Shown piece after piece: positions 1 through 64,000 of a stretch of DNA of 64,000 bases; the stretch's first letter is position 1, and every line of letters begins with the position of its first letter. This stretch comes from Pythium myriotylum. Lineage: Eukaryota > Oomycota > Peronosporomycetes > Pythiales > Pythiaceae. The translations under genes and the position numbers were made by a program. The notes below the pieces were generated by a model, which saw nothing but the letters and a program-made list of their open reading frames with translations, searched no databases and had not been told where the DNA came from. The DNA is taken from assembly GCA_023091665.1 (NCBI GenBank), contig JALJCQ010000015.1, positions 3,286,001-3,350,000 on the forward strand, given 5' to 3'.

Positions 1-1865
1 GCGCAAAGACTGTCGCACGCCACGTGAGGACCGGGTTCAGTGCGAAAGACGAGCAGAAAATGATCCAGTTTACCAGCCATGTCGCTGTGCGTTGTCCTCT
101 CAGTTTTGAGTAGTAGTTCATCTGCTGAACATTCACTTTCTTTCCTCGACAGCAACTGCTAGACAACAAGCTCAAGCTGCTCGCTCAGGCCGAATCGACA
201 GCAAAACTGCGCGAGGAGCAAGCCAAATCGGCTTTGGAGTTGCTCGAAATGATGAACCAGAAGCTCGAATACAAGCAGCCAGATGCGCCGACCGAGCTTC
301 CCACGCGATCTCGGCGGCCAACCGTGCCAATTCGCATTGCCATATCTCCGCCTCCACTCATTCTTGAAGACTTTCCTCTCCAAACAGACCACGAATTCCC
401 AGCCGTCGAGTTACCACCAGTGGACCTCTTGTGCGGTGTAGACATGATGAAAGTTATGATCGGCATCAGCCGAACGCAGGCAATCTTCCGCGGTAACCAC
501 CTCCGCAAAGTGCACCGTCTCTCCGAGGCTCTTCACGAGCACCGCCTGGCTCGCAAGCGCGTGCGGTCAGCGCTCGTGATCCAGCGAGCCACGCGCCGCT
601 TCTTGTCTCGCAAATGGCGCAAGCAGCGTCGCAACGCCGTATGGACGATCGTTCGAGCCATCAAGAGTTCTAAAGCTCGTGCAGCTCTCGCCGAGCGGAT
701 AGCCGTCAAGCGAACGCAGAGACACAATCGTTCTGTCGTGGTCGAGGCCAAGCCGAGAGAAGGAGCGCATCACACGCTCGTTGTGAGCGAGGTCCACCGT
801 TTTCGCAAGCGCCACGACAGCGCCATCCGGATCCAGCAGCACTTTCGCGGCCACCAGGTCCGCAAAGAGGTCGAGAAAGTCGTGGGGTTTCGGAACTTCT
901 CCAAGGGACTCAAGAACATTGTCAAGCTTCAGTCACTACTGCGAGGCTCGATCGCAAGGAAGAAAGTCGAGAGGATACGCGAGGAGAAACGCGCAGCGTG
1001 CGCGGCCAACATCGTGTGTATGGTGAGTTGCGTTGTCGTCTTGGCGCCGAAGTTTGCTTATCTGATTGTCTGGATGAAGCGGTTAGCATCTACTGAGAGC
1101 GCATCTGTCGCAGACTCTGGGGGGCTTCTGCCCGAGCCACATCGGGTTTCCAACTCACGTGACTGTATATACCCGCTTCCCGTTTCCTGCACTGGGGCCT
1201 ACGTGGTCGTATCTCGATGCAGCTCCGTCTCGCCAAGAGAAGAGTGCTGGGGCTTTCTCCACGCGACTGAACCCATTCTACGGACGAGTATACTCCCACC
1301 AAGCCATCATCTCCGTCGTCGCCGTCTCATTCAACCTGGCCCGATTGAGCCTGCAACGGAATCCATTGATATTCAGTCGGTATTGCGTCCACTGTCCCGT
1401 CCACTTGCCCCTTCTCCAGTTCTGTCGCCTCGCGTTGTCGTTGAGAGGCAACCTCAGCATCCAGCAGACTACAGCATACTTTCTCGCGCTGAGCTTGCTC
1501 GGCAGTTCCCATCAGTCGTCTTTGAAGTCGACTCGAGGCGAGCCAAGCGCTGTCCTCCCGGTGTGCAGCAGGCCGACGACTGGTTACCTAAGCGCCCGCA
1601 CCGCAAGATCTCTTCTCCGCAGAGATCTTCACCCAGAAGTCAAAACCAAAATGTACCAGATGAACTGCCACGCTCCCGAAACCAGAAGTCGGGCCAACTT
1701 CCTAATCTGCCGTGCCCTTTGCCTCGACTTCAAGTCTGCTTCCTACCTGCTGGGAATGCTCGACGCAAGAGCACAGCACCAGCAGAGATGATCAACCCAC
1801 CACGATCACAGACGCCAGTACTACTACCAGCGACATCGCAACGTCGGCCACACACCACGAGATGA
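1..1865 (+). CDS. IQ-motif protein, 5' end outside the window
   Basis: Probably a calmodulin-binding or cytoskeletal protein. Three IQ-type motifs are visible: ALVIQRATRRFLSRK, AIRIQQHFRGHQVRK and VKLQSLLRGSIARKK, encoded at about 570-980. I read four exons joined at GT-AG sites: up to 23, 153-1022, 1114-1287 and 1377-1865. The phases agree at every junction. The exon at 153 opens in a charged helix (DNKLKLLAQAESTAKL), so the true start lies to the left of the window. The last exon is low-complexity and rich in Ser, Pro and Arg. IQ motifs bind calmodulin or EF-hand light chains in known families; nothing here shows a motor or kinase domain. The first exon (23 bases) is the least certain part; the IQ exon is secure. 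Confidence 0.75.
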
Positions 1866-2093
1866 CACCAAATGAATGACCTGCGCAGTCTCACCCATGG
1901 AACATCGAGAAAGTGCATTGTGTGGCATGCGGTCTTCTCAAAAAGATCTTGTGTCAGGAATGGCTACATTTGGCGTAGTCCACATATCATAGGGTGGTGA
2001 ACATCACCAGACCTCTACAAATTGATGTCTTCAGGACAGACAGCTCTGTGCATTTCTCGCAAACCACACCAAGAGGAAGTGAACGACGAAGTC

Positions 2094-2668
2094 ATGCTGC
2101 GCGCCAAGGTGCTGCCGGAAGTGCTGGGCCAGATCATCGGCGACGGCGTCTCGGCCTCCATGTGCGTGTGTCCCGTCTCTTGCGATCAGACCTCGCGCGC
2201 GATCCTGATCATGCGTTCGATCTCTTGTAGGCTCTTGACGATCGACGGCGCGCTCATGGGCTCGGTCGGCGAAGGCGCCGACCTCAAGGTCATCGGCGCC
2301 ATCGCGGCGCACACGTGGGGCGAGTACCTCCACGCAGGCAAGGAATTCACGCCTGAAGGCAGCGACCTGCAGGCGCTGATCGTCGAGCTTGAGGTACGTG
2401 TGCGATCTTCTGAATCGATCACCAGAGACCTGAGTGGGGCTTTCTTGGTGGTGACTGCAGCGTGGACGCATCGCGCTCTCAGCGGCGGGCAAGAACTTTC
2501 TTGTTTGCGCGTACTCAGGAGGAGACGCGCCCGCGGGTTTGCTCAAGGCGAAGGTGCGTGTGAGGAAAATTTTTTTTTGTGACGCACAAGATTCTGACGG
2601 TTCAGCGGTGGTAGGTCGAAGCCATCAGCGGATATTTATCGGCCTCGCTCGACGAGATCCAAGTCTGA
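2094..2668 (+). CDS. LAMTOR2: LAMTOR2 (Ragulator subunit, roadblock/LC7 fold)
   Basis: Subunit of the Ragulator complex, which anchors Rag GTPases to the lysosome or late endosome for TORC1 amino-acid signalling. Four exons (2094-2161, 2231-2393, 2461-2553, 2615-2668) join at GT-AG sites with consistent phase to give 125 residues, the same length as human LAMTOR2. Diagnostic stretches are MLRAKVLPEVLGQII at the N-terminus, LLTIDGALMGSVGEG, GRIALSAAGKNFLVCAY and the GLLKAK element near the C-terminus. No single continuous frame shows this gene; it appears only after splicing. An upstream in-frame ATG is absent within exon 1, and MLRAK matches the start of the family. Confidence 0.93.
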
Positions 2669-2765
2669 TCGGATATAGGAGACATTGAATGCGTAGAGTA
2701 GGAGTGGGAACACAACAAGCAGCAAAAGTTGGGCCTGTGTCTATCTAACGCGGTAGAAGTTTATC

Positions 2766-5413
2766 TTATCTCTTGAGACGGAGATCATCAACAGTCTTGC
2801 CGACAGCCTCAAGACGCTTCTCGAGCCAGAACTCGGTCGCCGGGGCCAAGCCGCCGTCCATCGAATCGAGGATCTGCAGTAGGCGCTTAACTTCCCAAAC
2901 GTTATTGGCTGAGAGTAGTCGCGCGAACACAGGCACGACGGTCTTTGCCTGCGGCTTTACTCGGTAGAGATTGTACCACTCTTGAATGAAGCTTGGGATA
3001 TCCTCAAGACGATTCGGGGCGTTGCTCCATGAAGAAGCCATCACGTCGACATCTTCGTCTCCATCCCCACTAAAGTCTTCCTCGTCGACAATTTCATCAT
3101 CATCGTCGATTGCCGACACAGCATCTTCCTTCTTCTTGGAGAACCTCTGGGAGTTGAGTTTATGGAGGACACCCATAACAATGCGATGGATCGTCGTTGG
3201 TGTCGGAGACGTGCCGGCGTAGTGCATCTCCTGCAGCAAATCGCACGCGCGACTGAGGTCGAGCTTTGCGACTCGTAAGAACACTAGACGATCATAGTCC
3301 TCGGCATCGAGGCGATCAGTTCCAAGTACAGCCTTCTTGCGGCGCAATAAGCGCTGAAGATCCTCCTCAGCCCAGAAGAGACTGGCAGTCTTGGTTGCGA
3401 GAGAGAAGAGCTCCTTTATCTTCGCGAGGTCTTCTTCATTGCTTGAGCTTGCACGGCTCTCGCTTGTAACTGCATCAAGCAGCTTGAACACGCGTCCCAT
3501 GATCTCATCGCTCACAAGCTTGTGCCGATGCCGTCTGATACGCGTTGAGAAGCGATTACCAGTGGTCATGTACTGGTTCATCACAGCCAACGCAAAGTCG
3601 AGATCAGCCGTCCAGTCTTTCTCGCTGTCAATCGCGCGAAGATGATCGAGAACGATTTCAATACAGCGGTCAGCAGCCTGCAACCGATGCTTGTGGGCAA
3701 CCACAACAGCGACTTCAGAGGTTGTGTTCGCAAGCCGCTTCTTGAGCTTGATCACGGTTTGGTGGGCCTTGCGCAGCTCGCGATTCGCCGTCCTGTAAAC
3801 GTCACTCGTGCTGTCATCGCTCTTCTCTGCCCTGGCAGCGAAAGCCTCGTCGGCTTCAGCTTTTCTCGCAGGGATGACGTTGCTTTCCAGGTCTTCAATC
3901 GCGCGAACAATTTCAGCAACCTCCGGAAGTTCTAGGACGTCAGGGTGTTTCTCGATGCGACGAATATCGAATACGGTGACTTTCTTTGCAGCAACGGATG
4001 GAAAGACCTCGAGCGCTTTGAAGAAAACCCTATTGCCGAGCTGCCCGGACGAATATTCGATGGGGGCCAAATTCTTGTACTCGTTTAACAGCGTATGCAC
4101 CTGGCGAGGCATGCTGAGGAGAGCAGCGGCCTTGATTCGGTCATCGTAAATAGCGTTATGCTCTTCGACTGTACGGAGCGGCTTCATAGGGAACTCGCTC
4201 AGCAACTGCGCCTCGACATCCAAGAAGATGTTCTGTAAGTCACGCAGGCGATTTCTATCAATCGGCGTGCGCTTGTCGAAGAAGCGTTCAGTGTATGAGT
4301 TACAAAGTGCACGCATCGCCCGGCACCAAAACAGCGGTCCCACATCCTTTTCGTTGTCGCGGAGCACTCGTGACTTGGTGAAACGCTCGATGGTATGAGG
4401 GATATCGCTCCATCGAGCACCTTCCAGCAGAGCTAAAAATGTGTCCGCGTTCAAAGAAGTCCGAGCACTCGAGTCACTTGGAATGCGGTTGAGCAGGCGC
4501 AGCATCTTGGCGAACGAGAGGCCGTTTCGTGCATACGAGAGAAGCGCAGCATTGAACGGCTCGACGCGTTGCTGGTCCTTGGGCACATCGTTCAAGTACT
4601 TGGTGAGAATGGCCGAGATGGAGCGGGAGACGCGCGTCTGAATAACCTGACGCTCAATCTCGGACTTTTGGTGATGTGGCTTGCCTTCAGCACGCACGAG
4701 CTCGAGCACGTTCTTTTCCCAGTGATTGCCGAGATTCAATGCTCGGAAATCCTCGAGCGTCAACGGGTTTTCGGGGCTGATCCAGGGCAGCGCAGCCGCG
4801 CGGATCTGGTAGACATAGATCTGCTCAGGGACGTTCATCCCGAGCGCCTTCATCTGCGTGGTGAGATCTCTTGCGAGATCGAACTCGCGCTGCTTTAGTG
4901 CGATCGCTACGCCTTGCTCGTAGGTTTGAGCAACCACATCCGCCAGCAGCGGGTTGCCCACGACAGTCTCGCTCTTCAGCACCGCCGAGACCTGCGCCTT
5001 CCATTGCGCCAGCAGCTCGTCCGTTGTCACGTTCGCACGGTTCTCGATGTACAGCGAGCTGCAGAGCGGACGCAGTTGGTCCACAAGCGCCTGCTGCATC
5101 CATGATCCGCATCGTTCGTCAGTTCTTTTCCCCCCGTAGGAATCGCTTTGCTGTCCGAGCTGCGTACCTTTGTTGCGTCTACATCAGCGGCGGACTCGGC
5201 TGCAGCCGGTGCCGCAGCGTCGGTGGAGAAGAGTCTCCACTGGTGGCGCATCGCGACCGTCGGCTCCACCGCCACGCTCGTCGCGAGTCCATTTCGCCAC
5301 GACGCCACGCCGCCAGCGCGCACCACCGTGAGCGCGACTCCCTGCGCCTTCGGGGCGCTGTGCAAGCGCCAGGCGGCGCGCGCGGCGCTCGCGCGACGCA
5401 GCAGCAGGCTCAT
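2766..5413 (-). CDS. Mitochondrial helical-repeat (PPR-like) protein
   Basis: Two exons, 5413-5168 and 5093-2766, separated by a 74-bp GT-AG intron, encode about 858 residues. The start at 5413 gives an Arg/Ser/Ala-rich amphipathic N-terminus (MSLLLRRASAARAAWRLHSA) ending in RLFST, typical of a mitochondrial targeting peptide with a cleavage site. The rest is mostly helix pairs; units such as ACDLLQEMHYAGTSPTPTTI look like degenerate pentatricopeptide repeats, and an acidic stretch (DDDDEIVDEEDF) lies near the C-terminus. PPR proteins act in organellar RNA metabolism or on mitoribosomes, but repeat matches here are weak, so the specific role is unknown. It is divergently arranged with the CRAL-TRIO gene. 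Confidence 0.7.
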
Positions 5414-5534
5414 AGCGGTCTCCTCCGAGTGAGCAGCTTGTTGCCAACCACAGCTTGCCGGAGGCACGTGCCTAGGTCGCTTGAAGGTCGTACGAAGGTG
5501 ATGTCGCACGAAGGACCCGTTTAACGCATTCCAG

Positions 5535-5732
5535 CCAATCAACACAACTCTCTTCTTCCGATTGGTCGATAAAAAATCCTCCACATGCTTCAACCAATCC
5601 TCTTCGAGCTGTATCGTTCATTCGGCTAAAAAACATGTCTCTCGGCGCCGCTCAAGGTGGGTTCACGTGCGCTCTCTATTTCATCCAATCGCATCAGTAG
5701 TTGAACCTGCCTCTGCCTCCTTTCCACCAATC
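5535..5732. promoter_or_regulatory. CCAAT-box cluster in a bidirectional promoter
   Basis: Five CCAATC or GATTGG copies lie within 198 bp, at 5535, 5560 (reverse orientation), 5594, 5685 and 5727. They sit in the roughly 460-bp gap between the divergent starts at 5413 (mitochondrial protein) and 5871 (CRAL-TRIO protein). CCAAT boxes are bound by NF-Y in eukaryotes. An Inr-like TTCATTCGG occurs near 5617. That the cluster drives both genes is inference. Confidence 0.5.
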
Positions 5733-5870
5733 CGCTCGACCGTGGGACTGGCGTCAGTACCGGTACGCTCTCCAGCAACACACTGCCGCCACGTCGTCTC
5801 ACGGATCCGCGGCGAAGAGCCATCGGCGGCCGGCGCACTCTTCCTTCCTCGCTCTTCTCGTCGCCTCGTC

Positions 5871-8195
5871 ATGGGCGACGTCGACGTGCTCGCGCTGCGC
5901 TACGGCCAGCGCGTGCGCCTCTGCGCGCCCTCGGCCTACGTCAAGAGCGCCGGCGACAGCGCCGAGCTCGGCATCGGCTACTACGAGAAGAACGGCCGCC
6001 ACGGCATCCTCAGCGCCGTGCCGCCGCTCGGCGACGGCCACGACCACCTCTTCAACGAGGACGAGTACGTCGTGCTCGACCCGCAGAACCTGCGCGCGCC
6101 CGGCGACGTCGTCGAGTACGGCCACACGGTCGTGCTCGTGAACCAGCACGGCATGGTCTGGAACAACAAGACCGGCGGCATCACGGGCTACGTGGGGCCG
6201 CGCCCGCGCAAGCTCCCGGGCGAGATGTTCGTCGCCTTCCGCCGAGGCAACAGCAAGGACTCGGTCAAGGAGAAAGGCCGCTCGGCCAGCGTCGCCGCGC
6301 CGCCGCCGAGCGCGGCGCTCGAGCGAGATGTGAGCTCGGCCAGCACGACCTCGATCGTCTCGAGCGCGTCGTCGTCGAGCATCCACGACGACGGCATCGC
6401 CGACGGACCCGTGCACTATGGCGACTCGAACGTGGCGATCACGGTCATGGAGTCGAACCGCCACTCGCAAATGTACAACAAACGGCTCACGAACTTTAAG
6501 AAACCGACCAGCAAGATCAGCGGTGGCTACATTTGCTGCGACGGCAAAGGCTACGAACTGCGCTTCACGATTTGTCCTGCCAAGCCAAATGTCGAGCAGA
6601 TCTCGATGCTCAACAAGCTTATCACGGCGTACAACTATGGTCAAAAGATCGCATTGCCCATGGGCGTACTGCTAGAGAAAGACGCGAAGGCCGGCTTGCA
6701 ACATGCCGAGATCTTTTTCAAGCTCTCGAGCCAGGCGACTGCGACGCTACCGGGCGCGATGCTCCACGAGAAAATCCTAGAGCACGCGTCCAAGGGCAAC
6801 GAAGGCGACAACGAGACCGAGTTTGCACTGCCGTTGAGCAACGGACCAGGCGAGCTGGTGATCAAGTTTCAAGGCGTCGTGCCCAAACGAGCGCTAGCCA
6901 AGCTGGTCGCGTCGTCACAGAATGCGCGCAAGCCGAACGCCGCAGCTGCGATTCCTCCTGCGATTTTGCAGACGCCGACGCCTCTCCAAAAGGCTGGTGC
7001 CGTCGCGCGAAAGGTGCCCGTGCCGGCGTTTGCTCTTTTGTATGCATTCTTGACGCACTTCCTGTGGAACGGAGCGGCTGACTCAACCGACAGTCCAGTC
7101 AAGACGCAACTCATTCTCATTATCTTGCTCGCCGTGCCAGGTTTCTACATCGCTGCGCGAGTGGACCATCCGCTCTCTTCCCTGTTCCACGCGCCTGAGC
7201 ATGTTGTTGAGAGCGAAGACGAAGGATCCCACGCGAATGTGAGCCTCAAGATGATCATTTCAGAGTATCGCTTCGTGCCGTCGGAAGCCAACTGGCGCGA
7301 GACGAGCGCATCGCCAACTCTGTCGGCGAACGGCCAGGCACAAGCTCTAGTCGCACCTGGCTCGACCGGTCAGGTTCCTCTGCGCTACATCAATGCGGAG
7401 AAGGGCGACGAAGTTAAGGCGCGCGAGCGCTACATGACGACGCTTGCGTGGCGCCAGGAAAACGCACTCGACACGATTCTCTCGCGCCCGTGGCCGCATT
7501 TCCGCACGATCAAGGCCAATTACCCGCACTACTACCACAAGCGTGGCAACAATAATGAGCCAGTGTACTACGAAAAGCCGGGCAAGATCAACCTCAAGGC
7601 GCTCAAGTCGGCGGGCGTCACGCTCAAAGATCTCATGTACAACTACCTCATGGTGACGGAGTTCTTGTGGCAAGTACTCGAGCCGGACGACAACAAGAAA
7701 TGTATTTCCGTGCTGGATGTCGAAGGCATCGGCATTTCGGACTTCGCTGGCGAAGCTGTCGAGTATGTGCGCAATGCTGCGGCTGTCTCGGGTGGCCATT
7801 ACCCAGAACGCTGCGCGTACATTTTTGTGATCAATGTGCCGTCGTGGTTTAGTGTTATTTGGAACACGGTCAAGAACATGGTCGACGAAGTGACTCGCGA
7901 AAAAGTGATCATCATCCGTGGTAGCAAAAAGAAGATTTTCGAGGCGCTCGCTGAAAAGATCCCCGTCGAGAACATCCCGGAGGAATACGGCGGTGAGAGC
8001 CCTGGCATGTCCAAGGAAGAGACTTTGCTCTACAACCTCATGGCATACCTGAACGAAGAACCGCGTTCGGGCAACAAGACCAACCCGCTTGACGATTACC
8101 GAAAGGAACAAGCCCTCTTGGCGAAGGCCGCGTCGACGGACGCGCCATTGTCGACGCCAACAGCGGCTGCGTCGGCCACCAAATCTGCTCATTAG
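5871..8195 (+). CDS. CRAL-TRIO (Sec14-like) lipid-binding membrane protein
   Basis: A single exon of 774 residues starting at MGDVDVLALRYG; upstream in-frame sequence is promoter with CCAAT boxes. Visible order: an N-terminal beta-rich module (about 1-120, RYGQRVRLCAPSAYV...), a Ser-rich linker, a second globular part (about 180-330), a hydrophobic hairpin (FALLYAFLTHFLW and QLILIILLAVPGFYIAA, about 385-430), then a CRAL-TRIO domain over about 480-740. The domain shows the N-terminal LAWRQENALDTIL helix, CISVLDVEGIGISD, YPERCAYIFVINVPSWFSVIW and EKVIIIRGSKKKIFEAL, all matching Sec14-type lipid-exchange proteins. It probably binds or transfers a phosphoinositide or other lipid at a membrane. 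Substrate unknown. Confidence 0.88.
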   Translation: MGDVDVLALRYGQRVRLCAPSAYVKSAGDSAELGIGYYEKNGRHGILSAVPPLGDGHDHLFNEDEYVVLDPQNLRAPGDVVEYGHTVVLVNQHGMVWNNKTGGITGYVGPRPRKLPGEMFVAFRRGNSKDSVKEKGRSASVAAPPPSAALERDVSSASTTSIVSSASSSSIHDDGIADGPVHYGDSNVAITVMESNRHSQMYNKRLTNFKKPTSKISGGYICCDGKGYELRFTICPAKPNVEQISMLNKLITAYNYGQKIALPMGVLLEKDAKAGLQHAEIFFKLSSQATATLPGAMLHEKILEHASKGNEGDNETEFALPLSNGPGELVIKFQGVVPKRALAKLVASSQNARKPNAAAAIPPAILQTPTPLQKAGAVARKVPVPAFALLYAFLTHFLWNGAADSTDSPVKTQLILIILLAVPGFYIAARVDHPLSSLFHAPEHVVESEDEGSHANVSLKMIISEYRFVPSEANWRETSASPTLSANGQAQALVAPGSTGQVPLRYINAEKGDEVKARERYMTTLAWRQENALDTILSRPWPHFRTIKANYPHYYHKRGNNNEPVYYEKPGKINLKALKSAGVTLKDLMYNYLMVTEFLWQVLEPDDNKKCISVLDVEGIGISDFAGEAVEYVRNAAAVSGGHYPERCAYIFVINVPSWFSVIWNTVKNMVDEVTREKVIIIRGSKKKIFEALAEKIPVENIPEEYGGESPGMSKEETLLYNLMAYLNEEPRSGNKTNPLDDYRKEQALLAKAASTDAPLSTPTAAASATKSAH

Positions 8196-8386
8196 TGTGT
8201 AGTTCAATGTCTCGAAGGAAGCTGATCGCGGTCACCATACACCCATAAGATAAGAAAACAATCAATATAACGATAGCGCGACTCCCTGTAGTAGATCTTT
8301 CACGTGCGGTATCTGTATGCAAGTTTTCGATGCAAAGTCCCTGTGCGAGCTGGTCGCGTGGTTACATGCTCCTAGAGGATTCTCTA

Positions 8387-8905
8387 TCAGCGCGCGACGG
8401 TCTTCTGAGTCACTGGAGACGTCCCGAGCAGCTTCTGGAGCCATGGGCGCTGCAACTGAGTCTGCAGGCTATCAGACATGTCTTTCCACGACGTGAGCAG
8501 GATCGCAACCGAGAGCTGGAGAGCCTGAACGACCACGAAGCCCACCAAGCCGTAGACACCTTTGTACGCCCACCGGTCGGTCAGGTAGAGCCACAGCAAC
8601 GCGCAGACGAGGAGCGCGGCCGCACTGGCCCAGTACACCTGGTAGAAGAACAGACAGAGCTGTTGGTGGGTCTTGCCACGATGCCATTGCAGCCGGTAGA
8701 GCGTCGCGATGACGGCGAACTCGAAGAACTGCGTGATGAGCACGGCACATGCGAGCGCGCAGAGCAGCCACGGGAGCGCCTCGCACGGCGACCAGCTCAG
8801 CACCGATGCAGTGGACGACGGGGAAGGCGATGAGCCCGACGAGAGAGGTAGGGAGGGCTTCGCAGCCGCCAGGGGCGTGGTCGCGATCGTGGCCGAGGTG
8901 GTCAT
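8387..8905 (-). CDS. Small multi-pass membrane protein, unknown
   Basis: Encodes 172 residues from the ATG at 8905 (MTTSATIATTPLAAAKPS). A Ser/Pro-rich N-terminus of about 40 residues is followed by four predicted membrane segments: LPWLLCALACAVLITQFFEF, LCLFFYQVYWASAAALLVCA, an aromatic YKGVYGLVGFVVVQALQL stretch and the adjoining LSVAILLTSW. The C-terminal tail is short and basic. It converges on the CRAL-TRIO gene, with 191 bp between the two stops. I do not recognise a family. Confidence 0.6.
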   Translation of the reverse strand: MTTSATIATTPLAAAKPSLPLSSGSSPSPSSTASVLSWSPCEALPWLLCALACAVLITQFFEFAVIATLYRLQWHRGKTHQQLCLFFYQVYWASAAALLVCALLWLYLTDRWAYKGVYGLVGFVVVQALQLSVAILLTSWKDMSDSLQTQLQRPWLQKLLGTSPVTQKTVAR

Positions 8906-9054
8906 TCCCCGCCTTTCGGTTTCGATCGACACTCCTCGCGATGATCAGGAGCTGCTCGATGGCTTGAAGCGTCGTTCGTGTACCTAAGCCTTGGTACATC
9001 GTACCACTGATACAGGCACACTCTTGTTAAGTTAATGACAAGGTTAACCACTTG

Positions 9055-9972
9055 CTACACGATGACGTCCTCCATGGGCCCAGCGTTCGCGGCGTCTGTG
9101 TCGAGATGGACTTCCGCCGAGGCTGTTTCTGTGTGATCTGACTCGCCTGTGTCAATGGAAGCGAGAGTGGCTTCTTCAGCCGACGGCAGCTCGGCGTCGC
9201 TGGCCTCAGAAGTGGTCTTTTTCAGCCGGATACACTGCACGACGCCGATGCTTTGCTGGATACTACGCAGCATCTCGCCCGCAGCGGGCTCTCCTAGGTA
9301 CTGCCGCGCCTCTGGATGGTCAAGTGCCACGGCGGCCTTGACGAGCGTCTCTTGCAGAGACTGCACAGCCCAGCCCTGGGTCTTGCTCTTCTTCCGCGAC
9401 CCAGACAAGCCGTCTTTTCGCTTGTGCTTGCGGCCGCCGTTGGCTGCATCTGTTCCATCTCCGCTGTTGTCACCACCACCAGAGCCTTCCGACTCGGTGT
9501 CGCTCTGATCAAGTGCGTGGCTGTCTTCGTATTCCCTGTCACCGTCGTCCGGACTCAGCGACGTCCTCGACAGCCCATAGCGACGGCAAAAGCGGTAGTA
9601 CCAGCCTTTCGACGCGCGGAATGCGCCCAGATCGTGGACTTTGAGCAACTCTTGCGCCTTTTCCTGCACTTTGGCGGACGTCAACGGCGCTGTGGGGATC
9701 ACGACCGGCAGCTGGTCCTGCTGGAGCTGTGTGGCCGACGAGATGGCTGCCGCCGCGGCCGCGGCCTGTTCCTGCTGCTGCTGGTTGATCCACTGGAAGA
9801 GCTCGTCTTCGAACGCCGTGTGGCGCTCGGTGCTGAGATCCCGTAGTGTGTTTATTGATTTTACTTGGACTGAGGTCTGTAACTTCGGGCATGCGTCCAA
9901 GCAAAAAAAAAATACACGCTCTCGGCATCCGCATGGTCTATCCGTATCTTCATCGCTTCGGACAAGAGCCAA
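9055..9972 (-). CDS. CENP-B/Tc5-type DNA-binding protein, 5' exon unresolved
   Basis: An open frame of about 305 codons without an internal ATG near its beginning, so the first exon must lie upstream and I could not fix the splice. From TERHTAFEDELFQWI to GWYYRFCRRYGLSRTSL it matches the HTH_CENPB-type domain (second helical module of CENP-B and Tc5-like transposase N-termini). It continues with an acidic, Ser/Gly-rich linker, a basic GGRKHKRKDGLSGSRKKSK signal suitable for nuclear import, a short helical region and an acidic tail. A (CAG)n-like QQQQEQ plus A8 run interrupts the helix. No DDE nuclease follows, so it resembles a domesticated DNA-binding protein rather than an active transposase. 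The stretch 9980-10270 towards the next gene shows nothing coding. Confidence 0.6.
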   Translation of the reverse strand: MALVRSDEDTDRPCGCRERVFFFCLDACPKLQTSVQVKSINTLRDLSTERHTAFEDELFQWINQQQQEQAAAAAAAISSATQLQQDQLPVVIPTAPLTSAKVQEKAQELLKVHDLGAFRASKGWYYRFCRRYGLSRTSLSPDDGDREYEDSHALDQSDTESEGSGGGDNSGDGTDAANGGRKHKRKDGLSGSRKKSKTQGWAVQSLQETLVKAAVALDHPEARQYLGEPAAGEMLRSIQQSIGVVQCIRLKKTTSEASDAELPSAEEATLASIDTGESDHTETASAEVHLDTDAANAGPMEDVIV

Positions 9973-10272
9973 ACCTCGATTACCATCTCATATCGGATGC
10001 GGTTGGACAAAGTCCAGCATGCAGCATCGAGCGAGGAACGCAAGTGCGCAGCAGATCTCCTAGATAGTGATCTAGCGCATTGGACAAGGCGAGCAGTGGC
10101 GACGAGTGTCGGCTATTAATCTCTAGATGAGCAGGCTCTGTGTCAACGCAGGTCAATACTCCTGTCTTGTGCTCTCAAATCAGTACGTGAGTCTGACGCA
10201 GCGAGACTAACACAATTCATCAAATCATGTCATTATCTCAGAACACTATTCTAAGTTACCTTTCTCTACCCA

Positions 10273-12726
10273 ATGGTCTCAGCTTCGTCCTCGCTTGGGT
10301 TCACTTCGCCAATGACGCATTCCCCGCACTCTGCTATCATGACGTGCCTATCGGCAGACAACCGCTGGCTCTTGCGACTCGTGCTCACCTTCCTGGAGCC
10401 GCACGACGCCATGCGCCTCGTCGTGTTCGCGCTCGAAACGTGCGATGAAGAACTCGCACAGTGGCTGCTAAGAGGCGATAGCTTGGACGGGCGCCAGTGC
10501 CTCGACATGGCGTTCGCGTATGGCAGCTGGGGGGCTGTGTTGAGTCTCATCAAGCCGCGGAAGCACGCTTGGCGAATCCCAAAGAGGCAATCGCAGGCGA
10601 GGGACACACTCGACAAGTCGTTTGCGCGAGTCCAAGCAGTGGCGCGATCGATCCGGCTTGCATTCAGCTACGACGCTTTCTGCGATGTTGCGACTCGTGG
10701 GAATCTCACCGCCGTCAAATGGGCCCACGGCAAGGTAGAATATGAAGCTTCTGCGGTGTGTGATCTTGCAGCCAAATCAGGAAAGGTCGAGGTCGTGCAG
10801 TGGATCGTGGATCAAAACAACCACTCAGCGGTGGCTCTGCGCCTGGAGGACTCGGGTGACTTGCGCGCCATTTGCTGGACCGATAGGACATATACTGGTT
10901 GGACTCGTCGCCAGCTCGCGGTTGTCGAAGAAATCGGCTTTTTCGAGAACCATTCCATCGTTAGCCGTGCTCCAGACGGTACGCTGGCACCACCCCAGTT
11001 CGGCCTCGCTGAGCCTTTCGCCGAGCGGGGAGATATCGCTCGGCTGGAGCAGATTCTTTCTCTTCCAAACGGAACACAGTACTTTTCACAGAAGACTATA
11101 GACTGCGCAGCAGCACACGGCCAGCTTGCAACTGTCCAGTGGCTGCAGCCAGTCCGTGGCTGGAGGTGGCCTCGAGCTCTCCATGACGCAGTGATCAACG
11201 GGCATCTCGACACTGTCAAGTGGATATTTCCTCTCGCAGCACCTCATACTTCCGAAATGCTCACTGATGCGGTACTGAGCGGCCATGTTGAAATCGTACG
11301 GTGGTATGTGAGTCAAGGGGCATTAAAATGGGAAAATGCAACCCAAGACCTATGGCCCTCTGCACTGCGCTCTTGCAGCGTTGAGATGCTCCGGTATATG
11401 GCGTATGAACTCCGTGTTCCGTTCCACCGAAATATCGGCCGCGGAAAAGCTGATCTCGCGACTATCAAGTACCTTGCCGAGCATTTGCGACTCCTCCTAC
11501 CTCGGTCCAAGCAACACGATTATCCCAATCTCCTTGCTCGCTGTGTCGGTCAGGATGGTACGATCGACGCGCTCGATTATGTGGCACGAGAACTTGGCGC
11601 GAGGATCCCAACGCTTTTCTCGTGGGCATCCGACAAACCCAACTCGATATCGCTGTTGTCATTCCTTTACGACGACGCCAAGCTCCGATCCACGCAAGAT
11701 GGGTCTCGTCTCCACGACCTGCTTTCTTTGTCTGCGATCTCAACTTCCAACCTGGTATTTCGTGGCAATGACGATGTCGCAATTTGGTTGTGGGAAAATG
11801 TTCCGGAAATCGACCCAGATCACCTCCACTGGGCGGAAGAGTTGGAACTGGACGAACATTGGTCTTGGGGTCCAGATCGGCTAACGCACCAAGCCAAACT
11901 TCAACGTCTCCTAAAGATAGTACTCTGCTGGTTGCGTTATCGGCCCCAACATTGTTGTTACATTCCGTGGCTCCCCGAGTGTGCGATTCGAACCAGTTCA
12001 TTTGAAGCCTTTGAGCTGCTGAAAGCGATTGGTCATCCTCAGCTCTTCACAGCGAAGACACGCGACCTAATCCTCACACACTCTCGAAGCGCCCACTTCA
12101 TGTCTACACTGCTGAATCGGAATTGGAGACTCTTCTCAACCCAAATCGTCTCTTGGGCTGCCAAGTACAGCCAGATCCCACTGCTCGTGATGATCTCGAA
12201 ACGGCTCGCCGACGAGTCCAGCCCGATGGCCATGCGCATGCACGTGACTAACGTAATCGTGCGGGCAGCTGCAATATGTGGACAAACTGAAGTGCTGCAG
12301 TGGTCCAGAGATGAGGGTTCCAGGACGCTGGGTGTTGCTGAGGACTCAGGTTTCCGCAATGTCGCTCCCATCGCCAGTCGCTTCGGCCACCTCAACGTGC
12401 TGATCTGGCTCAACCAACAAGGGCTGCTTCTAGGTACGAGAATACCATTGCTGGTTGCTCAGGCAGCACGATACGGCCAGCTCAGCTGTCTCCGATGGAT
12501 CATCAACACTTTTCATGTCCAAGACAGCGCAGTATTGACGAGAGCTCTCCGTGTCGCAGTCGAGAGAGCCCACGTGGACGTAGTTGAGCTCCTGTTGTCT
12601 TCCTCATACGCGGTGGAGCTTTCGACGGCTGATCGGATAAAGATTCGCGCTCTCCGTCTGGAAGCACAGTGGAAGCCGTTCGAGAGAGAGAGAGAGAGAG
12701 AGAGCATCCAATTCCAGCGGTTATGA
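10273..12726 (+). CDS. Ankyrin-type repeat protein
   Basis: A single exon of 817 residues. The N-terminus (NRWLLRLVLTFLEPHDAMRLV, about 30-50) resembles an F-box-like leader common to large oomycete ankyrin proteins. After it come about 20 degenerate ankyrin units of the type AAKSGKVEVVQWIVDQ, AAAHGQLATVQWLQPV, AVINGHLDTVKWIFPL, AVLSGHVEIVRWYVSQ and AARYGQLSCLRWIINT. Such repeats mediate protein contacts; no catalytic domain is seen. The last 15 residues are encoded by a (GA)n microsatellite, producing an ERERERER tail just before the stop. The ATG at 10273 is the first in frame; a later Met (MTCLSADNRW) is an alternative start. Confidence 0.8.
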   Translation: MVSASSSLGFTSPMTHSPHSAIMTCLSADNRWLLRLVLTFLEPHDAMRLVVFALETCDEELAQWLLRGDSLDGRQCLDMAFAYGSWGAVLSLIKPRKHAWRIPKRQSQARDTLDKSFARVQAVARSIRLAFSYDAFCDVATRGNLTAVKWAHGKVEYEASAVCDLAAKSGKVEVVQWIVDQNNHSAVALRLEDSGDLRAICWTDRTYTGWTRRQLAVVEEIGFFENHSIVSRAPDGTLAPPQFGLAEPFAERGDIARLEQILSLPNGTQYFSQKTIDCAAAHGQLATVQWLQPVRGWRWPRALHDAVINGHLDTVKWIFPLAAPHTSEMLTDAVLSGHVEIVRWYVSQGALKWENATQDLWPSALRSCSVEMLRYMAYELRVPFHRNIGRGKADLATIKYLAEHLRLLLPRSKQHDYPNLLARCVGQDGTIDALDYVARELGARIPTLFSWASDKPNSISLLSFLYDDAKLRSTQDGSRLHDLLSLSAISTSNLVFRGNDDVAIWLWENVPEIDPDHLHWAEELELDEHWSWGPDRLTHQAKLQRLLKIVLCWLRYRPQHCCYIPWLPECAIRTSSFEAFELLKAIGHPQLFTAKTRDLILTHSRSAHFMSTLLNRNWRLFSTQIVSWAAKYSQIPLLVMISKRLADESSPMAMRMHVTNVIVRAAAICGQTEVLQWSRDEGSRTLGVAEDSGFRNVAPIASRFGHLNVLIWLNQQGLLLGTRIPLLVAQAARYGQLSCLRWIINTFHVQDSAVLTRALRVAVERAHVDVVELLLSSSYAVELSTADRIKIRALRLEAQWKPFERERERESIQFQRL
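12682..12704. repeat. (GA)n microsatellite inside a coding region
   Basis: An uninterrupted GA tract of 23 bases near the 3' end of the ankyrin gene. It encodes alternating Glu and Arg. A length change not divisible by three would alter the C-terminus only. Confidence 0.9.
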
Positions 12727-13055
12727 GTCATAACGTCTGGGACCACAAACAGCAGCAATGACTCATAAGTCCCGCGCACCAAACTTGTTGCCGGCAAAAG
12801 GGTAACGGGTTGAAACCCATCGACGCCCACAACGCATCGACCCGGGTCTCTTTTTCATACAAACTATCAGACACCACAGTGAATATGGGTTTGGTGGATA
12901 TGCGCGCTCAAACCCGTATACGGATATTTCCGTGGATAAAGGACCCCTCTTCTGTCTGAGCACTCGAGAAACACGGAAGGGATCTCTCGAGCAGCCTCCC
13001 TTCCTCCACCCCTCCCCCGCCCTGCGCGCCGCTCAAGCCCCCCGTAGCGACCGAT
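12727..13055. other. Intergenic, promoter side of NPRL2
   Basis: About 330 bp between the ankyrin stop and the NPRL2 start. No coding frame, repeat or RNA gene is evident. A C-rich pyrimidine stretch (about 12992-13022) lies just before the ATG. Confidence 0.5.
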
Positions 13056-14494
13056 ATGATCAAGGGGCTCTTCTACAGCGAGTTCGACAACATCGCCGGC
13101 CCCGTGATCGTCTTCCAGGCCCCGCCAGAGTGTGTTTTCGGAGCGAGCTCTCATTCCGCGGGTTTTCGCTAATGACTGTGTTTTTGCGCGCAGTGCGCTG
13201 AGCGCCGAGGTCTTTGACAGCGTCTCGAGCTACATCATCATCGACAAGGCGCTCTGCAGCAAGATCATCTCGGTCTCGGTCGGCCGCCACACCAAGATCG
13301 TGGGCTACCCGGTCTGCATCGAGGACGACAAGTACTTTCGCAATGCGCTGCTCTTCAACATCGGCTTTGTCTTTGACGAGCACGTCGAGACGGCGCCGTA
13401 CCTGCCCATCCTGCGCAAGCTCGGCACGCTCGTGGAGAGCATGGAGAAAGAGAGCGGCTTCCTCTCCAAGCCCGAGCGCAAGCAGCTGCTCGCGACCATC
13501 CTCCCACAGATCCTGGCTGACCTCACGCTCCACGGGGAATGCACGATCCCCGTCGACACAGCCAACATCATCAACCTCAAGCTCTTCCCGACACTGCACG
13601 ATCCGAACGAGGTCTTTGACTATCAAGTGCCGGTCGCCGTGCGGGACCTTCGCCTACTGCTCGAGAATAGCGGTAAGGGATTTGTTGTGTTGTGTGTGTT
13701 TCTTTGAGCTCCAGACTGACCAAGTTGATTGTATTGTAGCGGAGTGGGACCTCGCTCTCCAGCAGATCGTGCCATTCATCGACGGCGTAAAGTACGTCAA
13801 GCGCATCAGCCTCGAGGCCGACGTGGAGATCGCGATCGTTAAGAAATGCCTACGGCAGTTGTTGTACTACGGATGCATCACCATGATCGACATCTTCCTG
13901 CATTCCAACATCTATGCGACGACGCCCAAGATCTCGACCCTCGCCAACGACCCCAAGCTCCAGGCGGAGTGCGCGCTGTACGTGACCAAGTCAGGGAAGA
14001 CGCCGCCTGCGTTCGCCAAGCTGTTCGCACTGTACTGCAGTATGCAACCAAGCCTCCGCATGAGTGACTTCAGTGTACTCTACGCTGAGTCGCTCGTGAA
14101 TGTCGACGTACGCCGGTTCATCACGTTTGGCCTAATCCACTCATTCCTGCGCCGCGTGCATCGGTACCCGGTCCACATCGATCGTTCCGGGAACTCGCAG
14201 CAGATCCAGCAGCAACAGCAACAGCCTCAGGCACCGTCTCGAGGGTTCTCGCCATCAACGCTCGCACTGAACCCTCCAGCAAATGGCGGTTTGAACGGCC
14301 AGCAGACGTCAACCCACGGACAGAACAAGCGCGTGCTGGCTTCGCTCAAGGCGTCGCAACTGGAGAAAGACATCCTCAGCATGATGGACGGCGAGCACAA
14401 CACGGACGAGATCTGCGCGACCCACATGTTGCGCTTCGCCGAGCTCGAGACCTTGATCTCGAAGAACCCAAACTGCTTTCTTGTCCACCAGTAG
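13056..14494 (+). CDS. NPRL2: NPRL2, GATOR1 complex subunit
   Basis: Nitrogen permease regulator 2-like protein, a GATOR1 component that restrains TORC1 through the Rag GTPases when amino acids are scarce. Three exons (13056-13129, 13194-13672, 13740-14494) join in phase to give 435 residues. Family landmarks are MIKGLFYSEFDNIAGPVI at the N-terminus, IVGYPVCIEDDKYFRNALLF, GECTIPVDTANIINLKLF, EWDLALQQIVPFIDGVKYV, RQLLYYGCITMIDIF and the C-terminal winged helix ending in LETLISKNPNCFLV. It is longer than the human protein because of a Gln-rich and low-complexity insert (about residues 325-375). Convergent with the HECT gene, with about 104 bp between the stops. Confidence 0.95.
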
Positions 14495-14598
14495 TAAAAC
14501 TCGTAGCCAAACGACGAAGACGGAGCTGGCGTTGCCTCAGCAATATTTATAAAGTAACCCAACCCAACATACACTACCCGATGACGTCCAAAAAGATT

Positions 14599-16770
14599 TT
14601 ACTCGAGCCAGAAGCCCGAGATTTCCATGTTGATAACGAGCGTCAGGTACTTTTCTAGCTCGTCAATCGAACTGTACAGTGGCAGATCGATACGGTTGAA
14701 GCACGTGTGGCCCTTGGGCATGAGACCCGTCGGCGGTGGCCCCTTCTGTACAACCTGGATCGTGAAGCGTCGAACACGGCCATCGGCACTCGTGAGCGCC
14801 TTGAAGCCCTGCACCGGCACACGACTCGTGCCCGTCGTGAACTGTAGCAGACGCGCCTTTTGCTCACTGTTGAAGTTTCCGAGCGTCTCCCAGAACCATT
14901 CCACCACACGCTGCTCAGCTGGCGTCGGCTTCTCGAGCTTGATCCATCGTACTTCACTGTATGTACGCCAGTCTCCGACGTTGATGTCGGGCACACCCGA
15001 GAGCAAGAGATCAAACTCCTGGTAGTCAAACACGGTGACAAGGAACTGCGGTACGATATCGTAGAAACCCTTGAGCAGCGCGTTGAGCTGCGGCGCGATA
15101 CTGCCGAACATGTAGTGCTTAAGCAGCAGCTCGAGGTACTGCTTCTTGTTGGCGTCCGTGACGTCAATGTTCTTGCCGTTGGGCACGAGCTCGACCGTCT
15201 CCGACTTGCCTTCAGACGTGATGAGCTGCACCGTGAAGTCGATCGCGAGCAGCTCGGCGTGGTCGTTCTGCTTCATCCAGAGCGCGTTTTTGTAGAGCTC
15301 TTCGTCCAGGAACTCGAGGTCCGAGAACGAGATCGGCACCTCGAGGATGTGCTTGATGAGCGGCAGCGCGAGCGACATCTTCATGTTGTGGCCTTCGATC
15401 AAGGCCTTGCCCAGCAGGCGGCCGACGAACTCGTAGTACATCAAGTGGTCCTTGACCTTGGAGCCCGACGCCGGGTTGATCCAGTAGCCCATGTTCTCGC
15501 CCTTGGTCGCGATGAAGAGACCGAAGTCGTCGTTGAAGAGCGCGTCACTGAGGCACTCAAACCACTCACGGATGAGACCGCCGGCGTCGAGGCCCGGCTC
15601 GTTCTCAAAGTAGATGCGGAGGCGCTCCCAGAAGCGACTGGCCGGACACTTGAGCATCTGCTCGAGCGAATCGGCCACGAGGTGCTCGCGACGCACGACA
15701 AACTGGATGTGGCCTTCGTCGTAGCTGCGCCAGCGCTTCTGGACCTGGCCGAGGAACCACCGCGTCTTCTCGAGGAACGTGAGCGCGGCGATCTCTTCGA
15801 GGTCGTCGTCGCACTCAATCTTGCGGGCCGAGTCGGCGATCTCGAGCCCGTTCGCGGGCGCCCAGTCAAAGCCTCCTTCGCCATTGTCGTGGCGCACGTA
15901 CCCGGTCGAGATGGCCGTGGCATTGTCTCGCCGCTCTTCTTCGATGGCGTCGAGCCCAATGTCGAGCTTCATGTGCGAGAGCTCATTGTACGGGTTCTCG
16001 AGCTGGTTGTGGAACATCGTGGGTCGCTCCTCGGCCTGCTCGAGGTTCTTGAGCGCAGTCGCGCGCAGCGGCTGGAAGAAGCGGCTCGCGCGCGACTGGT
16101 TCTCGAGCTCGGCGGCCGACTCGTCCTCGCCAAAGTCGCGCAGCGCGAGCGCGATGTGGGCCTGCGTGGCGCGCATCGAGTCGGTCATCGAGTCCTCGGA
16201 CTCTCGCATCGCGTCGCTCTTGGGCGTCGCGAGCTCCTTGTAGTCGTGCTCGTCCTGGTCGATGCGCACCCAGTGGAGGCGTCCGTCGGCGCCCTTCTTG
16301 CGGCGCCAGAGGTGCCTCCGCATGGCGGCTTTCTGTCGCGACGTGAGGTTCATCTGCTTGAGTCGGCGCACGTGGAACGAGCGCACGCGCGACTGCTGCG
16401 TGAGAATGCTCGAGTTCTGGCGCAGGAGGTCGGCCTTGCGCAGGCCCGAGGCGCGCGCGATCGAGGGCGAGCGCGAGCCCACGACCTGCGGCGTGCCGCA
16501 CATGACGCACGTGTCCTTGCTCGGGTGGTTGTCGTGGAAGCAGATCGAGCACGTCCACTCTTGCTCGCCGCGCTCGACGAACGAGTCGACGAGGTCTTGG
16601 CGCATCATGTTGTTGTTCTCATTGTCGCGCTGGAGAAAGCGCTCGATCTTGCGCGCGTAGCTCCAGTAGTAGTAGATGCTCGCCACGAGAATGAGCAGCG
16701 CGGCCACGAGGAAGACGTAGACGAGCGCCGCGACCGTCGGCGAGAGCTCCTTGCCGAAGATCGTCGTCAT
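14599..16770 (-). CDS. HECT E3 ubiquitin ligase with membrane anchor and RanBP2-type finger
   Basis: Transfers ubiquitin through a thioester on a catalytic Cys. It encodes 723 residues from the ATG at 16770 (MTTIFGKELS). The only further upstream in-frame initiation would be non-ATG. Order: one transmembrane helix (about 14-37, ALVYVFLVAALLILVASIYY), a RanBP2-type zinc finger (EWTCSICFHDNHPSKDTCVMC, two CxxC pairs), a basic and disordered region, then a complete HECT domain over about the last 370 residues (VRREHLVADSLEQML at its start, RIYFENEPGLDAGGLIREWF). The active-site block KGHTCFNRIDLP places the catalytic Cys at about residue 690, and the domain ends GFWLE, the expected acidic tail. 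Membrane-tethered HECT with a single Zn finger is not the NEDD4 layout; substrates are unknown. Confidence 0.93.
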   Translation of the reverse strand: MTTIFGKELSPTVAALVYVFLVAALLILVASIYYYWSYARKIERFLQRDNENNNMMRQDLVDSFVERGEQEWTCSICFHDNHPSKDTCVMCGTPQVVGSRSPSIARASGLRKADLLRQNSSILTQQSRVRSFHVRRLKQMNLTSRQKAAMRRHLWRRKKGADGRLHWVRIDQDEHDYKELATPKSDAMRESEDSMTDSMRATQAHIALALRDFGEDESAAELENQSRASRFFQPLRATALKNLEQAEERPTMFHNQLENPYNELSHMKLDIGLDAIEEERRDNATAISTGYVRHDNGEGGFDWAPANGLEIADSARKIECDDDLEEIAALTFLEKTRWFLGQVQKRWRSYDEGHIQFVVRREHLVADSLEQMLKCPASRFWERLRIYFENEPGLDAGGLIREWFECLSDALFNDDFGLFIATKGENMGYWINPASGSKVKDHLMYYEFVGRLLGKALIEGHNMKMSLALPLIKHILEVPISFSDLEFLDEELYKNALWMKQNDHAELLAIDFTVQLITSEGKSETVELVPNGKNIDVTDANKKQYLELLLKHYMFGSIAPQLNALLKGFYDIVPQFLVTVFDYQEFDLLLSGVPDINVGDWRTYSEVRWIKLEKPTPAEQRVVEWFWETLGNFNSEQKARLLQFTTGTSRVPVQGFKALTSADGRVRRFTIQVVQKGPPPTGLMPKGHTCFNRIDLPLYSSIDELEKYLTLVINMEISGFWLE

Positions 16771-17796
16771 GGAGCGAGCGAGCGATAGTAACACTGCCGG
16801 CCGCACTCGCTCACCCCAAACTGGGCTGGAGGTCGGGATGTGGGAAGGGGGTCCGCGCGCCTGCACAAGGGCTCGGGGAAAGGAGCTGACTCTTGACAAC
16901 TTGGGGCTTCTATTCGAACGAGGCGGACAGAGACCGGGCCTGCCCTAGCCCGTCGCGACACCCGAGGTCCGGTTTGGACCAATTGAGAGGGTTCTGGGTC
17001 TATTTTCGACCAATGGAAAGCGTGGGAATAGTGCATGTTTGTGCTCGTTGGGAGAAGAGGATGGGTTTCGTGTGTAGGGAGCGATTCAAGAACTCGACTC
17101 GAATCGCCCCGAGCGGGTCGATTGGGTGGTGGCGTGCGGTCCAGAGAGGGAAGAACCCAGCGTGAGAAACTCCGTTTAGAGATCCATTGCGAGACTCGCG
17201 CGGAACGCTTCAAGATCGCGAGTGCGGCAGCGGAGAGGCGCCGAGTTTTGTTTAATTTTTTTTTTTCTTTATCAGGGTGTCGTCAGTGTCTATGCCGCGA
17301 CTGTCGTTGGTCGGAGAGCTTCGTCTGCGACAGACGAAGCGTCCAATGGCTCGATCCAAAAGTGCATTGGTCACGGCGGGAGGTCCACCCGACCAGCAGG
17401 ACGATGGGAAACTGGACTGAAGCTTCTGCCCACAACACCCAAAACAAGATCCAAGAAAAAAATAGAGATTCCACTAAAACCCACAAACGCGTATCGTTGT
17501 GTTGTTTCGTGTCCCACCCAAAAAACTCTCCCGCGCCGAAAATCTGTTTTACAACCCAAACGCGATTGGAGCAGTTACAGATCTCATCACGATGTGCTAG
17601 AGCCAGGCCAAATTCCTGGTGACGCCCGTTCTGTTTACTCTGCCACATGGGCTCGATTAGGGTTTTGGTCTCTTCCGCCGCCATCCCCTTCCATAAATTG
17701 ATCCACCATCAATTCCCAACATTCCACGTGGTCCACACGGATGTAGCTCCTCGCCACGATTGACAGACAGCAACGGAACCCCGATCTTGGCTCTCG
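16771..17796. other. Divergent promoter region, about 1 kb
   Basis: No gene is supported here. It separates the divergent starts of the HECT gene and the small conserved protein. CCAAT or ATTGG elements occur near 16978, 17010, 17118, 17343, 17364 and 17561, and a T-rich tract lies at about 17251-17275. Confidence 0.5.
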
Positions 17797-18261
17797 ATGG
17801 CGCTCCAGCGCGTGCAGTCCACGGCCCGGCGGTGGCAGCAGCTCACGCGCTACTACGTCAACAAGTGGCACTACGACGGATCCAAGTGGGCCGCGCGCGT
17901 CTGGCACGGCACGGGCTCGGCGACGCCCAACGCCGTCGCCTCGGTGCCGTTCATGATCACGCGCTCGATGCGCGCGCAGCTCGAGCAGCGCGGCTTCCCG
18001 GCCCACGAGATCTCGGCGATGCTGCCTAAAGTGGCGCACGCGCTGCTTCAAGACCAGGTCTCGTACGCGCAGTTCCAGCAACAGCGCGCGTCGTACGAGC
18101 ACAGCGGCGAGCAAGACAAGTCGGCGGCCAACGACGAGATCCACGAGATCGTCGCGACCATCCAGGCGCGCGAGCAGAGCGAGGCCACGAGCGCCAACAA
18201 CCAGATCACGATCGTGCCTGAGAAGACAGAAGAGGACGCGAAAGAGCACCAACGGGTATGA
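17797..18261 (+). CDS. Small conserved protein with UBA-like helix bundle
   Basis: 154 residues in one exon. The N-terminus (MALQRVQSTARRWQQL) is basic and amphipathic and could target mitochondria. A central stretch, TRSMRAQLEQRGFPAHEISA followed by MLPKVAHALL, has the spacing of a UBA-like or helix-turn-helix motif (hydrophobic, GFP/GY loop, hydrophobic helix). The C-terminus is charged and disordered. I do not recognise a named family. The left arm of the inverted duplication begins only 34 bp after its stop, so its 3' flank may have been replaced, but the protein itself looks complete. Confidence 0.6.
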   Translation: MALQRVQSTARRWQQLTRYYVNKWHYDGSKWAARVWHGTGSATPNAVASVPFMITRSMRAQLEQRGFPAHEISAMLPKVAHALLQDQVSYAQFQQQRASYEHSGEQDKSAANDEIHEIVATIQAREQSEATSANNQITIVPEKTEEDAKEHQRV

Positions 18262-18295
18262 GACAAACAAAAATGAAATGCTGAATTTTGTTTTT

Positions 18296-18461
18296 GCTTG
18301 AGAAGCTCTTCACTGCTCCAAACCCTGTCACGCTCACGTTCCAGCGCTTTCTCCCATGGACGTGTCCGCGTTGCACGCTGCACAACGAGCCAGAGACGGA
18401 AGCCTGTGCAGCCTGCGGACACAAGGCGTATTTGGTGCGTCGAACACCAACCAAGACCTAG
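18296..18461 (+). pseudogene. Truncated 3' copy of the ubiquitin-specific protease gene
   Basis: Carries only the last 54 codons of the protease encoded at 30739-32961: the end of the PDZ domain (FTAPNPVTLTFQRF) and the RanBP2 zinc finger (LPWTCPRCTLHNEPETEACA), then the stop. The catalytic domain is absent. It has no plausible start of its own and marks the outer end of the left duplication arm. An in-frame splice from the small upstream gene cannot be excluded but nothing supports it. Confidence 0.85.
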
Positions 18462-18840
18462 CACAGCTTTGGACCTACCTCGTTGTTATGTTTTCTATGC
18501 CATTCGTATTCACAATGAAAGATTCACGTGTTCCACTACATGGATTCAAACATTCGGAGGTGATGGTATTCCCGGCTAGGATCGCAACTATTCGGCTGCG
18601 TCCACATCTCGCGCATTCTTCATTCAGGTAAAGACTGTTCGTACTACATCTTATATCGACTGACTCGTGTTTGACTGAATAGTTGTGTTCCGTGTCGGTT
18701 GTCGGTTGCCTTCAAGAAAGCGATGGGAAAGTGCCACGCCCCAGACCTCACACGCCCCCCTTCTCCAACGGCTCCACAACTCCACAAGCAAGGCCATTGC
18801 TGCCCGAGGTGCTGAGCTCGCCTGCAAGGTAATAAGAACG

Positions 18841-21300
18841 ATGCCCCAGCTCTCTGAGCATGAGGCGCTCGCCATTCTCCGTGACTACTGCGGGGTGTTG
18901 TACAAGCGACTCGTGTTCCAAGCAGCACGCGACGACCCACCGCTGCTCAAGCAAGAGTGGATGTCGCTAATGTGCGAGGGCTTGACGGACACCGACTTGA
19001 CCAATGGACTCGGGTATGAGCTGCGAGTGGCGATCGACGTCGTGAATATGTTGTGTGGATGCCGAGGCTTCGCCCCCGATCGCAATCACCGGTTTTGGCG
19101 GAACGCCGTCGCTGATCTCTGGATTGCATATGGGACAGACTTCGAGAATATGCCTGCACGCGGGTGGTGGGTTAGTCGATTGTTTGAGCCTCCGGCCCAT
19201 TTGATGCTGCAGTTTGACAAGCTCGCGTTCTCGTGCTTCTCGGTCGCCTTTGAGCAGTGGGCGACGAGTGATTTGGTGGGTGGGATGAGTGAGTTGTGGC
19301 GCCAGGTAACGTGGACGGATGCGACTAGCAATTGTCCGCGATGGATATTAGAGCGAAGAGAGGCTGCTACTCGAACATTGCAGAAATATACGTCGGCTCC
19401 AGTTCGAGTACTCCAACTCGAGTTGTGTGTGCCGATGACTGTCCGGAATCTCCAGGGGAGTATATGCAATGGTACGATCACTCTCGAGCAGCATGACTGG
19501 GTCAAGTTGAGCTTAGTGCTGCCTCAACTGTCCAAATCAAACGTGAACGGATCGCCGGGCGTTGCGACAGTTGGTGGTTTGCAGCTTCCGACGAATCACG
19601 AGCTATCAATCGCGCTCAACCCTCGACACCAGCACGCTTTTATTTTGCACTCAAACAACCTTCGTGGTGTGCGCTCTTTGTTGTGTAGCAGTTTCGTGCG
19701 GTGTCTCACGTTGGACGCCTTCTTGTATCCGGAGTCGGATCGTATCGACCAAGTTATCGGGTTTGGAGAGCTACTGTATAGCTTGCTAGTCGAACAAAAG
19801 TCTCTGGTGAAGTTGAGACTTGGTCGGCACCTCACTCTCGAGTCAATCGCGACTGTGTGTTCTTTACTACCGATATCACCCAGTCTCGAAACCTTGCTCA
19901 TGTACGGCAACTCTTATCACCCTAATGTGCCGTTCCATCAGTGGGCGTGGCTTGCATACGGCCTCTTGCATCCTCTGCGAGCGACAATGCCTTCACACCG
20001 TGCTGCAAACTTCACGTTGTCGGTTGAGCGCGTTACATTCAGAAACATGGATGACTTGAAGCATCTTCGTGACGCGCGTGGTACCATTCATCCTCTTCAG
20101 GAGATGGTCGAAGAGATGGTAGCGTCAGCGTTGATGCCAGATATTTTGTGTGCGTCTATGTGCACTTGGTTCAAGCCTGGGTCCGGTACGGCCGTGGTAG
20201 GTCCTGCTACAAGCGTGTTTCTCGATCCTCGCCGCCGGAATCGACCCGTATGGACTTCATCCCAAACGACGGAGCTCGAGGCGGTGGTAGTTGTCTCGAT
20301 TTTGGCTGTGGTGGGTGTTGTGGTCAGAGGGTTTGGTTTGTGCTGGGTCTTGATTGACGAGGCAACCATACGAGATACCGTGAGATACGGCAAGGACGTT
20401 TCGAAGTCGGAGCCGGAAAGATTGGTTCGCTTTGGTTTGAGGGAGCTTCTTATTGGCCCGGCAGGCACATGGGAAGATATAGCTAGATTGACTGCGTGCT
20501 TGGATGGAAAATGGCTTCGGTCGTTATCACTAACTGGGACAGCGTATGGTGATGAGCACGGAGCGTGGCTGAGACTTCCAAACCTTGAGTTCTTGTTGAA
20601 GTGCTGTCCGAACTTGGAGACGCTCAACTTGGAAAGTTGTTATGTGCGAACCCTGAAACACCTGGTCGACGCATACGAGTCGTCGTCGCAGCCATGTCGA
20701 GTCTCGACGCTGAGTGTGACGGGTGTCTATTATCGCAGCTATAACACAAAGAAAGACTTCGCACCACTGCTGGAGATGCTAGCCGATCCGATGCATCCTG
20801 GCTCGCGGGTGGTCCGCCATCTGAGGTTGACTGGATTTGGATCACACGACGAACCAGGAGCCTTCGAGACCCTAGATATCGCAAAGATGCTGGCGTCGAA
20901 CTTGGCCTTAGAGACAGTTTTCGTTCAAACTGACGACAATTTGCACGAAATCCAGCCACTCGAGAAGTGGCGCGACTCTACAAGACGGTTGTTGTCCCCC
21001 TTTCAAGACCAGGTTCTCAACGACGCGAGAAGTGCTTGGCTGGGAATGTTGAGCGTTGTGCGTTACTGTGCGTCCTTCGTGGATCGCAATCCGGACCCTT
21101 CCACGGTCCAGCGGCTAAAGCTTCGATCGCGCGCTCGACTTCGCCGACACCTCGTGCTGAGCGCTCTTGATGAAGTGTTATTGCGGATGATCCTGTCGTT
21201 CATCGGTCCGCACCGAGTCCGCACAATCTGCTGGTCATGCGACTTGCATGCCTCAAGCTTCCCGGAGTTGACTAATCCTTTTTGCCATTTTCAGTGGTGA
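18841..21300 (+). CDS. LRR-type protein, left copy
   Basis: 819 residues from the first ATG (MPQLSEHEALAILRDYCG). The reading frame stays open for 52 codons upstream, but without ATG. The first 250 residues are helical and Trp-rich; the C-terminal two thirds contain irregular leucine-rich units such as LVKLRLGRHLTLESIATVCS, PSLETLLMYGNS, LRSLSLTGTAYGD, NLETLNLESCYVRTLKHLV and RVVRHLRLTGFGS. A hydrophobic VVVVSILAVVGVVVRGFGLC stretch lies mid-protein (about 465-490). The last 40 residues (LRRHLVLSALDEVLLRMILS) look like a short F-box-like helix set. Function unknown; LRR proteins usually bind partners. The other copy is at 27900-30359. Confidence 0.75.
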   Translation: MPQLSEHEALAILRDYCGVLYKRLVFQAARDDPPLLKQEWMSLMCEGLTDTDLTNGLGYELRVAIDVVNMLCGCRGFAPDRNHRFWRNAVADLWIAYGTDFENMPARGWWVSRLFEPPAHLMLQFDKLAFSCFSVAFEQWATSDLVGGMSELWRQVTWTDATSNCPRWILERREAATRTLQKYTSAPVRVLQLELCVPMTVRNLQGSICNGTITLEQHDWVKLSLVLPQLSKSNVNGSPGVATVGGLQLPTNHELSIALNPRHQHAFILHSNNLRGVRSLLCSSFVRCLTLDAFLYPESDRIDQVIGFGELLYSLLVEQKSLVKLRLGRHLTLESIATVCSLLPISPSLETLLMYGNSYHPNVPFHQWAWLAYGLLHPLRATMPSHRAANFTLSVERVTFRNMDDLKHLRDARGTIHPLQEMVEEMVASALMPDILCASMCTWFKPGSGTAVVGPATSVFLDPRRRNRPVWTSSQTTELEAVVVVSILAVVGVVVRGFGLCWVLIDEATIRDTVRYGKDVSKSEPERLVRFGLRELLIGPAGTWEDIARLTACLDGKWLRSLSLTGTAYGDEHGAWLRLPNLEFLLKCCPNLETLNLESCYVRTLKHLVDAYESSSQPCRVSTLSVTGVYYRSYNTKKDFAPLLEMLADPMHPGSRVVRHLRLTGFGSHDEPGAFETLDIAKMLASNLALETVFVQTDDNLHEIQPLEKWRDSTRRLLSPFQDQVLNDARSAWLGMLSVVRYCASFVDRNPDPSTVQRLKLRSRARLRRHLVLSALDEVLLRMILSFIGPHRVRTICWSCDLHASSFPELTNPFCHFQW

Positions 21301-21316
21301 CATTGCGACCCGTATC

Positions 21317-21332
21317 TTAAGAGAACTCTGCC
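21317..21332. repeat. 16-bp TTAAGAGAACTCTGCC motif, left-arm copy
   Basis: Lies just past the LRR stop. The mirror copy in the right arm is at 27868-27883, and both orientations meet in the palindrome at 27041-27070. Confidence 0.7.
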
Positions 21333-21505
21333 TTCTATGAAGTTGGAGACAAACATGTGAGGGTGAGGGTGGGAGAGAAAGCTTCAGTCGACCGTTTATT
21401 GGAGACAATCAGACGGAATATCGGTAAGGTGATCTACTCGATTTACTTGGAGTTTGGTGTTTCCACCAGAAAGCGCAGAATATATTGTGAAGCGTCGGTC
21501 GCTGA

Positions 21506-22123
21506 CTACTGAATTTCTCCGCAGCAAAGCCGAGCGATGATGCCGAAGATATGTTCTAGCGACCCATTACCATAGTTGGCGTCACGACGAGCGCGGTTAT
21601 TATTGTTGACGGCAAGCGGGATCACATCGCTGACAACAACACGGTTAGACTCCACGCGGACAAAGATCCACTCTCGTAGATTTGTCACAATCCCAAGGAC
21701 AAAGTCGAGTTGGCTGCGCTCGCCGAGTAATGCCGCTGCAATCAGGCATTCTGCAAGGCCTGGTGTCAGACTTCCAAGCTTGACCTCCATCACGAGAAAT
21801 GGTGCGTAATCGGTCCGTTGGTCGACTTGACGGAGCAAAAGTGTGTCAGCTTGACCAGAACTGGATCCCAAGTGGTTGGAAAACTCAGCATCAAGTGTGA
21901 GCAGGCTGGTTGCACCAGGTATTGTCACTGCGCTGGAAATTGGAGCGACATGCAGCACGCGCTCAATGGGGGCCCCGTGCCTTTCCATCTCCCGTGTAAG
22001 AGCGAGGAGACCGACGCGTGCAATCGAAGCTGTAACAGCCTCGTGTCGAGTGATTGTCTCGTTATAGTACGCGAGGATCGGCTCGAAAGCATCACATCCA
22101 GTGTCAACGGCCTGCCTTGCCAT
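21506..22123 (-). CDS. PD-(D/E)XK nuclease-like protein, longer copy
   Basis: 205 residues from the first in-frame ATG (MARQAVDTGCDAF). The frame remains open with coding-like composition to 22288, so an upstream exon is likely missing from this model. Core features of the restriction-endonuclease-like fold are in order: a helical lead, an acidic strand (LLTLDAEFSNHLG), an Asp in SGQADTLLL, the ExK motif in FLVMEVKLGSL, and a following Ala-rich helix (CLIAAALLGERSQLDFVLGI) and strand (WIFVRVE). Nucleases of this fold occur as C-terminal domains of Crinkler/RHS-type proteins in oomycetes, and a broken CRN header lies 0.7 kb away in the opposite orientation. No header domain is attached here. 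Activity is inference. Confidence 0.6.
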   Translation of the reverse strand: MARQAVDTGCDAFEPILAYYNETITRHEAVTASIARVGLLALTREMERHGAPIERVLHVAPISSAVTIPGATSLLTLDAEFSNHLGSSSGQADTLLLRQVDQRTDYAPFLVMEVKLGSLTPGLAECLIAAALLGERSQLDFVLGIVTNLREWIFVRVESNRVVVSDVIPLAVNNNNRARRDANYGNGSLEHIFGIIARLCCGEIQ

Positions 22124-22567
22124 CGGATCGGTAGGTCTTGCTACTGCGAGCTGGAGCTGGTTGAAGCCATGCCTTGCAGCCGTGACAGTCTGTCCGTTTG
22201 GTGACCTTGCTGTCCCGGTTACCACGCGATGGATTCTCTCAAGCCTGATTCTCGACGCGACGTAGTGCTGATCGTTGAACCGATTCAACAGAGTCTAGCG
22301 CAGTGTCAAAGGGGGGCGAACCGCGCGAGGGAGACGATCTGCGTATGGATTAATGGCACGGGCTCGCTGAATACGCTGAGCACTCCGCTGTCGGTCGCTC
22401 CGCATCGCGAGACCAACCTCTTGTGGCGTAGAATGAAGAATTCGTGGGCTTTTGGCTCGATTGATGCCAAGAGACTTGGACTGGACTGGCTGGACTGGAT
22501 TTACGTTTGGCGAGAGACTTGCCGTTGTGTACCCATGTCACTACATGATGGGTGCTTCATTTAGTGA

Positions 22568-22771
22568 CTCGAACTTGAAGTTCCAGCTGAAAAAATACAT
22601 GGGGATCCTTCAGGAGACGAGGAACCTTTGCTCGATGGTGATGAGGCGCTCTTTGGTCATATCCTTGCATGCGGAGGCCCTTGCCCGTGGAAGATCAACA
22701 AAAAGAACGGCGCCATGCTCCACATCCGCGTAGTCGACGCCGACGGCGATGTGATCAAAGCTATTCGATGA
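22568..22771 (+). other. Unassigned coding-like fragment
   Basis: 67 codons open between a stop and the final TGA, without ATG at the start. Composition is protein-like and acidic (SGDEEPLLDGDEALFGHIL, then GAMLHIRVVDADGDVIKAIR). It may be a last exon or a remnant of a gene broken by the rearrangement. No family recognised. Confidence 0.3.
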
Positions 22772-22892
22772 ATATATTTCGACTCTGAAGTCATTCAATT
22801 ACGCAAATGGGGAAAGCAAAAGCCAAACATCAGTTGCACCGTTTGATGGACTAAAATGCGAGTAGGGAGAACGAGTCAAAGCAATTGGAAAC

Positions 22893-23530
22893 ATGGTGGG
22901 GCTGGTGTACGCGGTTGGTCGGGGAGAAGGGAAACGCGCTACAAGTTACAATTGATGCGTGCGAATCTGTGGGAGATTTGAAGGACGCGATTGCTGAGAA
23001 GCAGAAGTGCGAATTCGCTGCGAGCAAGCTGCAGCTCTTCCTCGCCAGGAACGGCGACGGTACGTGGCTCGAATCAAGTTCAGAGGATGTGAAGAAGCTC
23101 AAGAAAGGGAAAAAAAAAGTGCTCTAATCGAAGCACTGACACACGAAGACAAGGAGAGTTTGGCCTTGAGGAGGCTCTCGAGGGGATGCCAGAACCGGAA
23201 ACCAAGCAGATCCACGTGTTGGTGGTGGTCCCACCACAATTGATTGCTTCTACTGTAGTGACTGCTAGTTTTAAGAAAAGAAAACTCGCTGAAGTTAGTG
23301 ATGGAGATCCAACAATGCAAAACGTTGCTTACTACATCAAGAACTTACCAGATGAGATCGACCGCCAGTTCCCTTGTTTCTTGGTGGATATCTGTGGCCC
23401 ACTCCTGAGCGTGTTTAAGATCGTGAACACGGGCAGTGTGATTCAGCTGCGACTGCAACTGTATTCTTGCAAAAGAGAATATATTTCCAATTGGCTTGGC
23501 GTGCTCGTTGACGCAGTAGTGATGGCTTAG
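22893..23530 (+). pseudogene. Crinkler (CRN) effector gene, broken
   Basis: Recognised from the CRN header (ubiquitin-like) domain: VGDLKDAIAEKQ, the LFLAK-type motif here written LFLARNGDG, and the header end motif HVLVVVP. CRN proteins are secreted or host-translocated effectors, or regulators, in oomycetes. This copy cannot be read in one frame: the reading shifts near the start (about 22910), again at the A9 tract about 23110-23118, and again about 23155. After HVLVVVP a short C-terminal domain of about 100 codons runs to the stop at 23530, without a recognisable catalytic domain. I treat it as a pseudogene. Confidence 0.8.
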
Positions 23531-23884
23531 TTGAACGCATCCGAGTGGATGTCCACAATCAGAATTTTGTGTACGAACCCCAAAGAACACGCGTAATCTG
23601 AGCGCTGGTGTTGTGGAGGAGAAGAAATTCGTGCTTGGGTGTGTTAAGGATTCGTTTCTCGTGTCCAATTTTGGCAATAACACCGAGCGCTGTGACAATC
23701 CACTTTCTCGAGGCTGGGCAGAGAGTCGATACTGAAGCAGACGCGGAGAGAAGCAAGAGGGGCTATGTGGATGGGTGGTGGTGATCGTGGAGCGAATGCC
23801 AAAACTCAGTTCGTGGGTGTCACGGGAAAAGGATCGGCTGAAAAACTTGACGATGCTATTGGAGAAAGCACAACACGTACCGGA

Positions 23885-24129
23885 GACTGTGGGCGCGAAA
23901 CCTTCACACGCACACACAGTGTTCAGGATATCGATAGCCATTCGCAGCTCGTACCCAAATCCGTTCGCTGAGTCGGTGTCCGCCACGCCCACACACACTA
24001 GCGACTTCCACTTTTGCTTGAGCTGTGGTCATTGTCGTGGGATGAGTCAAGCACAAGCCACCTGCGCAGCACGCCGCAGTGGTCAGGAAGGATAGCTAGC
24101 GCCTCGTTTTCGGAAAGCAGTGTCGACAT
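23885..24129 (-). pseudogene. Decayed fragment of the LRR-type gene family
   Basis: Corresponds to roughly the first 80 codons of the two LRR-type genes in the arms: SENEALAILPDHCGVLRRWL at the start and NGFGYELRMAIDILNTVCAC further on, with a frame shift between them near 24035. Similarity stops after GFAPTVS. It is in the same orientation as the right-arm copy and lies in the spacer, so it is an older, independent copy of the family. Confidence 0.75.
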
Positions 24130-24235
24130 CGTGACGTGAGTTTGAAGAAATGATGAAGCCATAGACTCTGAGGAGTATGGTACGTGGCGGTTCTGCAGCA
24201 ACTGGGACTGTAGACCCGTCATTCGCTCACCTTAG

Positions 24236-26055
24236 TTACCCAGTGACGAGTTGTGTCTTGTTGGTTTTTTCGATTTCAACGGTCTTACTCAAGTTCGCGA
24301 TGAATACATCAGCGCGAGGACGGCGGGTCTGCAGATCAAAGAGTGTCAGGCATTCTTCAACGTAAAACGCCCACTTGAAACGCTACCTGGACGAAGAAAG
24401 CGTGGGCTTGAAACGGGAGTTTCCGCAGCGATCGTCCACTAAACCCCTCAGCTGCTTCCGCAACCCGGAAGAGGCTTGTTGATAAGTCGTATCCGGTATC
24501 TTCGATATCATCCATTTCATCTGCTGCTCGCTTTTTGGAGGCTCGCTTCGCGTCAAGCTCAAGATACGGCAGGAGTGTCGTGGAGGAAGGAGCCACTACC
24601 AAGCCAACTCGGCAGAGCTCGTCGACACAGCTGCGAAGGATCTCGTACCGCGCGTGAGTTGTTGGTAGTCCGATGTATCTGGAGAAAACAGTACTTAATC
24701 TCTAGCCGATGTACGGTAGCCTCTGGTGAAAGAACCAACTGTTTGATATCCGCACGGTCGACGAAAGCAACATCGATAGCTTCCGTAATGTTCGATGTAG
24801 TGAGCACGAGCACATTCGGGAAATTCTTAAGCGAGTCGAGTTGTGTCAGGAGTGCGTTTACTACTCTGATGGCGTCGGATGGTTCAGATCCACTCAGCGC
24901 TGCTTTCCGGGCGGCGGTGAGAGACTCGACTTCATCTGCAATAAAATAGATAGCCTGTGAATGCCGCACCATTGCGACAGGTTTTGAGCGATCTCACCGA
25001 TCAGGACACACACAAGAGCCTCTGGGTCTTCTACGAGCTCTTGGATCTGACGAAAGAGCTTCATCACGAGCTTACCACTCTCAGAAAACCACTAACAGGA
25101 GATGAGCCACTCAGTAACACGCGTCCTGGACGCGGATGATGACTCTTCTCACCTTGCTGAAAAGGCTGTGGGCGTTGATCTCAAGAAGGTGGCCACTAGT
25201 GTACCTGTAGACAACGTGTGAACCCTCTACGTCTGGGCATCGCAACAATTTTGCCAACGAACCGATGGGAGAGCCGAATACTCAGTTTCTGGGCGAGTGC
25301 CTTGCATAGACTAGTCTTTCCTGTCCCAGGGGGCCCATGGAGTAGCACGACGCTGTTCGTGGATACACTTTAGCCCCTCCTTCAACATTATTCCTATAAT
25401 CGATCGTGTTCCCACCGATTCCACGAGATAATGTGTGGATTGACCTTGGCGTCCGAGAAGAGCATCGCAGTCGTGGCGTAGTCCAGCACGTTGCGCTTGA
25501 CCGCTGAGTCGTAGATCAGCGACTCCCAGAGTCCATCGAGGCTTTGCGACGGCAGCACGAGCTGTTGGCACGTCGAGACGTTCTCATCGTCCTCGGCGGT
25601 CTCCTCGGCCGGCGGTTCGTCACTGAGCTTGAAGACATTTACCATCAGCTCGGCCTCAACACGAGCCACGGTCGACGAGGGCCCCGTCTGCTCTTCACTG
25701 TCATCTACCAGGATGAAACCATCAGTAACCCCGCGAGCACCGAGCAAAGCAACGAGAGAGAGAGAGACAGCGCACCAATCTCGGTGACGGCGATCCGCTC
25801 GACGTGCTGCGTCAAGAACGGCGATTCCACGAACGCCAAGGGGCCTACGAAGCGCGTGAGCGGGGTCAGAGCAAGAGACAGGCTCATGAAACTTCTGTTG
25901 CAAAGCGCACCTGGCGAAAACGCGCTGCATTGCTGCAGGAGAAACTGCGTCGCGGCCTCTCGCACGTCGTCGTAGGCTGCGACGCTCGCGGCGAATAACG
26001 CCACTTCCACTGCACGCACACGCACGAGCGACACCTCCAAATGATCAGCGACGTC
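24236..26055 (-). CDS. TRIP13: PCH2/TRIP13 AAA+ ATPase
   Basis: AAA+ remodeller of HORMA-domain proteins (Mad2, Hop1/HORMAD) in meiosis and the spindle checkpoint. Exons in transcription order end or begin at: (start unresolved)-25911, 25844-25776, 25704-25416, 25352-25263, 25204-25153, 25091-24998, 24935-24740, 24678-24387, 24328-24236. All junctions are GT-AG and all phases agree. Landmarks: [38 protein letters not shown] followed by Walker [35 protein letters not shown], Walker [55 protein letters not shown] and [20 protein letters not shown]. The first exon runs open to about 26055 without an ATG, so a short 5' exon upstream is probable. The C-terminal tail after FFVQ differs from animal TRIP13. 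Confidence 0.93.
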
Positions 26056-26480
26056 TCATCTACACGGACAGCAGCGCCGCACGAACCGTAGACGCGTCGC
26101 TTGCACGCAGTGGGCGCCGCATCGTCGGCTCTCGGCGCCACCACCCCTGTTTCCATTTCGCCAAGTTGCAGTGGCGGGAAAAACCCAAATGTATTCACAT
26201 AAGGTAGTACCTCTACAATAGCATAAATACATAGCGCGTAACGGAGGGATCTTGTTTGGGGAGGCTGCACTTTCTCGCCAGCAAATGGGTCCGAAGCAAT
26301 GCAACGCAAGACCACGAGCCCATACGCAGCACAAAACAAGGCTCATTGAGTGAGCGAGAGAGAGAGATCGCTGTATCATCAGACGGGCCACGGGGGCTGC
26401 ATGCTTTCCACGCAACTCGCGAGTGTATTTTTGGTTATTTGAGATCAATTGTGTCAAGGAACTAGTACGACAAAGACAAC

Positions 26481-27030
26481 ATGCTAGCGGAGACCGAGGC
26501 GGACACGACATCCTCTGATCGCCATGGTGCCCACGTGGGCCACAGTCTCCACTGGCCACAGAACCATGAGCTCGCGCAGCTGAGCATCCCCGATTTGCTC
26601 AGTGTCGTGGCTCGCAATGCGCTGGCGGTGATCCCCGCGGAGCGCTGCGTCATCTTCATGTACGACAAGAGCACGAACCTGCTGAGTTCTCAAGTGTCAC
26701 TCGGTGTTGGCGAATTGGCGGATGAGTCAAAGGGCGATATCGACGACGAGCTGAGCTTCCCGCCGGTGATGGGCATGGTCAGCGCCTGCTTTCTCCAGCG
26801 GAGATGTCTGCGAATGCAAGAGCCACATCTGGTACGTGTTGACGTTGAAGCGGAGAGACTGGGTCATGACACGACTTGGATCTCAGCACAAGGCGTTCCA
26901 CCGCGACTACGACGTCCCCAAAGACATAAAGATGGACTCGATGATCGCGGCGCCAGTCACGCTCCACCACCGCACAGTCGGCGTGATTCAGCTGATCAAC
27001 CGCGTGGATCCGGATGGACCATTGCGTTAA
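26481..27030 (+). CDS. GAF-domain protein, truncated at the duplication junction
   Basis: Two exons (26481-26831 and 26887-27030, in phase) give 164 residues. The sequence is a GAF domain: SIPDLLSVVARNALAVIPAE, CVIFMYDKSTNLLSSQVSLG, then FHRDYDVPKDIKMDSMIAAP and TVGVIQLINR, the canonical last core strand. The frame then ends after VDPDGPLR. GAF domains normally continue for another 20-30 residues, and larger signalling proteins beyond that. The stop lies only 10 bp before the palindrome and 38 bp before the right duplication arm. I infer that the rearrangement removed the 3' part. GAF domains bind cyclic nucleotides or other small molecules. Confidence 0.7.
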
Positions 27031-27040
27031 ATTCATAAAA

Positions 27041-27070
27041 GGCAGAGTTCTCTTTTAAGAGAACTCTGCC
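27041..27070. repeat. 30-bp palindrome at the right-arm junction
   Basis: Two perfect 14-base arms, GGCAGAGTTCTCTT and AAGAGAACTCTGCC, flank a TT. The same 16-base motif occurs once at 27868-27883 and, mirrored, at 21317-21332. With its flank, TTCATARAAGGCAGAGTTCT is common to 27033 and 27860. Confidence 0.9.
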
Positions 27071-27211
27071 GATCCAAGGGCAAGGAATGCCGTTAACGCT
27101 GCATGTCGTGCTTTCGAGACGATCCTCGCGTACTATAACGAGACAATCACTCGACACGAGGCTGCTACAGCTTCGATTGCACGTGTAGGTCTCCTCGCTC
27201 TTACACGGGAG

Positions 27212-27694
27212 ATGCAAAGGCGCGGGGCCCCCATTGAGCGCGTGCTGCATGTCGCTCCAATTTCGATCGCAGTGACAATACCTGGTGCAACCAGCATGCT
27301 CACACTCGATGCTGAGTTTTCCAACCACTTAGGACCCATTTCTGGTCGAGCTGACACACTGCTGCTCCGTCAAGTCGACCAACGGGCCTATTATGCACCA
27401 TTTCTCGTGATGGAGGTCAAGCTTGGAAGTCTGACACCAGGCCTTGCAGAATGCCTGATTGCAGCGGCATTACTCGGCGAGCGCAGCCAACTCGACTTTG
27501 TCCTTGGGATTGTGACAAATCTACGCGAGTGGATCTTTGTCCGCGTGGAGCCTAACCGTGTTGCTGTCAGCGATGTGATCCCGCTTGCCGTCAACAATAA
27601 TAACCGCGCTCGTCGTGACGCCAACTATGGTAATGGGTCGCTAGAACATATCTTCGGCATCATCGCTCGGCTTTGCTGCGGAGAAATTCAGTAG
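27212..27694 (+). pseudogene. PD-(D/E)XK nuclease-like gene, 5'-truncated copy
   Basis: 160 codons from the first ATG (MQRRGAPIERVLHVAPIS). The homologous frame is open back to 27071, where it stops at the palindrome. The core residues are kept: Asp in SGRADTLLL and ExK in FLVMEVKLG. It differs from the left copy at scattered positions (for example HLGPIS for HLGSSS, VDQRAYYAP for VDQRTDYAP). With the N-terminal part lost, it may be non-functional, or it may be a short active form. Confidence 0.6.
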
Positions 27695-27867
27695 TCAGCG
27701 ACCGACGCTTCACAATATATTCTGCGCTTTCTGGTGGAAACACCAAACTCCAAGTAAATCGAGTAGATCACCTTACCGATATTCCGTCTGATTGTCTCCA
27801 ATAAACGGTCGACTGAAGCTTTCTCTCCCACCCTCACCCTCACATGTTTGTCTCCAACTTCATAGAA

Positions 27868-27883
27868 GGCAGAGTTCTCTTAA
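27868..27883. repeat. 16-bp GGCAGAGTTCTCTTAA motif, right-arm copy
   Basis: Inverse of the inner half of the palindrome at 27041-27070. The two could be terminal inverted repeats of an element of about 820 bp holding the nuclease gene. No transposase is seen. Confidence 0.6.
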
Positions 27884-27899
27884 GATACGGGTCGCAATG

Positions 27900-30359
27900 T
27901 CACCACTGAAAATGGCAAAAAGGATTAGTCAACTCCGGGAAGCTTGAGGCATGCAAGTCGCATGACCAGCAGATTGTGCGGACTCGGTGCGGACCGATGA
28001 ACGACAGGATCATCCGCAATAACACTTCATCAAGAGCGCTCAGCACGAGGTGTCGGCGAAGTCGAGCGCGCGATCGAAGCTTTAGCCGCTGGACCGTGGA
28101 AGGGTCCGGATTGCGATCCACGAAGGACGCACAGTAACGCACAACGCTCAACATTCCCAGCCAAGCACTTCTCGCGTCGTTGAGAACCTGGTCTTGAAAG
28201 GGGGACAACAACCGTCTTGAAGACTCGCGCCACTTCTCGAGTGGCTGGATTTCGTGCAAATAGTCATCGGCTCGAATGAAAACTGTCTCTAAGACCAAGT
28301 TCGACGCCAGCATCTTTGCGATATCTAGGGTCTCGAAGGCTCCTGGTTCATGGTACGATGCAAATCCAATCAACCTCAGATGGCGGACCACCCGCGAGCC
28401 AGGATGCGTCGGATCGGATAGCATCTCCAGCAATGGTGCGAAGTCTTTCTTCGTATTACCTCTGCGATAGCAGACACCCGTCACACTCAGCATCGAGACT
28501 CGACATGGCTGCGACGGCGACTCGTATGCGTCGACCAGGTGTTTCAGGGTTCGCACATAACAACTTTCCAAGTTGAGCGTCTCCAAGTTCGGACAGCACT
28601 TCAACAAGAACTCAAGGTTTGGAAGTCTCAGCCACGCTCCGTGCTCATCACCATACGCTGTCCCAGTTAGTGATAACGACCGAAGCCATTTTCCATCCAA
28701 GCACGCAGTCAATCTAGCTATATCTTCCCATGTGCCTGCCGGGCCAATAAGAAGCTCCCTCAAACCAAAGCGAACCAATCTTTCCGGCTCCGACTTCGAA
28801 ACGTCCTTGCCGTATCTCACGGTATCTCGTATGGTTGCCTCGTCAATCAAGACCCAGCACAAACCAAACCCTCTGACCACAACACCCACCACAGCCAAAA
28901 TCGAGACAACTACCACCGCCTCGAGCTCCGTCGTTTGGGATGAAGTCCATACGGGTCGATTCCGGCGGCGAGGATCGAGAAACACGCTTGTAGCAGGACC
29001 TACCACGGCCGTACCGGACCCAGGCTTGAACCAAGTGCACATAGACGCACACAAAATATCTGGCATCAACGCTGACGCTACCATCTCTTCGACCATCTCC
29101 TGAAGAGGATGAATGGTACCACGCGCGTCACGAAGATGCTTCAAGTCATCCATGTTTCTGAATGTAACGCGCTCAACCGACAACGTGAAGTTTGCAGCAC
29201 GGTGTGAAGGCATTGTCGCTCGCAGAGGATGCAAGAGGCCGTATGCAAGCCACGCCCACTGATGGAACGGCACATTAGGGTGATAAGAGTTGCCGTACAT
29301 GAGCAAGGTTTCGAGACTGGGTGATATCGGTAGTAAAGAACACACAGTCGCGATTGACTCGAGAGTGAGGTGCCGACCAAGTCTCAACTTCACCAGAGAC
29401 TTTTGTTCGACTAGCAAGCTATACAGTAGCTCTCCAAACCCGATAACTTGGTCGATACGATCCGACTCCGGATACAAGAAGGCGTCCAACGTGAGACACC
29501 GCACGAAACTGCTACACAACAAAGAGCGCACACCACGAAGGTTGTTTGAGTGCAAAATAAAAGCGTGCTGGTGTCGAGGGTTGAGCGCGATTGATAGCTC
29601 GTGATTCGTCGGAAGCTGCAAACCACCAACTGTCGCAACGCCCGGCGATCCGTTCACGTTTGATTTGGACAGTTGAGGCAGCACTAAGCTCAACTTGACC
29701 CAGTCATGCTGCTCGAGAGTGATCGCACCATTGCATATACTCCCCTGGAGATTCCGGACAGTCATCGGCACACACAACTCGAGTTGGAGTACTCGAACTG
29801 GAGCCGACGTATATTTCTGCAATGTTCGAGTAGCAGCCTCTCTTCGCTCTAATATCCATCGCGGACAATTGCTAGTCGCATCCGTCCACGTTACCTGGCG
29901 CCACAACTCACTCATCCCACCCACCAAATCACTCGTCGCCCACTGCTCAAAGGCGACCGAGAAGCACGAGAACGCGAGCTTGTCAAACTGCAGCATCAAA
30001 TGGGCCGGAGGCTCAAACAATCGACTAACCCACCACCCGCGTGCAGGCATATTCTCGAAGTCTGTCCCATATGCAATCCAGAGATCAGCGACGGCGTTCC
30101 GCCAAAACCGGTGATTGCGATCGGGGGCGAAGCCTCGGCATCCACACAACATATTCACGACGTCGATCGCCACTCGCAGCTCATACCCGAGTCCATTGGT
30201 CAAGTCGGTGTCCGTCAAGCCCTCGCACATTAGCGACATCCACTCTTGCTTGAGCAGCGGTGGGTCGTCGCGTGCTGCTTGGAACACGAGTCGCTTGTAC
30301 AACACCCCGCAGTAGTCACGGAGAATGGCGAGCGCCTCATGCTCAGAGAGCTGGGGCAT
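27900..30359 (-). CDS. LRR-type protein, right copy
   Basis: 819 residues from the first ATG at 30359, same layout as the left copy. The two proteins are almost identical except for one block of about 105 residues near the C-terminus (encoded about 28210-28525), where about 18 substitutions cluster, for example CYRRGNTKKDF versus YYRSYNTKKDF and FIRADDYLHEI versus FVQTDDNLHEI. Only two differences were seen elsewhere over the aligned frame. It lies 3' of and in the same orientation as the protease gene, with 380 bp between that stop and this ATG. Confidence 0.75.
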   Translation of the reverse strand: MPQLSEHEALAILRDYCGVLYKRLVFQAARDDPPLLKQEWMSLMCEGLTDTDLTNGLGYELRVAIDVVNMLCGCRGFAPDRNHRFWRNAVADLWIAYGTDFENMPARGWWVSRLFEPPAHLMLQFDKLAFSCFSVAFEQWATSDLVGGMSELWRQVTWTDATSNCPRWILERREAATRTLQKYTSAPVRVLQLELCVPMTVRNLQGSICNGAITLEQHDWVKLSLVLPQLSKSNVNGSPGVATVGGLQLPTNHELSIALNPRHQHAFILHSNNLRGVRSLLCSSFVRCLTLDAFLYPESDRIDQVIGFGELLYSLLVEQKSLVKLRLGRHLTLESIATVCSLLPISPSLETLLMYGNSYHPNVPFHQWAWLAYGLLHPLRATMPSHRAANFTLSVERVTFRNMDDLKHLRDARGTIHPLQEMVEEMVASALMPDILCASMCTWFKPGSGTAVVGPATSVFLDPRRRNRPVWTSSQTTELEAVVVVSILAVVGVVVRGFGLCWVLIDEATIRDTVRYGKDVSKSEPERLVRFGLRELLIGPAGTWEDIARLTACLDGKWLRSLSLTGTAYGDEHGAWLRLPNLEFLLKCCPNLETLNLESCYVRTLKHLVDAYESPSQPCRVSMLSVTGVCYRRGNTKKDFAPLLEMLSDPTHPGSRVVRHLRLIGFASYHEPGAFETLDIAKMLASNLVLETVFIRADDYLHEIQPLEKWRESSRRLLSPFQDQVLNDARSAWLGMLSVVRYCASFVDRNPDPSTVQRLKLRSRARLRRHLVLSALDEVLLRMILSFIGPHRVRTICWSCDLHASSFPELTNPFCHFQW

Positions 30360-30738
30360 CGTTCTTATTACCTTGCAGGCGAGCTCAGCACCTCGGGCAG
30401 CAATGGCCTTGCTTGTGGAGTTGTGGAGCCGTTGGAGAAGAGGGGCGTGTGAGGTCTGGGACGTGGCACTTTCCCATCGCTTTCTTGAAGGCAACCGACA
30501 ACCGACACGGAACACAACTATTCAGTCAAACACGAGTCAGTCGATATAAGATGTAGTACGAACAGTCTTTACCTGAATGAAGAATGCGCGAGATGTGGAC
30601 GCAGCCGAATAGTTGCGATCCTAGCCGGGAATACCATCACCTCCGAATATTTGAATCCATGTAGTGGAACACGTGAATCTTTCATTGTGAATACGAATGG
30701 CATAGAAAACATAACAGCGAGGTAGGCCCAAAGCCGTG

Positions 30739-32961
30739 TTAGGCCTTGGTTGGTGTTCGACGCACCAAATATGCCTTGTGTCCACAAGCTGCACAAGCTT
30801 CCGTCTCTGGCTCGTTGTGTAGCGTGCAACGCGGACACGTCCATGGGAGAAAGCGCTGGAACGTGAGTGTGACAGGGTTTGGAGCTGTGAAGACCTTCTC
30901 AAGCACGTCGTACAGCGATTCCTTGGTGAACAACCCCCCATTGATCCCTAGCAATCGGTCTCCTAGCTTGATCGAGTCACTGGCTTCCGCGGTCAGCTTC
31001 TCACCAGCGCCGTTGGTCTCGAAACCCGACACAAGGAAGCTGCGGTCTCCTGTTTCAGCATTGTTGAACTCTTCTAGAACCAGTCCTAGACCTCCATCGG
31101 AGGCTGACAACTTGACGTCAAATACTTGCGATGGCAACAGCACTTCGGCCCCGTCTCCGCTTGTCTGTTGATCAGTCGTCGTTAGTCTAGAGACGGCGGC
31201 AGTGAGCTGGCTTAGAAATCCGTTCGCGGTCTTGCCTTGAGGCTCCGCCTCGCTCACTGTCGGAAGCGATCGAGGAGCGGCAGGCTCTACGAAGTTGTCT
31301 TCGAAAATCCTGTCACGATCGATCTCCTCTGCGTCCTCGCTCGGACGATGCACAGAATATTCACGCCTTCGCACCGCTCGCGGAAGCGATACCGACATGC
31401 GCATATCGTTGCTACCTTGAGAGACCGGTTTCACCTCGCGAGATAGGATACCGTTGAGTCTAGAGAGCGTATCCTGAGCAGATCGGTGCATCATCGAGAG
31501 ATGGTGGTCCTCGTCGTGCCATTTCTGGCTTCCGTTCCTTGACGATGGAAAGAAACTTGATGCCGGCGCTGTGTTGATAGGACTCACGGGAAGTTGGACT
31601 CGGGTCGTTTGAGGAGGCGGAGACGTCGTTGGCGACGTTGTGCCGCCGGGCGACGATGAGGAGGCGTTCACTGCAGTGCTCTTCTCTGTTGAAGGACTAG
31701 AGGTCGATGCGGTGTCGCTGTCTGTTGACTCCTCACTTGCTTCGGCCGATTCTTTCCACCACTGATGAATCTCGTTTGCTACTTCCTCCAGCTTCTCTTT
31801 CTCAATGCCTTTGCGTTCGTAAAAAATCAAAGTTGGCTGGTACACGCCTCGTTCGACCCGCGATCGCACTTCCTCCCACGTGCCAATCGGCTTGACACGC
31901 GTGTCGTCAAAGAGGAACCAACGCTCCATCGAAACACCGTTCTCCACCGTTCGGCTCTTGAAGAAGCCGACATAGTGGCGTCCGTAGTAGCAGACCATGC
32001 CTCGGAACACGTATTCGGACGAGCCGTGTGACGACTGGTCCACCCGGAACACTTTGGCGAGATCAAGTGTCTGCTGGTCCTCGGAGCCCTTCTTGGACCG
32101 CGCATTTTGGTTCGAGAGTAGCTCGAGCCAGGCCTTGACATCGGCCTTGCCCACGTTATCGCTCGCCCAGATAATGCTGGTCGCGAAAACCATGGGCAGC
32201 TTCAAAATCCACCGATTGAGCTGCATCTTGCCGGTCTTGCACGCGTCACACGAAGGCGAATACTCGGGCGCCACGCATCCTCCTTGCGCTTCCAGTCTCA
32301 GCACATCCTCGAGCGACTTTCCCTTGGCAAACTGGAGCAGCTCTTGAGCGTACACGCGGTAGAGAAAGTCCGTATTCATGAGCGGCTCGTTGGTCTCGCC
32401 GCACTGCCTGCAGCTCTTGAGTTCCATGAGGTTCATCTGGAAAAGCAAGTGCGCGAGGCACTGCGGCTCGCACACGATCGCCGACGCGTCTTCCACCGTC
32501 GACTGCGAGAGCTCGTCCTTGGACAGAAACTGCTGCCCGCGACGCAGCGTGAGCATGCGGTTGAACGTGTCCCAGTGGAGAGCGTCGAGAATGGCCTCGA
32601 GCGTCTCGGTCGCGTCGTTCATCGCGCCGACCTGGAACGTGTCGCCGAGCGCGAGGCGCACGCGGTCGACGTCCAGCACGGGCTCCTCGGCGAACTGGTA
32701 CATGATGAAGATCTGCTCGAGCTCGCAGAGCAGACACGAGCCGCGCGCGGCGCTCGCCTCGGCGGCCTTGGTGGGCTTGCCGCCAAAGCGGTGGTGGAGC
32801 GCGTGGTCGCCCGTCGAGATGAGCACGCGGCACGCGCGCAGGTGCCAGAGCGACTGGATGATGACGTTCAGGAAGCAGTTGTTCTCGCCCAGCTCGTTGC
32901 TGAGGCCCTTGCGGCGGCTCATAATGCGCGACTGGCCGAGCCAGGCGGACGCCGACATCAT
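30739..32961 (-). CDS. Ubiquitin-specific protease with PDZ domain and RanBP2-type finger
   Basis: Removes ubiquitin from proteins. 740 residues from the ATG at 32961. The USP Cys box GENNCFLNVIIQSLWH puts the nucleophile at about residue 29, and the His box is GRHYVGFFKSRT with a following WFLFDDTRV. Two CxxC pairs (CRQCGETN and CDACKTGKM) form the finger subdomain. After a long Ser/Thr/Pro-rich linker (about 410-600) comes a PDZ domain (VKLSASDGGLGLVLEEF, DSIKLGDRLLGING) and a C-terminal RanBP2 zinc finger (WTCPRCTLHNEPETEACAAC), which in other proteins binds ubiquitin. The frame is open upstream to 33219 but lacks ATG there. Divergent from the Psq-type gene at 33361. Confidence 0.93.
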   Translation of the reverse strand: MMSASAWLGQSRIMSRRKGLSNELGENNCFLNVIIQSLWHLRACRVLISTGDHALHHRFGGKPTKAAEASAARGSCLLCELEQIFIMYQFAEEPVLDVDRVRLALGDTFQVGAMNDATETLEAILDALHWDTFNRMLTLRRGQQFLSKDELSQSTVEDASAIVCEPQCLAHLLFQMNLMELKSCRQCGETNEPLMNTDFLYRVYAQELLQFAKGKSLEDVLRLEAQGGCVAPEYSPSCDACKTGKMQLNRWILKLPMVFATSIIWASDNVGKADVKAWLELLSNQNARSKKGSEDQQTLDLAKVFRVDQSSHGSSEYVFRGMVCYYGRHYVGFFKSRTVENGVSMERWFLFDDTRVKPIGTWEEVRSRVERGVYQPTLIFYERKGIEKEKLEEVANEIHQWWKESAEASEESTDSDTASTSSPSTEKSTAVNASSSSPGGTTSPTTSPPPQTTRVQLPVSPINTAPASSFFPSSRNGSQKWHDEDHHLSMMHRSAQDTLSRLNGILSREVKPVSQGSNDMRMSVSLPRAVRRREYSVHRPSEDAEEIDRDRIFEDNFVEPAAPRSLPTVSEAEPQGKTANGFLSQLTAAVSRLTTTDQQTSGDGAEVLLPSQVFDVKLSASDGGLGLVLEEFNNAETGDRSFLVSGFETNGAGEKLTAEASDSIKLGDRLLGINGGLFTKESLYDVLEKVFTAPNPVTLTFQRFLPWTCPRCTLHNEPETEACAACGHKAYLVRRTPTKA

Positions 32962-33360
32962 GGCGGGCGTTTGGAGCGACCCGGGCACGGGGGAACGCGG
33001 GGGGCGGCGCGATCGAAAGCTCTTGGAACGGCGCTGCACGCTGGCGCTGGTCGCGCGGTCGAGGACGCCGTCGGGGGCGCGTAGAGAGGCGCGCCGCTTG
33101 GGGTTCCTCCCGGTTCTCTCCAAGGTTTGCTTGAAGCCAGGGTCAATGTTCTCAAGGAAGAGGGCTTGGGTGTCCTCAGATTCTCTTTGGCAACTCAGAT
33201 CGGGTTTCTCAGATTCCAAATCGGGTTTAGAAGGAGCGCACGGGGGGAAGGTTTTAAGAGAGGCTGTGCGTGCTTCTCGCTAAGTAAACACTGAGTGGTT
33301 GTTGGCGAGTCTCATAAAGTGAACCACGAGCAGCTCCGAGAGAAAGAAAGGAAGGGCGTC

Positions 33361-33636
33361 ATGGGCCAGAAGGGCACGGGCCGCCGGCTCTCGGACCAGG
33401 AGCGCATGGAGATCATCGCCAAGCTCGAGGGCGACAAGCCGCGAGCCAGCGCCGCCGAGTGCGCGCGCCAGTACGGCGTCAGCTCGGCCGCGATCACTAA
33501 GCTCATGAAGATGAAGGACAAGATCAAACAGGACGGACATGAACAGCTCTGGTTTGACTTTAGTGACCTCTCTGGTCGCTATCGATTCCAGGTAGCTGAT
33601 GTATGTGCAGTATCAAGTGTGCGAACCTTAGGGTAG
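33361..33636 (+). CDS. Psq/HTH_CENPB N-terminal-type DNA-binding protein, short
   Basis: 91 residues. MGQKGTGRRLSDQERMEIIA, EGDKPRASAAECARQYGVSS and AAITKLMKMKDKIKQ form the first helix-turn-helix of pipsqueak/CENP-B-like proteins (recognition helix in VSSAAITKLM). Related oomycete proteins continue with a second HTH_CENPB half, which is missing; after KIKQ the sequence (GHEQLWFDFSDLSGR) looks unrelated, so the gene is either truncated or spliced to an exon I cannot see. Compare the gene at 9055-9972, which has only the second half. Confidence 0.55.
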   Translation: MGQKGTGRRLSDQERMEIIAKLEGDKPRASAAECARQYGVSSAAITKLMKMKDKIKQDGHEQLWFDFSDLSGRYRFQVADVCAVSSVRTLG

Positions 33637-33920
33637 TAAAAATGAAGGCGTCTGGGTGAAATCTTCTGCGTTGGCGTCGAAGATTCGCTGGGTTCACCAT
33701 TTCAACTTCAACTTGTATTGTAATGGTTGCAGTGAAGCATTCTTGGGTAGAATATTGTACCCATTGAACCTCAGACGGTCGTGCATGCGAAGTTTCGTGA
33801 ACCCAGCGATTGAGTAATTCCTTGGGTTACCAACTTGAGAGACCAAATCGTCTCCCATTCTAATATTTCCAAGTTTCAACTCAAGCGAACCGCTCATCGT
33901 CACCCCAGACTTCACCCACT

Positions 33921-34514
33921 ATGATCTACCGCCTGATCAACGGACTCGCAGCACTGATACTGCTCGCGACAACTGTGATCGCTTTCCCCGAATGCCCCCG
34001 CGAACTTCAGACCCTGCTCACCAGTGCTCACTGTAGTAATGCACTCGCTGGTCTCTCCCAGTCGCCTATGGCTGTGAGAATTGATGCGGCAGAAGACGCC
34101 TGTTCGTTGCTGCTCCACGCAACGCTTTCGGTGACATCATCTCTGCCGTGCACCACCAGTCTTAGAGCAAACCAGCCCGAGTTGTTACACGGCCGGAAGT
34201 CATTGCGTCGACTGTCAAGCGATGGCTACTTCAACGGCAAGCTCAAGTGCAAGTTCACGTCGCCGCAAAACGCGACTGAAATAGTCGCGAATGAGTTTGT
34301 TCTCCAGTGCGAGGAGATTCACCCCGACACCGGATTGCTGTGGCTGTGGATCGTAATCGGATGCCTCGCTCTACCCGCTGCAATCTGGCTTTTTTTCTAC
34401 TTTTGGGGCAAGACTGCAGTGTGTTTGAAGAAACGTCGCGAACGAAAGGAAGCAACCCGCACTGCTCGTCTCCTCGAAAAGGAGATGGGTCCTAGTGCGG
34501 TAATTGACTCCTAG
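33921..34514 (+). CDS. Secreted-domain single-pass membrane protein, copy 1
   Basis: 197 residues: a signal peptide (LINGLAALILLATTVIAFP), a Cys-containing ectodomain of about 125 residues (CPRELQTLLTSAHCSNAL, then LKCKFTSPQNATEIV with a glycosylation site), one membrane helix (LLWLWIVIGCLALPAAIWLF) and a short, very basic cytosolic tail (KKRRERKEATRTARLLEKE). It is a type I membrane protein of unknown function. A paralogue on the opposite strand at 38117-38749 shares the same layout and cysteines, and the two genes face each other across a GNAT gene and a multi-pass membrane gene. Confidence 0.72.
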   Translation: MIYRLINGLAALILLATTVIAFPECPRELQTLLTSAHCSNALAGLSQSPMAVRIDAAEDACSLLLHATLSVTSSLPCTTSLRANQPELLHGRKSLRRLSSDGYFNGKLKCKFTSPQNATEIVANEFVLQCEEIHPDTGLLWLWIVIGCLALPAAIWLFFYFWGKTAVCLKKRRERKEATRTARLLEKEMGPSAVIDS

Positions 34515-34920
34515 ATGAATCCTCGACTTGGATCCTCGCGTTCGTGCAATCTACACAAAGTCTGCCCAAAGCTTGTAGTGAATAACAACACTTCCAGACA
34601 CAGCGTGTCGCTCAAGTAAGCAAGATACAATAGGGCGAATATCACTACACGAATGTACCGTGAATATCTGATTGCACCTCTCACCGCATCCAAACGACGG
34701 TGGATTCAAAGCGCTATCCGGATTGAACCTATTGATCCATGGCTATCGTCACGAGGTCCGCAGTTTTTACTCTGGGTGAATCTCGGTGAAGCTCCTTTGT
34801 CGACGTTATGTGGCAGACCGTTTTCATGGTCAAACAACACTCGAACCATGCATGAGACGTGTATCTGTCAATTCAACTGTTATAGTCGGTGCTCGTACCC
34901 TCTGTTTGCTCTAGTCACTG
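34515..34920. other. Intergenic, nothing recognised
   Basis: About 400 bp between convergent genes. No supported frame, repeat or RNA gene. Confidence 0.5.
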
Positions 34921-35442
34921 TTAAGTCGTAGCGTGTGTCAATCGCTTCAGAAAAACGACTTTGTCCTCTCTATCAGCGTAGAAATCGGGAATCGTGGCGA
35001 CAGTGGCGTACCCCCGCCTGTCGTAGAAACGGCGAGTCGCAGCGTACTCATCGGAGCCTGCTGTCTCGACGATAAGCAGGCGAGCATTGTGCTCACTCGC
35101 CAACATGCGTTCGACTTCTGCCATCAACTGCGTGCCAAGTCCACGCCCCTGTGCTGTCTTGTGGACTGCGATGAGCAGAAGATTCCACACACGGTCTGTG
35201 ATCGTTTCGTACTTGACGTATGCGACGCCAATGGGATCGCTTGATTGATTCACATCAACCAATGCGAGCCAGATGGGCCTCGGCTCGCCGTTCTCATCTT
35301 GCTCGCTGGGTGGTGCGAGGTAGTCACTGAGCATCCCGGCCAAAAGCTCCGGTGGGAAGAGATCGGTCGTTGCAATGACTCGCTCAAGCGCTGGAATGTC
35401 GGCTTGCTGCACAGCACGAACTTGGATCGAGTTCTTCTCCAT
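34921..35442 (-). CDS. GNAT-family N-acetyltransferase
   Basis: 173 residues from MEKNSIQVRAVQQADIPALE. The acetyl-CoA pyrophosphate-binding loop of motif A is clear in LIAVHKTAQGRGLGTQLMAE (Q-G-R-G-L-G). The preceding strand PIGVAYVKYE and the motif B region AATRRFYDRRGYATVATIPD fit the family. It acetylates an unknown small molecule or protein amine. The frame is open upstream, with an alternative ATG at 35574 that would add 44 residues; the GNAT fold itself begins at IQVRAV, so I chose the shorter form. Confidence 0.85.
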   Translation of the reverse strand: MEKNSIQVRAVQQADIPALERVIATTDLFPPELLAGMLSDYLAPPSEQDENGEPRPIWLALVDVNQSSDPIGVAYVKYETITDRVWNLLLIAVHKTAQGRGLGTQLMAEVERMLASEHNARLLIVETAGSDEYAATRRFYDRRGYATVATIPDFYADREDKVVFLKRLTHATT

Positions 35443-35895
35443 TTGTGATCGACGTGGCGGATTGGAGAATGAGAACGACAAGATCCATTCTGGTTGTGTT
35501 CCATACTCAGACCCGATCCGACCAGACAGAACATGCCAAGAACGATCCAAACGGAGACAACCCGATTTTGCCATCTGAAATACCCCCTCTATAGTGCTCA
35601 CAAGTTGTTGAAAGGGTAAGTGTGATAGCAGTCAAACTTCAATATAGACTAGGCAGCCATGCTTACCTGCGATAATAAATGAAAATGTCTCCAAAAATTG
35701 CTCCCGCTCTTCATCCAGCGAGACACTGGCTATTCTTGCTACTTCCTCGACCCTCGACTAGGAACAAAGAGGAGTCTTATCTTGCACCGCGAACCAAGAA
35801 AGATATGCCTCGCCGTGTTTGGTTTGCGTCAAGACCACAGATTGGACAGGAAGTTGATCCTTTATCTTTCTGACGGTTCATTCCACGATCGAGGA

Positions 35896-37700
35896 ATGCA
35901 TTTCCGTGCATTTTGCCCCTTGAACAACCTTCGACGTCGACTCACCCATGTATGGGAGGCGACCCAAGTCGAGCTACAGGGGTATTACTCCCTCCAGAGG
36001 TTCGAGGAGCTCCTCGCGCACGCCAAAACGAGCTCTGCGACGAAGAACTGGGCCACAATCATGCTCGCACCGCTCCCCGCGCTGTTGGCTCTGTTGTTTA
36101 TTGATACACTGCCGCTCAACCCACCAGAGGCAGGTTTCATGCATCAAACGTCAGCTTTATACATAAGAATATGGGCGACGGCGTTCACAGGCTCGATGAT
36201 ATTTACTCGCGGCATCCACCTCAGCACTCCAGCACTCCCTCTCTCCCCTGGACGACTTCTGATCATGGCCATGGTCCCAGCAACTGCTACAACTCTTGCA
36301 TTTGCCGCGCTCGGTAAGTATTGGGTTTTCCCCACGCCTTTCGGGTTTCAACTTGCAGTCTTCCCGGGAATAATCATTGCGATGCTCATGTCTTGGTACT
36401 CGTGGAAAAGTGTCCTCACAAATGACTCAAAGGCGAAGGTCCGAGCTCGTTGCTACACACAAGCTCTCGCGGCCCAAGCAAACCTCTTCCCGGCGTACCT
36501 CGCCTACTCCACGGCATTCACCCTCGCTGGAGGAAAATATCAGCAAGTAGTAGCACTCTCTTTGCCCGTGTTGAAGGTGCTCTTCAAGAATCTCTTTCGC
36601 AAAGGCCTGTACTACGTCGAAGATCTCTCTCCAGTGGCAATTGCCTGCAGCATCGACGCTTTCCACGCCATGTTTGTGGCTACTACGATTCAACAAGGTG
36701 GAGGCCCGACTACAATCCTCTTTGTTGCAGTTGTTGACATTGTCCAACTACTCGTGTCCTACAACGAGATCTTTGCTTTAGTTCGTGATGTTAAGCGAAT
36801 CGCAGACGACAACAACTTAGCAGCTGTAGACGGATTCTCGAGTGGAAGCAAACGATGCCGCGCGCCTTGTGATCATTCACGATTGATCCCAACACTTCAA
36901 TTCAATCCCAGCATTGTTCATTTTTGCCTCTTTGTTATTGAGACCAACCCCCGGATCCGAGACCATCCTCGTGTTGCATTGCCCTGTTTCCTGCGAGAGC
37001 AAAAGGCAACACCCATCCAGCTTTCAGATGCGCGCGTTTCCCAGATCCTCCCCCAGGGGCAGCTCAACATCACAAGCAACCGAGGCAGAGAGGTTGTTAC
37101 TCTGACAGACCCACTGACCGATGACGAGAGAGCACAACTCCAGATCATATCCAGCACTTTCAAATTGCCGCACATGATCGAGTTCTATGTCTTGATCGAA
37201 TACATGGAGGTTGCTGTCGCGGCAATTTACAGTACGTCTGTTCCTGAAAGTGTTGATCAAAATGCAAAGACTAAATTACTTTTTCTGTATAACAAGCTCT
37301 GTACGTGATGGGAATGGCACATATGCCGAATCGAGTGTACTACAAGCAGTTCATTGCGCTCGACCGCGAAGAATTAGACATTACCATCGTGCAACTCGCA
37401 CTGTACACCTCTTTCGAGGCGGTATCACTCGTCCTGTTCTGCATGACGACCAATCTCCATCTTCAGCACGTTTCATCACTTCAGCAACTGGTGTTTGTGG
37501 TCCAGAAAGAGTGGAAGATCGTTGTACCGACCTTAGCGCTGTGGGCGGTCTTGGTAGTCATGTCCAATTTTGGACACGTGGGTACGTACCCCTTGGATGC
37601 ACTCCCACCGAAGAGATCACCCACCATTGGGCCATTATGTCGATTAGGAATGAATGGACTTCACCTTCCAGTTCGAGTGGGTGCGAGGTTCACATCATGA
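35896..37700 (+). CDS. Multi-pass membrane protein, divergent member of the local family
   Basis: Two exons, 35896-37231 and 37297-37700 (phase 1), about 579 residues. It follows the family plan: an N-terminal basic/aromatic stretch (YYSLQRFEELL in place of LGRYSVEKL), the segment DTLPLNPPEAG after membrane helix 1, YVEDLSPVAIACSIDAFHAM in place of LDDISTDVTICxVE, then LIEYMEVAVAAIY before the intron and four final helices. The intron sits at exactly the same codon as in the gene at 48152. The final family motif (DFTFQF) is found only in another frame at about 37661-37678, so the last 30 residues may be altered by a small indel or a mis-called intron. It is much more diverged than the 45-64 kb copies. 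Confidence 0.7.
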
Positions 37701-38116
37701 TGGAATGTAGATAATTTCAGGGCTCGATGCACTATTCGAAAGGCAATGAACAAGTTTCGAGTGAACAGCTTGAAGTTTAAAACGCAACAGGCTCTCGCAT
37801 GTTCAACTAGGCGGCGGCAACCATTGTCAAGATGAATTAGACGAGGAGAGTTTGGATGTATAGCAGTCACCTCCGAATGGCCATGCAGGGCTGCCAACGT
37901 GCACTGCAAAGCTGTTTCTCGGTGTGATAGAGACTTGGTCGGGCGATGACAAACCACGTGCGCCAGCGAGTCAGATAGAGACGATTCTGGCTTGAATGCA
38001 CGTACATGAACTTTGATTCTCGAAAGAATCTCCAGGATTTTTGCCGAACATGGCAAAAGTGAAAGGGCACGTTTTGGCGAAATTGATTGGAATGAAAATC
38101 ATTGCTTCAAGAGCTC

Positions 38117-38749
38117 CTAAGGGGCACTTCCGTACGACTGGGGTTTCTTGGCCTTGCGCTTTCCACGCGGACGAGCGTCATTCTCAGGCTCGCTCTCCAG
38201 TTGGGTAGGGTCGTTTCGTTTGCGACGCTCATCAAGCCAATCTGTGACCTTGTCGCGGATCCAAGAAAAGAACCAAATCGCGAGTGGAATTCCGAAGAGC
38301 AAACCGAGGACGATATAGAACCAGATTGCTCCAGTGTCTACCTCGTCACAGTCAAGTACAAACTCACCAGTGAACAGTTCGGTGAGATTGGCTGGATAAG
38401 GAGACACAAACTTGCACTTCAGCTTCCCGGAGAAAGTGTAGTAGTAGTAGTCCAACCGGCGCATGTGCTTTCCACTCTGCAATGATGGTTGCGCTTCAAA
38501 CTCGACGGCTGTCGTACAAGGCACGGAATTCGTCGCCAACAGAGTCGCGTGGAGCATCGAGACGCAACTGTCTTCGGTGTCGTCGGCCGTCACACGTAAT
38601 GGCGACTTGGAGAGACTGCTGATAGCGTTGCTGCATCGAGGGCTTTTGAGTAGTTCTTGGAGGTCGCGAGGGCACTCGTTTGCTGCGGCGACGACAGACA
38701 GCATAAGCAGTATCGTGGCTGCAAAAATGCTGATCACGCGCCGAGTCAT
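38117..38749 (-). CDS. Secreted-domain single-pass membrane protein, copy 2
   Basis: 210 residues from the ATG at 38749 (MTRRVISIFAATILLMLSVV, signal peptide). The ectodomain aligns with copy 1 at 33921: ECPRDLQELLKSPRCSNAIS, DSCVSMLHATLLATNSVPCT, GKLKCKFVSPYPANLTEL and FVLDCDEV. One membrane helix (IWFYIVLGLLFGIPLAIWFF) and a basic, Lys/Arg/Glu-rich tail (RKRNDPTQ, RGKRKAKK) follow. Conserved cysteines suggest disulfides. The segment just after the CT dipeptide (GKHMRRLDYYYY versus RKSLRRLSSDGY) is the most variable. Function unknown. Confidence 0.72.
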   Translation of the reverse strand: MTRRVISIFAATILLMLSVVAAANECPRDLQELLKSPRCSNAISSLSKSPLRVTADDTEDSCVSMLHATLLATNSVPCTTAVEFEAQPSLQSGKHMRRLDYYYYTFSGKLKCKFVSPYPANLTELFTGEFVLDCDEVDTGAIWFYIVLGLLFGIPLAIWFFSWIRDKVTDWLDERRKRNDPTQLESEPENDARPRGKRKAKKPQSYGSAP

Positions 38750-39779
38750 CGCAACTGGTGATCTCTGGCTAGAGATGAAGTCCGCTTGCTTGAGCTGTAG
38801 CTGGCGAAATTGGGAGTGCGAGATTGACAAGCTGCCAACTCTCGTGACCGGCACTTCGTACGAGAAGCCCCCTTCCTATTCCGCTGAAGGGCAGCTGTCA
38901 CCTCCAATGGTGGCTTCACGGAATCTGCAAGTGGGTTCCTGGGTGAAAAGCGTCAGAAATCAGAGGATACTTTGCCGCGTTTCTGTCCCTCCTGATGGGG
39001 AGTTTGTCTGGACTTCGGAGAGACCAAAGGATAGATCTACTGTTTGAAGCCATCTAAAACGTCCAGGACTGGCTCGTGCCATTGATTGACGATGCGGCAA
39101 TCAACCTTTGAACTTTAAGCGTGTGTGTACCGTATGTAGTGAGGCATGGTACAGGTGATGATCGCGAGGACTCCTGGCTCAGGAATAGATGACCGTGTTG
39201 TGCGTGGATATGCTTCAATTGGGTGCACTTATATCAGATCTTTGTTACATTCGTATTTCTGCACTCATTCAGAGAGCAGCCAATTAGAATGCCAATTGGG
39301 AGCAGGAACGAGACAGGAGTTGTCAGCCGATCCCAAAGAATCAAGGAATGAACCCAAGCGAGTCGAGGCCCTTGAATCGGTGTGAGTTCGCTCCTCCTTG
39401 ATTCTTGGAAACACTCAATGGCCTTGGGGGCGAGTTGCCACCGTGACATCTTTCCAAGTTGCTATACCAAATCTGATCTTCGAAGAAACGAAATAAGCCA
39501 GAGGTGCCAACTCGCCCCCGACAATCCCGTTGAAGCCATCAGATCCCTTCTACGTGTACTGAATTATGGTACATGCCTTTCTCTTGTCATCGGGTCCCTT
39601 GTTCACATACTGAATTATGGTATAGTACTTTACCTGAGTTGGATCTGATCCCAAGGCACGTGTATTCGAACGTGTCTGTGTTATCCGTTCTTAACGGCTC
39701 GATATACTGGCTGTCTCCGTCTGGGCATGAGAAGACACGTGCTGGTTCGACGGTCGCATTCTCCTGTCTTCCCGCTGCG
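38750..39779. other. Intergenic, about 1 kb, no gene seen
   Basis: No supported coding region. It contains a 15-bp direct repeat (39557 and 39608) and otherwise AT-richer DNA upstream of the M96-type gene. Confidence 0.5.
39557..39622. repeat. 15-bp direct repeat TACTGAATTATGGTA
   Basis: Two exact copies at 39557-39571 and 39608-39622, 51 bp apart start to start, about 160-220 bp upstream of the M96-type start. They could be promoter sites; this is unsupported by anything else. Confidence 0.5.
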
Positions 39780-41131
39780 ATGGCCTCGCCGCGCGCTCTG
39801 CAGGTTCAGCTCCGTCTTTCTCGTGCCAGCGGCAGCGATCGACTCAAACGGCGGCGAGATCCGCTCGACGGCGAGTCCGACAGCAACGAGTCTGGCGGCC
39901 ACCACACCGACCGCGAGACCGACCGCTCCACGCCCAAGAAGCCTATGTACTATGCTGCGAGGCAACGTGTACGTGCTGCTTTTACTGTTGTTGTCTTTGG
40001 TGACTCGCGTCGCGAAAGAAAGCGGTGGAAGAAAGAAATATTCGCTATCGGTATTAATATTTTGGGTATTCGCTTTGGGCTTGGGTAGGAAGAGATCGAG
40101 TCGCTGCAGCAACAAGTGCGAGAGATGCAAGCGCGCGTGGAGGAGCTCGAAGAGGCCGCGAGGCGTGCCGAGGACGCGTCGATCGGCTCGGCCGAGTCGC
40201 GGAATCGGTCGCTTGACGAGCTCCGACGGTCTCAGTTACTCACACTCGGAAACGGCCGCGCAATGCTCAACCAGTTCTGGGTACGTCGTTTGTCACCAAA
40301 GCACACAAATGAAACAGGCTATGATAGTGATGTGGGCTCCTGTTGGCGTAGCGCGAGCTATTTGACGGGCCGTTGAGCGTTCCGATCCATTTGGGCAGAG
40401 ATATGGCCGATCGACGAGCGACGTTGATGGCCGTGCGTCGCAAGAAACTCGACACGGCGTATCGATTTCTCGAGAGCGAACTCCAGGGTGTGGACGGCCG
40501 CACACCGTTCAAAGACCATCAGCAGTGGACTTCAGCACGCGGAGACGTTTGCTTCCTGCGGTCGGATGTGACCATTTTTGAGGAGGCGACGAGTGTCAAG
40601 CAAGTGTTCGATGCTTTGTTGTTCTATATGACCAATATGGAAATCTCCATTTCGGAAGAGCTGGGCAATCTTACGCTGCGTGAAGACTACGACTGCATTG
40701 ACACGCGTATCTCAAACCATCGGATCATTGCGACAAATCCTAGCGGGTTGATAATGGAGATGAACACGGCCATGTTTGCCGAATATTATGCCAGCTTCCC
40801 CGAGTTGGGCGACGAGCCATTCGCACTGCTCACGAACGACAGCGTTGACCAAGACGATTTGTATCCGTACTGTCCCGAAGAGCGTGTGCGCAAGATAGTC
40901 AGATTCGCAACAAGCGTGCGTTCATTCCGACGACCATCCCGATCAAATCCAGAAGAAGAAGAGCTTGTCGTGGCGCTCAGAAGATGCGCTTACCTGGCAA
41001 TCGAGAAGCCCACTTATGAAGTATCGCCTACAGCGTTGCAGGAAGTCATCGACGCCGTCCCAGTGTGGGGAGATGTCATGCTCAAAACGATCCAAGACAA
41101 GTTAAAGCTACAGAACGGTGACATTGTATAA
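39780..41131 (+). CDS. Coiled-coil plus START-like protein (M96-type family)
   Basis: Three exons, 39780-39968, 40089-40280 and 40352-41131, all phase 0 with GT-AG introns, giving 387 codons. A basic N-terminus with a nuclear-type stretch (RLKRRRDPLDG) leads into a leucine-zipper-like coiled coil (EEIESLQQQVREMQARVEEL). A long globular domain follows (RELFDGPLSVPIHLGRDMA, SVKQVFDALLFYMTNMEISI). This layout is that of the large oomycete family annotated as M96 mating-specific or START-like proteins, probably nuclear regulators. The stop is only 24 bp from the convergent COMT stop. Family members usually continue further, so this copy may be C-terminally shortened. Confidence 0.65.
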
Positions 41132-41154
41132 AAGAACATCCAGAACATATTGTT

Positions 41155-41995
41155 TCAACCTTGGAATTCCGCAATGCTGATGGCGTCAGTGAGTGGAATG
41201 CGTACTGGGAGCATCGATTCGACGCGCGACGTCTTAAATTGCGCATGCGACTCAATGAACTCCAGGTACTCTGGTGCGCCAGGTATGAGGACGTTGTCAG
41301 CGACAAGAAGCGATCCTTTTCGGAGTACGCCACTATCGATAATCAGCTTCGCATCGGGCAGATAGCACGGCTTCGCATGGTCGATGAAGAAAATCTACAG
41401 GTCCACAAAGCCCGGATATGTCAGCTCTGATTCAACGTGGTGATAGCCACATTTAGAACTCACATCGACGGCTTTGTCCTGGATGGCAAGATGCTGATCC
41501 GCAAAAGCGCCAGTGATAACCGTGACCTGGTCACTGAGGCCAGCGAACGCGACCATTTCCTTTACGGACGCCGCCAGTTCAGGAGAGAACTCGAACGAAA
41601 AGTAGTGGGAGTCAGCCCCGGCTACTTCTCTCTGGAGACTCGCAAACCGCACGGCGCTGTACCCAGCATAAGCCCCAAGCTCGACCATCACCCGAGGCTT
41701 CTTTTCGCGGATCAATTTGTCCACCACCTCGCCCTTGGTCTCACCAACATTCATCATCATTGTGGTTTCGGCGTACGCATCAATTGCCGATAAGACTGAC
41801 GCAGCATCGCCCTGCGTTGCGTGGGACTTGACGTATGCCAGACATTCGATCGCGCTGACAAGTACAACGTGAGATTCTCGAGACACATGCAGCCTTGGTG
41901 TCAATCAGTGCAACATACCTGCGGTGCATGCGGCCGTCGATGTCGAACAACGCATTGCTGACGCGGTATGCCGCATTGAAGAGCCAGTTGAACAT
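41155..41995 (-). CDS. Catechol-O-methyltransferase-like enzyme, copy 1
   Basis: Methylates catechol hydroxyls using S-adenosylmethionine and a divalent metal. Three exons, 41995-41919, 41854-41464 and 41394-41155, in phase, 235 residues. The SAM-binding motif is VMVELGAYAGYSAVRFA. Metal ligands are conserved: Asp in IFFIDHAKPCYLPD and Asp-Asn in LLVADNVLIPGAPEYLEF. AFAGLSDQVTVITGAF is the family's second SAM strand. The short N-terminal exon (MFNWLFNAAYRVSNALFDID) may be a membrane-associated helix. Oomycetes use such enzymes perhaps against plant or self catechols; the substrate is unknown. A paralogue lies 1.8 kb further on in the same orientation. Confidence 0.92.
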
Positions 41996-41999
41996 GGTG

Positions 42000-43759
42000 G
42001 AGAGCAGATTTCAAAATGAGCGGCTCCGAACAAAAGCTTGCCTCGAATCAAAGGTGCTCTTTTTCGAATCGGCAAAAAAGAATGGAACGCGATCCTTTGC
42101 ATATCAAACTGTGATCTGGATTTCTAAGAAAAAAAAAGAGCGTTCCATTTTCCAGAAAGCTATCGTGCTTTGCAGAGTTGTCGTTGCTACGATCTGCAAC
42201 ACGGATCGGAGACAAGAGTAAGAAATACTGAAGTAGTGGATCGATCGTCCACATGGATTCTACCAGGACGATCGATAGGAGTGTCCAGATAGATTCTACC
42301 TGGACGCTCGGATCTACTACTACTTGTACTAATCCGATCAATAGCATTTCTCATGCTTGGTGGTGACTATACTGTGTCGTTAGGAAATTCTGGGTGCACG
42401 GGACCAAAAATGGTGGGTTTCTTGGATTGCGTGAGGCGGCCAACTGGGTGCGTTGCCCTCCACGTACAATATGCGTGGATATGGATGTCTTCGATCACGT
42501 GACATGGCCAACTGGACGTGCGCTTCGTGAAACGATCCTCTCGCGAAACGTCGAACTGCTTGAAGCGAATATACCAGCACAATATGAGCACATCTGATAA
42601 CATTGCTCTCCAAAACTGGCTTGCACTTTCTTATCGGATCGTGCCGTTTGTCCCACTCAAAAAGGTCGTGACTTCATCACAGTTGGAAAGCAGACAAGTC
42701 GGCTCGCGAGAGCGTTTGTCCGCATGTTTCCCGAGTCCGTCTTCCGCAAGATGCGCTCGTTGAGTTTGTGGAGTTAAATGATGTCTTAGTTTTCACATCC
42801 GGATGCACGCATGTGGAGTGGCCGTTGTGCTGGGATGCTGCCATCGGTCACCTGGCATCCACTTCCCCACCAGCAGCCGTTAAAGAGACACGTATCGTCA
42901 TTTTGACTGGAAGGTGTGGTCTATTGAATCGCAATTAACAAACCCGTTGTGACGAGCATTTATCCTGTTTCTTCCGTAAGAGATGGTGACGAAAGTTGGA
43001 GCGTATTGCAATTCAACGAGCGATATGCGATGGCTTGAATATGCGCACCCACGGGTGGAAGTGGCGTGCATAATCATTCATACGACATGCAAGCGCCCCT
43101 GACGATCCTCGCGTGCTGCTCCTGCGTTGACCTCGGGAGAAGCCTACCCTTTGCTTTTGTTGAAGCCATTAGGGCCTACTTGTTGACCTTCACAGCCAAT
43201 CAACTTCATCGTCATCATCATCGTCGACATCAAAGATCGCAGACCCGGCTTCGCCAAGTCCCGCGAGCTGCCGTCGAAGGACAAGATGTGGGTTGGCAGC
43301 CCCACCCTTGACGGACTGGATCTCGGGCTCATGCTAACTCTGGCTACTGGAGCATCCAGAAGGCGGTGGCACGGGTTGCGGGTCCTCAGGATCAGTGGTC
43401 GTCGCTCGTGGAATCCTCCCAAGGGCCGCTAAAAGCGTAGCGTGGTGAGGCCTGGCTTGGTTTACTTCTCGGCAGATCTCGCCATCGACAAAGAGGCGTC
43501 ACCAGCGTCAGACACATCCCAGTGGAGTGAGGACGTGCAGTTGCCGGGCGATGGTGGCTGTCTTGTGAAACATGGTGATCCCGCCTGCTTCTTGCCACCA
43601 CCCAGTATTGATGAACCTGTCATCGGTGGGTTTGACGCTGGCTCGGACCAAATCTGGTCAAAACAGACAAAAGTTCTGCAAGATCTCGGAATGATAGTGA
43701 AGAGAAAATGACGGGTGGATTCACTTTGTGGAGACAAGACGCACAAATCGCTCTTGAGC
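42000..43759. other. Gap between the two COMT genes, no firm gene
   Basis: I see no intact gene in about 1.75 kb. Scattered short frames such as VFDHVTWPTGRALRETILSR (about 42490-42550) and HVEWPLCWDAAIGHLAS (about 42810-42860) hint at a decayed repeat-containing gene on +, but they are too broken to call. An imperfect duplicated motif (GTCCANATNGATTCTACC) lies at 42247 and 42283. Confidence 0.4.
42247..42310. repeat. Imperfect direct repeat, two units of about 28 bp
   Basis: GTCCACATGGATTCTACC with AGGACGATCG, and GTCCAGATAGATTCTACC with TGGACGCTCG, 36 bp apart start to start. Each unit also contains an internal GTCCA...TGGAC-type inversion. Confidence 0.5.
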
Positions 43760-44656
43760 TCAGCCTTGGAACTCGGAGACCATGACGGCGTCGACGCCAA
43801 AGCTGTGCGGTGCCTCGTTCATGACGTTCGCGAACTGCTTGTGGTTCTGCAGGAACTCGACGTAGTCGGGCGCGCCAGGAATGAGCACGTTGTCGGCCGC
43901 GAGCACCGAGCCCTTCTTGAGCGTACCACTCTCGAGGATAATCTTGGCGTCCGTAAGGTAGACCGACTTCTCGTGGTCGATGAAGTAGATCTTCATTGAA
44001 TACTTGCCAGTTAGAAAAATGTAAAGCAATGATTCACTGCGAACAAAGTAAACGTACGTCGACAGTCTTGCCCTTGAGCACTTCCCAGTTGTCGGAGAAC
44101 GGACCTTCCGTGACGGTCACATTGTCCGCGAGACCTGCAAACGCCACCATCTGCGAAGCAAGTCCACTGATGAGTACTCGCAGCAATATCAAGATTGCAA
44201 AGAAGAAAAAACACAACGAACCTCACGCACGACAGCGGCAAATGTGGGGGAGAACTCGAACGCGTAGTAGTGCGCATTCGGGCCCGCGACCTCGCGTTGG
44301 AGACCGGCGAAGCGCACAGCGCTGTAGCCAGAGTACGAGCCCAGCTCGGCCATGACCAGCGGCTTCTTAAGGCGGATCTGTTCGTCCACAATCGCACCCT
44401 TGACGGCGCCAATGTTCATCATGGGTCTCGTCTTGCGGAACTCGTCGATCGCGTCAACAACGGACTTGGGGTTGCCCTGCTCCGCGTGCTCCTTCACGTA
44501 GGCGAGGCAAAGCGCAGGGCTACAGATGCAATACGATATTAGTGTTGTGGACTATAGTAAGAACGCTAAATTCGATACGACGCACCTCTCTTCCATGTGC
44601 TTGCGCCACTTCTCGCGGTCCTCTGCGGATGGCTCTGGTCGTCGTCCTTGGCTCAT
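43760..44656 (-). CDS. Catechol-O-methyltransferase-like enzyme, copy 2
   Basis: Four exons, 44656-44586, 44519-44222, 44150-44058 and 43990-43760, in phase, 230 residues. SAM motif VMAELGSYSGYSAVRFA; metal-site residues in IYFIDHEKSVYL and LAADNVLIPGAPDYVEF. The N-terminus (MSQGRRPEPSAEDREKWRKH) is hydrophilic, unlike copy 1, so the two proteins may differ in location. Copy 2 has one more intron than copy 1, splitting before MVAFAGLADNVTVTEGPF; copy 1 has that join as continuous coding sequence. Both end EFQG, indicating duplication from one gene. Confidence 0.93.
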
Positions 44657-45926
44657 GGTTCGAGTGATCTGGTGTCGGCGGGGCGAATTGGCAAATGACC
44701 TCATGGTTCGTCCACAGAGCATTCTCGTTGACGAGGTTCAGCCCTCAAAATGTCGTGGTGAACGTCGACAGTGGTGGAGGCATTGTGTGCTTCAACGTGA
44801 AGGACACCAGCGGGTTGCGGCATTGGCTGCCCTGACTCTGATGACACACCTTCTACAATCGATATGATCGGTCTCAAGTAGCTACGTGTCGACAGTGCAC
44901 GCCTTGCAAGAAACCTCTGCAAATCATTGCATTGGATTGAACAGCTTCTGATCAGCTCTTCGATTGGCTCGCGACACGTGCCATCATTGCCCTGTGAATG
45001 TTGAACGGGGGCCCTGGAATGCTTGTCGAAGTTGCGGCGTGCAGACCTCGAATTTGTCATCATCTCGCAGGAGACGTCATTATTCCGTCATCATCATCCG
45101 ACTTGATGATGACAACAGGAGTGAATCTCCCACGTCAGTGAAGCGATCCGCCCGCCGTGGGACACGACCCCGAAACACGGACAGTAGCGGTCGTTCAGCT
45201 GCGAGATTGATGACAGCGATTGGCAACGGAGACTCTGTAGCTGAGTTTAAAAACTCAGCTACAGAGTTTTTAAACTCAGCTACAGAGTCTCCGTTTCCAA
45301 CAAGAACCAGGTAGCGTTGATATATGTTGGATAAAGTATAATCGACCCGATCCCGACACCTTCTTATTAACCGCCATCTATTCAGTGCTCCGTGGCTGGA
45401 GCAGATGCGTTTCACGACGTGATGTCGGCTCAGCTAATGCGGACTTTGTACAGGGCGGCGAGGTGGAGTGCAGACAAGGGCGTGTCGATCTTATCAACAC
45501 CATTTCGTCCTAGACCTCTTATCATGCATAGTCAAGATCCATGATTTTATGTAGAAACAAACAAACGACCTATATTATAACCTTCATCATTTGATTTAGG
45601 AATCGATAATAGCCACGAACGGTGTGCAACACATATGCCTCAAGTCCGAGCCAATTCAGAAAGGATGCTGCAGCCCACAATCGCATTGTGCTCGTGGCTC
45701 GGTTCGGACTGTTGGGTCGTTGGGTCAGCAGCCGGTCGTGGAACCGCCGACAACCGCCGACGAGATGGGACGACCAATCCGGTCGAGAGCCGACTGCACA
45801 TTCGCTAATTTTATCGCACCTGGGACCTTATCGGACGCTCGCCTTCGCTCACCTTCACCTGCTGAATCGAGCAGATTGCGCTCACGCTGGCTTTGCAGTC
45901 GACCAGCCAGTTCTGCACGGTCTACG
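44657..45926. other. Intergenic region with foldback sequence
   Basis: About 1.3 kb between COMT copy 2 and the first tandem membrane gene. No gene is supported; the notable content is the perfect inverted repeat at 45225-45295. The membrane gene's frame is open back to 45624 and has an alternative ATG at 45765. Confidence 0.5.
45225..45295. repeat. Perfect foldback, 29-bp arms, nested motif
   Basis: Arms 45225-45253 and 45267-45295 are exact reverse complements (AACGGAGACTCTGTAGCTGA then GTTTAAAAA). The 13-base centre CTCAGCTACAGAG is itself the complement of part of the left arm, so the same unit occurs three times. One further mismatch allows extension to TTGG on each side. It resembles a MITE or a hairpin transposon relic. 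Confidence 0.85.
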
Positions 45927-47795
45927 ATGTTGAATGAACCGCCGAAGACCAAGTCCAAGCCTGCCGCGTCGCCGTCGATCGCTCCCAGTCGACGCGATAC
46001 GCGCGCGCGCGTGTCGCCAGGCGGGGACGACGGGCGCGCTGGACGTTCGACCTTTCAATCCACAGCGCAAACGCGCATCGAGAGCGATGGAGACGGCTAT
46101 GATTGCAGCCATCGAGCACCGTCTCGGATGGAGGTTTGGTGGCAAGGCATCCGCAAGAGGTACGCGTTCTGGGGTCGTTACTCAGTCGGCAAACTGCAAG
46201 CCTTTAGCGACTACCAGCAGCAGCACTCGCTCACTCGCACTGTCGTGTTGCTGTGCGCGATGTCGTTACCATCGATTGTCGTTTTGATCGTGCTGCTTGC
46301 GATTCCATTGCAGTCGCCAGCACTAGGCCCAGCGCACAACTCTGCGGCCTTTGCACGGTCGTTTGTCTCCCACATCGGCGCGTCGTTTTGTATCACGCTG
46401 GTCGTCAAGCAAGCGCTCGAGTTCAGCGATCGCGTGTATCCGTACTGGTGGTGTCTCATCATGGCATGCCTCGCGTCGGGCACGAACGAGACTCTCTGGA
46501 CCGTGCTCTCGTTCCTCTGGCGGTTCCCAATCCCGTTCCGCGAAGTGCTCTGCGCTAACACGTGGCTCTTCTGGTTCCTCTTCTACCACTACGTGACCAT
46601 GCGCGGCCACTTTGCGCTGAAGAAACGTCGCATGCGTATCTATTTACCGGTCTTTACCGTCCAGTTCGGCATGTTTTACGTCTTCCTCGGGCTCGCCGTA
46701 CTCTTCACCTACCTAGGGCTCGCGGGCCAAGTGGCACTCGTGCTCTTCGTCCCCCCAGTGAAAGTTTACATCAAACGTCTCTTCTGGAGACTCACCAAGC
46801 AACTCGACGACCTCAGCACCGACGTGACAGTGTGTGTAGTGGAGATCTCGGCCTCGATGTACCAGTGTCTCGTGATGCAGTACGCTGCATCTCCCGCGAT
46901 CCCCGTGCTCTTCTTCGTCGTCGACGTGCTCCAGGCTGCAGTAGAGATCGCGCTTTTCGTTGACCACAGCTTTCTTGTACGTGGTGAGACCGCGATCGCG
47001 GTCGCCGTCGACATAATCGCCCACGCTCGCGTGGTTGAGGCCAAGCGGCTGGGCCAAATGCAGGACTCACAGCCTAACACGAGCTCCCATGTCTCTGCAA
47101 AGACAGGAATCAAGTCAGTCGCGAGTGCATGCGAAGGCGGAAAGCGATCAGTTGCATCGTTCTCGTCGCCCGTCCCCGGCGCTGAAGGCTCGCGTCGTGA
47201 ATCACGTCGATCGTCCACAGGACTTCTCAAGATGGCCGAGGCTGCCGTAGAGGCGATCCACCGCCAAGTGCCTTCCGGCCAGTTCCTAGACTTTCGTCCA
47301 GGCAATCGAGGGACGCCAAACTCAGTTGAACCCGCGAATCCTCAGATCGTAGATGGTCTCCCGATTCCTCGTCTAACCGACGCGAGGCTGCTCACGCAAC
47401 TCTTGCGGCTACTGTTCGCGACCGAAATGCTCGTATTTGTCGAGTTCATCGAAGTGGTGCTCGCTCTCCTGTACGTCGTCGTGTTCGGACTCGCGTCGGT
47501 GTTACCGGGCGGCACGTACGTCGTCTCGCTCATGGACATCAGTGACCACGACTTTCGGTACGCCATGACCAACGCCGGTCTCTATCTCGCGCTCGAGATC
47601 GTATCATTCGCGTTGGTGTTGTGGCTGTTACGCCGCAAGTGCGGGCTCTCAACGGTGTACCAGGTCGCTTACGTCATGGAACACTACTGGATGACGATCC
47701 AGGGCAAAGTCGTGACCTGTCTCCTGCTGCTACTCAACCTCGCCACACAACACCAGGGGACAGACTTCACGTTCCAGTTCCTCAAGAGCCATTGA
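45927..47795 (+). CDS. Multi-pass membrane protein of the tandem family, copy 1
   Basis: One exon, 622 residues from MLNEPPKTKSKPAASP. Plan: basic disordered N-terminus, GRYSVGKLQAFSDYQQQ, about seven membrane segments (LLCAMSLPSIVVLIVLLAIP, SFCITLVVKQALEF, FPIPFREVL loop, FYVFLGLAVLFTYLGLA, AIPVLFFVVDVLQAAVEIAL), the motif LDDLSTDVTVCVVE, a Ser-rich cytosolic loop of about 150 residues, then LLTQLLRLLFATEMLVFVEF and three more helices ending IQGKVVTCLLLLLNLATQHQ with GTDFTFQF. Substrate and function are unknown; channel, transporter or receptor are all possible. This is the most diverged of the array copies. Intron-free, unlike copy 2. Confidence 0.75.
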   Translation: MLNEPPKTKSKPAASPSIAPSRRDTRARVSPGGDDGRAGRSTFQSTAQTRIESDGDGYDCSHRAPSRMEVWWQGIRKRYAFWGRYSVGKLQAFSDYQQQHSLTRTVVLLCAMSLPSIVVLIVLLAIPLQSPALGPAHNSAAFARSFVSHIGASFCITLVVKQALEFSDRVYPYWWCLIMACLASGTNETLWTVLSFLWRFPIPFREVLCANTWLFWFLFYHYVTMRGHFALKKRRMRIYLPVFTVQFGMFYVFLGLAVLFTYLGLAGQVALVLFVPPVKVYIKRLFWRLTKQLDDLSTDVTVCVVEISASMYQCLVMQYAASPAIPVLFFVVDVLQAAVEIALFVDHSFLVRGETAIAVAVDIIAHARVVEAKRLGQMQDSQPNTSSHVSAKTGIKSVASACEGGKRSVASFSSPVPGAEGSRRESRRSSTGLLKMAEAAVEAIHRQVPSGQFLDFRPGNRGTPNSVEPANPQIVDGLPIPRLTDARLLTQLLRLLFATEMLVFVEFIEVVLALLYVVVFGLASVLPGGTYVVSLMDISDHDFRYAMTNAGLYLALEIVSFALVLWLLRRKCGLSTVYQVAYVMEHYWMTIQGKVVTCLLLLLNLATQHQGTDFTFQFLKSH

Positions 47796-48151
47796 GTAAG
47801 TTTAGCTTCAGGATACGACCTCACGCATTTTCGAATAAAATACAATTTCGATATGATAATCTATATTCAGCAGTTCGGCGTGAAGAGACTCGAACCGAGC
47901 AAGACCGACGGTTGGCTTCTCCCCAGATGCGCGGACGAGATTTGTTGCCCGACCATCCCGGCCAGCTGGGTCCGGGGCCGCGAACAAGCCTCGTGGTCGG
48001 CGATCACCGCCTAACGGTCGGCCCCCAACTGGACGAGGTGTTCTGGTCCGCTATAATTGAGTCTCGTCCTGTGCGGACCCGCAAAACAGCGCCACACTGT
48101 GATCGTCACCGGCATTTGACACACTGTCAAACGCCAAGAGGGTGACGCCCC
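47796..48151. other. Intergenic between tandem copies 1 and 2
   Basis: About 355 bp, no gene or repeat seen; presumed terminator and promoter. Confidence 0.4.
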
Positions 48152-50194
48152 ATGGAGACGCGAAGCACGCTTCGGCGCGGCACGCTCGCGGTGGACGCGC
48201 GCAAATCGGTAGCGCAGATTGTGCCCATGGGGCCGGACGTTCTCCTTCGTCATCGCCATCGGAAACGGTACGCGCCCGTCGATTCCAAGTCACGAACAGA
48301 CGTAGCGAGCCAAGTTTCAGATCTCGTGCTGGCTCTGTACGAGTGGAAGGCTCAGCATCAATATCTCGGTCGGTACTCGGTCGATAAGCTCGTGCTGTTC
48401 GACCAATACTGCCAGCGAGCGTCTCGGTTTCGCGTTGCTGCCGTCGTTTGCCTCACACCGCTCCCTGTGATCGCCATTACGCTTGCATTTCAAGCGGTCC
48501 CACTCGTTGATCCTGGACTTGGTCCGGCTCGCAACTGGCGCCAGTTTGTGGGCTCCTCCGTGTCGCACTGCATCCTCTCACTCTGCTTGTTGGGTCCGTT
48601 CAAGCAGGCGTTACGTATCTCCGACTCGATCTATCCTCTCAAGCGTATCTTCTTCATCGCAGCCTTTGCTGCCATCGCAAACGAGCTCATCTGGATGATC
48701 CCAGCATTCTGTTGGCAGTATCCTGTGCCATTCCGCGAGCTCTTGGCGAGCCTCACGTGGTCTCCATTGTTAACAATCGGCCATGTCATGCTTGCTCGGC
48801 GTGTGGTCACGTCCAAGTGGGGGCGGATGAAAAAGTATCTCCCACTCCTGACAGCCAACTTCACGCTCTTCTTTGCGTTCCTTGGGCTCGCGCTCGTGTT
48901 TTCTCGGTTCCCGCCATCGGTGCAGCTCACGTGGATTCTTCTCTTCCCCTTATTCAAGTTCGCTATAAAGAAATGGCTATGGCAATTCTCGCGGCGGCTC
49001 GACGACATCTCCACCGACGTGACTATTTGCCTCGTTGAGATCTACGGAGGTCTCTACCAGAGCGTTTGTATGCAAATGCTCCAGTCGCTTCCTGCCGTGC
49101 TACTGCTTATGGTCATGGATCTGATTCACGCTGCTGTTGACATCTGGATGTATTCAAATCACGGCTTCATAGTCGATGGCACCAGCACGATCTCGACGGC
49201 TGTCAAGATTGTCGAAAGCTCACTCTTCCCTGCCGTCGGTGAGGCTCGTTGCCAAACTCAAATAGAGAGCCCAGAGAGTCAACCTCCTCGTCCTTTAGTT
49301 CGGCGGTTTACGTGGAGCGGCAAGAGCAGCAACAGCCGTCGAGGGTCTGGACGATCGCTCCAGACCGCAACCGTCGAGCCCTCCCGTTGCAGCTCCTTAT
49401 CACAGGCCAATACGCGTCGCCGAGGCTCTTTTTCGAGTGAATACGTCGCCCGATCACCCAACTCAGTGTTCACACCACCAGCCGATTACCAACGGAGATC
49501 ATCCTCGCGTCGCCAAATCCTCAATCTGAGTCGCCACTCAGTCATACAGTCTCGCGATCAGACATCGAGAACCTCCGTGGCGTCCACTTGCGGTGACGAG
49601 AGCAGTCGCTTCAGCAGCGTCCACGCGCTGGGCAAGCACAAGTCGAGCGTTCAGATCGACAGTGTCCTGATCTCGAGGAAAGACCAGGCCCGAATCCTCG
49701 AGCAAACCTTGCAGCTTCTCTTTTCTTGCGAGGTGCTCATTTTCATCGAGTACGTCGAAGTTATCATCCCGCTAGTTTACAGTACGTAGCGCCATCTCTC
49801 TTCCATTCGACTGACGTTGAACTGACCCTTAAGATCTGCACCAGCCGTTATCGCGACAGCATCGTGGTTCCTTCCGAATGCCAAGTACAACTTGATCCTC
49901 TGCACGATGTCTCGCACCCAAGTCGTTAGTGGACTAACGCACACACTGGGATATGCAGCGCTTGAGCTGCTATCATTCAGCTCCATGACGGTGCTCATGA
50001 AGCGCAAGTTTGGCGTGAGCACACTCTACCAACTCGCCTTTGTCCTCGAGTCGTACGCATTAACGGTCCAGGGGAAGCTCGTGGGCAGCTTCATTGTTAT
50101 CGCCAACCTCGCCACCGTGCATCAGGGCGTCGATATGCTTGCGCTGATCGGCCAGGGAGCAGGAAGTCATAGCTGCCGCGTTGGCTCAGTGTAG
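48152..50194 (+). CDS. Multi-pass membrane protein of the tandem family, copy 2
   Basis: Two exons, 48152-49781 and 49845-50194, phase 1, 659 residues. Shared motifs: YLGRYSVDKLVLFDQYCQ, LVDPGLGPARN after helix 1, YPVPFRELLASLTW, RRLDDISTDVTICLVEIYGG with LYQSV, KDQARILEQTLQLLFSCEVL then FIEYVEVIIPLVY, ALTVQGKLVGSFIVIANLAT and HQGVD. The Ser/Arg-rich cytosolic loop (about 355-500) is unique to each copy. After HQGVD the tail (MLALIGQGAGSHSCRVGSV) departs from the DFTF ending of its relatives. The intron falls just after the conserved EYVEV...VY segment, the same place as in the divergent member at 35896. Confidence 0.8.
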
Positions 50195-50537
50195 CCATAA
50201 CAAATGTAGCCATATTACATTTGACAATTGTACTCATATTATGGCTGAAAGAACGTGGGATGTGTCAGACGCGAGGCCCTCATAACGCTCCTTGTTGAAA
50301 GAATAGCATCCCGAGGCGAGTAGCCCTGTCCGGCTAGCCGTTTGTATCGGATATTTTTGAACGCGCGTGTTCTGTGCAAGCCACGATTCCGGAAATTATG
50401 TCGCTTTTGTGGCCCGATCTTATACCGAATAAGATTCCAGCACTCCAGGTAAATGGAATGTAAACAACGAGCTTTCATTTGCGGGTGGGTGCTCGGCGGA
50501 CCGGGTGCCCATCGTTTCGTTTGACAGCGAGTGCAAC

Positions 50538-53320
50538 ATGATCAAGCGCATTCGTAAACGTCTCAGCGCATTGATCGGTCATCGGGAGTTCCACTATCTC
50601 GGCCGCTATTCGGTCGAGCAATTCTGTCTCTTCGATAACTACCAGCGCACGACAAGCAGCTTCCGCGTCGTTGCGATTACTCTCTTGACTCCAATCCCAA
50701 CATTCCTCGCGCTCATGGCAATGGATATCGTTCCGATGAATAGCCCAGAAGCCGGAGCAGCCCAAAACGCTGTCGCGTTCACACGATCCACCATCTCTCA
50801 CGCCGTCATGACTTTCTTCGCCCTCTTACCATTCAAACAAGCTCTCAATCTATCCAACCGCGAATACTCGTTCACTAAGATCGCTGTGATTGCATGCTGT
50901 ACATCACTGACAGTGGAAGGGCTCTGTATCTCACTCGCATTTACATGGAGGTTTCCTGTTCCTCTCCGCGAGTTCATCGGGCTCCCGTTGTGGATGGCGA
51001 GTGTCTGCGGATATAACATTGTATTCGCCAAACGAGCAATCCGTCGATTGTGGAGACGAAACAAGCTGCAGCTGTATTTACCGATCGCTGGCGTGCAGGT
51101 GACTTTGTTCTATCTTCTTCTCGGTCTTTCAGTCGGTTTTCTGTACTTGCCACCAATACTTCAGGCAATCGCTGTCCTCTCATTCCCCGTTTTGAAGATT
51201 ACACTCAAGAGAACGCTGTGGAAATACGCCCACCGGCTCGATAACATTGCAACTGACGTGACCATTTGCATGGTCGAGGTCTCGGGGGCGTTATACCAGA
51301 CCGTCTGCATGCAATTCGTGACGTCACCGGTGCTGAGCGTGTTAGTCATGGTCACGGATATGCTTCAGGCAATTCACGAATTCGAATTCAATTGAGGTCT
51401 ATTGGTTTACTGATCTAGAAACCTATAGCCGGCGCTAGGCCACATTTACTGAGGATGACCCTCTCTCCAGTGCGCGATGTCCCCAGGAAGGAGATCCGCG
51501 ATGAGTTGGTGCTGCACATGATCAGTCGGGTGGTGCACCTGACTGCTGGCCTTACTGTCCATGGCTAGATTTGCTGCCGCGTCTGCCATCCGGTTAGCTG
51601 CCCGTGGGTGGTGATCCCAGGCTTTGACGCCGAGTGTGTCGGCGATTCGGCGCGCTTTCGCGTACTTTCCCTGGAGGATGCGGTTGAGGGGGATGTGTAT
51701 GTCCTCATCTGTCTGATAATAAGCATGCTGTCCCCGACGACGGAGAGTGGCGTCCAGTGGTGCTCTGCCGCTGCTGAGAGGCCGGCGAGGAGACCTTCGT
51801 ACTCGGCTTGATTGTTCGTGGTGGAGGGATCACCAAAAGCTCTGGCTGCAGAGAAGATGACTTCAGCGCCCGTCCCGTCAGAGGCGATTCGGACAACCAC
51901 CGCCCCCGCTCCTCCTGGCCCCGGATTGCCACGGGAACCTCCGTCGAAAAAGAGGAGATACTGCTCTCCCTGGCGAGTACTGCAGGAGAGGGGCTGGTCT
52001 TGCCCGGGTGCGCCGTCGCGGATCAGCTGGATGGCAGTTGCGGTATGCGGAGTTGCTGCGCTCGCTGCTGTGCGCGTCCACCTCAAGTCTCGTAATGAGG
52101 ACCGCAGAGCATTGTGAAGAATCGCGCTTGCTTGATCTGGCGTCCAAATTTCCTCCACCCGATCCGGCGCTGTGTCAGGCAATTCACGAGGTTCGAACGC
52201 ACACCAAGCTTGACTACATTGGGGACGGCCGCAATACACTTCAGACCGTTCAAAAGATCGTGGAGACCTCGATGACCAATCTCTCGACACGAAAACGCCG
52301 GTCAAGTCGGTCGATCGGTCGGGCAATTTCGGGCTCGCGGGAGTCGAGAAATAGTTTCGCAAACTGCGAAATGAACGTGTCAACTGAGAGTAACCCCAAT
52401 CGCTTTGCTTCGGTGAGCAAGCACCAGCGGCAAGGACGGTCGGTTGTGATCCCTCGATCCGCGATTCGGCAGACAGGGATGGTCAAGCGACAAAAGTCGC
52501 GACGTCACCTCTTGGACCTGGACAGAGCAACCCAGACGAATACCCATGACCGCGACGAACCAAGTGTAAGATACTCGAGCGAGTACGAGCCATCACTTCA
52601 TCGACTCACGAAAAAGTTGCGCACACATAGCCTGGCCCAGCGTTCAGACGTCGCAAGTCGACTTTCAATAGTGGAGAAGTGTCTTTCAATGCTTTTGGGG
52701 ACTAGTTTCTCTCGAAGAAGGTGGAAAGTCTACGTTGCAGACGATCACAACGCTACTGCAAATGAACCCGTGAAGCAGAAGATGGGCAATCCTTCAGCAG
52801 AGAAGCTTCCGACTCCCCCAGAAAGCTTTCGGGATAAAACTGACTCGATCCAACACGAAGCGCGGAAACGCAAAGCCAGCCTAGTGCAGATCGATGGCAT
52901 CCTTATTGCCCATCGCCACCACGCACGTATCTTGGAGCAGACGTTGCAGCTACTCTTTGCCTGCGAGGTGCTGCTGTTTGCCGAGTACATGGAAGTCGTG
53001 ATTATGCGCTGACACTCGGTGGCGAATGGCTCACGCCCAACGCCAAGTATAACATCGTGGTGAGTCCGATGTCTGGCGCTGCTGTGGCCTCCCAGATCGC
53101 GAATGCACTGCTGTACGCGCTACTCGAACTGGCGTCGATGCTTGCGATGTACTGGGTCATGAAGCGGAAGTACGGAGTCTCGGCCTTCTACCAGCTAGCG
53201 TTCGTGCTTGAGCGATACTGGATGACGCTACAGGGCAAACTTGTCGGCGCGTTCATCATCGTCATGAATGCCCTGACGATCCATCAAGGAGCCGCGTTCT
53301 TCTCAGAAAGAAAGATCTGA
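50538..53320 (+). pseudogene. Multi-pass membrane protein copy 3, broken by a LINE and a microdeletion
   Basis: N-terminal half at 50538-51379 (YLGRYSVEQFCLFDNYQRTT, FPVPLREFIGLPLW, LDNIATDVTICMVEVSGALY), interrupted after LQAIHE by a 795-bp LINE fragment, then resumed at 52190 (VRTHTKLDYIGDGRNTLQTV). The loop and HHARILEQTLQLLFACEVLL continue to 52990, where about 10 bases are missing after EYMEVVI and the frame is lost. The rest is readable from 53003 (LGGEWLTPNAKYNIV) to KLVGAFIIVMNALTIHQGAA. Two independent lesions mean it is no longer a gene for the full protein. The upstream frame starts without ATG before 50538. Confidence 0.88.
51365..52189 (-). mobile_element. 5'-truncated LINE (non-LTR retrotransposon) with RNase H, flanked by a 15-bp target-site duplication
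   Basis: TCAGGCAATTCACGA occurs at 51365-51379 and again at 52175-52189, on either side of 795 bp of foreign DNA; joining the flanks restores the membrane-protein frame. The insert, read on -, encodes an RNase HI domain: FFDGGSRGNPGPGGAGAVVV, TNNQAEYEGLLAGLSAAAEH and LSVVGDSMLIIRQ carry the first three catalytic acids. After a frame shift near 51710 comes HHPRAANRMADAAANLAMD with the last Asp, and a stop at 51446. Reverse transcriptase is missing, as expected for 5' truncation. The 3' end (towards 51380) is TTGAATTCGAAT rather than poly-A. Confidence 0.9.
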
Positions 53321-53694
53321 TCGATTTGGTGGTTGTGTTGGCGTGCCTGCCTGGATTTTGGCCTCACAAGCGTCGTTTTCAAAATCACGGCTACATGTAT
53401 AGATAAGAACATAGAGGCGTCCGATCCGTTTGCTGTGAGCCGACAGTACAAAATGCATAAGGTATGCGGTAATTTGTCGATAGTCGAATCTGGTGCGATC
53501 CAATAAACCCCGAAGTCCAAAGCCACTGAGAATTCTCTTCCAATTATAGACGTGCCTGAAGATTATTTCTCGAGTGCTGCTATGAAGCAGTCACTGATGA
53601 GAGCGCGCTCACTAAATCGCCCACTTGATTTCGACCAAGTTGTTCGAGTGCTTCAACAAATTTACGATGAACAGTCAGCGGTCTCAGTATTTCA

Positions 53695-53850
53695 CTGATC
53701 GATTGCCAGTGGTTCTCCAAGCGAAAAATCATAAATACGACCTCTCGATCTTTCACCAACCGAAGCTCGCACTGATACGAATTGGCGCTGCAGGGCAAGC
53801 TGGCCGGTGCGTTGCTCGTTGTGATGAACATTGAGATCGTCGATTCTTGC
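53695..53850 (+). pseudogene. Relic of another tandem-family copy (C-terminal)
   Basis: The stretch KNHKYDLSIFHQPKLALI followed, one frame over, by LQGKLAGALLVVMNIEI aligns with the last helices of the family (KYGVSAFYQLAFVLERYW and LQGKLVGAFIIVMNAL). A frame shift separates the two halves and no upstream part is recognisable. It marks a lost fourth + copy. Confidence 0.65.
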
Positions 53851-54767
53851 CGCTGGTGAGCAGCTCAAGCTCCCTGTCACAAATACTCCATCATATGATA
53901 TAAGTACATTTTATCAATAATGGAATTCATTGACGACAATGCGACGACCGATGGAAGATTCGAAATTTTGTCGGGAACCAACGAAAGGACCCTCCAAAGA
54001 TCTGACTCCCATACAAACTTCGAGTAACGTCAACTTTCACATGCGCCAACGAACCAACGGACAAACACGGAACATTTCGATCGTTGGTGCCTGTGTTGCG
54101 TAGTTACTCGGGCTGGTGGTGGACCGTTTGATTTGAGTTGATTTGTACCCTGGGCCGTGACGCCCCATTCACCTGGCACGGGCCGTGGTTACGTTGTAAT
54201 GGGTTACGGAACAATTTGTCCGCACAAAAGGTTTGCTGACCGGACAAATCGTTCTCCCAACTGTGCGGCCCCCAAAAAAACTGCTGGGTGGCGTCCGCAG
54301 AGCCTTTGCGTCTGCGAGGGCTTTCCCTTGTGGAGCTTCTGCAAGCGCCCGCGCCCCGTCTATGTCGATGACCGCTCCCGACAGCAACGGTCCATCCGTG
54401 CACGCATTCCCACACAATTCGACGACACATGCCCCGACTATGCACGCAATGGGTGCTGGCGTCTGCCGACTGATACGACCAGAAACGGTCCATTTCGGCA
54501 TTTCCCACCAATCCGCAGCGCGCAAAGCCCTCTATTCAGCGACTAGGGTTACGTTTCCGCCCCGCATCCCAGCCACCAGCTGGTCGCTGGGTAGTAGTAA
54601 TATCCAGTGGCAGTCGCTCTCGCTCTGGATGTGTTGGGGTCCCCGGACGCCGTCCAGTGCTGTCCAGAGCATGTCACTATCGCCGGGCTCACTCGTGCAT
54701 TCGCACTCTTCGCCCCAGAGCGAAGCCCTCTCTTCCTGTCTCTCTCTCTCTCTCTCTCTCTCTCGCC
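53851..54767. other. Intergenic, about 900 bp upstream of the glucanase
   Basis: No gene supported. It ends with a pure TC microsatellite at 54739-54764, four bases before the glucanase ATG, probably 5' UTR or core-promoter pyrimidine tract. Confidence 0.5.
54739..54764. repeat. (TC)13 microsatellite next to a start codon
   Basis: 26 bases of uninterrupted TC ending 3 bases before the ATG at 54768. Confidence 0.9.
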
Positions 54768-56183
54768 ATGCTCAAGCGCCTCGTGACGGCCGCCGCGTGC
54801 CTCGCGGCCGTGGCCTCGGGCGAGCACGTGCAGCTCAAGCTGCGTCGCGGCGAGATCGCGTCGCGCGCCGCCAACCTGGGCGGCTGGCTGCTCTCCGAGT
54901 ACTGGATGTGCTGGACCTCTCCGCTCTACAAGAACGTCGAGCCGAGCATCGGCATCACGGGCGAGTACGGCGTCATGAAGGCGCTCGGCAAGGAGCAAGG
55001 CACCAAGCAGTTTGAAGAGCACTGGCAAACCTGGATCACCGAGGAAGACATCGCCGAGATCGCCAAGACCGGACTCAACACGGTCCGCGTCACCACGGGC
55101 TACTGGATCATCAACGACGAAGACGACACGGACAAGTCCGAGGTCGCCAACACGTACCCTCGTGGAGGGCTCAAGTACCTCGACAAGCTCATCAACGAGT
55201 GGGCTGTCAAGTACAACGTGGCCGTGATGGTCTCGCTCCACGCCCACAAAGGCTCCCAGAACGGCATGGACCACTCGGCGCCCGTGGTCATGTGGAAAAC
55301 GGGCTGGAGCGACAAGCCCGAGAACGCCGAGAGCTCGCTCAACTACGCCAAGTTCATCGCCCACCGGTACAAGGACAGCGTCGCGTTCCTCGGGCTCAAC
55401 CTCATGAATGAACCGACCAACCCGACCGACTACGGTGTGCTCTTCAAGTACTACAAGGACGCCTACAAGGCCATCCGCGACGACGGCAACGACTGCATCA
55501 TCGTCACGTCCCCGTGGCTCCAGGAACAAGGCCCGCCGACCATGATGGACTTTATGCCGTGCCCCGACTACTACAACGTCTGGCACGAGTTCCACGTCTA
55601 CTACAAGTGGGGATGGGAGAAGGCGTCGCTCGACTCGGTCTTCAAGGAGGCCGGTAACTACGCCGCGACCCACTTCAAGTCGTGGACGGGCAACCCGGTC
55701 TTCCTCGGCGAGTGGAGTCTCGCCACGGCCGACGAGGACGCTCGCACGGAGGCGGAGCTCACCAAGTTTGCCGAGATTCAGATGGAGCAGGCCGAGCAGT
55801 CTCCGGTCGGCTGGGCGTTCTGGGCCTGGCGCCACGGCGACGAGACCAAGACCACGTCGGGCTGGTCCATGCGCCAGCTCATCAAGAAGGGCATCATCAA
55901 GATCCCACAGGAGGAACGCAAGGGCCCAGGACGCAACCCCAAGTGCCCGACGATCAAGGACCACGTCTACAAGAACGTCTCGCTCTCGTCTGGTAGCGGC
56001 AGTGGCAGCGTCGGCGGCAAGACCGTGCAGCTCTTCACGCCCGACAAGGTCAAGGCCGCTGATACGTCCAACATCACGGCGCCGTCGATGGTCTCGCCGC
56101 AGGCCACGCCGGCCTCGTCGGCCAGCGCCCTGGGCGCGTCTCTCGTGGTCGCGGCCTCGAGCCTGCTCGCACTCATGCTGTAG
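54768..56183 (+). CDS. GPI-anchored GH5-type exo-1,3-beta-glucanase
   Basis: Hydrolyses beta-1,3-glucan from non-reducing ends, either remodelling the oomycete wall or digesting host callose. 471 residues: signal peptide MLKRLVTAAACLAAVASGEH; RAANLGGWLLSEYWMCW, the typical GH5 exoglucanase opening; catalytic acid/base Glu in LGLNLMNEP (about residue 214) and nucleophile Glu in FLGEWSLA (about 313); substrate-site Trp/His residues in NVWHEFHVYYKW. A Ser/Gly/Thr-rich stalk and a C-terminal hydrophobic tail (ALGASLVVAASSLLALML) after small residues predict a GPI anchor at the plasma membrane or wall. Single exon; GC-rich third positions unlike the flanking membrane genes. Confidence 0.93.
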   Translation: MLKRLVTAAACLAAVASGEHVQLKLRRGEIASRAANLGGWLLSEYWMCWTSPLYKNVEPSIGITGEYGVMKALGKEQGTKQFEEHWQTWITEEDIAEIAKTGLNTVRVTTGYWIINDEDDTDKSEVANTYPRGGLKYLDKLINEWAVKYNVAVMVSLHAHKGSQNGMDHSAPVVMWKTGWSDKPENAESSLNYAKFIAHRYKDSVAFLGLNLMNEPTNPTDYGVLFKYYKDAYKAIRDDGNDCIIVTSPWLQEQGPPTMMDFMPCPDYYNVWHEFHVYYKWGWEKASLDSVFKEAGNYAATHFKSWTGNPVFLGEWSLATADEDARTEAELTKFAEIQMEQAEQSPVGWAFWAWRHGDETKTTSGWSMRQLIKKGIIKIPQEERKGPGRNPKCPTIKDHVYKNVSLSSGSGSGSVGGKTVQLFTPDKVKAADTSNITAPSMVSPQATPASSASALGASLVVAASSLLALML

Positions 56184-56320
56184 ATCGACTGAGAGTCTGT
56201 AGATATGCTGCAAGCAGAAGCAGTTGTGGTAGGATCTGTAGGTACGGTCTCCTGTTGAAAAGAACTAAGCAAATGCACTGATACGATTCGCGCGTTAGTG
56301 GGTTCTCAAGCTCTTCCATG
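56184..56320. terminator. Convergent 3' region between the glucanase and tandem copy 4
   Basis: The two stops are about 140 bp apart; both transcripts must terminate here. No hairpin or clear poly-A signal was recognised. Confidence 0.4.
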
Positions 56321-58534
56321 CTAGTAGTCGTCGTGGTACTCGAACTTGAACGTGAAGTCGGTGCCTTGGTGGACGGTCACGGCGTTGAGCACGACGAGGA
56401 ACGAGCCCACGAGCTTACCTTGCAGTGTCATCCAGTATCTTTCGAGCACAAAGGCCAACTGATACATGGCCGAGACGCCATACTTGGAGCGCAGAACCCA
56501 GTACATGGCCAGCATCGATACGAGCTCGACGAGTGCGTACACGGCCGAGGTCCAGAGCTGTTGCGTGACGACTGCGACGCTCATGCTACGCACGAGAAGG
56601 TTGTACTGGCGATTCGGCAGTCCCCACTCGCTGCCAATCGCGAGCGTGTACACCACGGGGATCGCGACCTCCATGTACTCGGCAAAGAGCAGCACTTCGC
56701 TCGAGAATAAAAGCTGCAGCGTCTGCTCGAGGATGCGAGCTTGGTCTCGACGATGGATCGTGACGCCGTCGATGACAATGTGGTGCGTACGACGCTTCTT
56801 GATCGAGCTGCGACGACGGACGAGTCGAATGGGCTTTCCTTCGAGCCGTCGAAATGGGGACTTGGACGCGGGTCCTGTGACGGTCTCACTTGGGACCACA
56901 AAGTAGGAGCTCGCTCGACTTGGCTCGAGTTCCTGCGCTGGTTTCGCCTCCTCGGAGGGTGTTGGGAGAGTTGAGAGGTCTGCGTACAACAAACTCACAT
57001 CCATGACAATGGCCGATCGCTTGGTCGGGCCAGACCGGAAGAACGGCAGTAAGCCCGAGCTCGCCTGGGCTGGTGGAAGTGCTGATGACTTGACCTGAGG
57101 CAGCGATGGGGGCAACGCCGACTCGGGCTTTGCTTCAATCTGAGCGTTGAAAGCGCGCAGTTCATCTGGCGACAGAAGACCACCAGACGCGATCCGTTCA
57201 AGCGAGCCCTTCCTTCCTAGCGGTGGCGGAGACGAGCCGATCGACGGTCGCCGGCCCTGCGAGTCGCTGCCGTGCAGCTCATCCAGATCCAGTAGCCGAC
57301 GCTTCTTCTTGCCGCTGCCCTGGCGCTCGTGGAGGAGCTTTGGCTGCATGATGACCGAGTTTCCTTGCAAGTACACCTGGCGTTTGCGTTGCCTCGGCTG
57401 TGCTTCGTCTCCGACCATCGAAACGAGCGATTCGAGTGAGCTCTGTCGGGAGTATCTGCGACTGAAAGGCGCAGCCACAAAAGGACCTTCGCTCTGGTGA
57501 CTTGACTCGACTCGTGACGACTCAATGGCCTCAGCCAGCGAAGCCATCGCCGTCGAGTGGGTCGTCGTTGACGAGCGGTCCTCCAGCTCCTGCGCGATCG
57601 AGCTCTCGACGATTTTGAGCGCTGTCACCAGCGTCTTGCGGCCGTCGCCCAGGTAGTCCACTTTAACGTACGTGTGCACTTCATGGATGGCCTGAAACAG
57701 GTCCATGACGAGGATGCCAAGCCCGAGCCACGGCGTTGAGACCGACTCAATACACACTGTCTGGTAGAGTGAGCCCGAGACTTCGAGCATGCAGATAGTC
57801 ACATCGGTCGAGACATCGTCGAGTCGGCGTGCGTACTTCCACACGAGCTCCTTTAAAACGACTTTAACCAGCGGGAACGTGAGCACCATGATCACCTGTG
57901 GGCCGATCGAGAGGTACGAAAACCCAACCGAGAGGCTCAAAAATAAATAAAAGAGCGAGATCTGCACGCCGACGATGGGAAGATACTGCTGCAGCTTGCC
58001 GCGGCGCCACATCCAGCGGATCACGTCTCGGGCAAAGATATAGTTGTATAAGCAGACACAGGTCATCCACACGGGCAGGCCGAGCATCTCGCGGAACGGC
58101 ACGGGGAATCTCCACACGAACGCCAACGGGATGCACACGGCTTCGACAGTCAGCGAGACGCAACACGCAATGAGCGCGATCGTGTGGAATGCGTACCCCC
58201 GATCCGGCAACTTGATGGCTTGCTTGAGAGGGAGTAGTGTAAAGAACGTCATCATGGCGTGTGAAACAGTCGACCGCACGAACGCGACGGCATTGTGGCT
58301 TGGGCCAGAGCTCGGACGGTTTAGCGGCACGGCGTCCACGGCCACAAGCGCGAAGACAGTTGGTAAAGGTGTGAGAAGGATCACAGCCGCGACTCGATAG
58401 CCACTCGTAGTGCGCTGGTAGTGGTCAAAGAGGTGAAGCTTCTCGATCGTGTACCGTCCGAGGTTGTGGTTGTCGCCCAACGTCGGCGCGAATCGCGAGA
58501 ACTGCGAACGCCCCCACTGCGCCAAAACCTGCAT
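56321..58534 (-). CDS. Multi-pass membrane protein of the tandem family, copy 4
   Basis: 737 residues from MQVLAQWGRSQFSRFAPTLG; the frame is open further upstream to 59212, but that part is antisense-like and overlaps the previous gene, so I rejected it. Motifs: NLGRYTIEKLHLFDHYQRTT, AVPLNRPSSGPSHNAVAFVR, FPVPFREMLGLPVW, RRLDDVSTDVTICMLEVSGS with LYQT, RRDQARILEQTLQLLFSSEV, LLFAEYMEVAIPVVY, ERYWMTLQGKLVGSFLVVLN and HQGTDFTFKFEY. The cytosolic loop is long (about 300 residues), very Ser/Pro/Arg-rich, with basic clusters, and contains RTHHIVIDGVTIHRRD before ARILEQ. No intron. Confidence 0.85.
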   Translation of the reverse strand: MQVLAQWGRSQFSRFAPTLGDNHNLGRYTIEKLHLFDHYQRTTSGYRVAAVILLTPLPTVFALVAVDAVPLNRPSSGPSHNAVAFVRSTVSHAMMTFFTLLPLKQAIKLPDRGYAFHTIALIACCVSLTVEAVCIPLAFVWRFPVPFREMLGLPVWMTCVCLYNYIFARDVIRWMWRRGKLQQYLPIVGVQISLFYLFLSLSVGFSYLSIGPQVIMVLTFPLVKVVLKELVWKYARRLDDVSTDVTICMLEVSGSLYQTVCIESVSTPWLGLGILVMDLFQAIHEVHTYVKVDYLGDGRKTLVTALKIVESSIAQELEDRSSTTTHSTAMASLAEAIESSRVESSHQSEGPFVAAPFSRRYSRQSSLESLVSMVGDEAQPRQRKRQVYLQGNSVIMQPKLLHERQGSGKKKRRLLDLDELHGSDSQGRRPSIGSSPPPLGRKGSLERIASGGLLSPDELRAFNAQIEAKPESALPPSLPQVKSSALPPAQASSGLLPFFRSGPTKRSAIVMDVSLLYADLSTLPTPSEEAKPAQELEPSRASSYFVVPSETVTGPASKSPFRRLEGKPIRLVRRRSSIKKRRTHHIVIDGVTIHRRDQARILEQTLQLLFSSEVLLFAEYMEVAIPVVYTLAIGSEWGLPNRQYNLLVRSMSVAVVTQQLWTSAVYALVELVSMLAMYWVLRSKYGVSAMYQLAFVLERYWMTLQGKLVGSFLVVLNAVTVHQGTDFTFKFEYHDDY

Positions 58535-58737
58535 GGGTCTGTCTGCTCTACCGAAACTCGGTTGACAGTAAGAAATCCACGCCCGGCGAAATGGATATTG
58601 TCCGACTGCTCGCCTGCTCGCCCGATCGGTCCTTCGAGGTTCGACCAAATTGAGCTCTTGGAAGCCGCGGAAACGACTTTCCTCGAAGCTATTCTTGCTG
58701 GTCCACTGCCAGTCTATAAACGTCTCCGCTAAGTAAG

Positions 58738-61178
58738 TCAGTGCCACCTCGACGAGCCGAAGCGTTCCAACACCATGCCGTAGTCGTACGTGAACGTCAA
58801 GTCCACGCCCTGGTGCACCGTGAGCGTGAGCCAGATGACGATGAACGAGCCGAGTAGCTTGCCGTAGAGCACTTTCCAGTACTTCTCGAGCACAAACGCG
58901 AGCATGTGCAGCGCTGAGATGCCGTAACGCTTCTTCATGACAATACCATGACCGCGAGCGAGAGTGATTCGAGCCCAGCGTACGCGAGCGAGCCCGAGAC
59001 TGTAGAGAGCATCTGCGAGTGCGACATCGATATGAAGAGCAAGTTGTAGCGCGCGTTGTAGAGTGGCCAGAGCCCACCGACGACAAGCCCGTAGAGCGCG
59101 GGCAGTAGCACCTCGAGAAACTCGACGACCACAAGTACCTCGCATGAGAAAAGAAGCTGTAGTGTCTGTTCCAGTATCCGTGCCTGATCTTTGCGCGGCA
59201 GTTGAATTCCATCGATCATGACTCGCGTGATACGCCGCATACCCTCGTCTTTATCGCTTGCATGGGACAGACAACTCGCTACCTTATCACTTGGCGAAGA
59301 CTTCGGAGGAGACTCTGGATCTACTACGTTCTCTGGGAGGGTCTCCACATCAAAAGTGCCAGGATGCACGAGCGATCCACGTTTTGAATTGCGAGACTGC
59401 AGTTTACTCGCGGACGAGCGCCTTGCGATTGGAGGGTGATCAGTGGAGTTGCCCTGGGCGGACACGAGCGAGTTGACGAGAGAGTTCGTGCGGGTCACGG
59501 AAGGTCGAGCAACTGCTGCTGTTGGGAGGGGGTCATACACTGAGAAAATGGGCATGGTTGGGGACGCTTTGAGAGTCTGCGACGAGTCCAAGGAGATGTG
59601 GCTGAGCGAGGCGAGATAAGATGACGCACGTCGGATGGGTGGCAGTTTGGTCGGACGATGGGCCGGACCGCGACCTGCCTGCGCTGTGGCTGATTCCGGA
59701 GCTGTCGCTGGAGACGGTGGCGCGGGCTCGTCCGGCGGTGACACCGCCGTGCTCGACAGTTCTGAGGAAGCGGCACTCGCGACTGAGATCCCGTAACTCG
59801 AGCCACTCGGCTGCGCACTCTGGCGCTGGTAATGGCTACGCGGAGAGGATTTTGCTGAGCGAATCGACATGGCCGTCGAGTCGAGCGAACGGCGACGTCC
59901 GCCAGTGAAATCTGATCGGCGAGTGTCGATGACAGAGCATCGCGGGGCGGGCAGGACCCCCTGGCTCTGCGGCAATCTCGGTTGATCTGGCTTTGATTCT
60001 GCCGATGCAAGCTCGATCTCGTACTTGTATCGGCTCAGGTCCAGCAGCCTCTTCGAGTGGAACGCCTTGACCATTTTGGGCTTGACAAACACGGAAGTAC
60101 CACTTCCGGAAGCCGTGAGAAAGTTCGGCAGCAGTGTATCTGAGGTTTGCTGCTTATTGGCAAGAGGTCGCTCATCAATACCCTGGTACACGCTACTTAG
60201 CACAATGCGAACAGCGGTTTGCACGGTCGACACGCCATCCGTGATATACTCATGGAAGACGTATACGCGCACTTCATAGAGCGCTTGGAAGAGATCCGAG
60301 AACAAGATCACATACTGGAGCACCTGAGACTTGGCAAACTGCAGGCACACAGTCTGGTACAAAGCACCTGTGAGCTCCACGAAGCAGATTGTGACATCGG
60401 TCGAGAGATCGTCGAGCTTGCGTGCTTGGCTCCAAACAGCTTTCTTGACCGCGAGCATGACAACGGGAAACGTCAGAACGAGTACGATCTGGGTGGCCGA
60501 AGAGAAGTACGCGAAGGCCACAGCAAGACAGAGAAAGCTGTAGTACATGCTCAGCTGCATGGTGACCATCGGTAGGTAGTGCTTGAGCTTGGGGAACTTT
60601 CGCCGCAGTTCTTCCTTGCCGAAAATCCAGTTGAACAGCGCAACAAACACTACGAAGAGAGGGATTGCCGTGACTTCGCGGAACGGTACGGGAAACCGCC
60701 AGAGGAACGCAGCTGATATACAGATAAACTCGAGCGCGACTGAGACGCAGACTCCGACGCGGAAGATCTTAGCGATCGAATAATACCGGTCACTTAGCTG
60801 CAGTGCCTGCTTAGTTGAGAGCAGGATCATGGACGGAAGCAGCGCGTGTGCGATCACGGATCGTGCAAATGCCACGCTGTTCTTCGCAGGCCCGGCGCGT
60901 GGGTCATTCATGGGCACGATGTCCATCGCGAGCAGCACGAGAAATGGAGGCAGCGGCGTCATTAAGATTACGCTGCCAACACGCCAGAGGCTCGTGGTTT
61001 CTTGATAGTGGTGGAGCGCGCAGAGTTTCTCAACCGAGTACCTACCAAGGTATTGATGCTGGGACTTCCACGCGTGGAACCGCCGCAGTGGCTCCTCGAG
61101 GGCCTCGGAGAGTTGAGCCCACTTGCTGGATGGCCGACCTCGCGCCGGCCCGGGCGAGGGCCGCTCGCGAAGAGGCAT
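58738..61178 (-). CDS. Multi-pass membrane protein of the tandem family, copy 5, one frame break
   Basis: Starts MPLRERPSPGPARGRPSSKW; motifs YLGRYSVEKLCALHHYQETT, FPVPFREVTAIPLF, RKLDDLSTDVTICFVELTGA with LYQT, KDQARILEQTLQLLFSCEVL then VVEFLEVLLPALY. The frame ends in LSLAVMVLS at 58935, but the family ending continues one frame over (MKKRYGISALHMLAFVLEKY, LYGKLLGSFIVIWLTLTVHQ, GVDLTFTYDY) to 58738. A single missing base near 58939-58943 explains this: either a real lesion or a sequencing error. The full protein would be about 813 residues. The downstream neighbour starts 204 bp on, in the same orientation. Confidence 0.8.
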
Positions 61179-61439
61179 TGAGTGCGACGAAAGACTTGCC
61201 CAGTTTCGATTTCTGAAAGGCTTACGTTGGTCCGACGACCAGAGCGACGGCTGACCAGGTGATGTCGACTGAATGGCTCCTTTCAGCTGCCTCGAAGTTC
61301 ATCCTCAGGTCGTCCGCCCTCGAGGAGGCTAAAAACAGAAGCGAATCTGATGCGCGGCGCGGTTGATCGTTGATGTTCTTCCGATCAGAATGTCGTCGAC
61401 GAACGAGCGTACGGGCAAATCAAAACAAAATCGAAGTCT
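61179..61439. other. Intergenic between tandem copies 5 and 6
   Basis: About 260 bp; nothing recognised beyond presumed promoter of copy 5 and 3' end of copy 6. Confidence 0.4.
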
Positions 61440-63811
61440 TTATCTGGACGGGTTCTGAGATCGTCGCAGCAGCGCGTCGTAGTCAAAAAGAAAGCTGAAA
61501 TCGACGCCCTGGTGGATCGTCGCAGTGTTGATAATCACGATGAACGCGCCGACCAGTTTCCCCTGCAACGTGAGACTATAGGTCTCGAGCACGAACGCCA
61601 GTAAATGGAAAGCCGAGATGCCGTACTTGCGCCACACAATGTAGTTCAGAACGAGCAGTGAGAGGAGCTCGAGCATCGCGTAGACCACCGAGGATATCAG
61701 AGTGGATTCCAAATTCCAACGGGTCATATCCATCGTGATGAGGTTGTATTTGCCGTTGGGTAACGCCCACTCGGTGCCGAGACACATTGCATACAGCACC
61801 GGCATGACGACCTCCATGTACTCAACGAAGAGAAGCACCTCGCACGAGAACAACAGCTGCAGGGTCTGCTCGAGAATCCGAGCTTGGTCCTTACGAGCGA
61901 CCTGGACGCCATCGATCGTCACGGGCGAGCTGCCGCTTCCACCGCTATTTCGACGACGCCGTTCAATCGACGCAGCGGCAGGAGCGTGAGTGGTCGATGA
62001 CGAGGATTGTGGACGCATCGCCGGGAAAGACGAGTGACGGACAGTCGGTGGTGCCGTCGACCGGGCAGATGATATTGCTGGCGTAGCAGACTCCCTGGAA
62101 GTGTTGACGTGCCCGACCACTTCTGGTAGTACGCGCGTGAGGCTGTTCCTGGACTGTAATGTAGGCTCTATTGGGGCCACGCGATCACTGTCAAGCGGGA
62201 GTGTCGAGTTGCTCGAACGTCTCCGGTAGAGTATGAGCCTGTTGGAGATTTGTCGCGCCATCAGTAATAGCCCACCATGGGCCGTAGCACTCTGTGAAGA
62301 GCTGGAAACAGACTTGACCACAAGTGACTCTGGTGGTGGCGAGCCGGAATTCCAGGGTTGTCCTCCAGAAATTCTGTACGAACAATCTTACGCAACGGGC
62401 CGCTTGGTCTTAGCCGAGGCACATCCGGCGTGTTATGACTGTTCGTGGCGTCTGGTTCCACCAACATGAGGTCCACGTCACGCGACACAATGGATCGTTG
62501 ATGGTCCGTCTCATAGAGAGACGAATTCTTTCGCTCTATCTCTCCTGGGTCGTCCATGTCCCCCTCAGCTCCAACTCCACGGTCGAGTGCATCGAACTCG
62601 CTCTTCCGCAAATCCATGAGCCGCTTCGACGCGTGCGTTCGGATCTGCTTGGGCTGCATGAACACGGAGCTGACGCTTGGTCTGCGCTGGCGGTGGCGCG
62701 GAATCACGGGACCGAGACTTCCGTTGCCGCTATGACGACGTGAGGCGGACGGGGGATCTGCCTGGGAAGTTGTCGACGAGTTATGAACCAGTGACGGCCG
62801 CTCGTCTGCGCCCGGGTAGATCGAGCTCTGCAGGATGGCCATCGCCGTGGCAAGCGTTGCTCGACCGTCGACGAGATATTGTGTTGCAAGGTACGCACGC
62901 ACCTCAATTATCCCCTGCACCAAGTCAGTGACCATGATGACGGCAGCGATTGCCTTGGACGCCGCGAACTGAAGGCACACAGTCTGATAGAGCGAGCCCG
63001 AGATCTCGACTATGCAGATTGTCACGTCTGTCGAGATGTCATCGAGCTGCCGCGCGTACTTCCACACAAACCTTTTGGCCACAACCTTGACGAGCGGGCA
63101 GAGCGCTATCATGAGCACCTGCACGACGAGCGGCACGTGAGCGAACACCATCGAGAGCGCGAGGAAGCCGTAGAGGATGGCGATCTGCGAGCCAACAACA
63201 ACGAGGTAGATACGCGTGCGTCGCTGCCGTCGTGTAAAGACGCCGGGCGTGAGCCACGCATGGAGAAAGACAACCACGATGCACCACAGCGGCGCGCCTA
63301 GCAGCTCACGGAAGGGCACGGGGAATCTCCACAGAAAGGCCAGTGGGATCCACACGCTCTCGATCATGACGCACGTGAGGAGCCCCAGCAACGCGACTTT
63401 TGCGATCGAGTACTTGCCACTTTCGTTGAGACGTAACGCCTGGCGAGCCGGCAGCAAGCACGCGGACGTCATGACTCCGTGGGAGACGATCGAGCGCACA
63501 AAGCACACGACGTTGTGCGCCGCACCGGCGCGCGGGTCGTCCATGGGCACCGCGTCCATCGCGAGCAACACGAGCACCGTCGGCAGCGGCGTGGCCAGCA
63601 ACACGAACGCGACTCGCCACCATGCGACGTGGGCCTGGTAGTCGTGGAACGCGTGGAGCTTCTCGACCGAGTAGCGGCCCAGAAACTGGTGCTCGGTCTT
63701 GAAGTGGTGGAGGCGACGCGGCAGCGCGAGCAGGCGATTGGCCCACGAGGCCGAGGCCGCGGCATCCAGCGGCGCGGGGCCGCTGGCGCTGTATCGACGG
63801 CGGCGTTGCAT
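61440..63811 (-). CDS. Multi-pass membrane protein of the tandem family, copy 6, one apparent frame break
   Basis: N-terminal frame 63811-62261 (MQRRRRYSASGPAPLDAAAS, FLGRYSVEKLHAFHDYQAHV, FPVPFRELLGAPLW, RQLDDISTDVTICIVEISGS) and C-terminal frame to 61440 (KDQARILEQTLQLLFSCEVL then FVEYMEVVMPVLY, LTLQGKLVGAFIVIINTATI and HQGVDFSFLFDY). The two overlap by 61 bases in different frames inside the Ser/Arg-rich cytosolic loop. No convincing intron joins them, so I infer an indel near 62290, or an unseen splice. The membrane and motif regions on both sides are fully conserved, which argues that the gene is or was very recently functional. Confidence 0.75.
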
Positions 63812-64000
63812 CGGCGGTCAACGCATGGGACCCACCAGGAGACGCCCCCGAGCGGCGGCCATGGAGCGGCAGACTTGGACGGGGTATTCTTGGCTTGCGA
63901 GTCTGAGCAGCCCGCCACGTTTTTCTCCGTATCACCTAGTTTTGGTACGTTCAGCGAGAGGGACACTGCCAAAATCACAAAACAGGGTGTATTGGGTAGA
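63812..64000. other. Window edge, promoter side of tandem copy 6
   Basis: 189 bp upstream of the last gene. Nothing identifiable. Confidence 0.4.

What the first reader, a model, noticed from the sequence alone, without database searches (positions are those of the whole stretch)
45927..63811. Tandem array of an unrecognised multi-pass membrane family with strict motifs
Six copies plus a relic (45927, 48152, 50538 broken, 53695 relic, 56321, 58738, 61440) and a divergent member at 35896 share LGRYSVEK, FPVPFRE, LDDISTDVTIC, ARILEQTLQLLF, LQGKLVG and HQGxDFTF. About seven helices, a Ser/Arg-rich cytosolic loop and about three final helices are constant, while the loops differ completely between copies. 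I know no named family with these motifs. The polar LDDxSTDVT motif next to a helix and the fast-changing loop suggest a conserved transport or receptor core with copy-specific regulation. Function is inference.
Basis: partly seen in the sequence, partly recalled or inferred. Interest (0 to 1): 0.82.

Follow-up and report, generated by a model that had tools for sequence, protein, structure and literature searches.

The report
Oomycete membrane protein family in tandem
A water-mould genome carries a very large, still unnamed family of proteins that thread the cell membrane many times and share conserved electric charges inside the membrane; this stretch holds an old six-gene tandem group of them, and since no known family matches, what they do is open to test.

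Summary
The array is real, with corrections. Six genes lie at 45.9-63.8 kb: one is a pseudogene split by an RNase H-bearing insertion, one changes frame near its end, and the "relic" is a 50-nt trace. They belong to a much larger family: five genome searches merge to 149 loci on 22 contigs, 105 of them clustered. Named relatives are Pythium, Globisporangium or Phytophthora proteins without function. Pfam, NCBIfam and PDB-sequence searches give no credible match. A confident model (pLDDT 85, pTM 0.82) shows about 11 membrane helices (8, disordered cytosolic loop, 3), not 7 + 3; Foldseek finds no solved relative. Seven charged positions inside helices 6-9 keep their class in 94-100% of 105-112 sequences: probably a cation- or proton-binding gating core. 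A second-look aligner ranks TMEM16K and OSCA highest among natural membrane proteins, but below the level of trust; a second model did not repeat it and sequence profiles do not support it. I favour a cation-gated permeation protein (channel, scramblase or transporter) with copy-specific regulation; chemosensing is the main rival. Function is inference.

The parts
45927..47795 (+). array copy 1, single open frame (possible starts 45927 or 46128)
   Evidence: profile match 46164-47783; start codons
48152..50194 (+). array copy 2, candidate intron 49782-49844, 659 aa if spliced there
50505..53320 (+). array copy 3, pseudogene: insertion plus a frame change near 53003
51380..52174 (-). insert in copy 3 with RNase H/RVT_3 reading frame, between 15-nt direct repeats
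   Evidence: blastn E 0.003 to two copies
56321..58534 (-). array copy 5, single open frame, 737 aa; folded
58738..61178 (-). array copy 6, frame change at 58944 before the last helices
61440..63811 (-). array copy 7, candidate intron 62391-62330 in the loop (769 aa if spliced there)
35896..37700 (+). divergent family member, candidate intron 37232-37296 at the same codon as in copy 2

Best explanation
The array is one small clade of a large oomycete family (about 149 loci in this genome) of membrane proteins with about 11 helices. Shown by sequence or model: one family; clustered copies, some broken; a disordered, fast-changing loop after helix 8; seven conserved charges (two basic, five acidic) inside helices 6 to 9. 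Inferred: the N-terminus and loop are cytosolic; the charges form one site in the inner half of the membrane that binds a cation (Ca2+ or H+) and gates or drives the passage of ions, lipids or a small solute, working much like the acidic site next to the groove of TMEM16 proteins; the loop carries copy-specific phosphorylation, trafficking or partner signals.
For: Charges conserved in class at 20-25% overall identity: K225 and K229 (99% basic of 112), E252 (100% acidic of 112), D279 (98% of 112), E416 (100% of 105), E422 (98% of 107), E425 (94% of 108), on the helices either side of the loop (numbering of P0008). Confident model and the same helices in the window copy. TMEM16K and OSCA are the best natural membrane rows of the second-look aligner. 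TMEM16K likewise binds Ca2+ between helices on both sides of a cytosolic loop (passages of PMC6718402). Ser/Arg-rich loops with a recurrent motif. Family size and clustering.
Against: No function was tested. I had no coordinates, so it is not shown that the charges meet. Foldseek has no match; the aligner's scores are within what helical bundles give by chance, its top row is an unrelated soluble protein, and two designed proteins score among the channel rows; the second model brought up no TMEM16 or OSCA. The charges could be structural salt bridges.
Confidence: 0.38

Rival explanations
1. Chemosensory receptors: a lineage-specific repertoire of environment sensors, each copy with its own pocket within the membrane and its own signalling loop.
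For: About 149 loci, 105 clustered, with pseudogenes and old tandem copies, the birth-and-death pattern known from chemoreceptor families (recalled).
Against: The fastest-changing part is the cytosolic loop, not an outer domain (topology inferred); about 11 helices rather than 7; conserved in-membrane charges point to a shared permeation or metal site.
Confidence: 0.25
2. A secondary transporter family, proton- or cation-coupled, whose copies carry different substrates.
For: Conserved acidic and basic residues inside helices; large numbers of related copies.
Against: No match to any transporter in Pfam, NCBIfam or PDB sequences; transporter folds (pyrophosphatase, GltPh, MATE) appear only at non-significant E-values.
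Confidence: 0.2
3. True divergent descendants of the TMEM16/OSCA/TMC superfamily, with an extra first hairpin and without the last helix.
Against: Profile comparison not significant (P 0.69), register unstable, and the reversed profile scores higher, 15.7 against 14.7; not repeated with the second model; N-terminal starts of the aligned ranges disagree between the rows; no anoctamin or RSN1_7TM among Pfam rows, while true anoctamins and OSCA genes lie elsewhere in the genome.
Confidence: 0.12

Closest known systems
TMEM16 (anoctamin) family, nearest row TMEM16K/ANO10
   Different: No sequence or profile similarity beyond chance; no anoctamin Pfam hit; about 8 + 3 helices instead of 6 + 4, no counterpart of TM10
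OSCA/TMEM63 channels
   Different: No RSN1_7TM Pfam hit; OSCA genes are separate in this genome
Insect odorant/gustatory receptors and their protist relatives (7TMIC)
   Same: Large, diverging, clustered multigene family
   Different: About 11 helices instead of 7; no such chain among the rows shown, which does not exclude one; the main text of the 2023 structural-screen paper has no occurrence of 'oomycete' or 'Phytophthora' (term search of PMC9998090)

Membership tests
TMEM16 (anoctamin) | Anoctamin sequence family PF04547 | tested here: not met
   not among the Pfam rows for 37 and 20 members at E<=10; HMMER's filters drop most matches above about 0.1
TMEM16 (anoctamin) | TMEM16 fold | tested here: inconclusive
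TMEM16 (anoctamin) | Acidic two-Ca2+ site between TM6, TM7 and TM8 | tested here: inconclusive
   conserved acids in helices 7, 8 and 9, but spatial clustering unknown and the motif register not significant
TMEM16 (anoctamin) | Ten helices, four after the cytosolic loop, TM10 at the dimer interface | tested here: not met
   three helices after the loop in both predicted models; TM10 role from PMC6718402 passages
OSCA/TMEM63 | RSN1_7TM sequence family PF02714 | tested here: not met
   not among the Pfam rows; the family is found elsewhere in the genome, 6 matches over cut-off
OSCA/TMEM63 | OSCA fold | tested here: inconclusive
GPCR or 7TMIC receptor | Seven membrane helices | tested here: not met
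   about 11 helices in two models
Any of these | Channel, scramblase, transport or ligand response | not testable with these tools
   needs experiments

The most novel reading that the evidence does not exclude
A new superfamily of membrane proteins, so far seen only in oomycetes, with a fold not yet solved and a charge cluster inside the membrane, that forms a repertoire of about 150 genes and serves as a set of cation-gated channels or sensors comparable in role to insect odorant receptors.
Probability: 0.22. Interest if true: 0.85.

Novelty: new variant of a known kind. Interest (0 to 1): 0.6.

Why it matters
About 149 loci of one unnamed membrane family in a 58.7-Mb genome is a repertoire on the scale of chemoreceptor families, with relatives in Pythium, Globisporangium and Phytophthora. 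If it gates ions or lipids or senses cues, it would name a missing part of how oomycetes meet their surroundings, and the seven conserved charges make the question directly testable.

Tried and rejected
EYxEV as the TMEM16 TM7 calcium motif: it first came out as the best hhalign register (probability 0.1%, P 0.69), but with a cleaned alignment the register moved and the reversed family profile scored higher, 15.7 against 14.7. Dropped as evidence of descent. TMEM16/OSCA with the window's own model: no such row among the 50 shown of 247 chains aligned, none in Foldseek's 48 matches; as only Foldseek's own candidates are re-aligned, this absence does not exclude the fold. Viral fold library: nothing at E<=0.001. 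TMC (PF07810) in the genome: no match, but the control genomes did not ring either. PDB profile search with 37 members: five rows at E 0.9-9, mostly low-complexity. The homolog search by alignment returned four proteins, closest to its first row. The three protein searches are limited by shared words, so absence outside oomycetes is not shown.

Literature: seven searches were run. Four were aimed at this family; their listings show no title or abstract start that names it. The other three were aimed at 7TMIC, TMEM16/OSCA and TMEM16K. Seen: listings, term passages of PMC9998090 and of PMC6718402. No paper was read whole, and most subscription journals are not held.

Limits: of 35 homologs, P0023, P0030 and P0033 were left out of the modelling alignments (short). 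The 149-locus tally was merged by eye from five result lists and typed as positions; it counts fragments and pseudogenes, and each search scored only its best candidates. The basic-LLDL pattern was written after seeing the loops. Loop identities of 25-39% came from gapped global alignments of low-complexity sequence with no shuffle control. The 112-row conservation set holds some near-duplicate rows. The LLDLD clathrin-box likeness is recalled, from no call.

Full report
What is there. The window is 64 kb of a 58.7-Mb genome in 55 contigs; its relatives by protein are Pythium and other oomycetes. A family profile finds six array genes, three on the + strand followed by three on the - strand, with a gap of about 3 kb between them that holds another reading frame, plus a divergent member about 10 kb upstream. 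Copy 5 (56321-58534) is one open frame of 737 aa. Copy 2 has a 63-nt candidate intron at the same codon as the 65-nt one of the divergent gene, both with GTACGT donors; a shared intron position supports common descent. Copy 7 has a candidate intron in its loop. Copy 3 is a pseudogene with an RNase H-bearing insert between 15-nt repeats and a further frame change. Copy 6 changes frame near its end. The reported relic is a 50-nt trace.

How large the family is. Five searches of the own genome with different members gave 83, 94, 117, 93 and 86 matching stretches. Merged by hand they make 149 loci on 22 contigs, 105 of them within 15 kb of another, in 29 clusters. Each search scored only its best candidates, so more may exist; fragments are included. 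In 40 fetched stretches 72 reading frames of 300 aa or more belong to the family, 54 of them 450-650 aa long. Three homolog searches returned 9 of 7,991, 4 of 7,997 and 22 of 2,911 scored candidates. The named ones are Pythium oligandrum, P. insidiosum, [Pythium] brassicae, Globisporangium polare and five Phytophthora species; none of the 35 carries a Pfam domain. The six array copies, another locus on the same contig and nine homologs form a clade of 16 rows with support 100/99 (7 outgroup rows). Within it copies 3 and 5 group with P. oligandrum and P. insidiosum proteins (93/96), and several forks are unresolved; copy 1 has a long branch. Some of the duplications are therefore likely older than the split of these species. 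Copies share 37-61% identity over the first core of about 270 residues.

What it looks like. The model of the 544-aa P. brassicae relative, built on 37 rows, has mean pLDDT 85 and pTM 0.82. The window copy's model (mean pLDDT 71, pTM 0.67) has the same helices, with most of its long loop below pLDDT 50. I count eight membrane helices, a disordered loop, and three more. Basic residues lean to one side, which puts N-terminus and loop inside and the C-terminus outside; this is a weak inference. FPVPF is then an outer turn and LDDxSTD the inner turn before helix 7.

The conserved core. In 112 family sequences (105-112 with a letter at each place) the charged positions conserved inside helices are K225 and K229 (helix 6, basic in 99%), E252 (helix 7, acidic in 100%), D279 (helix 8, 98%), E416, E422 and E425 (helix 9; 100, 98 and 94%). 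Charges rarely stay inside membrane helices at 20-25% overall identity without a reason. I infer a cation or proton site that gates or couples permeation; that the charges meet in space is not shown.

The loop. Its two ends are conserved, and in the sub-family a motif of basic residues followed by LLDL recurs in 11 of 16 genes and is absent from 98 other members; in 13 complete loops it occurs in 9, against a shuffled rate of 0.001. The pattern was defined after inspection. In three proteins (copies 3 and 5, and P0001) it reads LLDLD, which recalls a clathrin box (recalled, not tested).

Verdict. A real, large, unnamed oomycete membrane family. The array itself is ordinary within it: an old, partly decaying tandem cluster. 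The novelty lies in the family, not in this array.

Noticed in passing
window 18295-22134 and 27066-30905: A 3,840-nt inverted repeat, 98% complementary, arms 4.9 kb apart, each arm with an 871-aa open frame that has no Pfam match.
   Followed up: no
window 54657-56183: A reading frame between the two halves of the array that looks like a glycoside hydrolase of the exo-glucanase kind (by eye, recalled); Pfam gave no hit at E<=0.001.
   Followed up: no
G000 C29:169693-170271: One reading frame matches both Anoctamin (weakly, under cut-off) and RSN1_7TM (over cut-off), a possible link between the two families.
   Followed up: no
window 14602-16899 and 30742-33219: A HECT ubiquitin ligase and a ubiquitin hydrolase on the same strand, each with a sub-cut-off RanBP-type zinc-finger match.
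   Followed up: no
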